Part shown: one piece after another, positions 1 through 53,720 of the stretch | How the letters are laid out: each line of letters starts with the position of its first letter | How positions within the stretch are numbered: position 1 is the stretch's first letter | Source of the DNA: Planctomycetota bacterium | GTDB lineage: Bacteria; Planctomycetota; UBA1135; UBA2386 | Reading direction: 5' to 3' | NCBI GenBank assembly: GCA_016872675.1 | Contig: VGZG01000017.1 | Span: 1-53,720, forward strand | DNA length: 53,720 nucleotides | Made by a program: the position numbers and the translations under genes | Notes under the pieces: model-generated | Told to the model about the DNA's origin: nothing | What the model saw: only the letters and a program-made list of their open reading frames with translations | Databases searched by the model: none

Positions 1-2
1 CC

Positions 3-992
3 GCCGCCCCAGCGGCCGCCGCGGCGCCGGCTCCGGCTGCCGCCAAGCCGTTCGTGCAAGCGAGCCCCGGCAAGGTGCTCGCCACGCCGGCGACGCGTCG
101 CCGCGCCCGCGAACTCGGCATCGACCTGACGCAGGTCGCCGCCACCGGCCCGCGCGGCCGCGTCACCAATGACGACCTCGCAACCGTCGGCGCCGCCGCG
201 CCTGCGGCCCGCGCCGCCGCGCCGGCCGCCGCCGCCAGCGCCCCGGGCGGGCGCGCGTTCGCGCCGGTCGCGATCCCGCCGGCCCCGGCCGGCCGCAGCG
301 AGGAGCGCGTGCCGTTCCGCGGCCTGCGCCGCAAGATCGCCGAGGCGATGACGCGGTCGAAGTTCACCGCGACGCACTTCACCTACGTCGACGACATCGA
401 CGTGACCGAGTTGGTGAAGATCCGCGGCGAGGCCAAGAAGGCATTCGCCGACAAGGGCGTCAACATCACGTACCTGCCGTTCGTCATGAAGGCGATCGTC
501 GCGGCGATGCGCGAGTTCCCGATGATGAACAGCTCGCTCGACGAGGTGACCAACGAGCTGGTGATCAAGAAGTACTACAACTTCGGCATCGCCACCGACA
601 CCGACAACGGCCTCATCGTGCCAGTGGTCAAGGACGTCGACCGCAAGTCGGTCGGCGAGCTGGCGAAGGACATCCAGGACCTCGCCGCGCGCACGCGCGA
701 TGGCAAGGTGACGGTCGACGACCTCACGGGCGGCACGTTCACGATCACCAACGCCGGCAACATCGGCGGCCTGTTCGCGACGCCGGTCATCAACTTCCCC
801 GAGGTCGCCATCATGGGCGTGCACGCGATCAAGGACGCGGCCATCGTCAAGAACGGCCAGATCGTCGCGGGCAAGAAGATGTACCTGTCGGTGTCGATCG
901 ACCACCGCCTCGTCGACGGCGCCACCGGCGCGCGCTGGATGAACGTCGTCAAGGACCACCTCGAGCAGCCCTACCGCCTGCTCCTCGGCTGA
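3..992 (+). CDS. 2-oxoacid dehydrogenase E2 (dihydrolipoamide acyltransferase), 5' end outside window
   Basis: The frame is open from the left edge, so the start and the N-terminal lipoyl domain(s) lie upstream. The visible part begins with an Ala/Pro linker, then a peripheral-subunit-binding domain (ATPATRRRARELGIDL, about nt 80-190), a second Ala/Pro linker, and the CoA-dependent acyltransferase domain from about nt 300. The catalytic signature DHRLVDG is present near nt 898-921. The E2 core transfers the acyl group from lipoate to CoA and organises the pyruvate or branched-chain dehydrogenase complex in the cytoplasm. The stop codon overlaps the start of the E1-alpha gene by one base (TGATG), which implies translational coupling. 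Whether the substrate is pyruvate or a branched-chain oxoacid cannot be settled from this fragment. Confidence 0.93.
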   Translation, partial: AAPAAAAAPAPAAAKPFVQASPGKVLATPATRRRARELGIDLTQVAATGPRGRVTNDDLATVGAAAPAARAAAPAAAASAPGGRAFAPVAIPPAPAGRSEERVPFRGLRRKIAEAMTRSKFTATHFTYVDDIDVTELVKIRGEAKKAFADKGVNITYLPFVMKAIVAAMREFPMMNSSLDEVTNELVIKKYYNFGIATDTDNGLIVPVVKDVDRKSVGELAKDIQDLAARTRDGKVTVDDLTGGTFTITNAGNIGGLFATPVINFPEVAIMGVHAIKDAAIVKNGQIVAGKKMYLSVSIDHRLVDGATGARWMNVVKDHLEQPYRLLLG

Positions 993-2323
993 TGCCGGCG
1001 AAGAAGTCGAAGGTCGCAGCGCGGCCCAAGGCCGCCGCCAAGGCGAAGACGCCCGCTGCCACCGCGGCGGGCCGCGGCAAGTCGGCTGGCGGCAGGGTGG
1101 CTGGCGGCAAGCCTGTCGCCGGCAAGCCGGTCGCCGGCAAGCCGGCCGCGAAGAAGCCGGTCGCCAGCAGGCCGATCGCCAGCAAGCCGGTGAAGCCCGC
1201 GGCGCCCGCGCCGTTGCCCACGCCGCAGGGCCTCGTGCGCCTGCTCGAGGACGACGGCACGGTGCAGAAGGGCCGCGACCCCAACCTCCCGGTCGACACG
1301 CTGCTGTTCCTGTACGAGCAGATGGTGCAGGTGCGCGAGTTCGATCGCCGCATGCTGATGCTGCAGCGGCAAGGCCGCATCGGCTTCTATGGGCCGATCC
1401 TCGGCCAGGAAGCGGCCACCGTCGGCTCGGTCGCCGCGCTCGAGCCGCGCGACTGGATCTTCCCAGCGCTGCGCGAAGGCGCGGCCGCGATGATGCGCGG
1501 ACTGTCGCTGACCGAGGCGATCAACCAGCTGATCGGCAACGGCGCCGACCGCTGCAAGGGCCGGCAGATGCCGTGCCACTACACCTTCAAGGAAGGCAAC
1601 TACTACGGCATGTCGTCGGTGATCGGCACGCAGCTGAGCCACGCCGTCGGCGCGGCGATGGCGGCGCGCATCCGCGGCGACGACGTCGTGGTGCTCGGCT
1701 ACCTCGGCGACGGCGCGACGAGCGCCAACGACTTCCACTGCGGCATGAACTTCGCGGCGGTCTACCAGAGCCCGTGCGTGCTGTTCTGCCAGAACAACCA
1801 GTGGGCGATCTCGGTGCCGATCAGCAAGCAGTCCGCGTCGGAGACGCTGGCGCAGAAGGGCAAGGCCTACGGCATGCCCTACGTGCGCGTCGACGGCAAC
1901 GACGTGCTCGCCGTCTACTCGGTGACCAAGGCCGCGGCCGAGCGCGCGCGCGCCGGCCAGGGCCCGACCTTCATCGAGGCCGTCACCTACCGGCGCCTTG
2001 GCCACAGCAGCAGCGACGACCCGACGCGCTACCGCGACGAGGCCGAGGTGAAGGCCTGGGAGAAGAAGGACCCGGTCGACCGCTTCCGCGCCTACTTGCA
2101 GAAGCGCGGCCTGTGGAACGACGACAAGGAGGCGGCGTTCAAGGAGGACATCGCGCAGCGCGTCAACGCCGCGATCGCCGCCGCCGAGCAGAACGGCCCG
2201 CCCGCCGACGAGACGCTGGTCACTGACGTCTTCGCGACGGTGCCCGAGCCGCTGAAGGAGCAGCTCGCCGAGGTGCTGGCCCTCGAAGGCCGCGGCGTCA
2301 ACCAGGGCGCGTTCCCGCTCTGA
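992..2323 (+). CDS. 2-oxoacid dehydrogenase E1 component, alpha subunit, with basic N-terminal tail
   Basis: This is a thiamine-diphosphate-dependent E1-alpha of 443 residues. The ThDP/Mg motif starts at GDG (residues 239-241) and closes at NNQ (268-270). The segment GHSSSDDPTRYR resembles the phosphorylation-loop region of branched-chain E1-alpha, while other parts read like PdhA, so pyruvate versus branched-chain specificity is open. E1 decarboxylates the 2-oxoacid and reductively acylates the lipoyl domain of E2, encoded just upstream with a one-base overlap. The partner E1-beta is not in the window and may precede the E2 gene. The first 75 or so residues are unusual: a Lys/Ala/Pro/Gly-rich tail with GKPVAGKPVAGKPAAKKPVA-type repeats, like a histone H1 tail. 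The ATG overlapping the E2 stop is the natural start, so the tail appears to be translated. Confidence 0.92.
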   Translation: MPAKKSKVAARPKAAAKAKTPAATAAGRGKSAGGRVAGGKPVAGKPVAGKPAAKKPVASRPIASKPVKPAAPAPLPTPQGLVRLLEDDGTVQKGRDPNLPVDTLLFLYEQMVQVREFDRRMLMLQRQGRIGFYGPILGQEAATVGSVAALEPRDWIFPALREGAAAMMRGLSLTEAINQLIGNGADRCKGRQMPCHYTFKEGNYYGMSSVIGTQLSHAVGAAMAARIRGDDVVVLGYLGDGATSANDFHCGMNFAAVYQSPCVLFCQNNQWAISVPISKQSASETLAQKGKAYGMPYVRVDGNDVLAVYSVTKAAAERARAGQGPTFIEAVTYRRLGHSSSDDPTRYRDEAEVKAWEKKDPVDRFRAYLQKRGLWNDDKEAAFKEDIAQRVNAAIAAAEQNGPPADETLVTDVFATVPEPLKEQLAEVLALEGRGVNQGAFPL

Positions 2324-2453
2324 CGCGGTCGCGATGCCGCCGGGTAGCGCCGGTGGCCTCGCGCGCTGGTAGCCCCATCGCGCCGCGCCGCAACGCCGGC
2401 TGCACACGGTCTCCCGCGGGGAAACACTGCCGCACGGCCGGCGACGATCGAGG

Positions 2454-2459
2454 TAGACT
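2454..2459 (+). promoter_or_regulatory. Possible -10 element (TAGACT)
   Basis: A TAnnnT hexamer lies in the 200-base gap between the E1-alpha gene and the secreted-protein gene, 67 bases before the ATG at 2527. No convincing -35 is visible. Support is the TAnnnT pattern seen ahead of many genes here. Confidence 0.35.
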
Positions 2460-2526
2460 TCCCGGCCGGATCGCCCTGCGCCGCGGCAAGTCGCCGATGG
2501 CGTCGCGCGCATCCGAAGCAACCTCG

Positions 2527-4344
2527 ATGACGCCTCAGACCATGAAGCACGCGCTCCTGTTCGCCGCCGCCGCCGCGGCCTTCGCCGCCACCGTCCCGGC
2601 CCAATTGCTCGGCGCGCCCGAGAACACCTACTTCACGCAGCCGACCTCGACCGGCCTGATCTGGCGCACGACGGCGTTCCGCTGCCAGCTCATCTACGAC
2701 ACCACGCACTTCACCAACCAGGGCGTCATCGGCCCGATCTCGATCGATCGCGTGCGCTTCCGCGCCGCCAACAACAACGTCGCAGCGGGCGGCACGTACA
2801 GCAGCGCCAACTTCGCCATCGGCACGGCGGCGACCGACTACCTCGCGCCGAGCACGACGTTCGCGAGCAACCGCGGCACCATGCAGCAGGTGCTGACGGC
2901 GAGCCCGCTGACCGTGGCGGCCGGCGGCGGCACGACGCCGAACAACTACGCCGTCGACATCACGATCCCCGGCGGGTTCGTCTACGACCCGACGCTCGGC
3001 CAGGACCTGATCCTCGACTTCGACGCGGTGGCGCCGGCGCCGACGACGATCCCGCTCCTCGCGGCCGCGACGTCGCAGGCGACGCAGCGCGTGGTGCGCA
3101 TCTCGCAGAACAGCAACACGGCGCTGACCGGCACGACGTCGGCCAACGCCGGCCTCGTGCTGTTCGACATCTCGGGCGGCCCGGGCGGCGTCGCGACGAT
3201 CGCGCCGAGCACCGTCAGCAGCTACGGCCTCGGTTGCTACGACAACGACTCGCGCGCCTTCGCCGAACTGTTCCCGATCGCGGCCTCGACGCTCGACCTC
3301 GGCGGCGGCATCACGCTGGTCCCGGACAACGCCGGCGCGCCGACGCGCTACGTCGTCACCCCCGGCGCTGGCGCATTCGTGGCGCCGACGACGACCGTGC
3401 CGCTGCTCAACAACGCCGCGACGCCTGCGGTCATGGCCGACGACGGGACGTCGCTGCCGCTGACGCTGACCAGCTTCGCGTTCCCGTTCCCGGGCGGCTC
3501 GACCAACGTGCTGCACGCCACGACCAACGGCGAGATCGTGCTCGGCACGACGACGCTGACAGGCAGCGACTTCAGCCCGACGCTCGCCGAGATGGCGGTC
3601 GCCGGCACGTCCACGCACTCGGGCCGGCCGCGCCTGTTCGCGTGCTGGTACGACCTCTACGCCAACCGCAACGTCACGCTGAACCCGCTCGCCGGCGTGC
3701 ACTTCAGCGAGGACCCGGTCGCGCAGACCGCGACGATCACGTGGAACGACGTCGGCGAACTGGCGACGTCCGCCGCGGGCGCCAAGAGCTTCAACATCCA
3801 GGCGGTGTTGTCGGCGAGCGGCCAGGTCGAGATCCGCTACGGCGCGATGTCGCCGTTCGGCAGCACGTCGCAGGCGAAGATCGTCGGCTTCTCGCCGGGC
3901 GCGCCGGTGCTCACGCCCGGCTCGCAGGACTTCTCGGCCGACATGCCGTTCCTCAGCAAGGCGGCCGACGTCGCGCGCACGCCGCTGACGGTCGCCGTCG
4001 CCGGCGCGCCGACGCTCGGCGCCACGGTGACGATCAACACCAACAACATCCCGGCGATCCCGGGCCTCGGCGTCGGCTTCCTCGGCGTGACGCAGATCAA
4101 CCCGGGCTTCGACCTCGGCATCCTCGGCATGCCCGGCTGCCGCTCGTACGTCAGCACCGACTTCAGCGCGACGCTGCTCGGCGCCGGCACGGTCGGCTTC
4201 CCGCTCGCGATCCCGAACGTGCCGGCGCTCGCCGGCTTCCGGGTGTTCGGTCAGTCGATCGCGCTCGACGTCACCGCGCCCAACGCCTTCCAGGCGATCA
4301 CCAGCAACGGCGTGGCGATCACGATCGGCACCGTCGGCGGCTGA
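2527..4344 (+). CDS. Secreted protein of unknown function with shared C-terminal module
   Basis: A 605-residue exported protein. The ATG at 2527 (or 2542) puts a typical signal peptide at the N-terminus: MKHALLFAAAAAAFAATVPAQ. The mature part is Thr/Ala/Gly/Asn-rich and looks like all-beta repeats. A middle stretch (about residues 330-480) reads FAFPFPGGSTNVLHATTNGEIVLG and describes a beta-sandwich-like domain. The last 120 or so residues end in PNVPALAGFRVFGQ followed by SNGVAITIG, a module that recurs at the end of the proteins at 14855, 17148 and 49591. Its N-terminal half also resembles the 17148 protein in starting with signal peptide, then LLGAPENTYF-type sequence. No enzyme motif is seen. 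A strong stem-loop follows the gene. Confidence 0.82.
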   Translation: MTPQTMKHALLFAAAAAAFAATVPAQLLGAPENTYFTQPTSTGLIWRTTAFRCQLIYDTTHFTNQGVIGPISIDRVRFRAANNNVAAGGTYSSANFAIGTAATDYLAPSTTFASNRGTMQQVLTASPLTVAAGGGTTPNNYAVDITIPGGFVYDPTLGQDLILDFDAVAPAPTTIPLLAAATSQATQRVVRISQNSNTALTGTTSANAGLVLFDISGGPGGVATIAPSTVSSYGLGCYDNDSRAFAELFPIAASTLDLGGGITLVPDNAGAPTRYVVTPGAGAFVAPTTTVPLLNNAATPAVMADDGTSLPLTLTSFAFPFPGGSTNVLHATTNGEIVLGTTTLTGSDFSPTLAEMAVAGTSTHSGRPRLFACWYDLYANRNVTLNPLAGVHFSEDPVAQTATITWNDVGELATSAAGAKSFNIQAVLSASGQVEIRYGAMSPFGSTSQAKIVGFSPGAPVLTPGSQDFSADMPFLSKAADVARTPLTVAVAGAPTLGATVTINTNNIPAIPGLGVGFLGVTQINPGFDLGILGMPGCRSYVSTDFSATLLGAGTVGFPLAIPNVPALAGFRVFGQSIALDVTAPNAFQAITSNGVAITIGTVGG

Positions 4345-4358
4345 TGCAGCGAATGGCG

Positions 4359-4393
4359 GGCCTGCAGGCGGACGCGCCGTCTGCCTGCAGGCC
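4359..4393. terminator. Stem-loop between convergent genes, candidate bidirectional terminator
   Basis: A 16-bp stem (4359-4374 with 4378-4393) has one non-Watson-Crick pair and a 3-nt loop, CGC. It sits exactly between the stop at 4344 on the plus strand and the stop at 4402 on the minus strand. There is no T-tract, so termination may depend on structure alone. Confidence 0.7.
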
Positions 4394-4401
4394 GCGCCGC
4401 G

Positions 4402-5277
4402 TCACTCGATCAGCGTGCGCAGTCGCGCCAGCGCCGGCCCGGCGTCGCGCGCGACGTCGTCGCTCGGCGCCTCGACGCTGAGGCGGCCGCGATAGCCCGC
4501 CTGCCGCAGCGCCGCGAGGTACGGCGCGTAGCGCGCGGCGTCGTCGCCGGTGCGCGGCCAGCCGCGCGGCGCGACGGCCGCCACCTGCGCATGCACGATC
4601 GCAGCGCCGGCGCCGGCGACGACGGCAGGGTCCTCGCCTTCGAACGCGAGATGGAACACGTCGACGACGACGCCGACCTGGGGGCGGTCGACCGCGCGCC
4701 ACAACGCCAACGCCTCGGCCAGCGAGTTGACGGTGTTGGTCTCCGGGCGCCGCAGCGGCTCGATGGCGACGACGAGGTCGAGGCCGTTGCCGGCGATGAC
4801 GTCCGCGCATCGCCGCAGGAAGGCGACGAGTTGCCGCTCGGCTTCCTCGCGCGCGAAGCCATTGGGCCGCGTGCGCGCCGCCGGACTGCCGAAGACGACG
4901 ACGCGCGCGCCGAACGACGCCGCCAGCGGCAGCGCGCGCCGCAGGTACGCGTCCTGCCGCGCGGTGTCGACGGCCGGACCGACCACCGGGATCGAAGCGC
5001 CGGGCAGGAACCAGTTCATTGCCTCGACCGGCACGCCGCCGGCAGCGACCGCCGCGCGCGCGGCGGCGACCTCGGCGTCGCTGGCCGTCGCCAGCTTGCC
5101 GAGCGCGGGTTCGAGGTAGTCGAAGCCGGCCCCGCGCAGGATCGGCGCTGCCGCGAGCGGGTCGACGCGGTCGAAGGCAGCGACGCCAAAGCGCCACGCC
5201 GAAGCCGGATTCGGCGACGGTGCGGCGCAGGCGGTGGCGAGCAGGGCAAGGGCGACGAGCGCGAGCAACCGACGCAT
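4402..5277 (-). CDS. Sugar phosphate isomerase/epimerase-like TIM-barrel lipoprotein
   Basis: A 291-residue protein of the xylose-isomerase-like/AP-endonuclease-2 TIM-barrel family. Candidate metal ligands occur in the expected order: E in VVAIEPL, D and H in VVDVFHL, H in IVHAQV and E in LSVEAP near the C-terminus. The start at 5277 gives MRRLLALVALALLATACAAP, a lipoprotein-type signal peptide with Cys as the likely lipidated residue. It is therefore probably anchored in the envelope, which is uncommon but known for this family in Planctomycetes. A TACGGT -10 hexamer lies 8 nt before the ATG, and an inverted repeat abuts it. The substrate is unknown. Confidence 0.85.
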   Translation of the reverse strand: MRRLLALVALALLATACAAPSPNPASAWRFGVAAFDRVDPLAAAPILRGAGFDYLEPALGKLATASDAEVAAARAAVAAGGVPVEAMNWFLPGASIPVVGPAVDTARQDAYLRRALPLAASFGARVVVFGSPAARTRPNGFAREEAERQLVAFLRRCADVIAGNGLDLVVAIEPLRRPETNTVNSLAEALALWRAVDRPQVGVVVDVFHLAFEGEDPAVVAGAGAAIVHAQVAAVAPRGWPRTGDDAARYAPYLAALRQAGYRGRLSVEAPSDDVARDAGPALARLRTLIE

Positions 5278-5285
5278 GGCCAGCA

Positions 5286-5291
5286 ACCGTA
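5286..5291 (-). promoter_or_regulatory. -10 element of a probable leaderless promoter (TACGGT)
   Basis: On the minus strand TACGGT ends 8 nt before the ATG at 5277. Transcription starting 6-8 nt downstream would begin at or next to the start codon. No ribosome binding site is present. Confidence 0.6.
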
Positions 5292-5295
5292 CCCA

Positions 5296-5387
5296 GCGGA
5301 TCCCTCGATTGTGGATCGCCAGGATGACGGCCTGCGCCGGCGGCTGCCACCACCCGTGGACCCCCTGCCATCGATCGAGGGATCCGC
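5296..5387. repeat. Perfect 14-bp inverted repeat with 64-nt spacer in a divergent promoter region
   Basis: The left arm GCGGATCCCTCGAT (5296-5309) and right arm ATCGAGGGATCCGC (5374-5387) are perfect reverse complements. The left arm lies directly upstream of the -10 of the minus-strand isomerase gene, over its -35 region. The right arm lies toward the plus-strand gene at 5465. It could be a pair of operator sites or a long-loop hairpin. Confidence 0.65.
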
Positions 5388-5464
5388 CGCGTCTTGGCAA
5401 TTTTCCGACCGGCCGCCCGCTGCCCCTTGGCGGACACCATCGGATCGACCAAAATAGCGCGTTG

Positions 5465-5899
5465 ATGATGCGCCGCGCCGCCATCCTGCTGCTGCTGCTC
5501 GTCCTGCCGGGACTCCTGGTCCCTGCTGGCGCGTGGTTGCATGTATGCCGCTGCGTCGTGCCGATGCAGGCGGTGTCCGAAGCGTGCTGCGCGCCTGCTG
5601 CCGAGTTCGAGGCGGCCCCGTCGTGCTGCGGCGACACGGCGAAGCCGACGCGGGCGGCGCTGCCAGCGCTCGCCGCCGACGACTGCCGGTGCGAGTGGCT
5701 GTCGTTGCCCGACCTGGGCGATGATGGCGCCGCAGCGCCAGCCCCGAGCGACGCGTCGACGCTGGCGCCGCCGCTGCGTCGCCTCGCCGTCGTCGCGCCC
5801 GCAGCCATCGTGCCGCCGCGCGCACGCTCGTGGACCCCGCGCCACCAGCGCCCGCCGCCCGATCCGTTCGCCGCGCGCAACCTGCCGCTGCGGATCTGA
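5465..5899 (+). CDS. Small Cys-rich secreted protein at head of metal cluster
   Basis: A 144-residue product. The ATG at 5465 (or the adjacent ATG at 5468) gives a clear signal peptide, MMRRAAILLLLLVLPGLLVPAGA. The mature N-terminal half has clustered cysteines (CRC, CC, SCC and a later CRC), plausible as a metal-binding or disulfide-bonded head. The second half is Pro/Arg-rich and low in complexity. No family was recognised. Its place 120 bases ahead of the CPxxG protein gene, followed by TolC-like and multicopper oxidase genes, suggests periplasmic metal handling. That role is inference from context. Confidence 0.7.
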   Translation: MMRRAAILLLLLVLPGLLVPAGAWLHVCRCVVPMQAVSEACCAPAAEFEAAPSCCGDTAKPTRAALPALAADDCRCEWLSLPDLGDDGAAAPAPSDASTLAPPLRRLAVVAPAAIVPPRARSWTPRHQRPPPDPFAARNLPLRI

Positions 5900-6019
5900 C
5901 CCGCGCCCCGCGTCGCGCGACGAAGCCCCGGCTTCGCCGTCGCCGACGCGCGCTGCGTCGCCCTGTCCGATCCCGCTTCCTGGCCGCGCTCCGCGCGCGC
6001 CGCTTCCGCAGGTTTCCGC

Positions 6020-6745
6020 ATGTCCGCTTCGAACCGTCCGTTCGTTCGCTTCGTCCGCAGTCTGCTCGCAATGACCCTCGCCGCGCTGCTCGTCGCCGCG
6101 CCGTCGGCGCAGGACGTCAAGCCAGCGCCCACGCCAGCGCCGGCTCCTTCGCCGTCCGGCGCCGACGCCAAGTCCCCCGTCGTCGAGGCCCCGACGTTCG
6201 CCAACGCGACCTGCCCGATCATGGGCAAGAAGGCGTCGACCCCGCTGTTCGTCGACACCGACCTCGGCCGCTTCCACGTCTGCTGCAAGCCCTGCTTCAA
6301 GAAGGTGCTCGCCGACGTGCCGAAGGCGCACCAGGCCGCGTACCCGACCGTCGAAGAACTGCGCAACGCGACGTGCCCGGTGAGCGGCAAGCCGGTCGGC
6401 CGCAGCGCCGTGATGGTGACCTTGCAGGGCTATCGCTTCGCGGTCTGCTGCGACGAGTGCGCGAGCAAGGCGCAGCGCCACTCGCAGACCACGCTGGTGA
6501 AGCTCACGCGCAAGGACGTCGTCGACGTCGGCAACGGCTACTGCCCGGTCAGCGGCGAGCCGGTCGCGCCGAACGCCTTCGCGCTGATCGATGGCGCGCT
6601 CGTGCACCTGTCGTCGCAAAAGCACGTCGACGCGATCAAGCAGGCGCCGGCGGCGATGCTGGCGAAGGCGCGCGAACTGGCGAAGACGCCGCCTGCGCCG
6701 ACGCCGGCGACCCCGCCGGCGAAGGACAAGGAGGCGGGCAAGTGA
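6020..6745 (+). CDS. Secreted three-fold CPxxG metal-binding (YHS/TRASH-like) protein
   Basis: A 241-residue protein with an N-terminal signal peptide (MSASNRPFVRFVRSLLAMTLAALLVAA up to APSAQ; a start at the internal ATG 6071 is also possible) and a Pro/Ala linker. Three similar units follow: ATCPIMGKKAS with FHVCCKPC, ATCPVSGKPVG with FAVCCDEC, and YCPVSGEPVA, which lacks the second Cys cluster. The pattern CPxxG followed by CCxxC matches YHS/TRASH-type heavy-metal-binding zinc-ribbon domains. The C-terminal tail is Pro/Ala/Lys-rich. It probably binds copper or another soft metal in the periplasm. The stop overlaps the next gene's GTG start by four bases. Confidence 0.82.
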   Translation: MSASNRPFVRFVRSLLAMTLAALLVAAPSAQDVKPAPTPAPAPSPSGADAKSPVVEAPTFANATCPIMGKKASTPLFVDTDLGRFHVCCKPCFKKVLADVPKAHQAAYPTVEELRNATCPVSGKPVGRSAVMVTLQGYRFAVCCDECASKAQRHSQTTLVKLTRKDVVDVGNGYCPVSGEPVAPNAFALIDGALVHLSSQKHVDAIKQAPAAMLAKARELAKTPPAPTPATPPAKDKEAGK

Positions 6746-6960
6746 ACCGGATCGCCTGCGTCGGCCTGTTGTTCGTCGGCTGCGCCACCGCGCCGCCGCT
6801 GCCGCCGTTCCCGCCGTCGCACCCAGGCTCTCCGGCCGCCGAAGCCGCGCCGGAGTCGCCGCGCAGCGACGCGCTGGCCATGCCGACGGCGCCGGGCGCG
6901 AGCCCGGCCAACGGGCCCGCAGCGCCGACACCCGTGACGCCCGGCAAGCGAGGACACTGA
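6742..6960 (+). CDS. Small Pro-rich lipoprotein
   Basis: A 72-residue product. The GTG at 6742 overlaps the upstream stop in GTGA, giving MNRIACVGLLFVGCATAPP, a signal peptide with a good lipobox (LFVGC). The rest is Pro/Ala/Ser-rich and probably unstructured, ending in PGKRGH just before the TolC-like gene. It resembles small lipoproteins that accompany efflux or metal clusters but has no recognisable domain. Tight coupling on both sides supports it as a real gene. Confidence 0.68.
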   Translation: MNRIACVGLLFVGCATAPPLPPFPPSHPGSPAAEAAPESPRSDALAMPTAPGASPANGPAAPTPVTPGKRGH

Positions 6961-6961
6961 C

Positions 6962-8377
6962 GTGCGCGCGCTCCGCCTGCTCGCGCCGCTGGCGCTCGCC
7001 GCCTGCGCCGCCGCGCCGACCAACGACGCCGACGCGCTGCACCAAGCGATGCAGCAGCGCGCCGGCGCGCACGACCCCGCGCCGCCGCTCGACGGCGGCG
7101 ACGAGACGCATACTGCCGTCCGCGACCTGCTGCGCGCGCCGCTGACCGACGACGTCGCGGTGCGCGTCGCGCTGCTGCACAATCGCCGACTGCGCGCCGT
7201 CTACGTGCGCCTGGGCATCGCGCGCCAGGACCTCGTGCAAGCGGGCCTGCTGCGCAACCCCGTGCTCGGCGGCGACGCGCGCTTCCTGTTCGACGGCGGG
7301 ACGGAGATCGAGATGGGCCTGGCGCAGCCGTTCGTCGACCTGCTGTACCGGCCGCTGCGCGTGCGCATGGGCGAAGCGGAGTTCGCCGCCGCGCAGGCGC
7401 TGCTGACCGACGAATTGCTCGCCGTCGTCTTCGCCGTGCGCCACGGCGCCGCCTCGCTGCGCGCCGCCGACGCGCTCGCGGCGCTGCAGCGCCAGGAACT
7501 CGCGGCCGCGCAGGCTGGCCACGAACTGGCGGCGGCGCTCCATGCCGCTGGCAACGTCGCCGACCGCGAACTCGCCGCCCACCGGCTCGCCGAGTCGCGG
7601 GCACGCCTCGACCTCGCTGCTGCCGAGCTCGCCGTGCGCGAAGCCAAGGAGCCGCTGCAGCGCGTGCTCGGCCTATGGGGCGCCGACACGCAGTGGTCGC
7701 TCGCCGGCTCGCTGCCGGACGACCCACTCGCGGGCATCGACCTCGCCGAGGCCGAGTCGCGCGCCGTCGCCGCGTCGCTGGCGCTGGCAGCGTTCCGCAG
7801 CCGCGCCGACGCGCTCGCCAACCTGGCCGGTCTGCGCCGCTGGGACGGCTGGCTGCCCGACGGCGCGCTCGGAGTCGGCGCGCTGCGCGAGCCCGGCGGC
7901 GAATGGGGCCTTGGCCCGCGCTTCTCGTTCACGCTGCCGCTGCTCGACGACCGCAGCACGGCCCAGCAACGCGCCGAGCTGCAACTGCAGCAGGCGCTGC
8001 TCGAGACCGAGCAGCTCGCCGTCGAGATCCGCTCGGCCGCGCGCCTGCTGCGCGACCGCGCGACGCTGCTCGCCGAGCGCGCGGCGTTCCTGCGCGATCG
8101 CCACCTGCCGCACCGCGAACAGCACGTGAAGGCCGTCGTGCAGCACTACAACGCCATGCAGACCGGCGCCTTCACCGTGCTCGACGCGCGCAAGGCGCAG
8201 CTGCACGACGAACGCGAACACGTGGCGCTGCGCCGCGACGCCGTGTTCGCGCGCCTCGACTTCGAGCGCTTGCTCGCCGGCGGCCTGCCGGCCACCGCCT
8301 TCACGCCGTCGCCGTTGCCGGCGATCGACGCCGTGCCCGATCCGTCCGTCCGCCTGCCTGCGAGAATCACGCCATGA
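6962..8377 (+). CDS. TolC-family outer membrane efflux lipoprotein
   Basis: A 471-residue protein starting at GTG 6962, one base after the preceding stop. The N-terminus MRALRLLAPLALAACAAAP is a lipoprotein signal with lipobox LAAC. The body is Ala/Leu/Arg-rich and highly helical, with the two-repeat coiled-coil layout of outer membrane efflux proteins. It includes LLHNRRLRAVYVRLGIARQD near residue 65 and AVVQHYNAMQTGAFTVLDAR near residue 390, typical OEP positions. It would form the outer membrane duct of a tripartite exporter. No RND pump, membrane fusion protein or ABC transporter lies beside it. It shares ATGA with the next gene and so is co-translated with the multicopper oxidase. Confidence 0.87.
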   Translation: MRALRLLAPLALAACAAAPTNDADALHQAMQQRAGAHDPAPPLDGGDETHTAVRDLLRAPLTDDVAVRVALLHNRRLRAVYVRLGIARQDLVQAGLLRNPVLGGDARFLFDGGTEIEMGLAQPFVDLLYRPLRVRMGEAEFAAAQALLTDELLAVVFAVRHGAASLRAADALAALQRQELAAAQAGHELAAALHAAGNVADRELAAHRLAESRARLDLAAAELAVREAKEPLQRVLGLWGADTQWSLAGSLPDDPLAGIDLAEAESRAVAASLALAAFRSRADALANLAGLRRWDGWLPDGALGVGALREPGGEWGLGPRFSFTLPLLDDRSTAQQRAELQLQQALLETEQLAVEIRSAARLLRDRATLLAERAAFLRDRHLPHREQHVKAVVQHYNAMQTGAFTVLDARKAQLHDEREHVALRRDAVFARLDFERLLAGGLPATAFTPSPLPAIDAVPDPSVRLPARITP

Positions 8378-9666
8378 GCCACGATCGCCGCCAGTTCCTG
8401 TTCCGCGGCGCCGCGCTCGGCGCCGCCGCCGCGACGCCGGCCCGGCTCGCGCGCGCCGCCACGCTGCCGCCCGACGCGCCGCCGCAGCCGCCGGGCATGC
8501 CGCACGTCGACTACACGCCGGTCGAGACGCCTGACGGCGCCGCGCTGCCGTTTCGCGTCGTCGACGGCGTCAAGGTGTTCCACCTCATCGCCGGACCGGT
8601 GCGCCACGAATTCGCGCCGGGCCTGCAGGGCAACTGCTGGGGCTACAACGGCCGCGTGCACGGCCCGACGGTCGAGGCGGTCGAAGGCGATCGCGTCCGC
8701 GTCTACGTCACCAACAAACTCGACGCGCCGACGACCGTGCACTGGCACGGGCTGTTCGTGCCCAACGGCATGGACGGCGTCGGCGGGCTGACGCAGCGGC
8801 CTATCGAGCCGGGCGAGACCTTCCGCTACGAGTTCACCCTGCGGCAGCACGGCACGTTCATGTACCACAGCCACCACGACGAGATGGTGCAGATCGCCAT
8901 GGGGCTGATCGGCATGGTCGTCGTGCACCCGCGCGCGCCGAGCGGCCCGCGGCCCGACCGCGACTTCTGCTACATGCTGTCAGAGTGGTCGGTGAAGGTC
9001 GGTAGCGAACGGCCCGACCCGAACGAGATGAAGGACTTCGACGTGCTAACGCTCAACGGCAAGGTCTATCCGGCGACCGCGCCGATGGTCGTTCGCACGG
9101 GCCAGCGCGTCCGCATCCGCATCGGCAACCTCAGCGCGATGGACCACCACCCGATCCATCTGCACGGCCACGCATTCGAACTCGTCGGCACCGACGGCGG
9201 CGAAGTGCCGCCCGGCGCGCGCCACCCGGAGACGACCGTGTTGGTCGCGACCGGCCAGACGCGCACTGTCGAGTTCGTCGCCGACAACCCCGGCGACTGG
9301 GGCATGCACTGCCACATGACGCATCACGTCATGACGCAGATGGGCCACGACCTGCCCAACCTCGTCGGCGTCGACCCCGGCTTGTTCGATCGCAAGCTCG
9401 CCGAGACCGTGCCGACGTTCGCGGCGATGGAGGGCGGCGCAATCGACCCCGACGCGCCGGACAACACGCTGCCGAAGAACAGCCGGCCGATGCTCGGCGG
9501 GACGGCCGCCCACGGCTACGTCACGATGGGCGGCATGGTCGCCGTGCTGAAGGTCCGCGACGGCATCGCCGAGTACGGCGATCCGGGCCACTACCAGGCG
9601 CCGCCGGGCACGCTCGCCGGGCCGGCGACTGCCGAGGAACTCGCGCGCGACGGCATCGGCGGCTGA
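8374..9666 (+). CDS. Tat-exported multicopper oxidase
   Basis: A 430-residue enzyme. The N-terminus DRRQFLFRGAALG is a twin-arginine signal, consistent with export of a folded copper protein. All four copper-binding segments are present: HWHG (123-126), HSHH (165-168), HPIHLHG (259-265) and HCH (312-314) with His318 and Met323, so type 1, 2 and 3 sites look intact. At this length it resembles compact laccase-like oxidases or Cu(I) oxidases more than 600-residue CopA/CueO. A C-terminal tail of about 100 residues contains MLGGTAAHGYVTMGGM. It probably oxidises Cu(I) or a phenolic or metal substrate in the periplasm. It overlaps the TolC-like gene by four bases (ATGA). Confidence 0.92.
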   Translation: MSHDRRQFLFRGAALGAAAATPARLARAATLPPDAPPQPPGMPHVDYTPVETPDGAALPFRVVDGVKVFHLIAGPVRHEFAPGLQGNCWGYNGRVHGPTVEAVEGDRVRVYVTNKLDAPTTVHWHGLFVPNGMDGVGGLTQRPIEPGETFRYEFTLRQHGTFMYHSHHDEMVQIAMGLIGMVVVHPRAPSGPRPDRDFCYMLSEWSVKVGSERPDPNEMKDFDVLTLNGKVYPATAPMVVRTGQRVRIRIGNLSAMDHHPIHLHGHAFELVGTDGGEVPPGARHPETTVLVATGQTRTVEFVADNPGDWGMHCHMTHHVMTQMGHDLPNLVGVDPGLFDRKLAETVPTFAAMEGGAIDPDAPDNTLPKNSRPMLGGTAAHGYVTMGGMVAVLKVRDGIAEYGDPGHYQAPPGTLAGPATAEELARDGIGG

Positions 9667-9792
9667 GCCGGCGCGAACGCCACCGTCACGGGCGTGTGAC
9701 AGGCGTTGCGACCGCTTCCCATCTCGCCGCGGCGCATTCTCCCCACTCCCTACTTGCCGTCGCCTTGGCCCGCTTCTTGGAATGGTGCTGCC

Positions 9793-11244
9793 ATGGTGAC
9801 CCAGCGTCCCTCACACACGCTCCCCCTGACGCTGCTCGCCCTCAGCGTCTCCCTCGCCGCCCAGGCCCCGAGCGGCGACCCGCCCCCGGCCGCGCCGCCG
9901 GCCGACACGCCCTGGCGCCTGCACGGCGCGCTCGGCGGCCCGGACTGGCTCAAGGTCGGCGGCGAGCAGCGCACGCGCTACGAGTCGCTCGACAACCAGT
10001 TCCGCTTCCGCAGCCCGAACGACAACCCGCCGGTGCGCGGCTACGCCGAGAACGACGACGCCCTGATGCTGCAGACGCTGCTGCGCATCGACGCGACGGG
10101 TGACGCCTTCGGCGCGACGCTCGAGGGCATCGACGCGCGGCAGTACGGCTTGCACGACGAGCCGGGCACGGCGAACGACAGCTACATCGACGCCACGATG
10201 GTCGACAGCGCCGACATCCTGCAGGCGTACGGCACGCTGAAGCTCGGCGGCCTCGGCGGCGGCAAGCACGAGTTGCACGTCGGTCGCGAGACGATCGACC
10301 TCGGCGGTCGTCGCCTCGTCGCGCGCAACGCGTTCCGCAACACGGTCAACTCGTTCACCGGCGCGAGCTGGCTGTGGCAGGGCGAAGCGTCCAACGTGCG
10401 CGTCTTCTGGGCGATGCCCGTCGACCGCCGGCCCGACAACGGCGATGCCGAGGACCTGCTCGACAACCGCCAGGAGTGGGACGACCAGGACCTCGACCTG
10501 CAGTTCGGCGGCGTCTACTTCGAGAGCAAGCTCGCCGGCAAGGCGCGCATCGACGTCTACGCGTTCGGCCTCGACGAGCGCGGCGCCACCACGCGCCAGC
10601 GCGAACTGCTGACCTTCGGCGGCCGCGTGCACCAGGCGCGCAAGGCCGGCGACTGGTTCTACGCGGTCGAGTTGGTCGGCCAGACCGGCGAGTCGAAGAC
10701 CAGCGCGACCGCGGCCAGCGTCAGCGACCACCAAGCTGGCTTCGGCCACGCCTCGCTCGGCTACCAGTGGGACGACTCGTGGAGCCCGGCCGTGCAGGTC
10801 GCCTACGACTACGCCACCGGCGACAAGGACCCGAACGACCTCGACAACGAGCGCTTCGACACGCTGTTCGGCGCGCGCCGCTGGGAGTACGGGCCGACGG
10901 GCCTGTACGGCGCCGTCGCCCGCGCCAACCTCGACTCGCCGGAACTGCGGCTGATGCTGCACCCGCGCAAGCAGCTGCAGTTCACGCTCGGCTACCGCAT
11001 GGTCTTCCTGGCGTCCGACCGCGACGCCTGGACCGCCGCCGGCCTGCGCGACCGCACCGGCGGCTCCGGCGACCACGTCGGCGACCAGTTCGAGCTGCGC
11101 ATGCGCTGGGAGGTCGTGCCGCAGTCGGTCGAGTTCGACTTCGGCGTCTGCTACCTCGCCGAGGGCTCGTTCCAGGACCGCGCCTCGCAGGGTCAGGGCG
11201 ACGACGTCACCTACGGCTACGCGCAGGTGAGCTGGAAGTTCTGA
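9793..11244 (+). CDS. Alginate-export-type outer membrane porin
   Basis: The ATG at 9793 gives a signal peptide (SHTLPLTLLALSVSLAAQ) and a Pro-rich spacer, then a beta-barrel body of about 440 residues. Features are LKVGGEQRTRYESLDNQFRF, alternating aromatic/polar strands, HELHVGRETIDLGGRRLVAR, and a last strand ending in Phe (YAQVSWKF), as in the alginate export/OprB-like porins (PF13372-type). It lies 126 bases after the oxidase and probably completes the envelope cluster as a passive channel. Substrate is not predictable. It is the only clear porin in the window. Confidence 0.8.
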   Translation: MVTQRPSHTLPLTLLALSVSLAAQAPSGDPPPAAPPADTPWRLHGALGGPDWLKVGGEQRTRYESLDNQFRFRSPNDNPPVRGYAENDDALMLQTLLRIDATGDAFGATLEGIDARQYGLHDEPGTANDSYIDATMVDSADILQAYGTLKLGGLGGGKHELHVGRETIDLGGRRLVARNAFRNTVNSFTGASWLWQGEASNVRVFWAMPVDRRPDNGDAEDLLDNRQEWDDQDLDLQFGGVYFESKLAGKARIDVYAFGLDERGATTRQRELLTFGGRVHQARKAGDWFYAVELVGQTGESKTSATAASVSDHQAGFGHASLGYQWDDSWSPAVQVAYDYATGDKDPNDLDNERFDTLFGARRWEYGPTGLYGAVARANLDSPELRLMLHPRKQLQFTLGYRMVFLASDRDAWTAAGLRDRTGGSGDHVGDQFELRMRWEVVPQSVEFDFGVCYLAEGSFQDRASQGQGDDVTYGYAQVSWKF

Positions 11245-11310
11245 GCCGGCCGCGGGCCAGCGGACGGGGCCGGGGGCGCCCCGTTCCTTCCCTCCCGCCG
11301 GGCGCGTCCG

Positions 11311-11316
11311 TATCCT
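11311..11316 (+). promoter_or_regulatory. -10 element (TATCCT) for the E3 gene
   Basis: TATCCT lies 13 nt before the ATG at 11330, so the transcript would have a leader of only a few bases. No Shine-Dalgarno sequence is seen. Confidence 0.5.
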
Positions 11317-11329
11317 CCTCGCCCCCCAC

Positions 11330-12742
11330 ATGACCTACGACGTCCTCGTGATCGGTGCCGGCCCGGCCGGCTACGTCTGCGCCATCCGCTGCGCCCAGCT
11401 CGGCCTCAAGACCGCGGTGGTCGAGAAGGAGAACCTCGGCGGCGTCTGCCTCAACGTCGGCTGCATCCCGAGCAAGGCGCTGATCGCGGCGAGCAAGCTG
11501 GTCGACAAGATCCAGCACGCCGATGTGATGGGCATCAAGGCGAAGTTCGAGGGTCTCGACGTCGGCGCGCTGGTCAACTGGAAGGCCGGCATCGTCAACA
11601 AGCTGACGTCGGGCGTCGGCGGCCTGCTCAAGAACCACAAGGTCGACGTGCACAGCGGCGACGCCAAGGTGATCGCCAAGGGCAAGGTCGAGGTCAAGTC
11701 GAAGGACGGCACGAAGACGCTCGAGGCGAAGAACCTCGTCATCGCCGTCGGCAGCACGCCGATCGAGGTCCCCGGCTTCGCCTTCGACGGCGTCGACGTC
11801 TGGTCGTCGACCCACGCGCTGGCGCCGAAGTCGCTGCCCAAGCGCATGATCGTGATCGGCGGCGGCTACATCGGCCTCGAGCTCGGCCTCGTCTACCACA
11901 AGCTGGGCGCCGAGGTCCGCGTGCTCGAGTTCATGGACCGCGTGCTGCCGGGCATGGAGGAAGAGCTGTCCAAGGAGATGGGCCGCTCGCTCAAGAAGAA
12001 GAAGGTCGAGGTCCACCTCAAGACCAAGGCGACGGGCTTCAAGAAGGGCAAGAACGGCCTCGAAGTGACCGCCGAGGTCGACGGCAAGCCGCAGACGTTC
12101 GAGTGCGACGTCGTGCTGTCGTGCGTGGGCCGCCGGCCCAGCGGCAAGGGACTCGGCCTGGAGGCCGTCGGCGTCAAGGTCGACGAGCGCGGCTTCGTCC
12201 CGGTCGACCACACGCGCAGGACCAACGTGCCGGGCATCTACGCGATCGGCGACGTCGCCGGCCAGCCGATGCTCGCGCACAAGGGCAGCCACGAGGGCCT
12301 CATCGCCGCCGCCGCGATCGCCGGCGACAAGGGCGCGGCCTACGACCCGGCGTGCATCCCGGCGGTGATCTTCACCGACCCGGAGATCGCCTCGGTCGGC
12401 CTGTCGATGGAGGAGGCGAAGAAGGCCGGCTTCGAGCCAGTCGAGGGCAAGTTCCCGTTCGCCGCGTCGGGCCGCGCGCTCTCGCTCAACGAGACCGAGG
12501 GCTGGTGCAAGGTCATCGCCGACGCCAAGACCGACAAGGTCCTCGGCGTGCACATGATCGGCCCCGAGGTCACCGAGCTCGTCGCCGAAGCGGCGCTGGC
12601 GATCGAGATGGGCGCGTCGGTCCACGACCTCGCCCAGACGATCCACGCGCACCCGACGCTGCCGGAGGCGATGATGGAAGCCGCCGAGGCCGTGCACAGC
12701 ATGGCCGTGCACATCTTCCAGACGCCGAAGAAGGCGCACTGA
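11330..12742 (+). CDS. lpdA: Dihydrolipoyl dehydrogenase (E3)
   Basis: A 470-residue flavoprotein disulfide reductase. FAD-binding GAGPAG is at residues 9-14 and the redox-active pair is Cys40/Cys45 in GGVCLNVGCIPSK. The NAD-binding GGGYIGLELG segment is near residue 180. The second FAD motif GIYAIGDVAG and the C-terminal interface motif HAHPTLPEA with the catalytic His are also present. It reoxidises dihydrolipoamide on E2 with NAD+ and probably serves the complex encoded at the left edge. It is separated from those genes by the metal cluster and has its own promoter. A stem-loop follows the stop. Confidence 0.97.
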   Translation: MTYDVLVIGAGPAGYVCAIRCAQLGLKTAVVEKENLGGVCLNVGCIPSKALIAASKLVDKIQHADVMGIKAKFEGLDVGALVNWKAGIVNKLTSGVGGLLKNHKVDVHSGDAKVIAKGKVEVKSKDGTKTLEAKNLVIAVGSTPIEVPGFAFDGVDVWSSTHALAPKSLPKRMIVIGGGYIGLELGLVYHKLGAEVRVLEFMDRVLPGMEEELSKEMGRSLKKKKVEVHLKTKATGFKKGKNGLEVTAEVDGKPQTFECDVVLSCVGRRPSGKGLGLEAVGVKVDERGFVPVDHTRRTNVPGIYAIGDVAGQPMLAHKGSHEGLIAAAAIAGDKGAAYDPACIPAVIFTDPEIASVGLSMEEAKKAGFEPVEGKFPFAASGRALSLNETEGWCKVIADAKTDKVLGVHMIGPEVTELVAEAALAIEMGASVHDLAQTIHAHPTLPEAMMEAAEAVHSMAVHIFQTPKKAH

Positions 12743-12744
12743 TT

Positions 12745-12767
12745 CATCGCGCGCGCGGCGCGCGATG
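12745..12767 (+). terminator. Stem-loop just after lpdA
   Basis: A perfect 9-bp stem CATCGCGCG/CGCGCGATG with a 5-nt loop starts 3 nt after the stop. It is followed only by a short GTTT, so it is a terminator candidate without a full T-tract. Confidence 0.5.
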
Positions 12768-12901
12768 GATCGGCGTTTCGCGTGGCCGCCGTCGCAATGC
12801 GGCGAACCGACCGACGCGCTCAGCGGTGACTCGTGCATGCCTGCGCGGCTGGTGACGCACCGTAACGTCCGCGGCGCGCCCGCGCGGCGCGGCGCGCGGC
12901 C

Positions 12902-14740
12902 TCACTCGGCCAGGTAGACCTTGCGGTCGTCGCGGCGCGCGTACAGGCGCGCGAACGCCGGCGCATCGACGCCGCGCTCGCCGAGCAGCAGCGCCGGCGC
13001 GGACCCGCCGCGCCAGTTCGACGCCCATTGCTGCATCACCGCCTCGCCGAACGGTCGCGTCTGCGTCGCCGCGCCGAGGAAGTCGTAGCCGACGAGCGCG
13101 CCGCCGTGCCCGATCGTGCGCAGGCTGCGGGCCGCCGCGAAGCGCACGACGTAGTACGGATCGTCGAGCAGGCGGCCGAGGTACGGCGCCATCCAGCCGT
13201 CGCCCGCCGTCGCGCGCGCCGGCGCCCAGCCGAAGCTCCACGCCGCCAGCAGGCGCACACCGGCGTCGCCGGTGAGCAGCCAGCGCGCACCGGCGGCGAC
13301 ATCGCGCTGGTCGGCGTCGAGCGCGGGCGGCTCATTGCCCCAACCCGCCTGCAACTGCTCGGCGGTCCACTGCAGCGTGCGGTCGAGGTGGCAGAGGTTG
13401 CAGGCGTTGGGCCGACCGGTGGCGAGTTCGACGCCGACGTCGGGGCTGGTGATCTGGTGGCTGCGCGAGGCCTTCATCAGCCCCACCGACGTGTGCGGCA
13501 TGTGGCAGTCCTGGCAGGCGCTGCCGAGCGACCCCGGCGCGTGGCGCGTGTGCGCCTGCAACGCCGCCGGGGCCTCGAACTGCGCGTGGCATTGCGTGCA
13601 CGCGGCGTTGCCGTCCATGCCGGCGCGCAGCTGGCCGCTTCGCCATGCCGGCGTCGCCACGCCGTCGTCGGGATGCATCTCGTGGCACGAGGCGCAGTCC
13701 ATCTGCCGCGCGACGTCGCCGTGCGCGTAGCACGGCGATTGCCGCAGGCCGCTGAACTCGCGACCCGAGAGGCGCACCTGGCCGTCGGACCAGAACGAGC
13801 TGGCGAAGAAGTTCGGGTTCTTGGCCAATTCGCGGCGCAACTCCGGCGCATCGCGGTCCTGCGCGCCGACGACGAGGTGCGTCGCGTGCAGGTCCATGCC
13901 CGGGCGGAAGGGCGAACCATCCTCGCGCCAGGCGTCGTGATGCTGCTGGCGCAGGATCGACACCGCATGGCACTGGCCGCAGGCCTGCGCCGAGCGCACC
14001 GGCAATTGCGTGCCGGGGTTGGCCATCGTCGGATCGGCGCCCCGCATTCGCGCCTCGTAGCGACGCAGCGGGTCCTGGTTGCTGGCCACGTGCTTGCCGC
14101 CGGGACCGTGGCACGATTCGCACGCGATGCCGAGTTCGCCGACGTGCGTGTCGTTGCGACCGACGTCGAGCCGCGGGCGCACGTTGGTCGCATGGCATCC
14201 CGAGCAGCTCTGGCTCCACGCGCCCGGCTCCGGCGGGTCGCGGAACTCCGGCGGCAGCACGAACACGGCCGTCAGCGGCAGCCAGATGCGCTCTTCGACC
14301 TTGAAGCACAGCGGCAAGGGCGCGAGTTCGCGGCCGTTGCCGGTCGAGTACCACAGCACCTGCAGGTGGTGCGAGCCGGTCAGTTGCTCGATCGGCCGCT
14401 CGACCGCCGCCGGTTGCAGGCCGCCGCGCACGAACATCGTCCACAGCTGTTCGCCCCGCCATTCCAGCACCACCGGCTTGCCCCACCAGTCGAGCTCGAG
14501 GCGGTCGAACGACGCCAGCACGTTGGCGCGCGTCGCCGTCTGCGACATCGTGCGGTGGTAGCTGTCGTGCCACGTCGCGTGCTCGCCGGGATGGCACTTG
14601 CGGCAGGTGTCCGAGCCGACGTAGCCGTCGTCGGGCAGCACGAGCGGCGCCGTCGGGGAAGGCTCGCGCGGCGTCGGCGGGAACGCGAACGACGCGACCG
14701 CGACGGCGACGACGACCATGGCGATGCGGAACGCCAGCAT
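12902..14740 (-). CDS. Eight-haem cytochrome c with C-terminal HEAT-like region
   Basis: A 612-residue protein with a hydrophobic N-terminus (MLAFRIAMVVVAVAVASFAF) that acts as signal peptide or membrane anchor. Eight CXXCH motifs are visible in order: CRKCH, CSGCH, CESCH, CGQCH, CASCH, CTQCH, CQDCH and CNLCH. The first and later ones sit in contexts such as GSDTCRKCH and CQDCHMPH, like the cytochrome c554/doubled-CXXCH proteins. After the last haem site about 120 residues look like HEAT or armadillo repeats (DDPYYVVRFAAARSLRTIG). It probably transfers electrons in the periplasm; the partner is unknown and no haem-lyase gene lies nearby. A TAAAGT hexamer 9 nt upstream supports the start. Confidence 0.92.
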   Translation of the reverse strand: MLAFRIAMVVVAVAVASFAFPPTPREPSPTAPLVLPDDGYVGSDTCRKCHPGEHATWHDSYHRTMSQTATRANVLASFDRLELDWWGKPVVLEWRGEQLWTMFVRGGLQPAAVERPIEQLTGSHHLQVLWYSTGNGRELAPLPLCFKVEERIWLPLTAVFVLPPEFRDPPEPGAWSQSCSGCHATNVRPRLDVGRNDTHVGELGIACESCHGPGGKHVASNQDPLRRYEARMRGADPTMANPGTQLPVRSAQACGQCHAVSILRQQHHDAWREDGSPFRPGMDLHATHLVVGAQDRDAPELRRELAKNPNFFASSFWSDGQVRLSGREFSGLRQSPCYAHGDVARQMDCASCHEMHPDDGVATPAWRSGQLRAGMDGNAACTQCHAQFEAPAALQAHTRHAPGSLGSACQDCHMPHTSVGLMKASRSHQITSPDVGVELATGRPNACNLCHLDRTLQWTAEQLQAGWGNEPPALDADQRDVAAGARWLLTGDAGVRLLAAWSFGWAPARATAGDGWMAPYLGRLLDDPYYVVRFAAARSLRTIGHGGALVGYDFLGAATQTRPFGEAVMQQWASNWRGGSAPALLLGERGVDAPAFARLYARRDDRKVYLAE

Positions 14741-14749
14741 GCGCGCGGA

Positions 14750-14755
14750 ACTTTA
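14750..14755 (-). promoter_or_regulatory. -10 element of a probable leaderless promoter (TAAAGT)
   Basis: On the minus strand TAAAGT ends 9 nt before the ATG at 14740. No ribosome binding site is present. Confidence 0.55.
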
Positions 14756-14797
14756 CCCGCCGTGCCATCGGGCGCACCCTGCGGTCGTGCCGCCAGT

Positions 14798-14803
14798 TAC
14801 ACT
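14798..14803 (+). promoter_or_regulatory. Possible -10 element (TACACT)
   Basis: TACACT lies 51 nt before the GTG at 14855, within the divergent gap between the cytochrome and FG-GAP genes. The leader would be longer than for most genes here. Confidence 0.35.
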
Positions 14804-14854
14804 CCTTCCGCGCCGCCGTCCCGCACCACCTCGCTCGGCCGCGCCTGCCCCACC

Positions 14855-16747
14855 GTGAAGCACCATATCCTCGTCGCCGCGCTCGCCGCGGCTCCCCTGT
14901 CCGCGCAAGCCAGCTTCAACCAGCAGGTCGGCCTGATCACCGGCCCGACCGTGATGACCGAGGGCGTCGTGCTCTGCGACGTCGACGGCGACGGCGACCA
15001 GGACGTCGTGTTCGCCAACGGCTACGTGCTGAACAGCGCGGGCTCGGCGATCCAACCGACGCTGCTGATCAACAAGATCAACCAGGGCCTCGGCCTCGTC
15101 GACGAGACCGCGAGCCGCCTGCCGACGCTGGCGATCAAGGGCACGCTGGTCGTCGCGTTCGACGTCGAGGGCGATGGCGACAAGGACCTGCTGTTCTCGT
15201 GCAACGGCCCGAGCCAACAGCGCCTGTACGTCAACGACGGCACGGGCGTGTTCAGCGACCAGAGCGTCGCGCGCCTCGGCGCGCTCAACCTCGCGTGCGC
15301 CGGCTGCGCCTACGGCGACGTCGACCAGGACGGCGATCTCGACGTCTTCCTCAACGACGAGCTGGCCAACGGCCAGCTCAAGCTGTTCCTCAACAACGGC
15401 GCTGGCGTGTTCAGCAACGTCACGGCGACGCACGTCGCCGTGGCGCCCAAGACCAACCAGCAGGACATCGTGCTCTGCGACCTCGACAACGACTGGGACC
15501 TCGACGTCGTCAACGTCGGCAAGTCGGCGGGGCAGCAGATCTACTGGAACGACGGCACGGGGCGCTTCCCGACGGTCACCACGGCGCTGCTGCCGGCCGG
15601 CAACAGCCTGACCTACGAGGCCGAGGCCGCCGACCTCGACCACGACGGCGACCTCGACCTGACGATGCTGTCGGTCAGCAGCCTCAGCGACACCGTCATC
15701 CGCAACAACCTCGTGCCGTCGGGCACGCTGTCGTTCACCAGCCTGACGACGGCGCTGACCGGCGGCAACGGCGACGACGACAACGAGTGGGTGTTCGTCG
15801 ACTACGACAACAACGGCTTCCTCGACCTCGTCATCGGCTCGCTGCAGAGCAACGGCGAGAAGCTGTACCGCAACAACGGCGCGTTCTCGTTCGCGCGCCA
15901 GGCGACCGGCTTCACCGCGCTGATCGACAGCACGCTCGACGTCGCCATCGGCGACCTCAACAACGACGGCGTGTTCGACATGGTCACCGCGCAGGGCGAG
16001 TCGGGCAGCTACCTCAACCGCGCCTACTACGGCAGCGGTCCGCAGGACACGCAGCCGCCGCGCTTCGTGCGCGTCGAGCAGCTGCCGGCCGTCAGCACGC
16101 GGCCGGACGGCCCGTGGGTCGTGCGCGCCGTCGTGCAGGACTCGGTCGTCGACGACGGCGAGACCTCGGTGCGCTCGGTGGTCGCCAATTGGTCGATCAC
16201 GCACCAAGGCGGCGTCGCGACCGGCAGCGCGCCGCTGCAGTTCCTCGGCGGCCTGTTCTTCCGCGGCGCCATCACGCCGCCGCCCGGCGTGCCGACCAAC
16301 GGCGCCGTGGTGTCGTTCGCGCTGACGGCGACCGACTGGCGCGGCAACGCCACGACGTTGCCGACGCAGACGTTCAGCGTCTGCGGCCTGCAGTCGTACG
16401 CGCTCGGCCTCGGCGGCACGAACACCGGCGCGCTCGCGGCGGCGGGCAGCACGTCGGCCGGCGGCACGTCGACGTTCGCGTGGAGCGCGCTACCGGCCTC
16501 GGCGAGCGGCCTCCTCGCGCTCTCGCTCGGCCGCGCCAGCGTGACGTACCCCGAGGGCATCCTCGTCGTCGATCCCGCCGCACTGATCACGCTGGTGCCG
16601 GTGGCGACGGACGGCGCTGGCGCCGGCCTGCTGCCGATCCCGATCCCGACCGCGCCGCCGCTCATCGGGTTGCGCGTCGCGTTCCAGGGGTTGTTCGGCG
16701 GCCCGCTGGTGCTGACCAACGGCGTCGACCTCGTCATCTGTCCGTAG
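14855..16747 (+). CDS. Secreted FG-GAP/VCBS repeat protein with shared C-terminal module
   Basis: A 630-residue protein. The GTG at 14855 begins a short signal peptide, MKHHILVAALAAAPLSAQA; no closer start preserves it. Seven calcium-binding-type loops recur about every 50-60 residues: DVDGDGDQD, DVEGDGDKD, DVDQDGDLD, DLDNDWDLD, DLDHDGDLD, DYDNNGFLD and DLNNDGVFD. Together they predict an integrin-alpha-like beta-propeller that covers about residues 20-390. An Ig-like stretch follows (about 390-510). The last 110 or so residues, ending PPLIGLRVAFQ and LTNGVDLVICP, match the module at the end of the 2527, 17148 and 49591 proteins. Likely an extracellular adhesion or binding protein. No enzyme motif is seen. 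Confidence 0.88.
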   Translation: MKHHILVAALAAAPLSAQASFNQQVGLITGPTVMTEGVVLCDVDGDGDQDVVFANGYVLNSAGSAIQPTLLINKINQGLGLVDETASRLPTLAIKGTLVVAFDVEGDGDKDLLFSCNGPSQQRLYVNDGTGVFSDQSVARLGALNLACAGCAYGDVDQDGDLDVFLNDELANGQLKLFLNNGAGVFSNVTATHVAVAPKTNQQDIVLCDLDNDWDLDVVNVGKSAGQQIYWNDGTGRFPTVTTALLPAGNSLTYEAEAADLDHDGDLDLTMLSVSSLSDTVIRNNLVPSGTLSFTSLTTALTGGNGDDDNEWVFVDYDNNGFLDLVIGSLQSNGEKLYRNNGAFSFARQATGFTALIDSTLDVAIGDLNNDGVFDMVTAQGESGSYLNRAYYGSGPQDTQPPRFVRVEQLPAVSTRPDGPWVVRAVVQDSVVDDGETSVRSVVANWSITHQGGVATGSAPLQFLGGLFFRGAITPPPGVPTNGAVVSFALTATDWRGNATTLPTQTFSVCGLQSYALGLGGTNTGALAAAGSTSAGGTSTFAWSALPASASGLLALSLGRASVTYPEGILVVDPAALITLVPVATDGAGAGLLPIPIPTAPPLIGLRVAFQGLFGGPLVLTNGVDLVICP

Positions 16748-16757
16748 CGCCGCGCGC

Positions 16758-17039
16758 TCAGCGCCGCACGTCGAACGTCGCCTCACCGGCGACGGCCGCG
16801 AACTCGCGCCACGCCAGCGCGTCGACGCGCGCCAGCGTCGGCCCGCGCTGCAGCCACGCGCGGAACGCCGCGAGCGCCGACGCTTCGCCCTGGGCCTCCC
16901 CCTCCACCGCGCCGTCGGCGCGATTGCGCACGAAGCCGACCACGCCGTTGGCTGCTGCTGCGCGCGCCGTGGCGACGCGGAAGCCGACGCCCTGCACGCG
17001 GCCAGTGACGACGAAGGCGGCGCGGACGACCTGGGCCAT
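16758..17039 (-). CDS. acyP: Acylphosphatase
   Basis: A complete 93-residue acylphosphatase, the usual family length. The phosphate-binding loop GRVQGVGFR and catalytic Asn in GFVRNRADGAVEGEAQG are both present. It hydrolyses acyl phosphates such as 1,3-bisphosphoglycerate or carbamoyl phosphate in the cytoplasm. It is a single gene facing the FG-GAP gene, with stops only 10 nt apart. A TACGGT hexamer ends exactly 6 nt before the ATG. Confidence 0.95.
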   Translation of the reverse strand: MAQVVRAAFVVTGRVQGVGFRVATARAAAANGVVGFVRNRADGAVEGEAQGEASALAAFRAWLQRGPTLARVDALAWREFAAVAGEATFDVRR

Positions 17040-17045
17040 GTGACC

Positions 17046-17051
17046 ACCGTA
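17046..17051 (-). promoter_or_regulatory. -10 element of a probable leaderless promoter (TACGGT)
   Basis: On the minus strand TACGGT ends 6 nt before the acyP ATG at 17039, the spacing expected if transcription starts on the start codon. Confidence 0.65.
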
Positions 17052-17101
17052 GCGCGCCATCGCCGATGACGCAGGCGTGACATCCGCCGGCGCGCGCGGC
17101 C

Positions 17102-17107
17102 TAGCTT
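17102..17107 (+). promoter_or_regulatory. Possible -10 element (TAGCTT)
   Basis: TAGCTT lies 40 nt before the ATG at 17148. A GTGACA sequence (17077-17082) lies 19 nt upstream of it and could be the -35 element, with slightly long spacing. Confidence 0.4.
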
Positions 17108-17147
17108 CGTTGCATCGGCGGCGGTCCGCCGCCCGAACCAGACAACA

Positions 17148-18257
17148 ATGTACAAGACCACGATCCTCGGCCTCTGCCTCGCAGCGGCCCCGCTCCCCGC
17201 CCAGAACTACCTCGCACTGCCGGCGACGGCGAACCCCGCTGCCGAACTCGGCAACTACAGCATCGTGCCGTTCATGCAACCGAACGCGCGCGTGCAGATG
17301 TTCTACGACAGCGCTGAGACCGGCACGGCGCCGTTCGTCGCCAACCAGCTGGAGTTTCGCTACGACGGCCCGCTGCCGCAGGTCGGCGCGCCGGGCCCAT
17401 TCTCGATCACGCGCCTGCAAATCAAGGTCGGCGTCACCGCCGTGCCGACGCCCGGTTCGGTGTTTGCCGGCAACCTGACGCAACCGCTGCAGACGGCGTT
17501 CGACGGACCGATCACCTACCTGCCCGACAACGGCCAACAGTTCCCGCACCCGTGGGGCGGCCCGAACGGCACGCTGACGTTCCCGTTCACCGCGCCAGCG
17601 CCGCTGGCGGTTGCGCCGGGCCAATGGCTCGTCGTCGACCTGACGATGGAGGGCAACAACATCGCCAGCTTCGGTTTCGCGCACGCGATCCTGGACGGCG
17701 CGCCGACGAGCGGCGGCCTGACCAACGGCACGGCGGCGAGCTTCGGCGTCGGCTGCAGCGCCGGGCCGACCGCACCCACGGCGACCGCGACCGCGACCGG
17801 CCTGTTCGGCCCCGGCGGCGCGCACTTTCTCGGCGGGGCCAACCTCGGCGCCAACACCGTCGCGCTCGCCGCGTACGGCCTGAGCAACACCACTGCCTTC
17901 GTGCCGCTGCCATTCCAGTTGCCAGGCACTGCCTGCACGCTGCTGGTCAGCCCGGACGCGACGTTCGCCACCGTCACCGACGCGGCGGGCGCGATCAGCG
18001 GCGCCGCGGCGCCCGCGCTGGCCGCGCCGTCGGACCCGGCGCTGTCGGGTCTCGTCGTCTACGAGCAGTTCGCGTCGCTCGTGCCGACGGCGAACGCCTT
18101 CGGCCTCGTGCTGAGCAACGGCGTCGCCGTCACGCTCGGCAACTTCGCGCTCCCCGGGCGCGGCACATGGCTGGTATCGCACGACAACAACGCGACGTCG
18201 CCTTACGCCAACGCCATCCGAGCCTTCGGCATGGCGATGCGACTGCGTACGCTCTGA
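17148..18257 (+). CDS. Secreted protein of unknown function with shared C-terminal module
   Basis: A 369-residue exported protein with signal peptide MYKTTILGLCLAAAPLPAQ. The mature part begins YLALPATANPAAELGNYSIVPFMQP and is rich in Pro, Ala, Thr and Gly, with predicted beta structure and no catalytic motif. Its C-terminal part, SDPALSGLVVYEQ then LSNGVAVTLGNF, is the module shared with the proteins at 2527, 14855 and 49591. The layout (N-terminal sandwich, then module) is nearest that of the 2527 protein. It is followed 4 nt later by the histidine kinase gene, whose -10 element lies inside this coding sequence. Confidence 0.82.
   Translation: MYKTTILGLCLAAAPLPAQNYLALPATANPAAELGNYSIVPFMQPNARVQMFYDSAETGTAPFVANQLEFRYDGPLPQVGAPGPFSITRLQIKVGVTAVPTPGSVFAGNLTQPLQTAFDGPITYLPDNGQQFPHPWGGPNGTLTFPFTAPAPLAVAPGQWLVVDLTMEGNNIASFGFAHAILDGAPTSGGLTNGTAASFGVGCSAGPTAPTATATATGLFGPGGAHFLGGANLGANTVALAAYGLSNTTAFVPLPFQLPGTACTLLVSPDATFATVTDAAGAISGAAAPALAAPSDPALSGLVVYEQFASLVPTANAFGLVLSNGVAVTLGNFALPGRGTWLVSHDNNATSPYANAIRAFGMAMRLRTL
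18248..18253 (+). promoter_or_regulatory. -10 element of a probable leaderless promoter (TACGCT) for the kinase operon
   Basis: TACGCT ends 8 nt before the GTG at 18262 and lies inside the last codons of the preceding gene. TTCGGC (18225-18230) is exactly 17 nt upstream. The same TTCGGC-17-TAnnnT arrangement occurs ahead of the gene at 25611. Confidence 0.55.
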
Positions 18258-18261
18258 CCAC

Positions 18262-19245
18262 GTGCTCCGTTCGCGCAGCTCGCTGCTGTTCGCCTCCATC
18301 CTGGCGCTGTCCTTCGCGCTCGTCGCGTGGTGGGCGTACGCGCTCGTCGCGTCGAGCGGCGAGCTCGAGACAGCCGGCGCGCTGCTGGCGCGCGGCGACG
18401 TCGACGGCGCGGCACGCGCGCTCGGCGCCGCCGACGCGGCGAGCCTCGCCGCCGAGGGCGAACGCCGGCGCTGGATGTTCGCCAGCGAAGGCGCCTTCTT
18501 CGCACTGGTGATGGCCGGGCTCGGCGCGCTCTACCTCGCGTCGGTGCGCCGCGAAGCGACCGCGCGGCGCGCGCAGGACCGCTTCCTCGCCGCCGCGACG
18601 CACGAACTGAAGACGCCACTGGCGACGCTGAGGCTGCTGCTCGAGTCGCTGTGCGACGGTCGCGTCGACGACGGCAAGCGCGCGCGCTACCTCGCCACCG
18701 GCCTGCAGGAGACAGAGCGCCTCGGCCGCGGCCTCGACAACGTGCTGACCGCCGCAGGCCTGCGCGCGGCGAAGCGCACGCCGCGGCTGGAGCCCGGCGA
18801 CCTTGCCGCCGACGTGCGGGCCGCGGTGGACGGCGTGCGCGGCCGGGCCGAGGCGAGCGACGTCGCGCTCGCGCTCGACGCCCCGGCGACGCTGGCGCTG
18901 CGCCGCGACGAAGCCGCGCTGCGGCTCGCGCTCGGCAACCTGCTCGACAACGCCATCAAGTTCTCGCGCGCCGGCGCGACGGTGCGCGTCGGCGTCGCGC
19001 GCGCCGGCGCGGATGCGGTGGTCACCGTGCGCGACGACGGCCGCGGCCTCGACGCCGACGAGCGCACGCACCTGTTCGAGCCGTTCTGGCGCGGCAACGA
19101 CGGCGCGACCGGCGGTGCTGGCCTCGGCCTGCACCTTGTGCGCGAGCTCGTCGAGGCGCACGGCGGCACGGTCGCCGCGCACAGCGACGGCCGCGACCGC
19201 GGCGCCTGCTTCACCATCCGTCTGCCGCTCGGAGCCGCGCCGTGA
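18262..19245 (+). CDS. Membrane sensor histidine kinase
   Basis: A 327-residue two-component sensor. Two transmembrane helices (about residues 8-30 and 76-95) bracket a short periplasmic loop of about 45 residues, so it probably senses something at or in the membrane. HisKA has the phosphoacceptor His114 in AATHELKTPLATLR. HATPase_c has the N box NLLDNAIKFS, G1 VRDDGRGLD and G2 GGAGLGLHLVRELVEAHGG. There is no HAMP or PAS domain. The GTGA overlap with the response regulator gene indicates a coupled pair. The signal is unknown; the adjacent secreted-protein genes are possible targets. Confidence 0.93.
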   Translation: MLRSRSSLLFASILALSFALVAWWAYALVASSGELETAGALLARGDVDGAARALGAADAASLAAEGERRRWMFASEGAFFALVMAGLGALYLASVRREATARRAQDRFLAAATHELKTPLATLRLLLESLCDGRVDDGKRARYLATGLQETERLGRGLDNVLTAAGLRAAKRTPRLEPGDLAADVRAAVDGVRGRAEASDVALALDAPATLALRRDEAALRLALGNLLDNAIKFSRAGATVRVGVARAGADAVVTVRDDGRGLDADERTHLFEPFWRGNDGATGGAGLGLHLVRELVEAHGGTVAAHSDGRDRGACFTIRLPLGAAP

Positions 19246-19928
19246 GCCGCTGGATCCTCGTCGCCGAGGACGAACGCGCGCTCGGCGAGATGCTGTGCGA
19301 CAACCTGCGCCTCGAGGGCTGGCACGCCGAGCACGTGTTCACCGGCCCGCGCGCGCTCGATCGCATGCACAAGGGCGGCGTCGACCTGCTGGTGCTCGAC
19401 GTCATGCTGCCCGGATGCGATGGCTTCGAGGTGCTGCGGCAACTGCGCGCGCGCGGCGACCAGACGCCCGTGCTGGTGCTCAGCGCCCGCGCCGCCGACG
19501 CCGACCGCATCCGCGGCCTCGAACTGCTGGCTGACGACTACCTGACCAAGCCGTTCCACCTGCGCGAACTGCTGCTGCGCATCGAGGCGCTGCTGCGTCG
19601 GCGCCCCGCCCCGCCCGCCGGCGCCGACACGCTGGCCTTCGGCGGCAACACCGTCGACTTCCGCTCGATGCGCGCGACCTGCCGCGACGGCCAGCAGGTC
19701 GGCCTGACCCAGACCGAGGTCCGCCTGCTGCGCCTGCTCGCCGGCCACGCCGGCTCGGTCGTGCTGCGCAAGACCGTCGTGGAGCACGTGTTCGGGCGGG
19801 ACGCCACGCCGACGTCTCGCACCCTGGACAACGTCGTTCTGCGCCTGCGCAAGCTGCTCGAGCCCGATCCAGCGACCCCCCGCCACCTGCAGACCGTGCG
19901 CAACCTCGGCTTCCGCTTCGACCCCTGA
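19242..19928 (+). CDS. OmpR/PhoB-family response regulator
   Basis: A 228-residue regulator that starts at GTG 19242, overlapping the kinase stop. The receiver domain has acidic residues in VAEDE, the phosphoacceptor Asp53 in LVLDVMLPG, the switch Ser in VLSARA and Lys in DDYLTKPF. The C-terminal winged helix includes LTQTEVRLLRLLAGHAG and a final VRNLGFRF wing as in OmpR/PhoB. It should be phosphorylated by the kinase just upstream and bind direct-repeat sites. No such sites were identified with confidence. Confidence 0.95.
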   Translation: MSRWILVAEDERALGEMLCDNLRLEGWHAEHVFTGPRALDRMHKGGVDLLVLDVMLPGCDGFEVLRQLRARGDQTPVLVLSARAADADRIRGLELLADDYLTKPFHLRELLLRIEALLRRRPAPPAGADTLAFGGNTVDFRSMRATCRDGQQVGLTQTEVRLLRLLAGHAGSVVLRKTVVEHVFGRDATPTSRTLDNVVLRLRKLLEPDPATPRHLQTVRNLGFRFDP

Positions 19929-19972
19929 ATTCCGTCCGGCCGACCGGATTCGCAACTGCGCGGGGCGTGACG

Positions 19973-19978
19973 TATTCT
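19973..19978 (+). promoter_or_regulatory. Possible -10 element (TATTCT)
   Basis: TATTCT lies 35 nt before the ATG at 20014, in the gap after the response regulator gene. Confidence 0.4.
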
Positions 19979-20013
19979 CGACCCCTCCGGCCACAGCGCG
20001 CCCAACCCAAATC

Positions 20014-21090
20014 ATGAACCACTCGAAGCTGCTCTCGCTCGTCACCGCCCTCGCTCTCTGCGCCCCCGCCTCCGCGCAGGGTGAGTTCGACTTCAGGGTC
20101 ACTGCCAAGAAGGGCGCCTCCGTCTGGCTACAGCAGGAGGTGAAGCAGTCGCAGATCATCGACATGCAGGGCCAGGAGATGGAGAGCGAGCAGGCCACCA
20201 GCCGCGTCCTGCAGCTGACGGTCAAGGACGTCGACGACAAGGGCGACCTCGTCGTCGAGACGAAGATCGCCCGCGTGTTCGGCAGCATGGGCCTGCCGAT
20301 GGGCATGGGCGAGATGGAGTTCGACTCCGCCGCGTCCGAGGCCGACGAAGACGACGAAGACGACGGCATGGGCATGGGCGCCATGATGAGCGGCATGAAG
20401 AAGGCCTTCCTGGCCGGCGCCGGCAAGACCTTCACCGTCAAGGTCGACGGCAAGGGCAAGGTCGTCGAGCTGATGGACGACGCCAAGGAGTTGCTCAAGG
20501 AAGGCGGCGGCGGCGGCGGCGGCATGCGCGGCATGGCCGGCGCGTCGCTCAACGAGGAGATGCTGAAGTCGATGGTCGAGGAGGCGTTCGGCGCGGTGCC
20601 GGAGAAGCCGGTCGCCGTCGGCGGCAAGTGGGCCAAGAACGAGACGAAGAACTCGAGCCGCATGCCGATGCAGAACAAGGTCGAGATGACCCTCTCGAAG
20701 GCCGACGCCGAGAGCTACGAGATCACGGTCGTCGGCACGGTGGAGAAGCCGGCCGCCCCGACCGGCGCCGACGGCGAGGAGCTCGAGGACGAGGACGGGC
20801 AGGCGGCGATGCAGAAGCAGATGATGGAGTCGATGCAGGTCAAGAACGGCAAGATCGACGGCTTCTGCCGCGTCTCGCGCACCGACGGCTTCGTCCTCGA
20901 GGTCAAGAACACGGCGTCGGCCGACATCGAGATGTCGATGGCCCAGATGGGCGACATGGCGATGACCATCAAGATCACGACGACGGTCAAGCGCACCACC
21001 GCCGACGCGGCCACGCCGAAGAAGCCGGAGCCGAAGAAGGACGAGGCCAAGCCGGCGGCCCCGACGACCGGCGGCGGCGACAAGAAGTGA
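20014..21090 (+). CDS. Secreted acidic Met-rich protein of unknown function
   Basis: A 358-residue protein with signal peptide MNHSKLLSLVTALALCAPASAQ. The mature part begins GEFDFRVTAKKGASVWLQQEV and resembles the DUF6263-type periplasmic proteins seen in Planctomycetes; that family name is a tentative recollection. It contains a Met/Gly cluster (MGLPMGMGEMEF, GMGMGAMMSGMKK), an Asp/Glu run (EADEDDEDD), a Gly tract and a Lys/Pro/Ala C-terminal tail. Met and acidic clusters could bind metal or calcium, but this is not shown. It lies 85 bases after the two-component genes and has its own candidate -10, so it may be their target. Confidence 0.75.
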   Translation: MNHSKLLSLVTALALCAPASAQGEFDFRVTAKKGASVWLQQEVKQSQIIDMQGQEMESEQATSRVLQLTVKDVDDKGDLVVETKIARVFGSMGLPMGMGEMEFDSAASEADEDDEDDGMGMGAMMSGMKKAFLAGAGKTFTVKVDGKGKVVELMDDAKELLKEGGGGGGGMRGMAGASLNEEMLKSMVEEAFGAVPEKPVAVGGKWAKNETKNSSRMPMQNKVEMTLSKADAESYEITVVGTVEKPAAPTGADGEELEDEDGQAAMQKQMMESMQVKNGKIDGFCRVSRTDGFVLEVKNTASADIEMSMAQMGDMAMTIKITTTVKRTTADAATPKKPEPKKDEAKPAAPTTGGGDKK

Positions 21091-21139
21091 TCCGCTGATC
21101 CGCGGCGGCGGCGCGCGACGCGCGCCCCGCCCCCGCGCC

Positions 21140-21160
21140 GCGACCGCTCCGGGCGGTCGC
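21140..21160 (+). terminator. Stem-loop after the Met-rich protein gene
   Basis: A perfect 8-bp stem GCGACCGC/GCGGTCGC with a 5-nt loop lies 50 nt after the stop. A second GC stem (21189-21204, loop CTTC) follows closer to the next gene. There is no T-tract. Confidence 0.45.
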
Positions 21161-21247
21161 CTGGCGCCCCGCGCGCGCCGCCGGCGACCGGGCCCTTCGG
21201 CCCGCGCAATTCCGGCGCCTCGACGCGATTGTCCGATACCCGCACCG

Positions 21248-22282
21248 ATGACCGACCGCCCTGCCCTCCACGTCGCCGAGTTCCACGGCGACGGCATCTC
21301 CGCCGAGCTCTCCCAGAGCGTCCACACCGTCGCCGCGGCCCTGCCGCTCGACGTCCGCTTCCACGCCGTCGACCTGACGCTGGAGTCGCGCCGGAAGGAC
21401 GCCAACGCCTGCTACGACGCCGCCATGGCGGCGATGCGCCAGCACGGCCTCGCGCTCAAGCACCCGACCGTCACCGAGAAGGAGAGCCCCAACAAGATCC
21501 TGCGCGAGCGCTGCGACTTCTCCGTCATCCACCGGCCGGTCGCGACGCTGCCCGGCGTCAAGACGCGCCACGACGGCAAGATCGACCTGCACGTCATCCG
21601 CGTCGCCGTCGGCGGCACCTACGAGGACGCCGGCCGCCGCATCGGCCCGGACGTCGCGGTGTCGATCCGCGTGATCGAGCGCCGGCCGTCGCGCGCGGCC
21701 GCGCTGTACGCGTTCCGGCTGGCCAAGGCGCTCGGCGGCGGCGTCTGCAGCGCCAGCAAGTACACCATCCAGCGCGCCACCGACGGCCTGTTCGAGGAAG
21801 TCGTCGCCGCCGTCGCCAAGGAATTCCCTGGCGTCGCCCACCACGCCGAGTTGTTCGACTCGCTGCTCTACAAGCTGATCATCAAGCCCGAGAGCTACCG
21901 CGTCATCGTCACGCCCAACGAGTACGGCGACTTCCTGTCGGACGCGGCCTGCGGCCTGATCGGCAGCCTCGGCCTCGGCGCCAGCGCCAACTTCGGCTTC
22001 GACGACGCCGGCAACGTGCGCTACGCGATGTTCGACCCGGCCGGCGGCACGGCGCCGGATATCGCCGGCAAGGGCGTCTGCAACCCTTCGGCCTCGATCC
22101 TCGCGTTCGCGATGCTGCTGAGCCACGCCGGCCACCGCAACCTCGGCGACGCCGTCGACGCGGCCGTGCGCGGCGCGATCGCCGCCGGCGAGTCGACGCG
22201 CGACCTCGGCGGCACGCTCGACACCAAGGGCTTCACCGCGGCCGTCTGCCGCCGCCTCGCGCCCGCCGTCGCGGCGCGCTGA
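21248..22282 (+). CDS. Isocitrate/isopropylmalate dehydrogenase family enzyme, probably NAD-type isocitrate dehydrogenase
   Basis: A 344-residue beta-decarboxylating dehydrogenase. Family motifs include HGDGI at the N-terminus and ESPNKILRERCDFSVIHRPV, which aligns with the substrate-binding SxNxxLR region typical of isocitrate rather than isopropylmalate enzymes. The metal and substrate segment NEYGDFLSDAACGLIGSLG and the nucleotide-binding signature GGTAPDIAGKGVCNPSAS are also present. It would oxidatively decarboxylate isocitrate in the TCA cycle, or a related 3-hydroxyacid. No leuC/leuD genes are nearby, which weakens a leucine-pathway role. It faces the XRE regulator gene convergently. 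Confidence 0.87.
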   Translation: MTDRPALHVAEFHGDGISAELSQSVHTVAAALPLDVRFHAVDLTLESRRKDANACYDAAMAAMRQHGLALKHPTVTEKESPNKILRERCDFSVIHRPVATLPGVKTRHDGKIDLHVIRVAVGGTYEDAGRRIGPDVAVSIRVIERRPSRAAALYAFRLAKALGGGVCSASKYTIQRATDGLFEEVVAAVAKEFPGVAHHAELFDSLLYKLIIKPESYRVIVTPNEYGDFLSDAACGLIGSLGLGASANFGFDDAGNVRYAMFDPAGGTAPDIAGKGVCNPSASILAFAMLLSHAGHRNLGDAVDAAVRGAIAAGESTRDLGGTLDTKGFTAAVCRRLAPAVAAR

Positions 22283-22309
22283 TCGCGCCGCAACGGCCGC
22301 GGCGAGCCC

Positions 22310-22792
22310 TCAGCCGCGCGGCCGGAACAACCGGTCGGCGAACTTGCTGTCGCGGTGCTTGTCCGCGACCTTGCGCGTCCAGCGCATCGCCTCGGCGACG
22401 GGCACGAGCACCGCGCCGTCGGGCACCGGCAGCCAGATCGCCTGACCCTCGTGCGCCGCGATCTCCTTGTCGAATGCGGCGACCGTCTCGGCGGCCGCGA
22501 GCCGCGTCAGCAGCTTCATGTCGACCAGCGCCGCGCCGGCGCTGACGAACTGCTTGCTGCGCCCGAGCAGATCGTCGGTGCTGACCTCGAACAGATCGGC
22601 CAGCGCGACGAGATCCTCGCCAGTCGGGAAGCGGCTACAGCTCTCCCAGCGCGACACGGCGGATTCGTGACAGCCCAGGCGCTTGGCCACCTGGTCTTGG
22701 GTGTAGCCGCGCCGGGCCCGCAGTTCGCGCAGACGCGCTGCCAGGTGCAGGGTCATCGACCGGGGGGCTTGTTCTTCGGGTTGCTCGCTCAC
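22310..22792 (-). CDS. XRE-family helix-turn-helix regulator
   Basis: A 160-residue protein starting at GTG 22792; an ATG at 22756 would remove 12 residues and is also plausible. The HTH_3 domain (about residues 16-70) reads LRELRARRGYTQDQVAKRLGCHESAVSRWESCSRFPTGEDLV and is complete. The C-terminal 85 residues (VDMKLLTRLAAAETVAAFDKEI) are not a recognised effector domain. It is transcribed away from an ECF-like sigma gene. The region between contains clustered CTTGAC-type half-sites, a likely operator, so autoregulation and control of the sigma gene are plausible. Confidence 0.88.
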   Translation of the reverse strand: MSEQPEEQAPRSMTLHLAARLRELRARRGYTQDQVAKRLGCHESAVSRWESCSRFPTGEDLVALADLFEVSTDDLLGRSKQFVSAGAALVDMKLLTRLAAAETVAAFDKEIAAHEGQAIWLPVPDGAVLVPVAEAMRWTRKVADKHRDSKFADRLFRPRG

Positions 22793-22923
22793 GGCTTGGT
22801 GCGGGTTGGATTCCGTCTGCCACTAGCGGCCATTCTGGCCTCGCGGCGAGTCGTCGGAAGTGGCTGGTATCCCTAGGGGTTGGTGCGCTTGCAACCGGCG
22901 TTGCCGATTGCCGACAGGCGCTA

Positions 22924-22976
22924 GACAAGAGCCGATTCTTGACGTTTCGTCAAGTTTCTGGTCAATCTGGCTTGTC
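22924..22976. promoter_or_regulatory. Clustered CTTGAC/GTCAAG half-sites between XRE and sigma genes
   Basis: Five related hexamers occur in 53 bases: GACAAG (22924), CTTGAC (22938), GTCAAG (22949), GTCAAT (22961) and CTTGTC (22971). The second and third form a perfect 7-bp inverted repeat CTTGACG/CGTCAAG around TTT (22938-22954). A helix-turn-helix dimer operator is the simplest reading. Confidence 0.6.
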
Positions 22977-22993
22977 ACCCGAGGCGCCCCACC

Positions 22994-23497
22994 ATGGAAC
23001 CCAACCCGCATTCCCTTCTCCCTGTTGCCTACCAGGCGGCACGGCAAATCATCCGCTGCCGCGTGCTAGCCGAGGAAGCCGGCGAGCGGGCACTGCACGA
23101 ACTGACGCTCGCGATGCTGCAAGGCCAGCCGCCCGAGCACCCCAAGGCATGGTTGCGGCAAGTCGCTCGCCGGGCGGCGTGCTCGCTGCTGCGTTCGGAG
23201 TGGGGTCGCACGCGGGCGATGGAGCAGGCGGCGCTGCAGAACCAACCGGCGCCGGAGCGGCAGGCTGCGCCGGCCGACCTCGACCGCATTCGCGAAGCGC
23301 TGGAGGACACGCTGTCGCCGCGCCAGCGCGACGCCCTGCGCGCGGCGCGCTGCTGCAACGGCACCCGCGCCGCCGCCCGCAGCTGCGGCATGCAGCCGCG
23401 CGACTTTCGCCGCTCGCTGCTCGCCATCACCCGCAAGGCCCGCGCGCTCGGCGTCGACGATCTGCTCGCGATCGCTCGCCGCAACGGTCTCTGCTGA
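22994..23497 (+). CDS. Short ECF-like RNA polymerase sigma factor
   Basis: A 167-residue protein laid out like an ECF sigma factor. Residues 10-70 fit region 2 (VAYQAARQIIRCRVLAEEAGERALHEL with WLRQVARRAACSLLRSEW). A linker follows, then region 4 at about 105-150 with LSPRQRDALRAARCCNGTRAAARSCGMQPRDFRRSLLAITRKA, which contains the HTH. Region 2 is divergent and shorter than usual, so the protein may be an atypical sigma or a sigma-derived regulator. No anti-sigma gene is adjacent. It is divergent from the XRE regulator and shares its candidate operator region. Confidence 0.72.
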   Translation: MEPNPHSLLPVAYQAARQIIRCRVLAEEAGERALHELTLAMLQGQPPEHPKAWLRQVARRAACSLLRSEWGRTRAMEQAALQNQPAPERQAAPADLDRIREALEDTLSPRQRDALRAARCCNGTRAAARSCGMQPRDFRRSLLAITRKARALGVDDLLAIARRNGLC

Positions 23498-23564
23498 TCG
23501 GGGCCTGCGCTGATCGGCGGCCACGGTCTGGCGTCGGAGCCGCCGCGCGGCGATCCTGGCGCCA

Positions 23565-24374
23565 ATGACCACCTCGCTCGCCATCGTCTCGGCCGCCGCT
23601 GCGCTCGCCACGGCCTTCCTCGTCGCACCGCAGGATCCGCAGCCCGGCTACCGCGACACGCCGCGCCTGCCCGACGGCTGGCGCGTGCACGACGCCGAGC
23701 GACCGCGTCCGCCGGTCGTCGAGCCCGGCCCAGCCGGCGCGCCCGTGCCGCCGCCAAAGGACGCGATCGTGCTATTCGACGGCACGAGCCTCGCCGGATG
23801 GACCGGCCGCGACGACAAGGCGCAGTGGCGGATCGCCGACGGCGCCATGCAGGTCAACGGCACCGGCGACATCCAGACGCGCGACGAGTTCGGCGACTGC
23901 CAGCTGCACGTCGAGTGGTGCGCGCCGTCGCCGGCGAAGGGCGACAGCCAGGGCCGCGGCAACAGCGGCGTGTTCCTGTTCGGTCGCTACGAGGTGCAGG
24001 TGCTCGACAGCTACGACAACCCCACCTACGCCGACGGCCAGGCGGCGTCGCTGTACGGCCAGAAGCCGCCGCTGGTCAACGCCTGTCGCAAGCCCGGCGA
24101 GTGGCAGACATACGACATCGCCTTCCGCGCGCCGCGCTTTGGCGCCGACGGCAACGTCGTGACGCCGGCACGCGTGACCGTCGTGCACAACGGCCTCGTC
24201 GTGCAGCTCGACGAAGCGATGATCGGCGCCTCCACGCACCGCGCGGTCGGCAAGTACGCGCCGCACGGCGACAAGGGCCCGATCCGCCTGCAAGACCACG
24301 GCGACCCGGTGCGCTTCCGCAACCTGTGGATCCGGCCGCTCGACACGACGCGGCCCGCGCCAGCCGGCAAGTGA
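23565..24374 (+). CDS. Secreted DUF1080 (3-keto-disaccharide hydrolase-type) protein
   Basis: A 269-residue protein with a signal peptide (MTTSLAIVSAAAALATAFLVAPQ) and a Pro-rich linker. One DUF1080 beta-jelly-roll domain follows: IVLFDGTSLAGWTGRDDKAQWRIADGAMQV, GRGNSGVFLFGRYEVQVLDSYDN, ASLYGQKPPLVNACRKPGEWQTYDIAF and GPIRLQDHGDPVRFRNLWIRPL, all classic family segments. Family members are beta-glucanase-fold proteins found in large numbers in Planctomycetes, some active on 3-keto sugars. It is probably periplasmic or secreted. It converges on the VLRF1 gene, with stops one base apart. Confidence 0.9.
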   Translation: MTTSLAIVSAAAALATAFLVAPQDPQPGYRDTPRLPDGWRVHDAERPRPPVVEPGPAGAPVPPPKDAIVLFDGTSLAGWTGRDDKAQWRIADGAMQVNGTGDIQTRDEFGDCQLHVEWCAPSPAKGDSQGRGNSGVFLFGRYEVQVLDSYDNPTYADGQAASLYGQKPPLVNACRKPGEWQTYDIAFRAPRFGADGNVVTPARVTVVHNGLVVQLDEAMIGASTHRAVGKYAPHGDKGPIRLQDHGDPVRFRNLWIRPLDTTRPAPAGK

Positions 24375-24375
24375 G

Positions 24376-25053
24376 CTAACCCAAACCTACCGGCGGCAGG
24401 TCGAGCCGACCCATGCCGAGCCAGCGGCGCACGCGCTGTAGCTCGGCGAAGTCGGGCCGATGCACGTGCATCGGCACGCGCTGTAGGCGCGCGTCATCGC
24501 GCGCGAACGGCGGAATCGGCTCGGCGGCGAGCAACTCCGGCAGCGTGCGCACCGGCACGGCGACGAATACGCGCTCGGGCGCGCCGAAGTCGCGCCAGTA
24601 GTCATGCAGCCGCGCGTTGGTCTCGCCGAGCAGTCGCTGCCAGTTCTGCAGGCGCAGGCGCGCGCCATAGCGCGACTTGCCGCGGGTCTTGCGATGCAGC
24701 GGCTGGGCCTTGCCGTGGCCGCGCACGACGTAGCGCCGGATCGCCTTGTGGTGCAGCAGCGCGTCGCCGTCCCAGTAGCCGACGGCCATCGCTCCGGCCT
24801 GCAGCAACAGCACGACGCTGCGCTCGGACTGGCCCGGCAGGCGCTTCTTGTAGTCGGCGAGCGCTTCGCCGGCCAACGCCCGCGGCGCCAGCAGCGGGAC
24901 GCGCAGGCGCGCGCCTGGCGCGCCAGCGAACGCGAGGCTGCGGCGGTCAGCGCGCGCCTCCGGCCAGCGCTGCAGGAAGGCTTCCACCTGCTCGGCGAGA
25001 TCGGCCAGCGCGAAGCGATGCGCTCGGGCTGGCCCGCTGCCGTCGCCGGTCAC
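24376..25053 (-). CDS. Vms1/ANKZF1-like (VLRF1) peptidyl-tRNA release factor
   Basis: A 225-residue protein beginning at GTG 25053, which overlaps the stop of the membrane-protein gene in GTGA. The core RRYVVRGHGKAQPLH plus RGKSRYGARLRLQNW (residues 106-138) matches the VLRF1 signature of Vms1/ANKZF1 and bacterial homologues. In those proteins a Gln in a glycine-rich loop acts like the GGQ of eRF1; here it would be Gln117. The preceding strands (SVVLLLQAGAMAVGYWDGDALLHHKAIRRY) fit the eRF1-like fold. Family members cleave peptidyl-tRNA on stalled large ribosomal subunits. No zinc finger or ankyrin repeats are present. Family assignment is from motif recognition only, and the bacterial function is inferred. 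Confidence 0.72.
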   Translation of the reverse strand: MTGDGSGPARAHRFALADLAEQVEAFLQRWPEARADRRSLAFAGAPGARLRVPLLAPRALAGEALADYKKRLPGQSERSVVLLLQAGAMAVGYWDGDALLHHKAIRRYVVRGHGKAQPLHRKTRGKSRYGARLRLQNWQRLLGETNARLHDYWRDFGAPERVFVAVPVRTLPELLAAEPIPPFARDDARLQRVPMHVHRPDFAELQRVRRWLGMGRLDLPPVGLG

Positions 25054-25538
25054 CGTGTCCCCGCCGGCCGCGCCAGCGACCGCATCAGCGCCAACGCCAA
25101 GACCCCCAGCGCCACCACCGTCGCGACGAACGACCACGGCGTCGTCATCAGCGCGAACGGCAGCGCGAACAGCGTCCAGACCAACGCATTGTCAGGCAGC
25201 CCGCTGAAGGCGAACACGCCACCGACGAGCAGCAGCACGAAGGCCGCGACCCCGACGGCGAACGGACTAGCGACGGCGAGGACGAAGGCCATCCACGGCG
25301 TCACCGACCGCGGCATCGCCCGCAGCAGCGCCGCGTTCGCCCAGCCGACCAGCAGGCCACCGAGGCAGATCGGCAACAGCACGATCGCAAAGCGCGGCGC
25401 GCCGGTGAAGTCGTTCGGCAGGATGCCAGCGCCCAGCACGAGGCCGGGGCCGACGGCGGCATGGGCGAGCGCCAGGGCAAGGGCGCGGGGCGCGAACGCC
25501 GGCGCGGCGGCAGCAGGCACGACGAAGGGCGCGGTCAT
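25050..25538 (-). CDS. Polytopic membrane protein of unknown function
   Basis: A 162-residue hydrophobic protein with about four or five transmembrane helices (RALALALAHAAVGPGLVLGAGI, FAIVLLPICLGGLLVGWANA, TPWMAFVLAVASPFAVGVAAFVLLLVGGVF, LVWTLFALPFALMT and SFVATVVALGVLALALM). No family was recognised. It is the first gene of a two-gene operon with the VLRF1 factor and overlaps it by four bases. A TATGCT hexamer ends 9 nt before its ATG. Confidence 0.75.
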   Translation of the reverse strand: MTAPFVVPAAAAPAFAPRALALALAHAAVGPGLVLGAGILPNDFTGAPRFAIVLLPICLGGLLVGWANAALLRAMPRSVTPWMAFVLAVASPFAVGVAAFVLLLVGGVFAFSGLPDNALVWTLFALPFALMTTPWSFVATVVALGVLALALMRSLARPAGTR

Positions 25539-25547
25539 CGGCGCGGC

Positions 25548-25553
25548 AGCATA
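25548..25553 (-). promoter_or_regulatory. -10 element of a probable leaderless promoter (TATGCT)
   Basis: On the minus strand TATGCT ends 9 nt before the ATG at 25538 and drives the membrane protein/VLRF1 operon. It lies back-to-back with the promoter for 25611. Confidence 0.6.
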
Positions 25554-25594
25554 GCAGCGCGCACGCCGCGCTTCGGCCGTCGGCCCGCGGCGGG

Positions 25595-25600
25595 TAGGCT
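25595..25600 (+). promoter_or_regulatory. -10 element (TAGGCT) for the glycosyltransferase operon
   Basis: TAGGCT ends 10 nt before the GTG at 25611. TTCGGC (25572-25577) is 17 nt upstream, as in the kinase promoter at 18225-18253. Confidence 0.6.
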
Positions 25601-25610
25601 GTCACGCGGC

Positions 25611-26882
25611 GTGCGCATCACCTTCGTCGTCCATCAGTTTCCGCCGCGCTACTTCACCGGCACGGAGACCTACGCGCTCGCCGTCGGCAAGGAACTGCGC
25701 CGGCGCGGCCACGACGTCGACGTCTTCACGCTCGATCCGGCGTTTGGCGAGGCGACTGGCCCGTGGCGCGATTCGCGCGAGACCGTCGATGACCTGCCAG
25801 TGCGGCGACTCAACTACTGGATGCGCATCGTGCCCGACTGGGTCACGGCCGAATACCGGCACCCGCTGATGGCCGCGACCTTCGCGCACCATCTCGCCGA
25901 ACGGCGGACCGAAGTCGTGCACAGTTTTCATCTGCGTCACGTCGGCGCCGATCTGCTCGACACGGCGCGGCTGCACGGCGCGCGCACGGTGGTCTCGCTG
26001 ACCGACTTCTGGTTCCTGTGCCCGCGCGTGATCTTGATGAAGCGCGACGGCAGCGCCTGCGACGGGCCGCCGGACGGCGGCCGGGGCTGCCTCGCCTGCC
26101 ACGTGCCGGACCTGATCGGACCGCCACAAGACGACGCCGAGCGGCAACGCCGCGACCGCGCTCTGCTGGCACGCCCGTCGTACCTGCGGGACCGCCTGCT
26201 CGCCGCCGACGCCCTCGTCGCGCCGACCAGCTTCCTCGCCGGCATGTTCGCGCACAACGGCGTGCCCGAAGGTCGTATCGCAGTACGCGGCTATGGCATC
26301 GATGCAAGAGGCATTGCCGCACAGGTGGCGGCCACGCCGCGCGTGCCGCGGCCGCTGACGTTTGGCTTCTTTGGCACGTTCGGCCCGCACAAGGCGCCGC
26401 ACGTGCTCGTCGACGCGCTGGCGCAGGTGCGCGGCGACTGTCGCGCGCTGCTGCACGGCCGCACGAGCGACTTCCCCGACTACGCCGGCGGCCTGCTGGC
26501 CGCGGCGGCGAAGGACCCGCGCGTATCGGTCCTGCCGCCCTTCGACCGCGTTGGCCTCGCGGCAGCCCTCGCTTCGATCGACGTGCTGATCGTGCCGAGC
26601 ACGTGGCACGAAAACGCGCCATTCGTCGTGCTCGAGGCCCGCGCCGCCGGCCTGCCGGTGCTCGCCAGCCGCTTCGGCGGCCTGCAGGAAGTCGTGCGCC
26701 ACGAGGTCGACGGCGAGCTGTTCGCGCCCGGCGACGCCGGCGACCTGGCGCGCCGCCTGCAGCGCCTCTGCGACGAGCCGGGACGTCTTGCGCGCTATCG
26801 CGCCGCCGTGCAGCCACCGCGAACGATCGAACAGGCCGTCGACGACTTCGAAGCCCTGTACCAGGAGGCGCCAGCCCGATGA
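25611..26882 (+). CDS. Family 4 glycosyltransferase with four-Cys insertion
   Basis: A 423-residue GT-B enzyme. The start at GTG 25611 gives MRITFVVHQFPPRYFTGTETYALAVGKEL, a typical GT4 donor-lobe start. The C-terminal lobe contains FGFFGTFGPHKAPHVLVDAL and the EX7E-type active-site region PSTWHENAPFVVLEARAAGLPVLAS. A four-Cys insertion at Cys137, Cys150, Cys160 and Cys163 (FWFLCPR, DGSACDGPPDGGRGC, LAC) could bind zinc or an iron-sulfur cluster. The paralogue at 36637 has the same residues at identical positions. It is first in a three-gene operon and overlaps the next gene by four bases. Confidence 0.9.
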   Translation: MRITFVVHQFPPRYFTGTETYALAVGKELRRRGHDVDVFTLDPAFGEATGPWRDSRETVDDLPVRRLNYWMRIVPDWVTAEYRHPLMAATFAHHLAERRTEVVHSFHLRHVGADLLDTARLHGARTVVSLTDFWFLCPRVILMKRDGSACDGPPDGGRGCLACHVPDLIGPPQDDAERQRRDRALLARPSYLRDRLLAADALVAPTSFLAGMFAHNGVPEGRIAVRGYGIDARGIAAQVAATPRVPRPLTFGFFGTFGPHKAPHVLVDALAQVRGDCRALLHGRTSDFPDYAGGLLAAAAKDPRVSVLPPFDRVGLAAALASIDVLIVPSTWHENAPFVVLEARAAGLPVLASRFGGLQEVVRHEVDGELFAPGDAGDLARRLQRLCDEPGRLARYRAAVQPPRTIEQAVDDFEALYQEAPAR

Positions 26883-28357
26883 CCGCGCCCATCGTCGTCT
26901 GGCAGGGTTGGCCGCACGCACCAGCGCCGCTCGTGGCGATCGCGGCGGCACGCCGGACGCCGGGGTGGCGGCTCGTCGATGACGCCGGCCGGCAACTGCC
27001 GTGGAGCGCGGCGCGCCGCGGGCGCGAGACGCTGCGCGTGCTGTGGCAGCGCGCGCTCGCCAGCGCGCTCGGCGCCGCGGCGCGGCTGGTCAGCGGCAGC
27101 CAGCCGGCGCCCGCGCCCGTGACGACGGACGCGGCCGGGCCCGTCGTGTTGGTCTTGCCGGTGCTGCCCGACCTGTCGCACACGTTCGTGTATCGCGAGA
27201 CGCTGGCGCTGCTCCGGTTGCATCCGGATTGGCGCGTCGTGGTCCTGCGCCGCAACGCGCAGGCGCCGGTGCATCCGGAAGCCCGCGCCCTGCTCGCGCG
27301 CGCGACCTTCTTGCCGCGCGATGGCGTCACCCGCGCAGCGTGGCGGGCGCTGCGCTGGCTCGCGCGCGCGCGTGGACGCGACCTGTTCGCGCTCTATCGC
27401 GCCGAGTCCGGCGGCTCGCCGCACGCGCTGCTCGACAAGCTGGCGCTGCGCGAGGCGCACCATCCCGGCAACGCCTTCCTGCTCGCCGACCTGCTGCGGC
27501 CGCTGCGGCCGCGCCACCTGCACGTCTACGGCTCGACCTGGCCGACCAACGTCGCGATGGGCGCGGCCCGCTTGCTCGGCGCGCCGTTCTCGATCTCGTC
27601 GTACGTCGACTTCGAGTTCGAGTACTCGCACCGCATGCTGGCGGCGAAGTTCCGCGACGCGCGCTTCTTCCGCGTGGTCACTGCGCACTGCCGACGACGA
27701 CTGGCGAGCGTGCTGCCGGCGAGCGCCACCGCGCCGGAGCGCGTGCCGGTGATCTACCTCGGCCTCGATCACGCTGACTGGCGCGAAGTCGCGCCGCTGC
27801 CCGGCGCTGGCGTGCTGGTCAGCGCCGCGCGCATCGTCGCCAAGAAGGGACTGCGGCAAGTGCCGCCAGCGCTGGCGCTGCTGCGCGCGCGCGGCGTCGC
27901 CTGCCGCTGGATCGTCGTCGGCGACGGACCTGAGCTCGCGCAGCTCCGCCAGGACTGCGCGGCCCGAGGCGTCGCCGACCTCGTCGACTTCCTCGGCCCG
28001 CAGGACAACACGGTCGTGCGCCGAGAATTGCTCGGCGCCGACCTCGCCGTGCTACCGTGCGTCATCACCGCCGACGGCGAACGCGACGGCATCCCCATCT
28101 TCCTCGTCGAGGCCATGGCGCTCGGCGTGCCAGTGGTGACGACGCCGATCTCCGGCATCCCCGAGCTCGTACGCGACGGCGAGACCGGCTATCTCGCCGC
28201 CGCGGGCGACGCATCGGCGCTCGCCGACGCACTGGCCCGCGCGCTGGACAACCCAGCCGCCGCTCGCGCCGTCGGCGCTGCCGGCCGCGCCGAGGTGCAT
28301 CGGGCGCTCGACATCGACATCTTGGCGCGGCAGCTCGCCGACCACATCGCCCGATGA
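26879..28357 (+). CDS. Family 4 glycosyltransferase
   Basis: A 492-residue GT-B enzyme with an N-terminal extension of about 90 residues before the first strand (PVVLVLPVLPDLSHTFVYRETLALL). The SHTFVYRE segment also occurs in the C-terminal GT of the 1530-residue protein as YSHTFVYQE, so the two are related. The C-terminal lobe has VSAARIVAKKGLRQVPPAL and the active-site region DGIPIFLVEAMALGVPVVTTPISGIPELV. It probably uses a nucleotide sugar from the nearby UDP-sugar genes, but donor and acceptor are not predictable. It is co-translated with both neighbours through ATGA overlaps. Confidence 0.9.
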   Translation: MTAPIVVWQGWPHAPAPLVAIAAARRTPGWRLVDDAGRQLPWSAARRGRETLRVLWQRALASALGAAARLVSGSQPAPAPVTTDAAGPVVLVLPVLPDLSHTFVYRETLALLRLHPDWRVVVLRRNAQAPVHPEARALLARATFLPRDGVTRAAWRALRWLARARGRDLFALYRAESGGSPHALLDKLALREAHHPGNAFLLADLLRPLRPRHLHVYGSTWPTNVAMGAARLLGAPFSISSYVDFEFEYSHRMLAAKFRDARFFRVVTAHCRRRLASVLPASATAPERVPVIYLGLDHADWREVAPLPGAGVLVSAARIVAKKGLRQVPPALALLRARGVACRWIVVGDGPELAQLRQDCAARGVADLVDFLGPQDNTVVRRELLGADLAVLPCVITADGERDGIPIFLVEAMALGVPVVTTPISGIPELVRDGETGYLAAAGDASALADALARALDNPAAARAVGAAGRAEVHRALDIDILARQLADHIAR

Positions 28358-29448
28358 ACGCGCCTACCCGCGTGCTACTGATCGCGCTGCTGCCGCTGCT
28401 GTGGCTCGCCGTGCTCGCGTTCGCCGTCGTCACACTGCTCGTCGACCTGGTGGCGACGCCGATCGTCCGACTGCTGCGCCGGCCGCCGAGCGACGCCACC
28501 CCGGCTAGCCGCGACGCCTCGATCATCGTGCTCAACTGGAACGGCCTGAGCTTCCTGCGCGAGCTGATGCTGTCGCTACAGATCGCCGTCGCGCGCTGCC
28601 CCGGCGACCACGAGGTCATCGTCGTCGACAACGGCAGCGACGACGGTTCCGCCGAGTGGCTGGCGGCGCAATGCCCGTGGGCGCGGCTCGTGCGCCTGCC
28701 GGCCAACCTGCAGTTCATCCGCGGCAACGCCGCCGGCGCCGCCGTCGCGACCCGCGACATCGTCGTCTTCCTCAACAACGACATGCGAGTCGAGCCGGAC
28801 TGGCTGGTCGAACTACTCGCGCCGTTCGGCGCGCCGGACCTCTTCGCCACCACATCGCGCATCGAGATGGCGGAGCCACGCAGTGAGACGGGCCTGACGC
28901 GCTGCTTCGTGCGCCACGGCGAGATCCGCTTCGTCCAACTGCCGGGCGCGGCCGGCGCGCGACAACCGGCGCTGTGGGCTGGCGGCGGCAGCAGCGCCTT
29001 CGACCGCGCCAAGCACGACGCGATCGGCGGCTTCGAGACCCTCTACGACCCGTGCTACTGCGAGGACGCGAGCCTGTCGTGGCAGGCGTGGCGGCGCGGC
29101 TGGCGCGTCGAGTACGCGCACGCGAGCGTGGTGCACCACGCTCACCGCGGCACGACGATGAAAGTCTTCGGGCGCGCGCGCCTCGAGCGGCTGAGCTGGC
29201 GCAATCGCGAGCTGTTCTTCGTGCGCAACGTCACCGACCCGCTGCTGGTAGCGACGCACGCGCTGATGATGCCGTGGAACCTGCGCAAGCACGCGCGACT
29301 GCTCGGCATGTCGCTGGCGGACGGCGCACTGGCGTGGCTTGCCGCCCTGCCACGGCTGCCGCTGGCGCTGTGGCATCGCGAGACGGCGCGCCGCCACTAC
29401 CGCCGTAGCGATCGCGCGCTACTGCGCGCCGTCAACGGCCCGCGGTGA
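28354..29448 (+). CDS. Membrane-anchored family 2 glycosyltransferase
   Basis: A 364-residue GT-A enzyme. An N-terminal transmembrane helix (VLLIALLPLLWLAVLAFAVVTLLVDLV) precedes the catalytic domain: ASIIVLNWNGLSFLRELM, the nucleotide-binding VIVVDNGSDDGSAEW and the metal-binding FLNNDMRVEPDWL. The acceptor-side motif DPCYCEDASLSWQAWRRGWRV resembles rhamnosyltransferase-type GT2 proteins with an ED pair. Topology suggests action at the inner face of the membrane on a lipid-linked or membrane-bound glycan. It is last in the 25611 operon, and its 3' end overlaps the opposing GT4 gene by 17 nt. Confidence 0.9.
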   Translation: MNAPTRVLLIALLPLLWLAVLAFAVVTLLVDLVATPIVRLLRRPPSDATPASRDASIIVLNWNGLSFLRELMLSLQIAVARCPGDHEVIVVDNGSDDGSAEWLAAQCPWARLVRLPANLQFIRGNAAGAAVATRDIVVFLNNDMRVEPDWLVELLAPFGAPDLFATTSRIEMAEPRSETGLTRCFVRHGEIRFVQLPGAAGARQPALWAGGGSSAFDRAKHDAIGGFETLYDPCYCEDASLSWQAWRRGWRVEYAHASVVHHAHRGTTMKVFGRARLERLSWRNRELFFVRNVTDPLLVATHALMMPWNLRKHARLLGMSLADGALAWLAALPRLPLALWHRETARRHYRRSDRALLRAVNGPR

Positions 29449-30631
29449 CCGCGCGCACGATGTCGCGCAGCGCCGCGAACGCGACTGTGTGGTCGTACTG
29501 CCGCTCGGCCAACGCGCGCCCGGCCTGCGCCAGGGCCACGCCGGCGCCGGCGAGCACGGCGCGCACGGCGGCGACGCCCTCCGCCGGCGTTTCGAAGCGC
29601 AGCCAGTGCCGACCCTCGACGCCAGCGAGCGCCTCGGCGCCGATCGCGGTCGACAGCACCGGCCGACCAAGGGTCCAGGCTTCGACGATCTTGCCGCGTG
29701 TGCCGCCGCCGGTGCGAATCGGCAGGTAGACGGCGTCGCTGGCCGCGTAGTGCGGCTGCACGTCGTGGACCGTGCCCACCACCTCGACGCCTTCGCGCCC
29801 GCGGAAGACGTCGAGTTCGCCATGGTCGGCGCGGCCGACGAGTCGGACGACGAGGCCAGGAAACGCCGCACGCAGGACCGGCAGGTGCGCGTCGACGAGT
29901 TCCGCGACCGCCTCGAGGTTGGGCGGATAGTCCATCGTGCCAACGAACAGCAGGCGCAGCGGCGCCGCCACCGACCGCGGCGGCAGCGGCACGAGGCGCG
30001 CCACGTCAACGGTGACCGGCACCGTGACCACGTGCGCGCCGGGGCAGAGCCGCAGCGCGTTGTCGCGGTCGAGGTCGGAGACGGTGATCGTCGTGTGCGC
30101 GCGGCGCAGCGCCTGTGTTTCGAGCGCGGTGATGGCGCGGGCTTCGCAACGCCGCGTCATGCGCTCGCGCCACGGCCGGCGCGGCCCGTCGCTGCGCGCG
30201 AATACGCCACCCTCGAGGTTGTGCAGGTGCAGCGCCAGCGGCGCCGGGCCCGGCGGCACGACCGGCAGAACGAATGAGCTGTCGGCGACGATCGCCGCCG
30301 GCCGCAGTTCGGCCGCGATCGCCGCCACGGCTGCCACCGCGTCCGCGCCCCAGCGCCGGTCGAGCAGTTCGGAACGCCCGCGGGCCCAGGCCCGCAACTT
30401 CCCAACCAGGCCGGAACGGCGCGGCGCCGGCGCTGGCACGCCGTGGGCGCGCACGCGCGCGCTGGCGGCCAGCGCGGCGAGATTGTGGCGGTCGTCGTCG
30501 CCGACAACGGGCGCGATCAGGTGGGCCTCGTGATCGACGGCGATCGCATCGAGTAGCAACCGCGTGCGGATGCTGCCGCCGTGGGTCAGCGGATGCGGCA
30601 CGTACGGAGCGAGAAGCAGGACGGAGCTCAT
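29432..30631 (-). CDS. Family 4 glycosyltransferase
   Basis: A 399-residue GT-B enzyme from ATG 30631 (MSSVLLLAPYVPHPLTHGGSIRTRLLLDAI). The PHPLTHGG start and the later LRLLFVGTMDYPPNLEAV with PIRTGGGTRGKIVEAWTLGRPVLST match the WcaI/TuaH-like GT4 proteins that often occur in exopolysaccharide clusters. It is monocistronic, convergent and overlapping with the GT2 at 28354. It is divergent from a small coiled-coil gene, with which it shares an intergenic region of about 45 bases. Confidence 0.9.
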   Translation of the reverse strand: MSSVLLLAPYVPHPLTHGGSIRTRLLLDAIAVDHEAHLIAPVVGDDDRHNLAALAASARVRAHGVPAPAPRRSGLVGKLRAWARGRSELLDRRWGADAVAAVAAIAAELRPAAIVADSSFVLPVVPPGPAPLALHLHNLEGGVFARSDGPRRPWRERMTRRCEARAITALETQALRRAHTTITVSDLDRDNALRLCPGAHVVTVPVTVDVARLVPLPPRSVAAPLRLLFVGTMDYPPNLEAVAELVDAHLPVLRAAFPGLVVRLVGRADHGELDVFRGREGVEVVGTVHDVQPHYAASDAVYLPIRTGGGTRGKIVEAWTLGRPVLSTAIGAEALAGVEGRHWLRFETPAEGVAAVRAVLAGAGVALAQAGRALAERQYDHTVAFAALRDIVRAVTAGR

Positions 30632-30663
30632 GGCAGCGCCGTCGCCAGCGCTTCCGCCGAAGG

Positions 30664-30669
30664 TATAGT
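30664..30669 (+). promoter_or_regulatory. -10 element of a probable leaderless promoter (TATAGT)
   Basis: TATAGT ends 7 nt before the GTG at 30677. It is the closest match to TATAAT seen in the window. Confidence 0.65.
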
Positions 30670-30676
30670 CGGCGCC

Positions 30677-30862
30677 GTGACTTCGCCATCCAAGGATCCC
30701 GCCGCCGAGATCGCCGAACTGCGCGAGCGACTCGCGCTCGCCCACGCCTCCCGCGACGACCTGCTGGCGCAGTGCCAGGACATGCTGCGGCTCGTCGAGG
30801 AACTGCAGCGCCGCGTGCGCAAACTCGAAGAGCGCTGCCGCCGCGTGGAGAGCGACCGCTAG
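30677..30862 (+). CDS. Small coiled-coil protein
   Basis: A 61-residue product from GTG 30677. Almost the whole chain is one predicted amphipathic helix with heptads (AEIAELRERLALAHASRDDLL followed by MLRLVEELQRRVRKLEERCRRVE), so a dimeric coiled coil is likely. Two Cys residues are present. The leaderless -10 element 7 nt ahead supports the start. It resembles small helical scaffold or SlyX-like proteins only in general character, and no function can be assigned. It lies between two polysaccharide glycosyltransferase genes on the opposite strand. Confidence 0.62.
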   Translation: MTSPSKDPAAEIAELRERLALAHASRDDLLAQCQDMLRLVEELQRRVRKLEERCRRVESDR

Positions 30863-30917
30863 GAATCGGCGTCACAGGCCGCGTGCCGGGCGACTTAGCC
30901 TGCCGCGACGCAGGCTC

Positions 30918-31886
30918 CTAGCCGATGCCGCGCTCGAGGCGCTTGCCGAGCAGGCGCAGGAACGCGCCGGCGGCGCTCGGCAAGCCAGCGCCAGCCATCG
31001 CGCCGACGTACTGGCCCCAGCACTGCCACTTCACGTACTGGATCGTCCACTTGAGCGCCGCGGTTTCCTCGTCCGGCGGCAAGCCGAGGCTGCGCACGTA
31101 GGCACAGTGCTCCTTGGTGCCGTGCTCGATCGCGCCTTTCAGGCACGCACGATCGGGGATGCCGACGAGGCCAAAGAGCTCGCGTAGGTTGCGATGGTCG
31201 CAGAACGTGCGCTTGCCTTCGGCCCAGGCTGAGCGGTCGTGGCTGTGCGTCACGGCGGCGCCGCCGTGGTGCGCCAGCGTCATGCCAGCGGCGATCGCAC
31301 GCTTGCCGAAGTAGACGTCCTCACCGAAGCGACGCGGGCCAAGCGGAAAGCGCTGCCATGCCGAGCGCCGCAGGCACGACGCGACATTGTCGAAGGCGCA
31401 GAGCATCAGCCGGTCGATCGGTTGCAGGTCGTCGAGCGACTTGCCGTCGGGCAGCCGCTTCTTGGTGACGCCATCGCCCCATCCCGGCCACCCGAGGATG
31501 CGCCGCTTCAGCACCGGTTGGCACTTCGCGCGCGGGATCTGGCGGCACCAGACGCCCGCGACCTGCGGGTCCTCGAACGGCGCCACCATCTTGGCCAGCC
31601 AATCGGTCCCCTGCAGCGTCGCGTCCTGCACTAGCAGGACGACATGCTCGCTGCTGGTCAGCGCGATGGCACGATCACGCGTCCCGCCGTGATCGAACTC
31701 GCGCTGCGGGATCGACGCGACGCGGAAGCCAGCGCGCTGCAACCGCTCGACCGTGCCGTCCGTCGAGCCGCTGTCGATCGCCTGTAACTCGTCGACCACA
31801 ACGCCCTTCTGCGCCAGGATCGCAGCCAAGACTTCGTCGAGCAGGGGGCCGGCGTTCCACGTCGGCATCACGAGGGCAATGGACAC
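30918..31886 (-). CDS. Family 2 glycosyltransferase, rhamnosyltransferase-like
   Basis: A 322-residue GT-A enzyme. The GTG at 31886 starts it as MSIALVMPTWNAGPLLDEVLAAI. Key segments are LQAIDSGSTDGTVERL, REFDHGGTRDRAI, which is characteristic of rhamnosyltransferase-like GT2 proteins, VVLLVQDATLQGTDWL and GEDVYFGKRAIAAG. There is no transmembrane helix, so it should be cytoplasmic or peripherally bound. The sugar is a guess from family resemblance, and no dTDP-rhamnose genes are in the window. It is divergent from the large fusion gene at 32033. Confidence 0.88.
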   Translation of the reverse strand: MSIALVMPTWNAGPLLDEVLAAILAQKGVVVDELQAIDSGSTDGTVERLQRAGFRVASIPQREFDHGGTRDRAIALTSSEHVVLLVQDATLQGTDWLAKMVAPFEDPQVAGVWCRQIPRAKCQPVLKRRILGWPGWGDGVTKKRLPDGKSLDDLQPIDRLMLCAFDNVASCLRRSAWQRFPLGPRRFGEDVYFGKRAIAAGMTLAHHGGAAVTHSHDRSAWAEGKRTFCDHRNLRELFGLVGIPDRACLKGAIEHGTKEHCAYVRSLGLPPDEETAALKWTIQYVKWQCWGQYVGAMAGAGLPSAAGAFLRLLGKRLERGIG

Positions 31887-32010
31887 GCCGCCATCTTGCC
31901 GGCCCGCAACCCCGCGTGCCACATGGGCTGGCGAGCGGCCTTCGGCCAGGTATCGCCGCCAACCGATGATGCCGTCGAAGGTTCCGCTGTCTCACCGCCC
32001 GTTACGGCAT

Positions 32011-32016
32011 TACCCT
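32011..32016 (+). promoter_or_regulatory. Possible -10 element (TACCCT) for the large fusion gene
   Basis: TACCCT ends 16 nt before the ATG at 32033, giving a very short leader without a Shine-Dalgarno sequence. Confidence 0.45.
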
Positions 32017-32032
32017 TCCAACCCTGCGCCGC

Positions 32033-35000
32033 ATGTCCGCCGCTCCGAATGAACCCTCGCCGCGCGAGGATGGATCGACCGTGCGTGTCGACCGCTCGGC
32101 CATCGATGCGGCGCGGCGTCGGCTCAATCGCCAGCTCCTCGGCTCCTGGACGGCGTGCACCGCGCCGCAGCGGCTGCTGGTCCTCGACGCCGCCGCCGGT
32201 CCGCGCCCATGCGAAGCCGGTTTCGGCGAGCCCCCGACGGACCTGACGGCACGCCTGGCTGCCGGGGAGTTGCCGCTGCCGCATTGCGGCGGCTGCGCGA
32301 TGTGGCTCGCCGACGAACTGTACGCTTCGACGCCAGCGCTCGCGGCGCACGGCGCACCCGGCATGAACGGCGTCGCGATCGTCGTGCGTCTGACGGCCGC
32401 GGCGCCCGCCCTGTCAACCGCGCTGCTGGCGACCCTCGACGCCGCACTACCGACGGCCGCGTCGCTGACGCTCGAAACCGCGCTGCCCATCGACGCCGAC
32501 GGCCCAGCGGCCGTGCGCGCCAGCGTGCGACGACTCGCGCCGGCCCTGCCGCTGACGCTGCGCACCGACGCCGTGGCCGTGCTGCGCGGCGCGGCGGCTG
32601 CAGGCCTCGGACTCGCCGCCATCGAGTGGCTCGCCACCGACGCCGACCAAGGCGCGCTCGACGCCGTTCGCGCCGCCGCCGCCGCCGGCGCCAAGGCGCG
32701 CGTGCGTCTGCTGCTAACGCCGACGTCCTGGCACCACCTTGAGCCGCTGGCGCGCGCCTGCGCCGCCCTTCGCCTGCCGCTGGCGCCAAGCGTGCTCGAC
32801 CACGCCGGCACGGCGCCGCTGGCCGCCCTGTCCACCGCCGACCTCCAGCTAGCCAAGCACGTGCTGCTCGCCGCCTGGACGCGCCTAGCCGGGCCGGAGC
32901 GGATCGAGTCGCTCGCCGAGGACGCCTTCAACGAAGTAACAGCGCAACTGCGCGCCCTGCTGCGCCGCGCGCTGGCTCGCCCAGCCGAGGACGCGACCGA
33001 CCGACCGCCACTCGCCATGCCGGCGCTGACGCACCCGTGGTGCGTCGAACCGACGTTTGCGCCGTGGTGGGCGACGACTTTGCTGCAACAAGGCGACCAC
33101 CCGGCGGTGCGTCGCTGGATCGCGGACCTGCTCAACGCGACGAATATCGACGAAGCGGTGAGTGCGCACGCCTGGCTGCGCGTGCTGCTGCAGCGCGAGG
33201 TCGCCAACCGCCGATGCGACAGGGCGCGCACGGCGCTGCGCCGCGCGTACGCGACGCCACGAGCGCACAAGGGACTAGCCCGCGCCGACGCCGCCTTCGC
33301 CAAGGCTGTCGACCTGTCGCCCTTCGGCGGCCCGTGGACCGAGCGCGTCGGCCTCGCGCCGAAGTCGGCGCGCAAGCCGCCGTTCACCGTCGGCAGGCGG
33401 CGCGCCGGCGCCAAGGACAAACCGCGCGTCACCGTGCTGATCCCGTCCTACAAACACGAGGCATACGTCAGCGACGCCATCCGCAGCGCGCTGGCGCAGC
33501 GCGGCGTCGCGCTGCGCGTGCTCGTCGTCGACGACCGCTCGCCCGATGGCACGGTGGCCGCCGCGCGCGCCGTCGCCGACCCGCGCGTCAAAGTGCGTGT
33601 GAACGCGCGCAACCTCGGACTCGGCAACTCGACGCTGGCGGCGCTGGCGGCGGTGACAACTCCGTACGTCGCGCTGCTCAACTCCGACGACCTCTTCCAC
33701 CCGGATCGCCTCGCGCGCTGCCTCGCCGCGCTCGACGCCGACGCCAGCGGGCAGGTGGTCGCGACCGGCATCTGTCTCGTCGATCGCGACGGCGGCGAGC
33801 TGAAGCCGGACTGCGTCAGCGACGTGCTGGACGGCCGCCTCATCTACGACTGGGTGCAGTGGTACCACCGCTCCGCGCCGACGGCCGCGGCCGCACAAGC
33901 CGATCTCTTCGGCGAGTTGCTCGAGCGCAACTTCCTGGTCACCAGCAGCAACCTCGTCGCGCGCACCGATTGGCTACGCGGCAAGTCCGCCGAGATGCAG
34001 AGCCTCAAGTACTGCCTCGACTGGCGCCTATTCCTCGCGGCCGCCGCGGAAGGCTCGCTGCGCCGGATCGACGAACCGCTGCTCGCCTACCGCCTGCACG
34101 AGGCGAACACGGTCTGGTTCGACCCCGAACGTCGCTGGTCGTACTACCTCGAAGTGCACCGCGTCGCTGCCGAGGCGCTCGGGCAAGCCGCAGCGTCGCC
34201 GCGCGCCGAATTGGCCGCGCTGTTGCGCGCAGTGGTCACCCACTGCGTCGCCAACACCGAAGTCGACGGTTACGGCCTGCTGCTGCACCGGCTCGTCGAC
34301 GCCGCCCGCCTCGACGCCGAGGCCGCCGACGATCCATCGGTCCGGGCATTTGTGCGCTTGCTCGAAGTCCGCGCGAAGCATAGCGCCGAGACGTCAGCCA
34401 ACGACGGCCGCCAGCAAGCGCTCGCCGCGCTGACCGAGGAGCAATGGCAAGCCGAGTGCGGCGAGCGCCGCTGGCTGCAGGGCTACTGCGAAGCGTTGGA
34501 GCGCCGCCTCGCCGAGTCGTGGGAGGAGCGCCGGCGCCTGGAAGCGGAGTTGTCCGATCGCAGCGCCGATGCGGCGCGGGCGCAGGAGGTGGCTTCGGCG
34601 CGGCAACAGCGCATCGACGCGCTGCAACGCGACATTGATGCGCTGCGCAGTAGCCTCGACACGGTCGACAAGCTGCAGAAACTTGTGAGCGAGCAGCTCG
34701 CGACGGTCCAACGCCAGCGTGACGAGGCCGTGCATCGGAGCGAAAGCGCGCAGGCGCGCGCCACGACCGCCGAGCGTAACCACGACACGCAGTTGCTGCG
34801 CGCTGAAGCGGCTGAGCAGGCCAAGGACGCACAGATCCACCGCGCCGAGCAAGCTGAGGGCCAGCGCGACGCGCAGCGCCTGCGCGCCGAAGCGGCTGAG
34901 CAGGCCAAGGACGCACAGATCCACCGCGCCGAGCAAGCTGAGGGCCAGCGCGACGCGCAACTAGCCCGCGCCGAGCAAGCTGAGGGCCAGCGCGACGCGC

Positions 35001-36625
35001 AACTAGCCCGCGCTGAGCAAGCTGAGGCAAGCGCGACGGCGTTGGCCGGCAACCTTGGGGTCGCACGCGCCCACGGTGACCAACTGACTCGCGAACTCGC
35101 TGCCGAGCGCGCGATCATCGCCGAACTAGCGCCGCGCGCCGCTTCGTTGAAGGGCGAACGCGACCGGCTGCTGCAAGACCTCGTCCGCACCGAAGCCGAG
35201 CGCGCGCGCCTGCAGGGCTCGCGCGAGTGGCGGTTCGGCAACTTCGTCTGGAACAAGATGCCTCTCGGATACCTCTCCCGTCGCGGCAAGAAGTGGCTGC
35301 GCCGTCTCACCGACCTGAAGGATCGCGCGCTGATGCGCACGCGGCGCCGGGCCGAGGGTGTCGCCGTCGTCGCTGCCTGCTGGGAGTGGCCGATCTACAG
35401 CCACACCTTCGTCTACCAGGAGATGATCGGCCTCACGCACATGGGGCTCGACGTCCGAATGTTCCACTGGAATCTCGGCGACATCGGCCAGCTGCACAAG
35501 GCATTCAGCTACCTCGCCGACCACCGCACCGAGCTGCAGCCGGTCTGGGAGAACCACGTCCGCGACAAGCAGCACTTCGAGCGCACGAGGCCCGGGCGCC
35601 TGCGCGCCTTCCTGGAGCTGGTGGCGCAGCGCACGGGCCGCCCAGTCGCAGAGTTAGAGACGGAGCCGCTGGTACTGCAGGGATGCACCTTCGCCCGCAT
35701 GGCGGAGCTCGCCGCCGCGAAGTACCTGCACAGCTACTTCTTCTACGACCAGTCGTTCATGGTCATGCAGGCGGCTTGGCTGCTCGGCATCCCGCGTGGC
35801 GTCTCCTGCTACGCCGACCACATGCTCGACGACTACCCGTTCAAGCTCGTCGGCCTGCAGGTGGAACTGGCCGACGTGATCGTCGCCACGAGCGCGCGCA
35901 TCAAGCACGAGTTGTCCGCCAAGTCGGGCGGCAAGCACGACGACAAGATCGTCGTCAAGCCAAACGGCGTCGACGGCGCGCGCTTCCCGGCCGTCGACCG
36001 CCCCGCGCGCCAGAAGGGCGACCGCTTCGAGGCGATTTCCATCTCGCGCATCGAGCCGAAGAAGGGCCTGACGTACCTCGTCGAGGCCGTCGCCGACCTG
36101 ACGCGCCGCGGGCACGACGTGGTCGTGCACGTCATCGGCAGCAAGGACATGCACAGCAAGGGCAGCCTCGAGTACGCCGAGGGCTTCGAGCGCCGCATCG
36201 CCGACCTGGGCATGCAGGAGCGCGTGATCCTGCACGGGATGAAGAAGCAGGAGGAACTGGCGCCGCTGCTGCAGCGCTCGCGCGCGTTCGTCGCTCCATA
36301 CGTCGAGATCGAGAATGGCGACAAGGACGGCATCCCGACGGCGATGCTCGAAGGTCTCGCCTCCGGCCTGCCGGTCGTCACCACCGATTCCGGCTCGATC
36401 CTCGAAGTCGTCGACAACGACGTCGAAGGCATCGTCGTGGCGCAGCGCGACGCCAAGGGCCTCGCCGACGCCTTCGAGCGGCTGATCACCGATCCGGCGC
36501 TCGAGCGCCGCATGGCCAAGGCCGCGCGCGGCCGCTTCGACCGCGAGTTCGACATCCGCGTCACCGAACGCCGGCTGCACGAGCGGGTCGCCGCCCTGGT
36601 GCGCGCCGTCGACAAGGCAAAATAG
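32033..36625 (+). CDS. 1530-residue fusion: SPASM-like region, GT2, coiled coil and GT4
   Basis: Four parts are visible. (a) Residues 35-300: a SPASM-like Cys set (Cys42, Cys60, Cys85, Cys88, the last two as HCGGCAMW) and then a segment that reads like a radical-SAM barrel but has no CxxxCxxC. (b) About 464-700: a GT-A domain with VTVLIPSYKHEAYVSDAI, VLVVDDRSPDGT and LLNSDDLFHPDRL. (c) About 800-1060: a long coiled coil whose core is built from 14-residue tandem repeats. (d) About 1106-1530: a GT-B domain with YSHTFVYQE, SISRIEPKKGLTYLVEAV and GIPTAMLEGLASGLPVVTT. Two catalytic domains on a rod suggest sequential sugar transfers. No transmembrane helix is seen. The GT4 gene at 36637 follows 11 nt later. 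Confidence 0.85.
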   Translation: MSAAPNEPSPREDGSTVRVDRSAIDAARRRLNRQLLGSWTACTAPQRLLVLDAAAGPRPCEAGFGEPPTDLTARLAAGELPLPHCGGCAMWLADELYASTPALAAHGAPGMNGVAIVVRLTAAAPALSTALLATLDAALPTAASLTLETALPIDADGPAAVRASVRRLAPALPLTLRTDAVAVLRGAAAAGLGLAAIEWLATDADQGALDAVRAAAAAGAKARVRLLLTPTSWHHLEPLARACAALRLPLAPSVLDHAGTAPLAALSTADLQLAKHVLLAAWTRLAGPERIESLAEDAFNEVTAQLRALLRRALARPAEDATDRPPLAMPALTHPWCVEPTFAPWWATTLLQQGDHPAVRRWIADLLNATNIDEAVSAHAWLRVLLQREVANRRCDRARTALRRAYATPRAHKGLARADAAFAKAVDLSPFGGPWTERVGLAPKSARKPPFTVGRRRAGAKDKPRVTVLIPSYKHEAYVSDAIRSALAQRGVALRVLVVDDRSPDGTVAAARAVADPRVKVRVNARNLGLGNSTLAALAAVTTPYVALLNSDDLFHPDRLARCLAALDADASGQVVATGICLVDRDGGELKPDCVSDVLDGRLIYDWVQWYHRSAPTAAAAQADLFGELLERNFLVTSSNLVARTDWLRGKSAEMQSLKYCLDWRLFLAAAAEGSLRRIDEPLLAYRLHEANTVWFDPERRWSYYLEVHRVAAEALGQAAASPRAELAALLRAVVTHCVANTEVDGYGLLLHRLVDAARLDAEAADDPSVRAFVRLLEVRAKHSAETSANDGRQQALAALTEEQWQAECGERRWLQGYCEALERRLAESWEERRRLEAELSDRSADAARAQEVASARQQRIDALQRDIDALRSSLDTVDKLQKLVSEQLATVQRQRDEAVHRSESAQARATTAERNHDTQLLRAEAAEQAKDAQIHRAEQAEGQRDAQRLRAEAAEQAKDAQIHRAEQAEGQRDAQLARAEQAEGQRDAQLARAEQAEASATALAGNLGVARAHGDQLTRELAAERAIIAELAPRAASLKGERDRLLQDLVRTEAERARLQGSREWRFGNFVWNKMPLGYLSRRGKKWLRRLTDLKDRALMRTRRRAEGVAVVAACWEWPIYSHTFVYQEMIGLTHMGLDVRMFHWNLGDIGQLHKAFSYLADHRTELQPVWENHVRDKQHFERTRPGRLRAFLELVAQRTGRPVAELETEPLVLQGCTFARMAELAAAKYLHSYFFYDQSFMVMQAAWLLGIPRGVSCYADHMLDDYPFKLVGLQVELADVIVATSARIKHELSAKSGGKHDDKIVVKPNGVDGARFPAVDRPARQKGDRFEAISISRIEPKKGLTYLVEAVADLTRRGHDVVVHVIGSKDMHSKGSLEYAEGFERRIADLGMQERVILHGMKKQEELAPLLQRSRAFVAPYVEIENGDKDGIPTAMLEGLASGLPVVTTDSGSILEVVDNDVEGIVVAQRDAKGLADAFERLITDPALERRMAKAARGRFDREFDIRVTERRLHERVAALVRAVDKAK
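34802..35030 (+). repeat. In-frame 84-bp and 42-bp tandem repeats encoding coiled-coil units
   Basis: An 84-bp unit (starting at 34802 and 34886) is duplicated almost perfectly. Its second half then recurs with 42-bp spacing at 34928, 34970 and 35012, the last one partial. Each 42-bp unit encodes 14 residues (two heptads) of the type RAEQAEGQRDAQLA. Confidence 0.9.
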
Positions 36626-36636
36626 GCGACCGCGCG

Positions 36637-37911
36637 ATGCGGCTGCTCTACGTCATCCACCAGTTCTTCCCCGACTGCCGCTCGGGGACCGAGCAGTACT
36701 GCTTGGCGCTGGCGCGTGCCGCCCGCGCCGCCGGCCACGAACCGACGGTGCTGTCGCTGCACTGGGACCACGACCGCGACTGGCCGACGATCCGCCTGTT
36801 CGAGCAGCCATACGACGGCCTGCGCGTGCTGAGGCTCAACCACTGGCGCCGCGTCAACGCCAACGACGTGCTGCGCGACTACCAGAACCGCCACCTCGAC
36901 GGTTGGTTCCGCACCGTGCTCAACGACGTGCGGCCCGACGCCGTGCACTTCATGCACCTGCGCCAGCTCGGTTCGCAGCTGATCGATGTCGCCAAGGCGG
37001 CCGGCGCGCGCACAGTCGTCAACCTGATGGACTTCTGGTTCCTGTGCCCGCGCTTCACGCTGCTGCGCGGCGACGGCAGCCTATGCGACGGGCCGCCCGA
37101 CGGCGGACTCGGCTGCGTGCGCTGCAACTATCCGGAGCTCGCCGGCGCCGAACCCGCCACCGGCGCGCCGATGCTTACCGACGACCCGCCGGCGCGTCTG
37201 CGCGCGCTGCTCGATCGCAAGGAAGCCAACCTGCGGGCGCTGGCGCGAGCCGACGCCGTCGTCGCGCCATCGCGGTTCCTTGCCAGCATGTTCGCGCGCA
37301 ACGGCTTCCCCGCCGACCGCGTCACCGTGGCGCCGTACGGCTTGCCGGCCGGGCGCGTCGCTCCGCGCCCGGTCGCGCGCCCGCGGACGCCACTGCGGCT
37401 CGCGTTCTGCGGCGTGCTGTCGCCGTGGAAGGCGCCGCACCTCGCAGTCGCCGCAGTGCGGTCCACCGCCGCCCCAGTGACGCTCACGCTGCACGGCAAC
37501 GCCGACGAACCGATGTTCGCCGACTACATCGCCGGCGTTCGCGCGGCGGCCGGCGGCGATCCGCGCATCGCCTTCGCGGGGCCGTACGGCGAGGAGCAGG
37601 CATCCGACGTGTTCGCCGGCATGGACGCGCTGGTCGTGCCGAGCACTTGGTACGAGAACACGCCCTTCGTCGTGCTGGAGGCGTTCGCCGCCGGCGTGCC
37701 GGTGATCGCATCGGACCTCGGCGGCCTGTCCGAGATCGTGCGCGACGGCGACAACGGCCTGCTGTTCCGTGCCGGCGACGCTGGCGCACTGCGCGCCGCG
37801 ATCGAACGGCTGTGCGGCGAGCCTGGCCTTTACGCGCGGTTGCGCCCGGCGCCGCCGCACGGCATCGACGCGGACTTCGCGCGCTTCTGCAGCCTCTACC
37901 GCGGCAACTGA
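36637..37911 (+). CDS. Family 4 glycosyltransferase with four-Cys insertion, paralogue of 25611
   Basis: A 424-residue GT-B enzyme starting MRLLYVIHQFFPDCRSGTEQY. It has the same architecture as the 25611 protein, including the insertion FWFLCPR, DGSLCDGPPDGGLGC and VRC with Cys137, Cys150, Cys160 and Cys163 at identical numbering. The C-terminal lobe has LAFCGVLSPWKAPHLAVAAV and VPSTWYENTPFVVLEAFAAGVPVIASDLGGLSEIV. It lies 11 nt after the 1530-residue fusion and is probably co-transcribed with it. Gene duplication within the island is the simplest origin. Confidence 0.92.
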   Translation: MRLLYVIHQFFPDCRSGTEQYCLALARAARAAGHEPTVLSLHWDHDRDWPTIRLFEQPYDGLRVLRLNHWRRVNANDVLRDYQNRHLDGWFRTVLNDVRPDAVHFMHLRQLGSQLIDVAKAAGARTVVNLMDFWFLCPRFTLLRGDGSLCDGPPDGGLGCVRCNYPELAGAEPATGAPMLTDDPPARLRALLDRKEANLRALARADAVVAPSRFLASMFARNGFPADRVTVAPYGLPAGRVAPRPVARPRTPLRLAFCGVLSPWKAPHLAVAAVRSTAAPVTLTLHGNADEPMFADYIAGVRAAAGGDPRIAFAGPYGEEQASDVFAGMDALVVPSTWYENTPFVVLEAFAAGVPVIASDLGGLSEIVRDGDNGLLFRAGDAGALRAAIERLCGEPGLYARLRPAPPHGIDADFARFCSLYRGN

Positions 37912-37933
37912 CGCCGCCGTCCGACGCGACCGG

Positions 37934-39304
37934 TCAGCCCTGGCGCGGGCCGAAGCCGAGCACCTGCTTCAGCGCGCCTACCCACGAGCGCCCGGAGCGC
38001 AGCTCGTCCTCGCGCAGGCGCAAGCGGCCGAGTTCCGACTCGGCCTTGGCGAGTCGCTGGCACAGGTCGGCCAAACTGCGCGCGGGCGCGGAGGCCAGCT
38101 TGCCGTCGAGGAACGCCTGATAGACGTCGACGCTTCGCCTGGCGATGGCGACGTCGGTGAGTCGCTTCTCTACCTCGGCGCGCGCGGCAGCGCCGCAGCG
38201 GGCGCGCAGGCCGTCGTCCTCGATCATGCGCTGCAGCGCCGCGACGAAGGCCGCCGGGTCGCCGTTCTTCGCCAGCAGGCCGGTGCGTTCGTGCTCGATC
38301 AGCTCCGGCATGCCGCCGCAGTCCGACGACACGATGGCGCGGCCGGCGGTCATCGCCTCGAGGCAGCTGTAGGGGCAGTTCTCCCACAGGCTCGGGATCA
38401 GGAAGATCGCGCTCTTCTTCAGGCATGCGCGCACCTCCGGCAGGCCGAGCTGGCCGAGGTAGAAGAAGCGCTGCTGCAGGCCATGGTCCTTCACCCACGG
38501 CAGGATGCGCTTCTCCATGTGGCCGAAGAGGTCGCGGCCGGCGAAGACGAACGCGATGTCGCGATAACGCGCGAGCGTGCCTTCCACCATCTTCTGCACG
38601 ATGTGGATGCCCTTGCGCTCCTCCATGCGGTTGGCGAAGAAGATCAGCTTCTTGTCCTTCGGCAGGCCGAAGCGCGCGTGCACGTCGATGCCCTCGTCGC
38701 GGTCGAACAGCGGCACATCGATGCCGTTGGGGATGACGTGGATCGGGTCGCGCTCGCCCATCTTCACGGTCACCTCGTCAGCCAGGAACCGGCTGCAAGA
38801 CGTCAGCACCTGCGCCTGGTTGATCGCCAGCTGCTCGGCAAACGCGGTCAGCACGCGGTCGATCTTGGGCGTGTCGTAGATGCCCATGATGAGCCGCGCC
38901 GGCGAGTGAAAGCGCACGGCCGTCGGAATCGACAGCATCGTCGTCGACACCATCGCGTCGGCGCCGCACTCGGGCGCCTCGACGAAGTCGAACGGCTTGC
39001 GAGCGTGCTCCTTCGCCAGCCCCTCGAAGGCGTCGGTCGCGGTTGTCACGCGGTTCTGGAACCACCACGCGCGCGCCTTGCGGGCGTTGTCCAGCATGCC
39101 GTTGACGCAGCCTTCGCGCTTGACGCGCGTGACCTTGACGCCCTCGTGCTCCGAGCGGAACACGCCAGGCTTCGTCGCGCCGGCGAAGACGTGCACGTCG
39201 TGGCCGATCTTGGCCAGCGCCCGCGCCTGGTAGTACGCGTACGTGCCGATGCCGCCGAAGCCCGTCTCGGGCGGATACTCGAAGCTCAGGATCGCGATGC
39301 GCAT
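37934..39304 (-). CDS. Family 4 glycosyltransferase
   Basis: A 456-residue GT-B enzyme from ATG 39304, MRIAILSFEYPPETGFGGIGTYAYYQARAL, the classic GT4 opening. It has HVIPNGIDVPLFDRD, LIFFANRMEERKGIHIVQKM and the active-site region WENCPYSCLEAMTAGRAIVSSDCGGMPELIEHERTG. A C-terminal extension of about 60 residues is helical (LADLCQRLAKAESELGRLRL) and may mediate association. It is the last gene of the ugd-uxs-galE operon, so its donor may be one of the UDP-sugars made by that operon, UDP-glucuronate, UDP-xylose or UDP-galactose. Confidence 0.92.
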   Translation of the reverse strand: MRIAILSFEYPPETGFGGIGTYAYYQARALAKIGHDVHVFAGATKPGVFRSEHEGVKVTRVKREGCVNGMLDNARKARAWWFQNRVTTATDAFEGLAKEHARKPFDFVEAPECGADAMVSTTMLSIPTAVRFHSPARLIMGIYDTPKIDRVLTAFAEQLAINQAQVLTSCSRFLADEVTVKMGERDPIHVIPNGIDVPLFDRDEGIDVHARFGLPKDKKLIFFANRMEERKGIHIVQKMVEGTLARYRDIAFVFAGRDLFGHMEKRILPWVKDHGLQQRFFYLGQLGLPEVRACLKKSAIFLIPSLWENCPYSCLEAMTAGRAIVSSDCGGMPELIEHERTGLLAKNGDPAAFVAALQRMIEDDGLRARCGAAARAEVEKRLTDVAIARRSVDVYQAFLDGKLASAPARSLADLCQRLAKAESELGRLRLREDELRSGRSWVGALKQVLGFGPRQG

Positions 39305-39336
39305 GTTCGTCGCCACCGGCGCCGGCGGCCTCGTGT

Positions 39337-40356
39337 TCACTTGCCCGGCAGGGTCTGCTGCCACCGCCACGCGTCGGCCATGCATTGCTCCAGCGTGCGC
39401 TCGGCGCGCCAGCCGAGGCCGGCGGCGGCCTTCTGCGTGTCCGCGTACGCGGCGACCACGTCGCCAGGCCGCCGCGGCGCGAACTCCCACTGCAGCTTGC
39501 GGCCGGCCGACCGCTCGAAGGCGTGGATCACCTCGAGCACGGTCGAGCCGGTGCCGGTGCCGAGGTTGAACGTCTCGACCGGCTCGCTGCCCTTGTCGGC
39601 CAGCAGCCGCTCGAGCGCGTAGACGTGCGCCAGCGCCACGTCGACGACGTGGATGTAGTCGCGGATGCAGGTGCCGTCGCGCGTCGGGTAGTCGTTGCCG
39701 AAGACCTTGAGCGCGCCGCGCAGACCGGCGGCGCTCTGCGTGATGAAGGGCACGAGGTTCTGCGGCACACCGAGCGGCAGTTCGCCGATGCGGGCCGTCG
39801 GGTGCGCGCCGATCGGGTTGAAGTAGCGCAGCGCGATGGCGCGGAAGCCGTGGGCCCTGGCGCCATCGCGCAGGATCTCCTCGCCGACCTGCTTGGTGTT
39901 GCCGTACGGCGACTCCGCCGGCTTGATCGGCGCGTCCTCGCGGATCGGCAGGCTGTCGGCCTGGCCGTAGACCGTGCACGACGAGCTGAAGATCAGTCGG
40001 CACGACGGCCGCTCGGCGAGGTGATCGAGCAGGTTGACCAGCGAGCCAAGGTTGTTGCGGTAGTACGCCAGCGGCTTCTGCACCGACTCGCCAACCGCCT
40101 TGAAGGCGGCGAAGTGGATGATGCCGGCGAGGTCGCCGAGACCCTGGAGCAGGCTGCGACAAGCCGCCTGATCGGCGAGGTCGACGTTGGCCCAGGTCGG
40201 ACGCTGGCCGGCGATCGCGGCGACGCCGTCGAGCACTTCGGCCCGCGTGTTGGACAGGTTGTCGACAACGACGACGCGGTAGCCGCGGCCGAGCAACTCG
40301 ACCGCGGTGTGGGAGCCGATGAAGCCAAGCCCGCCGGTGACGAGGACGGTCTTCAT
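39337..40356 (-). CDS. galE: UDP-glucose 4-epimerase
   Basis: A 339-residue extended SDR from ATG 40356. The NAD-binding GGLGFIGSH, catalytic Ser/Thr region SSSCTVYG, YGNTK (YxxxK) and RYFNPIGAHPTARIGE all match GalE. Others include VFGNDYPTRDGTCIRDYIHVVD and NLGTGTGSTVLEV. It interconverts UDP-glucose and UDP-galactose. A Cys replaces the more usual Ala in SSSATVYG. It is third in the operon, 10 nt after the UXS gene. Confidence 0.95.
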   Translation of the reverse strand: MKTVLVTGGLGFIGSHTAVELLGRGYRVVVVDNLSNTRAEVLDGVAAIAGQRPTWANVDLADQAACRSLLQGLGDLAGIIHFAAFKAVGESVQKPLAYYRNNLGSLVNLLDHLAERPSCRLIFSSSCTVYGQADSLPIREDAPIKPAESPYGNTKQVGEEILRDGARAHGFRAIALRYFNPIGAHPTARIGELPLGVPQNLVPFITQSAAGLRGALKVFGNDYPTRDGTCIRDYIHVVDVALAHVYALERLLADKGSEPVETFNLGTGTGSTVLEVIHAFERSAGRKLQWEFAPRRPGDVVAAYADTQKAAAGLGWRAERTLEQCMADAWRWQQTLPGK

Positions 40357-40366
40357 GGCCGGCGGC

Positions 40367-41353
40367 TCACTTGCGCACGTAGCCCTCGAAGTCGCGGTGC
40401 TCCTGCTTGTGGAGCACCTCCTTCGGCAGCGCCTTGAACGCTTCGTAGGTGATCTTGAGGCCCGCGGCGCGCGAGACCTTCGGCTCCCAGCCAAGAATCT
40501 TCTTGGCCTTGGTGATGTCCGGGCGGCGCTGCGTCGGGTCGTCCTTCGGCAGATCCTTGAAGACGATCTTCTGCTTGGTGCCGGTGAGCTTGATGATCTC
40601 CTCGGCGAACTGCAGGATCGTGATCTCGTCTGGGTTGCCGATGTTGACCGGGTACGGGTAATCGCTGTGCAGCAGACGGTAGATGCCCTCGACGAGGTCA
40701 TCGACGTAGCAGAACGACCTCGTCTGGCTGCCCTTGCCGAACACCGTCAGGTCCTCGCCGCGGATCGCCTGGCCGATGAACGCCGGCAGCACGCGGCCGT
40801 CGTTCAGCCGCATGCGCGGGCCATACGTGTTGAAGATGCGGATGATCCGCGTCTGCAACCCGTGATAGGTGTGATAGGCCATCGTCATGGCCTCCTGGAA
40901 GCGCTTGGCCTCGTCGTAGACGCCGCGCGGGCCGACCGGGTTGACGTTGCCCCAGTACTCTTCTGTCTGCGGGTGCATCGCCGGGTCGCCGTAGACCTCG
41001 GAGGTCGACGCCACCAGGATGCGCGCGTTCTTGGCCTTGGCGAGGCCGAGGCAGTTGTGCGTGCCGAGCGAGCCGACCTTCAGCGTCTGGATCGGGATCT
41101 TCAGGTAGTCGATCGGCGAGGCCGGCGACGCGAAGTGCAGGATGTAGTCGAGCGGCCCGGAGACGTGGATGAAGTTGCTGACGTCCTTGTCGTAGAACGT
41201 GAACTGCTTCAGCGGGAAGAGGTGGTCGAGGTTGCGCAGGTCGCCGGTGATGAGGTTGTCCATCCCCAGCACTTCGTAGCCTTCGCGAATGAAGCGGTCG
41301 CAGAGGTGCGAGCCAAGGAACCCGGCGGCGCCGGTGATCAAAATGCGAGGCAT
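40367..41353 (-). CDS. UDP-glucuronate decarboxylase (UDP-xylose synthase)
   Basis: A 328-residue extended [54 protein letters not shown] (YxxxK), [10 protein letters not shown] and [15 protein letters not shown]. The combination of [20 protein letters not shown] and YDEAKR is characteristic of UXS. It converts UDP-glucuronate from the upstream Ugd to UDP-xylose. A few bacterial relatives make UDP-apiose or other products, so the name is strong but not certain. It lies 19 nt after ugd and 10 nt before galE. Confidence 0.92.
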
Positions 41354-41372
41354 TCTCTTCGGTCTCCGTTCG

Positions 41373-42686
41373 TCACTTCACGCCGATGCCATGGTACGCA
41401 AATCCCTGCGCGCGCAGTTCAAGCCCACTGTAGATGTTGCGGCCGTCGAACACGACTGGCTGCTTGAGCGACTTCTTGATGCGCGCCCAGTCGGGCACGC
41501 GGAATTCGCGCCACTCGGTGACCAGCAGCAGCGCGTCGGCGCCGGCGAGCGCCGCGTAGGCGTCCTTGGCGTAGCCGATGCGGTCGCCAATCATGTGCTT
41601 GCTCTCCTCGACCGCGACCGGGTCGTAGGCGGTCACCGTCGCGCCGGCCGCGAGCAGCTGCTCGCAGATCACCAGCGACGGCGCCTCGCGCATGTCGTTG
41701 GTCTCCGGCTTGAACGACAGGCCCCACATGGCGAAGTGGCGGCCCTTTAGCTGGCCGAAGTGCTTCTTCACCTTGGTGAAGAGCACGTGCTTCTGCGCCT
41801 CGTTGACGTCCTCGACCGACTGCAGGATGCGCAGCTGGTAGCCGTTCTCGACGCCGGTCTTGACCAGCGCCTTGACGTCCTTCGGGAAGCAGCTGCCGCC
41901 GTAGCCGATGCCAGGGTAGATGAAGCGGTTGCCGATGCGCGGGTCGCTGCCGATGCCCTTGCGCACCTGGTTGACGTCGGCGCCGAGCAGCTCGCAGAGG
42001 TTGGCGATGTCGTTCATGAACGAGATCTTGGTCGCCAGCATCGCGTTGGCCGCGTACTTGGTCATCTCCGCCGACGGCACGTCCATGAACAGCACCGGGT
42101 GGCCGTTGAGCGTGAACGGCTTGTAGAGCCGCGCCATGACATCGCGCGCGCGCTCGCTTTCGACGCCGCAGACAATGCGGTCGGGTTTCATGAAGTCGTC
42201 GATCGCCGCGCCCTCCTTGAGGAACTCGGGGTTGCTGGCGACGTCGAACTGCAGGCTCGACCCGCGCTTCTGTAGCGCCGCGGCGAGCTCCTTGCGCACC
42301 TTCTCGGCCGTTCCGACCGGCACCGTGCTCTTGGTGATGACGACGAGGTAGCCATCCATCGTCTCGCCGATCTCGCGCGCGACGCCAAGCACGTAGCGCA
42401 GGTCGGCGCTGCCGTCCTCGCCCGGCGGCGTGCCGACGGCGATGAACGCTGCTTCGGCGCCCTTGATGGCGTCGGCGAGCTTGGTGGTGAACTGCAGGCG
42501 GCCCGACTTCGTGTTGCGCTCGACGATGTCCTCGAGGCCCGGTTCGTAGATCGGGAGGACGCCCTTCTGCAGGTTGGCGATCTTCTGCGCGTTGACGTCC
42601 ACGCAAGTCACATTCATGCCCACGTCCGCGAGGCAGGAGCCCGTGACGAGGCCGACATAGCCGGTACCGACGACGGCAATCTTCAT
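41373..42686 (-). CDS. ugd: UDP-glucose 6-dehydrogenase
   Basis: A 437-residue enzyme from ATG 42686. N-terminal NAD-binding [50 protein letters not shown] and the catalytic Cys in [16 protein letters not shown] are all present, plus C-terminal [15 protein letters not shown]. It oxidises UDP-glucose to UDP-glucuronate with two NAD+. It is the first gene of the minus-strand operon ugd-uxs-galE-GT4. A 26-bp palindrome lies 78 bp upstream of its start, between it and the divergent reductase gene. Confidence 0.97.
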
Positions 42687-42764
42687 GATGGCGATTCGTT
42701 CTTGGAGCGATGACGCGCAGGGGGCGCGCGTCGGCGTTCTCATCGGCAAGCCGGGTCGTCTACG

Positions 42765-42790
42765 GTGAGCAGAAACCGGTTTCCGGTCAC
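42765..42790. promoter_or_regulatory. 26-bp imperfect palindrome upstream of ugd
   Basis: Eleven of 13 positions pair across the dyad, with the perfect core AAACCGGTTT and outer arms GTGA/TCAC. It lies in the 267-bp divergent region between ugd and the ferredoxin reductase gene. A GC hairpin (42794-42811) is adjacent. It is a candidate operator for the polysaccharide operon. Confidence 0.6.
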
Positions 42791-42941
42791 CGCGCCGCGC
42801 ACACGCGCGGCCCCCCGTTGGCAAAGAGGTCGCGTCCTTCTAGCCCTCGCTGCGGAATTGGTCTACCGGCCTCGCGCGCATACGCCGTGACCGGATGCAG
42901 GCGCGGGCGTGACGGCCAACGACACCACGCTGGCCGGCGTC

Positions 42942-42947
42942 TAGGAT
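42942..42947 (+). promoter_or_regulatory. -10 element of a probable leaderless promoter (TAGGAT)
   Basis: TAGGAT ends 6 nt before the ATG at 42954, and ACGACA (42919-42924) lies 17 nt upstream of it as a plausible -35. This is the best two-box example in the window. Confidence 0.7.
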
Positions 42948-42953
42948 AGATCC

Positions 42954-44348
42954 ATGCCTGCCGGTCCCGCATGGGGCGTCGCGATCGTCGGCGCCGGTCC
43001 CGCCGCGTTCTACGCCGCCGAGGCCTTGCGCAAGGCGGCTGCCGGCGCCGCGCGCATCGACCTGATCGAGCGCTTGCCGACTCCCTTCGGCCTCGTGCGC
43101 GCCGGCGTCGCGCCCGACCACCAGAACATCAAGGCTGTCGCACGCATGTACGTCGCCACCGCCAGCGCCGAGGGCGTGCGCTACTTCGGTAACGTCGGAC
43201 TGGGCCGCGACGTGCAGGTCGCCGATCTGACCTCGCGGTACGAACAGATCGTCTACGCCTACGGCTGCCACGGCAGCCGGCGGCTTTGCGTGCCGGGCGA
43301 GGATCTCGCCGGCGTGCGCCCGGCCGCCGAGTTCGTCGCCTTCTACAACGGCGACGCCGGCCGACCTACCGCGCCGTTCGCGCTCGACGCCATCGAACGC
43401 GTCGTCGTCGTCGGCAACGGCAACGTCGCGCTCGACGTCGCGCGCCTGCTGCTGTCGACGCCCGAGCGGTTGCAGGCGACCGACGTCGTGCCATCCGCGC
43501 TCGCCGCGCTGGCAAGCAGCAGGGTGCGCGAAGTGACGTTGCTCGGCCGCCGCAGCGTCGCCGAGGCCGCGTACGCGCCCAAGGAGATGGAGGAGATCGC
43601 CGAACTACCCAACGTCGACGTGGTCGTGACGCCGGCCGATGCGCGCGTTGACGACGCCAGCGCCACCTGGCTCGCGACGAGCGCGCCGCGCAGCAACCAG
43701 CGCAACGTCGCGTTCGCTCAAGCCCAGGCCGGGCGCGGCGACGGCGACCGGCCGAAGAAGCTGCGCTGCCGCTTCCGTGTCGCGCCGGCCGGCTTCGTCG
43801 GCGCCAACGGGCGTGTCACCGGCGTGCAGTTGCAGCCGATGCGGCTCACGCCGGGCGCCGACGGCGAAGCGCGCGCAGTGGCCGACGGCCCGCTGGAGAC
43901 CATCGCCGCCGACCTCGTGCTGGTCGCCGTCGGCTACCAAGGCACGGCCATGCCGGGCGTGCCGTTCGATCCGGCCCGCGGCACGGTCCGCAACGCCGAC
44001 GGCCGCGTGCTCAGCGACGCCGGCGCCCCGCGCGTCGGCGAATACGCCGTCGGCTGGTGCAAGAACGGACCCGTGGGCCTGATCGGCACCAACAGCCAGG
44101 ACGCCAAGGAGGTCGTCGCACGCATGGTCGAGGACCGCGCCGCCGGACGCCTGCTGCGGCCAAACGGCGGCGAGCTGCTCGACCTGCTGCGCCAACGCGG
44201 CGTCGACGTCGTCGACTGGGCCGACTGGCTCCGCCTCGATGCATGGGAGACACAGCAAGGACAGGCGCATGGCGCCGTGCGCCGCAAGCTCGGCGACGCG
44301 AGCGCGCAGCTCGCGCAGGTTCGCGCGTTGCGCGCGCACGGCCGCTGA
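42954..44348 (+). CDS. FprA-type ferredoxin/adrenodoxin-NADP+ reductase
   Basis: A 464-residue flavoprotein. FAD-binding GAGPAAFYAAEAL, substrate-side TPFGLVRAGVAPDHQNIKAV, the NADP-binding GNGNVALDVARLLL and LGRRSVAEAAY, and C-terminal GEYAVGWCKNGPVGLIGTNSQDAKEVV all match the adrenodoxin reductase/FprA family. It transfers electrons between NADPH and a ferredoxin in the cytoplasm. No ferredoxin gene is adjacent. The start is supported by a -10 element 6 nt away. Confidence 0.93.
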   Translation: MPAGPAWGVAIVGAGPAAFYAAEALRKAAAGAARIDLIERLPTPFGLVRAGVAPDHQNIKAVARMYVATASAEGVRYFGNVGLGRDVQVADLTSRYEQIVYAYGCHGSRRLCVPGEDLAGVRPAAEFVAFYNGDAGRPTAPFALDAIERVVVVGNGNVALDVARLLLSTPERLQATDVVPSALAALASSRVREVTLLGRRSVAEAAYAPKEMEEIAELPNVDVVVTPADARVDDASATWLATSAPRSNQRNVAFAQAQAGRGDGDRPKKLRCRFRVAPAGFVGANGRVTGVQLQPMRLTPGADGEARAVADGPLETIAADLVLVAVGYQGTAMPGVPFDPARGTVRNADGRVLSDAGAPRVGEYAVGWCKNGPVGLIGTNSQDAKEVVARMVEDRAAGRLLRPNGGELLDLLRQRGVDVVDWADWLRLDAWETQQGQAHGAVRRKLGDASAQLAQVRALRAHGR

Positions 44349-44415
44349 GCTGCGCCGGGACGGCGTCGAGCCGGCGCCGCCGCCGCGAGCGTTCGCGCGC
44401 GAACCGATACGGGAG

Positions 44416-44421
44416 TACCGT
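44416..44421 (+). promoter_or_regulatory. -10 element of a probable leaderless promoter (TACCGT)
   Basis: TACCGT ends 6 nt before the ATG at 44428, between two genes on the same strand that are 79 nt apart. Confidence 0.6.
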
Positions 44422-44427
44422 CTGCGG

Positions 44428-45594
44428 ATGCCTGCGCCGCTGCCGTTGTTCGCTGCCTGCCAACCCGGCTTCGAGCCGCTGCTCGCCGACGAACTACGCG
44501 CGCTGGGCGCCGCCCCAGAGGAACGCAAGGGCGGCGTCGCCTTCGCCGGCGACGCCAGGATGGTGATGCGCTGCGGCCAGTGGCTCGGCACCGCCAGCCA
44601 TCTGCTGGTGCGCATCGCCGAGTTCCGCTGCCGCGCGCTCGGCGAACTACAGCGCAAGGCCGCTGAACTGCCGTGGCGCGACTGGCTGCGCGCGCACGTG
44701 CCACTCGCCGTGCACGGCACCACGCGCGGCTCGCGCGTCTACCACACCGGCGCGATCGAGGAGCGCGTCGTCGAAGCGATCGGCGCCGCGCTCGGTCGCA
44801 CGCCGCCGAAGGCCGGCAAGGACGACGAAGTGCTCGCGAACGTCCACGTGCGCTTCCGCGACGACGTCTGCACGGTGTCGCTCGACGCCACCGGCACGCC
44901 GCTGCATCGCCGCGGCTACAAGCTCGACGCCCGCAAGGCGCCGCTGCGCGAGGACCTCGCGCACGCGCTGCTGCTGGCGAGCGGCTGGCGACCGAGCACT
45001 GCCCTGCTCGACCCGTTCTGCGGCTCGGGCACCATCGCGATCGAGGCGGCAGGCCTCGCGCTCGGCCTGCCGCCCGGACGTTTGCGCGCGCCGGCGCTGC
45101 AGTCGTACGCGCCGTTCGATCCGGACACGTGGGAAGCCGTGCGCCGCGAGCGCCGGCCGGCTGCGGCGACGGCGCCGATCGTCGGTAGCGACCGCGATGC
45201 GGGCGCGATCGAGGCCGCGCGCGCCAACGCCGAGCGCGCTGGCGTGACGGCGGCGGTGACGTTCGAGCACGCGGCGGTGTCGGCGCAACGCTGGCTCGCG
45301 GGCGACGTCACGCCGACGGCCGGCGTCGTGGTGACCAATCCGCCATTCGGGCTGCGCGTCGGCAAGGGCGCGGACCTGCGGCCGCTGTACCAGACGCTGG
45401 GCAACAAGTTGGCGGGCCTGGGCGTGGGCTGGCGGGTCGCGGTGCTCGCACACGACCTGCGGCTGGCGCGCAAGACGGGACTCGCCCTGCAGTCGGCGTG
45501 GACGACGCGCCACGGCGGCATCGCGGTGACGGCGCTGGTCGGCGCGGCCAAGCGCGCGACGCCTGGCGACGGCGCAGATGCGACGGCAGGGTGA
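44428..45594 (+). CDS. THUMP-domain rRNA/tRNA (guanine-N2) methyltransferase
   Basis: A 388-residue class I methyltransferase of the RlmL/TrmN type. An N-terminal ferredoxin-like plus THUMP region (residues 1-160) leads to LHRRGYKLDARKAPLREDLAHALL, characteristic of the family. The SAM site is DPFCGSGTIAIEAAG, and the catalytic motif is NPPFGLRVG. It would methylate N2 of a guanine in 23S rRNA or tRNA; the exact target cannot be told from sequence. The length is close to that of the stand-alone YpsC/RlmL N-terminal protein, and no RlmK part is fused. Confidence 0.92.
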   Translation: MPAPLPLFAACQPGFEPLLADELRALGAAPEERKGGVAFAGDARMVMRCGQWLGTASHLLVRIAEFRCRALGELQRKAAELPWRDWLRAHVPLAVHGTTRGSRVYHTGAIEERVVEAIGAALGRTPPKAGKDDEVLANVHVRFRDDVCTVSLDATGTPLHRRGYKLDARKAPLREDLAHALLLASGWRPSTALLDPFCGSGTIAIEAAGLALGLPPGRLRAPALQSYAPFDPDTWEAVRRERRPAAATAPIVGSDRDAGAIEAARANAERAGVTAAVTFEHAAVSAQRWLAGDVTPTAGVVVTNPPFGLRVGKGADLRPLYQTLGNKLAGLGVGWRVAVLAHDLRLARKTGLALQSAWTTRHGGIAVTALVGAAKRATPGDGADATAG

Positions 45595-45642
45595 GCGGCG
45601 CGCGGCGCGGCATTGCCCGGAGCACCAACCCACGCCGGTCGG

Positions 45643-45648
45643 TAACCT
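45643..45648 (+). promoter_or_regulatory. -10 element of a probable leaderless promoter (TAACCT)
   Basis: TAACCT ends 6 nt before the ATG at 45655. No -35 is recognisable. Confidence 0.6.
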
Positions 45649-45654
45649 GTAGCC

Positions 45655-47883
45655 ATGTTCGCCGGCCTCACACTCGCCGTCCGCTGCACGACCGTCGTCG
45701 GCTTGGCCGCTCTGACCGCTGCCCCGCTCGCCGGCCAGCAGCGCCGCGATTCCGCGGCCAAGCAAGCGAGCCACACGCGCATGGTGCAGGAACTCGCCGC
45801 AATCGCCGAGCGCAGCGTCCGCGACCACAAGTACCACGGCGACGACGCCGCGAAGGCGCTGTGGGCAGAGATGGCGCAACTCGGCGACAAGGCGCCGTGG
45901 AAGCTGCGGCTCGACGGCGCGCTCGCGCACCTGCGCCTGGGCGCGACGCGCGAGGGCATCGCCATCCTGCAGGCCGCCGACGACGCGCTGGTCGCCAAGC
46001 GCATCGACGGCGACGTCGACGCGCGCAACAGCGTGCGCTTCTACCTCGGCATGGCGTGGCTGCGTCTCGCCGAGAACGAGAACTGCTGCGCCCGCAACGC
46101 GCCGGAGAGCTGCATCCTGCCGCTGCGCGACGCGGCGCTGCACACTGCCGCGCCGGAGGGCGCGACCAACGCGATCCCGTGGTTCGAGGCGGTGATCGCC
46201 AATACGCCAAAGGGCGACTACTGGCAGCTGTCGTCGATCTGGCTGCTCAACCTCGCGCACATGGCGCTCGACCAGTGGCCCGATGGCGTGCCGGCCGCGC
46301 ATCGGCTGCCCGCGAGCACGTTCACGTCGTCGACGTCGTTTCCGGCATTCCCCAACGTCGCCGGTCGCGTCGGCCTCGACACGTTCGGCATGCTCGGCGG
46401 CGTCATCGTCGACGACTTCGACGGCGACCTCGACCTCGACCTGATGGTCTCGCTGTGGAGCGCGGCGGGCCAGCTGCGCTATCTGCGCAACGACGGCGAT
46501 GGTCGCTTCACCGACCGCACCGACGCCGCCGGCCTGCGCGGCATCATCAGCGGCATCAACCTGATCCAGGCCGACTACGACAACGACGGCGACCTCGACG
46601 CCTTCGTCAGCCGCGGCGCGTGGCTGTACGACGGCGGCCGCCATCCCAACTCGCTGCTGCAGAATCAGGGCGACGGCACGTTCCTCGACGTGACGTTCGC
46701 GGCCGGCCTCGGCGAGGTCCACTTTCCGACGTCGACCGCCGACTGGGGCGACGTCGACGGCGACGGCGACCTCGACCTGTACGTCGGCAACGAGGCGTCG
46801 GCCAAGATCGCCGCGCCTTGCCAGCTGTTTCGCAACGAGGGCGACGGCACGTTCTTCGACATCGCCGACCGCGCCGGCGTGCAGAACCTCGGCTACACCA
46901 AGGGCGTCGCGTTCGGCGACTACGACGACGACGGCCGCCTCGACCTCTACGTCAGCAACCTGCACGAGCCCAACCGCCTGTACCGCAACGCCGGCAACGG
47001 CCGCTTCGTCGACATGGCCCCGAAGCTCGGCATGCACGAGCCGGTCGAGAGCTTCGGCGCGTGGTTCTGGGACGTCGACAATGACGGCGCGCTCGACCTG
47101 TTCTGCGCCGCCTACAGCACCGGCATCGGCGACATCGCCGCCGCGCAGCTCGGCGTCCCGCGCCCGCACCCCGACCGCATGCGGCTGTGGCGCGGCGACG
47201 GCAAGGGCGGCTTCACCGAGGTCGGCAAGGCTATGGGCCTCGACGTGCCGGCGCTGCCGATGGGCGCCAACTTCGGCGACCTCGACAACGACGGCTTCCT
47301 CGACGTCCACCTCGGCACCGGCGACCCGTACTATTACTCACTGATGCCCAACCTCGTGTTCAAGAACGACGGCGGCACGCGCTTCGTCGACGTCACCATG
47401 GCCGGCGGCTTCGGCCACCTGCAGAAGGGCCACGGCTGCGCCTTTGCCGACCTCGACGCCGACGGCGACCTCGACCTCTTCAGCATCCAGGGCGGCGCCT
47501 ACCCGGGCGACGCGGCGCACGACGCGCTGTACGAGAACCCCGGCTTCGGCAACCACTGGCTCGGTGTGCTCGCCGAAGGCCGCGACAGCAACCGCTCGGC
47601 GATCGGCGCGCGGCTGCGCGTCGTGTTCGACGAGAACGGCGTCGAACGCTCGGTCTGGCGCGACGTCGGCAGCGGTGGGTGCTTCGGCGCCAACCCGCTG
47701 CGGCAGCATCTCGGCCTCGGCAAGGCGACGGCGCTGAAGCGCCTGGAAGTCCGCTGGCCGAAGTCCGGCGCGACGCAGACGCTGCGCGATCTGCCGATCG
47801 ACGCCACGATCCGCGTCGTCGAGGGCCAGGACGGGTTCGTCAAGCTCGAACTACCGCAGACGATGTTGGGCGGCGCAAAGTGA
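45655..47883 (+). CDS. Secreted CRTAC1-like protein (FG-GAP repeats plus ASPIC/UnbV domain)
   Basis: A 742-residue exported protein with signal peptide (MFAGLTLAVRCTTVVGLAALTAAPLAGQ). Residues 30-220 are helical, TPR-like, and contain the paired-Cys segment NENCCARNAPESCILPL often found in these proteins. FG-GAP/VCBS loops follow (DDFDGDLDLD, DYDNDGDLD, DVDGDGDLD, DYDDDGRLD, DVDNDGALD, DLDNDGFLD and DLDADGDLD), predicting a calcium-bound beta-propeller. The ASPIC/UnbV domain (about 625-710) has NHWLGVLAEG, RSAIGARLRV and LGLGKATALKRLEVRWPKSG. Such proteins are abundant in Planctomycetes, but their role is unsettled; binding of polymers or surfaces is the usual suggestion. Confidence 0.93.
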   Translation: MFAGLTLAVRCTTVVGLAALTAAPLAGQQRRDSAAKQASHTRMVQELAAIAERSVRDHKYHGDDAAKALWAEMAQLGDKAPWKLRLDGALAHLRLGATREGIAILQAADDALVAKRIDGDVDARNSVRFYLGMAWLRLAENENCCARNAPESCILPLRDAALHTAAPEGATNAIPWFEAVIANTPKGDYWQLSSIWLLNLAHMALDQWPDGVPAAHRLPASTFTSSTSFPAFPNVAGRVGLDTFGMLGGVIVDDFDGDLDLDLMVSLWSAAGQLRYLRNDGDGRFTDRTDAAGLRGIISGINLIQADYDNDGDLDAFVSRGAWLYDGGRHPNSLLQNQGDGTFLDVTFAAGLGEVHFPTSTADWGDVDGDGDLDLYVGNEASAKIAAPCQLFRNEGDGTFFDIADRAGVQNLGYTKGVAFGDYDDDGRLDLYVSNLHEPNRLYRNAGNGRFVDMAPKLGMHEPVESFGAWFWDVDNDGALDLFCAAYSTGIGDIAAAQLGVPRPHPDRMRLWRGDGKGGFTEVGKAMGLDVPALPMGANFGDLDNDGFLDVHLGTGDPYYYSLMPNLVFKNDGGTRFVDVTMAGGFGHLQKGHGCAFADLDADGDLDLFSIQGGAYPGDAAHDALYENPGFGNHWLGVLAEGRDSNRSAIGARLRVVFDENGVERSVWRDVGSGGCFGANPLRQHLGLGKATALKRLEVRWPKSGATQTLRDLPIDATIRVVEGQDGFVKLELPQTMLGGAK

Positions 47884-48076
47884 TCGACGCGCGCGCATTC
47901 CAGCCGCACGGTGCGCCGGCTCGCGACCCGCGCCGGCGGCCCGGCCCGGTCGTATTCACACGACCCGATCCCGATCCCAGCGTGTCGCAGCCGGCCAGTC
48001 AGCCCCGCCCGCAGCGCAAGTCACCCGCCTGGAGTTCCCCGCCACGGCTGACGCAGCGTCTCACGACCGTCCCGTC

Positions 48077-49201
48077 ATGACATCGCACGCCCCACGGGTT
48101 TGGTTCGTCGCTATCGCGCTGACCGCATGCGCGACCGCACCGATCCCGGAGCCATCGGTAATCGTCGCGACCACGTTCCTGCCCGAGATCGTGGCCGGCG
48201 GCGCACGCGAGGCGCACGTGCTGTATCAGGACGGGGCACTGCCGACGCCGGTGCCGGGCGGCACGCTGTGGACGTTCGGCGACACGTTCCTCGGCACGCG
48301 CAACCCTGACGGCTCGCCGGCCTATGCTGGCGATCGCAGCAACACGCTCGCGCTGTTGCCGGCGGGCGAACGCGACTTCCCGCCAAAACTGCGTTACCTG
48401 CGCTCTGGCGACGGTGTCGCCAAGGCGCCGCTCGCCCTGCTGGATGGCGAGAATCAGAAGACGCGCAGACTGTGGCCGCTCGCCGGCGTGCAACTCGGCG
48501 GACACAGCTACATGTTCTACGGCCTACTCGATGTCACCGGCCCGGGCCCGTGGGGCTTCAAGCCGGTTGGCACGGGCCTCGCGCGCAGCGAGCAGCCGTT
48601 CGCGACCTACGAACGGCTCGCGCCGACCGGCGGCGGCTGGCCGATCGATCCGACGTCGATCGTGCGGCGCGATGGCTGGCTGTACCTGTACACGCCGCGG
48701 CGCTTCCACGGCGAGCAGGAACTGCGCAGCGGGCTGTTGATCGCGCGCGTGCGGCCCGCTGACGTCGAACAGCCGCACGACTACGAGTTCTTCGCTGGCC
48801 TCGGTGACCGCGGCGTGCCGTCGTGGACGGCGCACGTCGAAGATGCGATCGAGGCAGCCGACGGCGTGTGGGGTCAGGCCAGCGTCGCGTGGCATCCGGC
48901 GGTCGACGGGTTCCTGCTGGCGACGTCAGCGAACCTGTTCCACGCCAACGGCATCCAGCTCCGGCGCAGCGCCACGCCGTGGGGACCGTGGTCGCCGCTG
49001 TCGCCGGACGATGGCTGGATCACGGTGCCCGAACGCCAAGGTGAGCAGACGCCGCTGGTCTATTGCACGATGCTGCACCCCGAACTCGACGCGCCGGGCG
49101 AGCGCACGGTGACGCTGACGTTCTGCCGGATGCTGAAGCGCGAGTGGGCGTTCACCAACCCGGAAGTCGTGCGCGTCGAACTCGGCCGCGGCGCACGTTG
49201 A
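48077..49201 (+). CDS. DUF4185-type lipoprotein
   Basis: A 374-residue protein with lipoprotein signal MTSHAPRVWFVAIALTACATAP (lipobox LTAC). The body reads like a five-bladed propeller of the glycosidase-like DUF4185 family: GGTLWTFGDTFLGTRNPDGS, GDRSNTLALL, YMFYGLLDVTGPGPWGFKPVGTGLARS, WPIDPTSIVRRDGWLYLYTP and WGQASVAWHPAVDGFLLATSA. The family assignment is by the LWTFGDTF motif and overall repeat, without a database search. It is probably envelope-anchored and may bind or cleave glycans, though no proven catalytic residues can be named. Confidence 0.72.
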   Translation: MTSHAPRVWFVAIALTACATAPIPEPSVIVATTFLPEIVAGGAREAHVLYQDGALPTPVPGGTLWTFGDTFLGTRNPDGSPAYAGDRSNTLALLPAGERDFPPKLRYLRSGDGVAKAPLALLDGENQKTRRLWPLAGVQLGGHSYMFYGLLDVTGPGPWGFKPVGTGLARSEQPFATYERLAPTGGGWPIDPTSIVRRDGWLYLYTPRRFHGEQELRSGLLIARVRPADVEQPHDYEFFAGLGDRGVPSWTAHVEDAIEAADGVWGQASVAWHPAVDGFLLATSANLFHANGIQLRRSATPWGPWSPLSPDDGWITVPERQGEQTPLVYCTMLHPELDAPGERTVTLTFCRMLKREWAFTNPEVVRVELGRGAR

Positions 49202-49590
49202 TCGCCGTCGCTGCTGCCGATGCCTCGGCGTTCACTGCGCCGGCACGCTGAGCCACGCCGTCAGCCACGGCGGTGATGGCGGCGCGCAGTCCTCGCCCAT
49301 GCCGCGTGCGCTCTTCCCTGCCAGGAGGTTGTCGCCTTGTGCAGCGCCGTTGTCACCAAGAGGCCGAAGCTTGCGCCCACGATCCACGCGCCCGTCAGGG
49401 TGCCTGAAATTCTCCCGGATGGACCAACCGCTTGCCGCTGAAAGCCTCGTCGACGATCAAGAAGGGGGGCTCTTGTCCATGCCCCGGCAGAGGATAGCGG
49501 GCCATTCCGCCGCGTGCATCCCGCGAGGACCCGCAGTGCGACGCGGACTCCCAAGGGCAACAACCCGGCGCGCGCCGGTTTCAAACGTAG
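49202..49590. other. 389-bp gap without a recognisable gene
   Basis: Reading frames here are interrupted or lack family resemblance and codon pattern. The only structure seen is the 12-nt CCCGGATGGACC (49414-49425), which matches 11 of 12 bases of the hairpin repeat found at 52525 and 53302. It may hold a decayed element. Confidence 0.5.
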
Positions 49591-52494
49591 CTAAGGCACA
49601 AACGTCATCCGCACGGCGTTGCTGGCGTGCAACAGCGCCGTGCCGTCGCCGACGACATACGCGTGCCACAGCGAGGCGCCGACCAGCGCTGGGTCGCTCA
49701 GCGGCGGCAGCACCAGCGCGGCGTTGGCTTTGCCGTTTGCGTCGAGGATGCCGATGCTTTGCGGGTAGACCGCGCTGTTGGCGAGCGCCAGGCTCAGCGC
49801 GAACCACGCATCGGCATTGAGCGGCACGTGCATGCCCAACAACGTGATGCCTGGGCTGGTGCCCTGCGCGCCGGCCAGCACGTAGACGTGGCCGGCGTGC
49901 GCCGGACCAGCGGCCAGCCGATAGTCCTGGCGACCACCAGTGGCGACCGAGATCGTCGGCTGCACGCGGTGCAGCGAACGCGTGTCGCCCTTCACCAAGG
50001 TGAACTCGTCCTCGATGCCGGTCAGCCCGACGAACTTCGCGTCGAGCCGGTCGCCATCGACGTCAAACACGAATGAGCCGAGGTTGTTCAGGCTGACATG
50101 CATCGCTGGATGGTCGAGCGAGCCGCCACCGACCGAGCCAGCACTGCCGGCAACGACGTAGACCGCGCCCTCATGCGGCGCTTTGCCAGCGGTCGGCTTG
50201 CCGTAGAAGCCGTCGCCGGCAGGCCGGCCATCGCCCTGGTCGAGCCGCATGGTCGGCTGCAGCGTCGCACTGGCGCCGTAGTGGCCATCGAGCAGGAACG
50301 AGCGCTCGTACGCGTGGCTGTGGCCACTGAGCACCAGGTCGACGCCGCCGGCCTCCAAGATCGGCAGCGCGATCTGCCGCATGTCGTACAGGCGGCCGCC
50401 GCTGTCCCACGGATTGTCCGAATGGTGCGAACCCGCCGAGTAAGGAGGATGGTGGAAGAACGCGATGATCCAGCGCGCGTTGGTGTTTGCGAGGTCGGCC
50501 GCCAGCCAAGTCATCATCGCGCCAGCGGCGCTGCGGTCGCTATCCATCGAGTCGAGGCAGACGAAGTGCACGTGTCCGCGATCGAACGAGTAATACGCTT
50601 CGGTGCCGCTTGGCAGGCCGCCCGCCTCACCGGAACGTGGCAGTGTGAAGATGTCGTAGTAGGGTCCGGTGCCAGTCGCGGTCGACGCGCTATAGGAATC
50701 GTGGTTGCCGAGGGTCGACCAGGTGAACGTGTCGCGCAGCAGTTCGCCGTAGACGTCGAACAGGCCAACCTGGTACTCGCGGTCGGTGCCGACAAAGTAG
50801 GCGTTGTCGCCGAGCAACAGGATTGCGTCGGCGCGCCGACCGGCAGCGAACGTGGAATACAGGTCGCGCACCGCGTACTGCGGCAGCCAGCCGAAGCCGG
50901 CGTCACCGAGCACCCACGCGCGGAACGGCCGCACGGCCCCCGGCGGCGGCAGCGTGCGTAGCGTCGCTGCCGGCGCCGTCGTGAACACGCCTGTCGCGTC
51001 GCCGATCGCGTAGCAGTACGTCGTCTCCGGCTGCAGCCCACCGATCGTCGCCGTGTGCTCGGTGCGCAGCGTCGCATCGAAGAACACGGGCTGCAGCGCC
51101 GCTGGCGACGGTCCGAGCCACAGCCTGGTCGCAGTCGCCTGGTCGGTGCGCCACTGCACGCACGCGCTGGTCGGCGTGCCGTTCTGCAGGTACGGACCGC
51201 GCAGCACGCTGATCGGACCCTGGCCGCCGAGCAGTTCGCAGTCGAAACTGGCATCGCTGCTGGTCGGCCCCACTTGGTGCACCTCGACCGCGATGACGTT
51301 GCGGCCGCCGACCAGCAGCGCCGGGTCGAAGGCGAACACGTGGAACGCGTTCTCGTCGCTTCCGGAGACCGCGATCGACGCTGGCGAGAAGGCGCTGACC
51401 GGCCCGTTGTGCAGGTTCCAGCGTCCGACCTCGACGCCGTTCACGTAGACGGCGCAACCGTCATCGCACAACACGCGCACCCGCGCGCTCGGCGGGATCG
51501 CGCTGTCCTCGAGATCGAACGCATGCCGGAACCACAGCGTCGGATTGGCGGCGCCGGGCGGGCCGCTGGCGACGACGGTCGCCTCGTCGCCATCGCCATA
51601 GCCAAGCTGTGCCGGGCCCTCGGGCCACGCGGCGTCGTCGAAGGCGGGCAGGTGCCAGTGGAAAGCCGGTAGCACGCCGAGGTCGTGGTAGCGCCACTGC
51701 GCGCCCAGCGGCACCAGCACGGTCGTCGCCGGCGGCAACCAGGGACCGTAGAGCGGCACGGCGTCCGGCGCCGACACGGCGATCGCGGCTGGGCTCGCCG
51801 GGGCGCGCGCGGACGACAGCGCGCGGGTCGAAGTGGTCACCGCCGCGATCCTGCTGGCCAGGAACTCCGGACGCTGCACGAACGCACGCAGCGTTTCGAG
51901 CCGGGCCAGCGCCGCATCGGCGCGCCCGCTCGCAAGGTCGAGCGCCACCGCCGCATCGACCAGCGCGACCGCCGGCCCGAGGGCGCGCAGGCCCCGGTCG
52001 AGAACGAGGCGTGCGGCCGCGACATTGCCGCTGCGTTCGAGGCTCGCCGCCAGTTCCAGGTATTCGCTGGGTTCACCGCGTTCGCGCCGCGCCAGCGCGG
52101 CGGCAAACCGCGGCGCCGCTTCCGCGTCGCGTCCGAGTGCGGCGAGCACGCGCCCGTGCAGCCGCTGCAGCGCGCAATCGGTCTGCCCCAGCGCCTGCGC
52201 CCGTTGGCACAGTTCCAGCGCCGCAAGGTCGTCGCCGGCGAAGTACTCGACCGCCGCCAGCGCGGCGACCGCCGGCCCGTTCGCCGGCTGTCCTCGCAGC
52301 GCCAAATCAAGGTCCGCGCGCGCCGCCGCCAGATTGCCGAGCGCCGTGAACAGCCGCCCGCGTTCGACGCGCAGCGCCGCGTCGTGCGGCGCGCGCGCGA
52401 TGCGCGCCGCGAGGTCAGCGAGGCGGCCATCTGGATCGTGCGGCCCGACCAACGGCAGCAGGCCAACCAGCAGCGCTATAAACAGCGACGGCAT
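49591..52494 (-). CDS. Multidomain secreted purple-acid-phosphatase-type metallophosphoesterase
   Basis: A 967-residue protein from ATG 52494 (a TTG one codon earlier is possible). Parts in order: signal peptide (MPSLFIALLVGLLPLVG); TPR-like repeats (about 20-215); a galactose-binding-like sandwich (about 265-420, DAAWPEGPAQLGYGDGDEAT); a PAP-type Fn3 domain (about 425-510, VLRGPYLQNGTPTSACVQWRT); the phosphoesterase domain (about 515-790) with GDAGFGW, LLGDNAYF, LGNHDS, FFHHPPYS and SGHSHAYERS; and the shared C-terminal module ending PALVGASLWHAYVV and SNAVRMTFVP. All metal motifs are present, so it should be active on phosphoesters outside the cell. The combination of TPR, sandwich, PAP and module in one chain is uncommon. 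Confidence 0.92.
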   Translation of the reverse strand: MPSLFIALLVGLLPLVGPHDPDGRLADLAARIARAPHDAALRVERGRLFTALGNLAAARADLDLALRGQPANGPAVAALAAVEYFAGDDLAALELCQRAQALGQTDCALQRLHGRVLAALGRDAEAAPRFAAALARRERGEPSEYLELAASLERSGNVAAARLVLDRGLRALGPAVALVDAAVALDLASGRADAALARLETLRAFVQRPEFLASRIAAVTTSTRALSSARAPASPAAIAVSAPDAVPLYGPWLPPATTVLVPLGAQWRYHDLGVLPAFHWHLPAFDDAAWPEGPAQLGYGDGDEATVVASGPPGAANPTLWFRHAFDLEDSAIPPSARVRVLCDDGCAVYVNGVEVGRWNLHNGPVSAFSPASIAVSGSDENAFHVFAFDPALLVGGRNVIAVEVHQVGPTSSDASFDCELLGGQGPISVLRGPYLQNGTPTSACVQWRTDQATATRLWLGPSPAALQPVFFDATLRTEHTATIGGLQPETTYCYAIGDATGVFTTAPAATLRTLPPPGAVRPFRAWVLGDAGFGWLPQYAVRDLYSTFAAGRRADAILLLGDNAYFVGTDREYQVGLFDVYGELLRDTFTWSTLGNHDSYSASTATGTGPYYDIFTLPRSGEAGGLPSGTEAYYSFDRGHVHFVCLDSMDSDRSAAGAMMTWLAADLANTNARWIIAFFHHPPYSAGSHHSDNPWDSGGRLYDMRQIALPILEAGGVDLVLSGHSHAYERSFLLDGHYGASATLQPTMRLDQGDGRPAGDGFYGKPTAGKAPHEGAVYVVAGSAGSVGGGSLDHPAMHVSLNNLGSFVFDVDGDRLDAKFVGLTGIEDEFTLVKGDTRSLHRVQPTISVATGGRQDYRLAAGPAHAGHVYVLAGAQGTSPGITLLGMHVPLNADAWFALSLALANSAVYPQSIGILDANGKANAALVLPPLSDPALVGASLWHAYVVGDGTALLHASNAVRMTFVP

Positions 52495-52524
52495 CAATGC
52501 GGGCGCACAGGACGTTCAGGCAGC

Positions 52525-52559
52525 GGTCCCGGACCATCCGGAACCCGCCAGGGCCAGCC
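52525..52559. repeat. Hairpin repeat, copy 1
   Basis: This 35-nt element is identical to 53302-53336 at 32 positions. Its core is two 9-nt arms, GGTCCCGGA and TCCGGAACC, around CCA, with one mispaired position. It starts 31 nt upstream of the metallophosphoesterase start codon. Confidence 0.8.
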
Positions 52560-52885
52560 TGCCCCCTCCGCGCGAACCCGTCAACCCAGTCGCAAGCCGC
52601 CCGCAACCGCCGATTTCCTGTCTCATCCCCCCCTCCCCCCCCGTTCCCGCCGCGCGCGGCGCGGGGCCGGCGCGGATTGGGCAGACCAGCAGCGCGCGGC
52701 CGGTGCCCGTGATCGGAGAGGGGCTCTACGGGCGCGTCCCTATGCGTGGGCCGCGATCGAGGGCAGACATGGAGCGGCTGCCGAGCCGACCGAGAACAAT
52801 CCTCACACTATGTGGAAAGTTCACTTGACTGACAGGCCCGCCTCGATGAACCTGTTCCTTGCGGTCGGCGACCGCCTCCGGCGGA

Positions 52886-52891
52886 TAACAT
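52886..52891 (+). promoter_or_regulatory. Possible -10 element (TAACAT)
   Basis: TAACAT lies 39 nt before the ATG at 52931, so this gene has a true leader, unlike most others here. Confidence 0.4.
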
Positions 52892-52930
52892 TCCGCTTGG
52901 AGTTCCTATCCACAGAAGATTGGGGGGTAC

Positions 52931-53242
52931 ATGAACGCAACGAAGATCGCCGGCCTCGCCGGCGTGCTGCTGGCCGTGGTTGGAGCCTTTACTACCGCGG
53001 TGCCGTACGCCAGTGCGGCCCTGGTGCTCATCGGCCTGTTCGTCGGCTGGTCAATCGCAGCGGAAGACCACGTCCGAGTGATCGTCTCGGCACTGGCGCT
53101 GACTGTGCTTTCAGCACAGCTCGGCGACGTCCCGACGGTCGGCGGTCACCTGACCACCATTTTCGGTGGCTTGACCAAGATGACTGCGGGCGCCGCGCTA
53201 ATGATCATCGCCTGCAATATCCACAAGCGCTTCAAGCCTTAG
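52931..53242 (+). CDS. Small membrane protein of unknown function
   Basis: A 103-residue hydrophobic protein with three or four predicted helices (KIAGLAGVLLAVVGAFTTAV, ASAALVLIGLFVGWSIAA, VIVSALALTVLSAQLG and MTAGAALMIIACNI) and a basic end, HKRFKP. A G-run TTGGGGGG immediately ahead of GTACATG resembles a Shine-Dalgarno sequence, which is rare in this window. Base composition is lower in G+C than its neighbours, and a hairpin repeat lies on each side, so recent acquisition is possible. No family was recognised. Confidence 0.72.
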   Translation: MNATKIAGLAGVLLAVVGAFTTAVPYASAALVLIGLFVGWSIAAEDHVRVIVSALALTVLSAQLGDVPTVGGHLTTIFGGLTKMTAGAALMIIACNIHKRFKP

Positions 53243-53301
53243 CCGACCGGGTGGATGAACGGAGGCCCGCCGCAAGGGGCGGGCTGGAAACTCAACCAAG
53301 T

Positions 53302-53336
53302 GGTCCCGGACCATCCGGGACCCGCCAGCGCTAGCC
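53302..53336. repeat. Hairpin repeat, copy 2
   Basis: The core is a perfect inverted repeat with arms GGTCCCGGA and TCCGGGACC around CCA (53302-53322). The following 14 nt also match copy 1. It lies between the small membrane-protein gene and the end of the truncated kinase gene. Confidence 0.82.
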
Positions 53337-53355
53337 GCCTCCGCCATCCCGCCGC

Positions 53356-53694
53356 CTATCTGACGATCCCGCGATGTCTTCGGCCCTTCGCGCCGCCGCC
53401 AGGCCGCGGCACGATGCGCCGATGCTGCTGCTCGGCGCGGAAGACGTCGCCGTAGCCGCCGCTGCCGAGCTTCTCGCGCACGAGGTACGGCCCGACGGCG
53501 TCCGGCGCGGCGCCGTCGTCGCCCCACAGTGCGGCCGCCTGCTGCAGAATCGCCGCGTGCGCGGGATGCTGTGCGACGAGGCGCGCAACCTCGGCGCGCT
53601 GCGTCGTGGCGTCGGCGCAGCGGTACAGCGCGCTGCAGAGTTCGTCGGCGAGCGCAGCAGGCAGCGTGTCGATGGCGGCGGTCAGGGCGGGCAT
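53356..53694 (-). pseudogene. Truncated Ser/Thr protein kinase
   Basis: A 112-residue frame. Residues 1-67 form the helical pre-kinase leader seen in planctomycete PknB-type kinases. VGPYLVREKLGSGGYGDVFRAEQQ then matches the start of a kinase N-lobe with its Gly-rich loop, but similarity ends there. The remaining 25 or so residues are Arg/Gly-rich and the frame stops before the catalytic Lys. No continuation of the kinase was found in the other frames down to 53243. Loss of the rest by deletion or rearrangement is likely. A TACGCT hexamer 7 nt ahead suggests the promoter is intact. Confidence 0.68.
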
Positions 53695-53701
53695 CGGCGG
53701 G

Positions 53702-53707
53702 AGCGTA
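53702..53707 (-). promoter_or_regulatory. -10 element of a probable leaderless promoter (TACGCT)
   Basis: On the minus strand TACGCT ends 7 nt before the ATG at 53694, ahead of the truncated kinase gene. Confidence 0.55.
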
Positions 53708-53720
53708 CCGGCGGGGTGCG

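Follow-up and report, generated by a model that had tools for sequence, protein, structure and literature searches.

In bacterial ribosome quality control (RQC), the step that frees the tailed chain has been described as the most poorly understood; it had no known factor of its own, and Pth has been proposed as the RQC release factor in B. subtilis (PMC11317155). No Vms1-type factor has been described in this bacterial system, in which RqcH, RqcP and MutS2 act with Pth release. The eukaryotic proteins Vms1 and ANKZF1 combine a release-factor (VLRF1) domain with a Rei1-type zinc finger, ankyrin repeats, a coiled coil and a VIM. Mutation of R288, G292 or Q295 in yeast Vms1 abolishes or strongly impairs release (PMC5989216), and the arginines of the helix that follows the VLRF1 loop have been given an rRNA-contact role (PMC6514570). 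A related family, bVLRF1 (PF18826), is already catalogued in bacteria; it is known mostly from Bacteroidetes and some Heimdallarchaeota, and its host range in Planctomycetota is under-described. Our search of the literature found no biochemical work on any bVLRF1. As for RqcH outside this phylum, a published survey appears to record it in 404 of 1,956 FCB genomes (PMC11633108, Table 1). Here we describe a planctomycete bVLRF1 gene and compare it with these systems.

Results

The 225-residue protein is a stand-alone bVLRF1

The window analysed, a stretch of 53,720 nucleotides, carries on its minus strand a gene (24376..25053, GTG start) for a 225-residue protein with a Vms1-like release-factor domain. 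In a Pfam profile search, this protein matched PF18826 with an E-value of 1.5e-23 and 83.8 bits (cut-off 27) over model positions 2-136 of 145, and no other Pfam domain scored above its own cut-off. An earlier note on this DNA had read a VLRF1 signature and a Vms1/ANKZF1-like identity from the sequence; the signature is borne out by residues 108-137 and by the profile match, and the identity is supported by the profile and by Vms1 being the best match in the PDB in both sequence and fold. The protein is a stand-alone bVLRF1 and a clear member of PF18826. It has the whole core domain, the GxuQ motif, the short N-terminal extension and the stand-alone architecture of that family, and it differs from the described members in its planctomycete host. 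The zinc finger and ankyrin repeats that the note had remarked upon as missing are indeed absent; this is normal for bVLRF1 (PMC6514570) and not a special feature of this protein. The related acVLRF1 clade was also considered and was rejected, as the similarity is faint and far below both curated cut-offs (PF18859, 11.4 bits against 27.1, E=0.37; NF041024, 16 bits against 125, E=0.0074). The host genome has one copy of bVLRF1, and a search for plasmid copies found none. Compared with the nearest relative, bVLRF1 has a dN/dS of 0.28 and the membrane-protein gene beside it one of 0.35, so the two appear to be real genes on which selection acts.

Residues essential in yeast Vms1 are conserved

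Orthologues were collected from near relatives of the host (39 sequences) and from elsewhere in the phylum (seven), giving a set of 46. The catalytic loop spans residues 108-126 (YVVRGHGKAQPLHRKTRGK; 24676..24732, minus strand). Within it, in the stretch YVVRGHGKAQ, lies Gln117 (codon CAG, 24703..24705, minus strand), which aligns with Vms1 Q295. Y108, R111, G112, G114, Q117 and G125 are invariant in the 39 close orthologues, and Gln117 is identical in all 46, which supports the proposal of the earlier note that it is the catalytic residue. R111, G114 and Q117, which align with R288, G292 and Q295 of yeast Vms1, are conserved in 45-46 of the 46. The exception for R111, as for Y108 (each kept in 45/46), is genome G231, whose bVLRF1 (L101) cannot be aligned in its N-terminal part up to residue 110; its catalytic core aligns, and the divergence is probably a frameshift or an assembly error. 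The GxuQ motif is present as G114-K-A-Q117, in the loop that leads from the third strand of the 78-106 sheet to a helix formed by residues 128-156 in the AlphaFold model. At the start of this helix (residues 128-137, RYGARLRLQN; 24643..24672, minus strand), R128, R132 and R134 are invariant in 46/46 orthologues and are the predicted contacts with 23S rRNA.

The planctomycete loop, RGxGxAQ, has one residue fewer than the RRKQGGSQ of Vms1. A single planctomycete in the draw, genome G105, has a long Vms1-like loop (RKKQGKSQ; L095); its bVLRF1 also has the top PF18826 score among the planctomycete genomes drawn and is a candidate for a separate acquisition.

Fold and proposed mechanism

An AlphaFold model built on the 39-row orthologue alignment (pLDDT 90.8, pTM 0.86) has an RNase H fold like that of eRF1 domain 2. 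Neither result that the earlier note had named as fatal to its reading, a fold unlike the eRF1-like domain or a Gln117 that varies among orthologues, was thus seen. The loop around Gln117 is partly disordered in the model, with pLDDT below 50 at 110-116 and 118-122. In a fold search of the PDB, 60S-bound Vms1 scored best (E=2e-7); the top four matches were all Vms1, three of them on 60S, and were followed by eRF1, aRF1 and Balon. With a moderate TM-score (0.54 for the query) and about 14% of residues identical in the structural alignment, the resemblance is one of superfamily and fold, and Vms1 is the nearest relative of solved structure. A search of PDB sequences with the single bVLRF1 sequence gave no match, whereas hmmsearch with the orthologue profile found yeast Vms1 as the best hit (E=5e-7), placing Gln on Gln. 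Thus the protein resembles Vms1/ANKZF1 in fold, in the essential R, G and Q residues and in the conserved arginines of the following helix, and lacks the additional domains of the eukaryotic proteins.

Family membership, fold and the invariance of the residues essential in yeast Vms1 are established for bVLRF1. Its most likely activity is the hydrolysis of peptidyl-tRNA in the A-site of the 50S subunit, independently of a stop codon. The eRF1-domain-2-like fold would fit into the vacant A-site of a large subunit on which a peptidyl-tRNA has stalled, with R128, R132 and R134 holding 23S rRNA. The flexible RGxGxAQ loop would place Gln117 in the peptidyl-transferase centre to promote hydrolysis, and the nascent chain would come free with no stop codon involved. 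We regard such a stand-alone release-factor mechanism as probable, catalysis being the part of it that we infer.

The membrane-protein neighbour is not a conserved partner

Upstream of bVLRF1 on the same strand is a gene for a 162-residue polytopic membrane protein (25050..25538, minus strand, ATG start). The two reading frames overlap by four bases, as the earlier note had reported, and the overlap is kept in the nearest relative. The membrane protein matched no Pfam family; a simple hydropathy count gives about five hydrophobic segments in the host and three in the nearest relative. From this arrangement a membrane-associated rescue module had been proposed. The membrane gene, however, was found in only two of 61 related genomes, the host (G000) and its sister (G001), whereas bVLRF1 was found in 39. 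Inspection by eye showed a divergent glycosyltransferase-like gene in the upstream slot in other members of the genus and often an FNR-like gene in the rest of the family. Since the membrane gene is confined to two genomes and the other neighbours vary too, a membrane-associated function is unsupported. As a neighbour of bVLRF1, the membrane protein is recent, dispensable and lineage-specific; although the overlap is retained, a rescue module made of the two proteins is highly improbable.

Downstream of bVLRF1, DUF1080-like, small and HTH genes (named by eye) are kept in many members of the family, mostly in the opposite orientation. In the window they occupy 23565-24374 and 22310-23497; their order beside bVLRF1 is fixed in many of these family members, with no functional link apparent. 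Runs of glycosyltransferase-like and nucleotide-sugar-enzyme-like genes, as in a surface polysaccharide cluster, were recognised by eye at 25600-31900 and 36600-42700. Across the 46 bVLRF1 loci, no conserved rqcH, other RQC gene or ribosome gene was found nearby.

bVLRF1 occurs almost only in genomes that encode RqcH

Two samples were used: the 61 near-relative genomes (the host and its relatives) and an even draw of 292 planctomycete genomes. The 39 near relatives with bVLRF1 include 31 of the 34 members of the host's family. In the phylum the gene is rare (14/292), and an NFACT/RqcH protein scored above cut-off in 112 of the 292 genomes. RqcH was present in 13 of the 14 genomes with bVLRF1 against 99 of the 278 without it (Fisher P=2e-5); this comparison covers related genomes of one phylum and corrects only in part for their kinship and for the depth of sampling. 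The lone bVLRF1 genome without RqcH in the draw, G231, is 85% complete and in 980 contigs. Each of the nine families that bear bVLRF1 also belongs to the 33, out of about 77, in which RqcH occurs (P=2e-4), with the proviso that deeper sampling of a family raises its chance of scoring for both. Among near relatives, RqcH was found in 37 of the 39 bVLRF1 genomes, and the remaining two genomes are 73% and 62% complete; in one family (f5), RqcH and bVLRF1 are both absent throughout the sample. A further RQC marker, MutS2, was less strongly associated with bVLRF1 (9/14 against 81/278). No earlier report of this co-occurrence was found in the literature. That bVLRF1 is found almost only in RqcH genomes suggests a partnership. 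A gene tree of the 46 bVLRF1 sequences had poor support at depth and contained no eukaryotic or Bacteroidota rows; it is consequently silent on the origin of eukaryotic Vms1.

The host genome encodes an RqcH-like NFACT protein, MutS2, Pth, tmRNA, RF1/RF2 and a third protein with an RF-1 domain, possibly ArfB, so that bVLRF1 would be an additional factor. The RqcH-like protein (L091; contig C113, ~2510-4055) aligns to B. subtilis RqcH over the coiled coil and NFACT-R. Its NFACT-N is separated from the coiled coil by 35 residues, compared with about 120 in B. subtilis: like other planctomycete RqcH/NFACT proteins it is without the HhH segment, and in most of the set the Pfam matches split there. 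The D-R motif of B. subtilis RqcH, which we take to be the tailing motif, reads E-R in the alignment in most RqcH of the host's family. The host thus resembles the described bacterial RQC in having an RqcH-like NFACT, MutS2, Pth and tmRNA, and departs from it in the missing HhH segment.

Discussion

Given the association with RqcH, bVLRF1 is a candidate for an accessory role in chain release in bacterial RQC, next to Pth. At least some of its work may be for the RqcH branch of ribosome quality control, where it would offer an alternative to Pth. This link to RqcH is a correlation, and we hold it tentatively. The 99 RqcH genomes of the draw without bVLRF1 indicate that RQC does not need it; the host also has Pth, which is reported to release RQC chains in B. 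subtilis (PMC11317155); bVLRF1 adjoins neither rqcH nor any ribosome gene; and, with the HhH segment missing and E-R in place of D-R, the activity of the host RqcH is itself uncertain. It is a serious possibility, short of a probable one, that bVLRF1 is instead the release factor of an RQC-independent route on 50S or 70S, backing up tmRNA and ArfB, with the co-occurrence reflecting shared clades. In the account of Burroughs and Aravind, prokaryotic VLRF1 stands alone and occurs independently of RQC components (PMC6514570). The lack of linkage to rqcH, and a host that has tmRNA, Pth and the possible ArfB, also favour such a route. Against it, the co-occurrence persists at the family level, and the family that has no RqcH has no bVLRF1 either.

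The chemistry may also be read differently. Vms1/ANKZF1 was called a tRNA endonuclease cleaving the CCA end in a 2024 paper on bacterial RQC (PMC11317155), and bVLRF1 has kept the R and Q residues in question; it might then cut the 3' CCA end of the tRNA and not the peptidyl-tRNA ester. We consider this unlikely: the yeast work on these residues reads as peptidyl-tRNA hydrolysis (PMC5989216), and Burroughs and Aravind oppose the nuclease reading (PMC6514570). Much less likely still is a role without catalysis, in which the protein would block the A-site or act in hibernation as Balon does; the presence of Balon among the structural matches brings it to mind. Burroughs and Aravind infer non-catalytic roles for families with a poorly conserved loop and no Gln (PMC6514570), whereas the loop and Gln of bVLRF1 are invariant (46/46); Vms1 outranks Balon in the fold search by three orders of magnitude in E-value, and no HPF/RaiA gene was recognised by eye among the genes adjoining bVLRF1.

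To return to a release factor linked to RqcH, it is possible, if somewhat doubtful, that in some Planctomycetota RQC is ended by a Vms1-type factor instead of, or besides, Pth, together with an unusual HhH-less RqcH. If so, bacterial and eukaryotic RQC would have in common not only the tailing factor but also the family of the release factor. The co-occurrence with RqcH points in the opposite direction to the treatment of bacterial VLRF1 as RQC-independent (PMC6514570). Should it hold in other phyla, it would provide a concrete candidate for the release step of bacterial RQC and would inform the question of how Vms1 passed from bacteria to eukaryotes.

Follow-up and report, generated by a model that had tools for sequence, protein, structure and literature searches.

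Twitch and SPASM auxiliary clusters are normally discussed as helpers of radical reactions (PMC9012708, in excerpt), and coiled-coil rulers have been described that separate a chain terminator from polymerase modules (PMC11231755, in excerpt). Here we describe a planctomycete gene that carries a twitch domain and a long rod in one protein, together with two glycosyltransferase domains. The gene lies on the + strand at 32033..36625 of the window, by which we mean the whole stretch of 53,720 nucleotides that was analysed, and encodes 1530 amino acids in the order twitch, pseudo-radical-SAM barrel, helical module, GT2, rod and GT4. Codon-position composition is coding-like along 32033-36625, with GC3 of 0.78-0.97 per 90-codon block, and both the 1530-residue reading frame and the positions of Cys42, 60, 85 and 88 given in a first-pass annotation of the sequence proved correct. 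That annotation identified the parts correctly, and their combination is indeed unusual; the end of the barrel near residue 255, the separate helical module that follows it, and a GT4 domain in the twitch-barrel slot of a sister clade are new. A literature search, which covered titles and the starts of abstracts and had most subscription journals outside its scope, returned no such fusion and no degenerate radical-SAM module on a glycosyltransferase. The combination of parts was thus not found described, and absence from the literature is no proof of novelty.

The fusion gene is surrounded by other genes for sugar transfer and sugar-nucleotide metabolism. A GT2 gene (gE, 30918..31922, - strand) is its divergent neighbour, and a separate GT4 gene (gF, 36637..37911, + strand) lies directly downstream, followed by a further GT4 gene (gG, 37934..39304, - strand), an NDP-sugar epimerase/dehydratase gene (gH, 40367..41353, - strand) and a UDP-glucose 6-dehydrogenase-like gene (gI, 41373..42824, - strand). 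These additional GT2 and GT4 genes, together with the epimerase/dehydratase and dehydrogenase-like genes, identify the region as a polysaccharide locus. An FG-GAP repeat protein with an ASPIC/UnbV domain is encoded near it, at 45655-47883.

Protein searches with residues 1-456 gave matches in 24 of 61 genomes, the window's genome included; all 24 fall within the window's own family (f1, 34 genomes), and none of the 27 other genomes of the order matched. The sample examined consisted of the full stretches around 20 homologous genes, and in 16 of them one open frame extends through GT2 and rod to GT4, starting in the N-terminal region or at a contig end. Three of the other four (L029, L032, L041) are cut by contig ends and the fourth, L036, is frame-broken in the rod region. 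The possibility that L036 (5286-9870) simply has no GT4 was rejected, as GT4 homology resumes in another frame inside the rod region. Two stretches were present in duplicate (L026 = L030, L027 = L040), and each was counted once in the locus counts. The first of these, the L030 contig sequence as it occurs in genome G002, is labelled Candidatus Kuenenia stuttgartiensis, a doubtful label; G002 is placed in the genus of the window's genome. Profile A1, built from 20 rows of the N-terminal region, was then run against 392 genomes of the phylum. Apart from those in the window's own family, its full-length matches came from four genomes of family f71, and the remaining matches listed cover the twitch part only. 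A search with the GT2 region yielded a further relative in family f6 (L145). The GT4 domain was seen in four of the five relatives L109-L112 and L145, and was not seen in L112 at E 1e-10. Since the same part order recurs in one family, a second family and one genome of a third, the fusion cannot be put down to an error in the assembly of this contig, and the homologues of like domain order that the first-pass annotation had suggested looking for do exist, in three families.

The twitch, or half-SPASM, domain occupies residues 40-92 (32150..32308, + strand), with the arrangement Cys42-x17-Cys60-x24-Cys85-x2-Cys88. All four cysteines are present in the 18 f1 sequences with a readable twitch stretch, the window included (L042, truncated at its contig end, lies outside this count), and in all five further relatives (L109-L112, L145), giving 23 of 23 readable sequences overall. 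Across the 18 f1 sequences the spacing is C-x15-17-C-x24-46-C-x2-C, that of the five others not having been tabulated. The second spacer is x24 in the window, compared with x32-46 in 16 of the 18, the window and its closest relative (L029) having the shortest, and in the window this spacer is without the AWxG-type segment present in most relatives. The remaining N-terminal cysteines are variable, with Cys243 found in 14, Cys337 in nine and Cys395 in two of 21 sequences. A chance occurrence of the four cysteines was rejected on their conservation (23/23). The claim of a SPASM-like four-Cys set was therefore upheld, both by this conservation among homologues and by a twitch match at the profile level.

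Kinship of the N-terminal region is visible only through the family profile, and not in direct scans of the window protein. When the 20 members were scanned singly, eight matched PF13186 (SPASM; E up to 10, best 8.3e-7) and nine matched NF033640 (N_Twi_rSAM; E up to 10, best 9.7e-5), and in a genome scan one relative (L035/G031) scored above the SPASM cut-off, at 33.7 versus 21.5 bits. In the two members listed for NF033640, scores were far below its cut-off of 170 bits (L034, 15.9 bits over profile positions 2-74; L033, 10.6 bits over 2-70). The window protein had no Pfam match to SPASM or radical-SAM even at E 10, and nothing before residue 460; an NCBIfam scan of its residues 1-476 gave a chance match only, and phmmer against the PDB gave unrelated weak matches only. 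Five of the 20 members weakly matched TIGR04304, the model of GeoRSP-type SPASM proteins, which we take to be without an intact radical site and which may offer an earlier example of such a protein. The window's genome had no SPASM matches, versus 51 of the 61 genomes searched that had one, and the degenerate twitch of the fusion gene is the only SPASM trace found in it.

The four retained cysteines most likely bind one [4Fe-4S] cluster. Zinc, held for stabilisation of the fold and with no Fe-S cluster, is a doubtful alternative: four cysteines that include a CxxC pair could accommodate zinc, and selection for iron would ease once the radical site was gone, but the spacing and flanking motif fit twitch domains, in which the cluster is [4Fe-4S], and BtrN uses four cysteines for its cluster (PMC9012708, in excerpt), all of which align, weakly (E 0.63), with the four found here when the profile is compared with the PDB.

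Two relatives, L043 (6858-11381) and L048 (5971-10284), have kept the barrel, GT2, rod and GT4 and are missing the twitch. The upstream frames of both were checked for a twitch and none was found, so the idea that it is encoded there in another frame was rejected. The two are apart in a tree of GT2 sequences, and two separate twitch losses are likely. Because these proteins lost the twitch and kept the barrel, the metal site is not indispensable for the rest of the protein. This bears on the possibility that a four-Cys Fe-S cluster senses redox state or oxygen and gates GT2 activity, with the barrel transmitting the signal. Twitch clusters are redox-active according to the parts of PMC9012708 consulted, and it is hard to see what an all-Cys auxiliary cluster would catalyse once the radical site is gone, both of which would suit a sensor, but the loss of the twitch from L043 and L048, with retention of the rest, makes such gating an unlikely role for the module. 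Nor did a regulator or an oxygen-related gene tied to the locus come to light among the genes looked at.

The relationship of the barrel to radical-SAM proteins was evaluated by profile comparison. Profile A1 also finds the twitch/SPASM part of genuine, CxxxCxxC-bearing radical-SAM proteins of the same phylum, and a reference set of 11 proteins with a twitch before the radical-SAM domain was drawn from the radical-SAM matches of this analysis. Twitch and barrel together aligned with this set end to end, over 293 columns, with a score of 99.4 and a probability of 97.8%, and the order of twitch followed by barrel is the same in the family profile and in the reference proteins. The barrel alone scored 53.4 against the set, with at most 17.3 for 40 shuffled versions. 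Against 45 ordinary radical-SAM barrels it scored 41.6, compared with at most 16.3 for 60 column shuffles, 15.3 for the reversed barrel, and at most 20.1 for the GT2 and GT4 parts used as a control.

Structure prediction of the N-terminal region, which had been suggested as a check, gave a radical-SAM-type barrel. AlphaFold2 models of three sequences contain six strand-helix units at residues 114-253 (32372..32791, + strand), with pLDDT mostly 77-92, followed by helices; the predicted structure is a partial (beta/alpha)6 barrel of the radical-SAM superfamily (PF04055) kind. In both predictions the twitch part is modelled poorly, its pLDDT lying mostly at about 30-57, and the strand pair and helices that it places where they would be expected are suggestive only. 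With a second-look aligner, the top three rows for the window model were radical-SAM proteins (PqqE, Z 10.3; BlsE, 10.0; MoaA, 9.0), other TIM barrels following at Z 8.6 and below, and for the model of the relative L027 radical-SAM enzymes filled all of the top 26 rows, with Z from 10.5 down to 8.1, whereas the best row of another kind had 7.8. The least probable of all the readings weighed here is that the protein has some other TIM-barrel-like fold whose likeness to radical-SAM proteins is accidental. Foldseek found no match to the predicted models at E 0.001 or better, and other TIM barrels come close behind in the window model (Z 8.6 versus 9.0-10.3), but the profile controls and the 26 of 26 top rows for L027 weigh heavily against it, and a generic TIM barrel was rejected on the same controls and structure rows. 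By profile and by predicted fold, the N-terminal region is related to SPASM/radical-SAM proteins.

The first-pass annotation had a radical-SAM-like barrel without CxxxCxxC followed by GT2. The kinship and the absence of the motif stand, with the correction that the barrel covers only about residues 114-253. An interpretation of the entire region up to residue 450 as barrel was rejected because residues ~262-460 form a helical module that occurs without twitch and barrel. This module (residues 262-460; 32816..33412, + strand) lies immediately before the GT2 domain, including in relatives that have a GT4 in the N-terminal slot.

Loss of the radical site is uniform among the sequences scanned. 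Nothing in the family corresponds, in the 293-column alignment, to the CxxxCxxC loop of the templates. The motif was also absent from the region separating twitch and GT2 in the window protein and in 20 f1 homologues, from the 400 residues after the twitch in L109-L112 and L145, and from the reading frames of L080-L083. The N-terminal ~250 residues would accordingly represent a former N-terminal-twitch radical-SAM protein that has lost its radical-generating CxxxCxxC cluster. The four f71 genomes with the fusion (G174, G217, G252, G272) each also have an N-twitch radical-SAM gene, scoring 148-197 bits (cut-off 170), and such genes are a possible source of the module. A continuing part of the module in radical chemistry, with its auxiliary cluster serving a separate radical-SAM protein, is very unlikely. 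For PapB, electron transfer between molecules is reported, probably through an auxiliary cluster (PMC10470005, in excerpt), and the window's genome has 16 radical-SAM matches, but none of the 16 is on the window's contig, and a scan of 27 fusion stretches, two of which are duplicates, found no CxxxCx[FYWHML]C frame.

The remainder of the protein is well defined. The GT2 domain (residues 464-720; 33422..34192, + strand) scored 87.2 bits with PF00535 over residues 467-577 (cut-off 23.3), and the GT4 domain (residues 1112-1510; 35366..36562, + strand) scored 106.5 bits with PF00534 over residues 1327-1500 (cut-off 26.4), the nearest named models of the latter, EpsE and WcaL, both being far below cut-off. 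These scores bear out the proposed order of GT2, long rod and GT4 after the N-terminal region. Relatives having GT2 keep its LNSDD (MNSDD in one) and CLDW motifs, and those having GT4 keep its GDKDGIPTA stretch; from the retention of LNSDD and GDKDGIPTA both domains are probably active. Between them lies a long rod low in Pro and Gly (residues 821-1074; 34493..35254, + strand), a probable coiled coil that differs in length among relatives, the stretch between landmarks at residues 800 and 1110 ranging from 267 to 431 residues. Tandem repeats occupy 34796..35038 (+ strand) within the rod, with two copies of an 84-bp unit at 34796-34959 and 5.3 copies of a 42-bp unit at 34819-35038; the near-identity of the 84-bp copies (98%) suggests that the rod has recently changed in length. 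In 12 of the 17 sequences tested, periodicity in the heptad range was above the 95th percentile of shuffled versions, in the window barely (6.2 versus 6.0). Of the repeat-built coiled coil claimed earlier, the repeats were thus found, and the coiled-coil nature is moderately supported.

The GT2-region search also found relatives in genomes without an N-terminal match. In five of these proteins (L143, L144, L147, L148, L149) a GT4 domain comes before the helical module and GT2; for L143 this comes from reading of the sequence and not from a Pfam scan. In a GT2 tree of 31 rows, from which L032 was left out because it is cut by a contig end, these five and L146 lie on one side with support of 99/96, and the bearers of twitch or barrel on the other; L146, which is cut short, and L042 are in neither of the two architecture groups. 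When nine window genes were used as queries at 1e-25, gG was the only one to match L144, L147 and L148, and L143 was matched by gG and also, outside the fusion ORF, by gB and gD. The gG match lies inside the fusion ORF of L143, L147 and L148 at 47-49% identity, and the match in L144 has 28% identity; L149, despite its GT4 slot, had no gG match at 1e-25. A gG homologue occurs in 16 of the 24 loci of the twitch/barrel kind (L029-L048, L109-L112), and it is immediately upstream on the same strand in nine of the 24 (L044-L048, L109-L112). In seven of the eight loci without gG a contig end lies close to the gene; L031 has no such cut. L145, with twitch and barrel, had no gG match in its 10 kb.

Two observations, a gG-type GT4 fused in the sister clade and gG in the neighbourhood of the fusion gene, lead us to propose that gG docks on the module. 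The N-terminal region would be a radical-SAM pseudoenzyme that has kept its four auxiliary-site cysteines and serves as a docking and assembly module of a polysaccharide polymerase, a reading to which we give roughly even odds (about 0.5). The module would be a platform and no catalyst, holding the free-standing GT4 partner gG beside the GT2 domain, where the sister clade has a related GT4 covalently attached, and the rod would separate the GT2 and GT4 active sites of the polymerase. A tentative version, somewhat less probable, is that the pseudoenzyme has a live auxiliary Fe-S cluster and acts as a docking or redox-gating subunit in the slot of the sister lineage's third glycosyltransferase. 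It is improbable that the module instead binds the growing glycan, or a lipid or peptide acceptor, and feeds it to GT2; acceptor binding had been raised in the first-pass annotation. The module adjoins GT2, and twitch/SPASM radical-SAM enzymes act on sugars, nucleotides and peptides (BtrN, MoaA, PqqE; PMC9012708, in excerpt), but the sister-clade slot is filled by a GT4 domain and by no binding domain.

The fusion adds an unexpected type of module to multi-domain polysaccharide polymerases. In every twitch-bearing member seen, the radical site has been dropped and the auxiliary ligands kept, a natural separation of two functions that raises the question of how an auxiliary cluster is used on its own. 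The N-terminal module is a separable fragment in which this can be tested.

The closest described relative of the N-terminal part is the N_Twi_rSAM type (NF033640), which likewise has the twitch first and the barrel second, in an alignment of 293 columns through both; here, however, the CxxxCxxC is gone, the GGE-type stretch is not kept, and two glycosyltransferases are fused. BtrN resembles the protein in its four cysteines, which ligate a [4Fe-4S] cluster in that enzyme (PMC9012708, in excerpt) and align weakly with those found here, but in BtrN the twitch follows the barrel, whereas here it precedes it and there is no radical site. The planctomycete proteins with the order GT4, helical module and GT2 (L143, L144, L147, L148, L149) share a homologous helical module and GT2, and differ in having GT4 in the N-terminal slot, with twitch and barrel missing. 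In layout, the protein is similar to WbdD, WbbB and ORF6-O7 of O-polysaccharide assembly, in which a long coiled-coil-like rod lies between catalytic modules (PMC11231755, in excerpt). Its rod may act like these published rulers, although no terminator was recognised in the fusion protein: in place of the methyltransferase, kinase or Kdo transferase terminator of those systems, it carries a pseudo-radical-SAM module.
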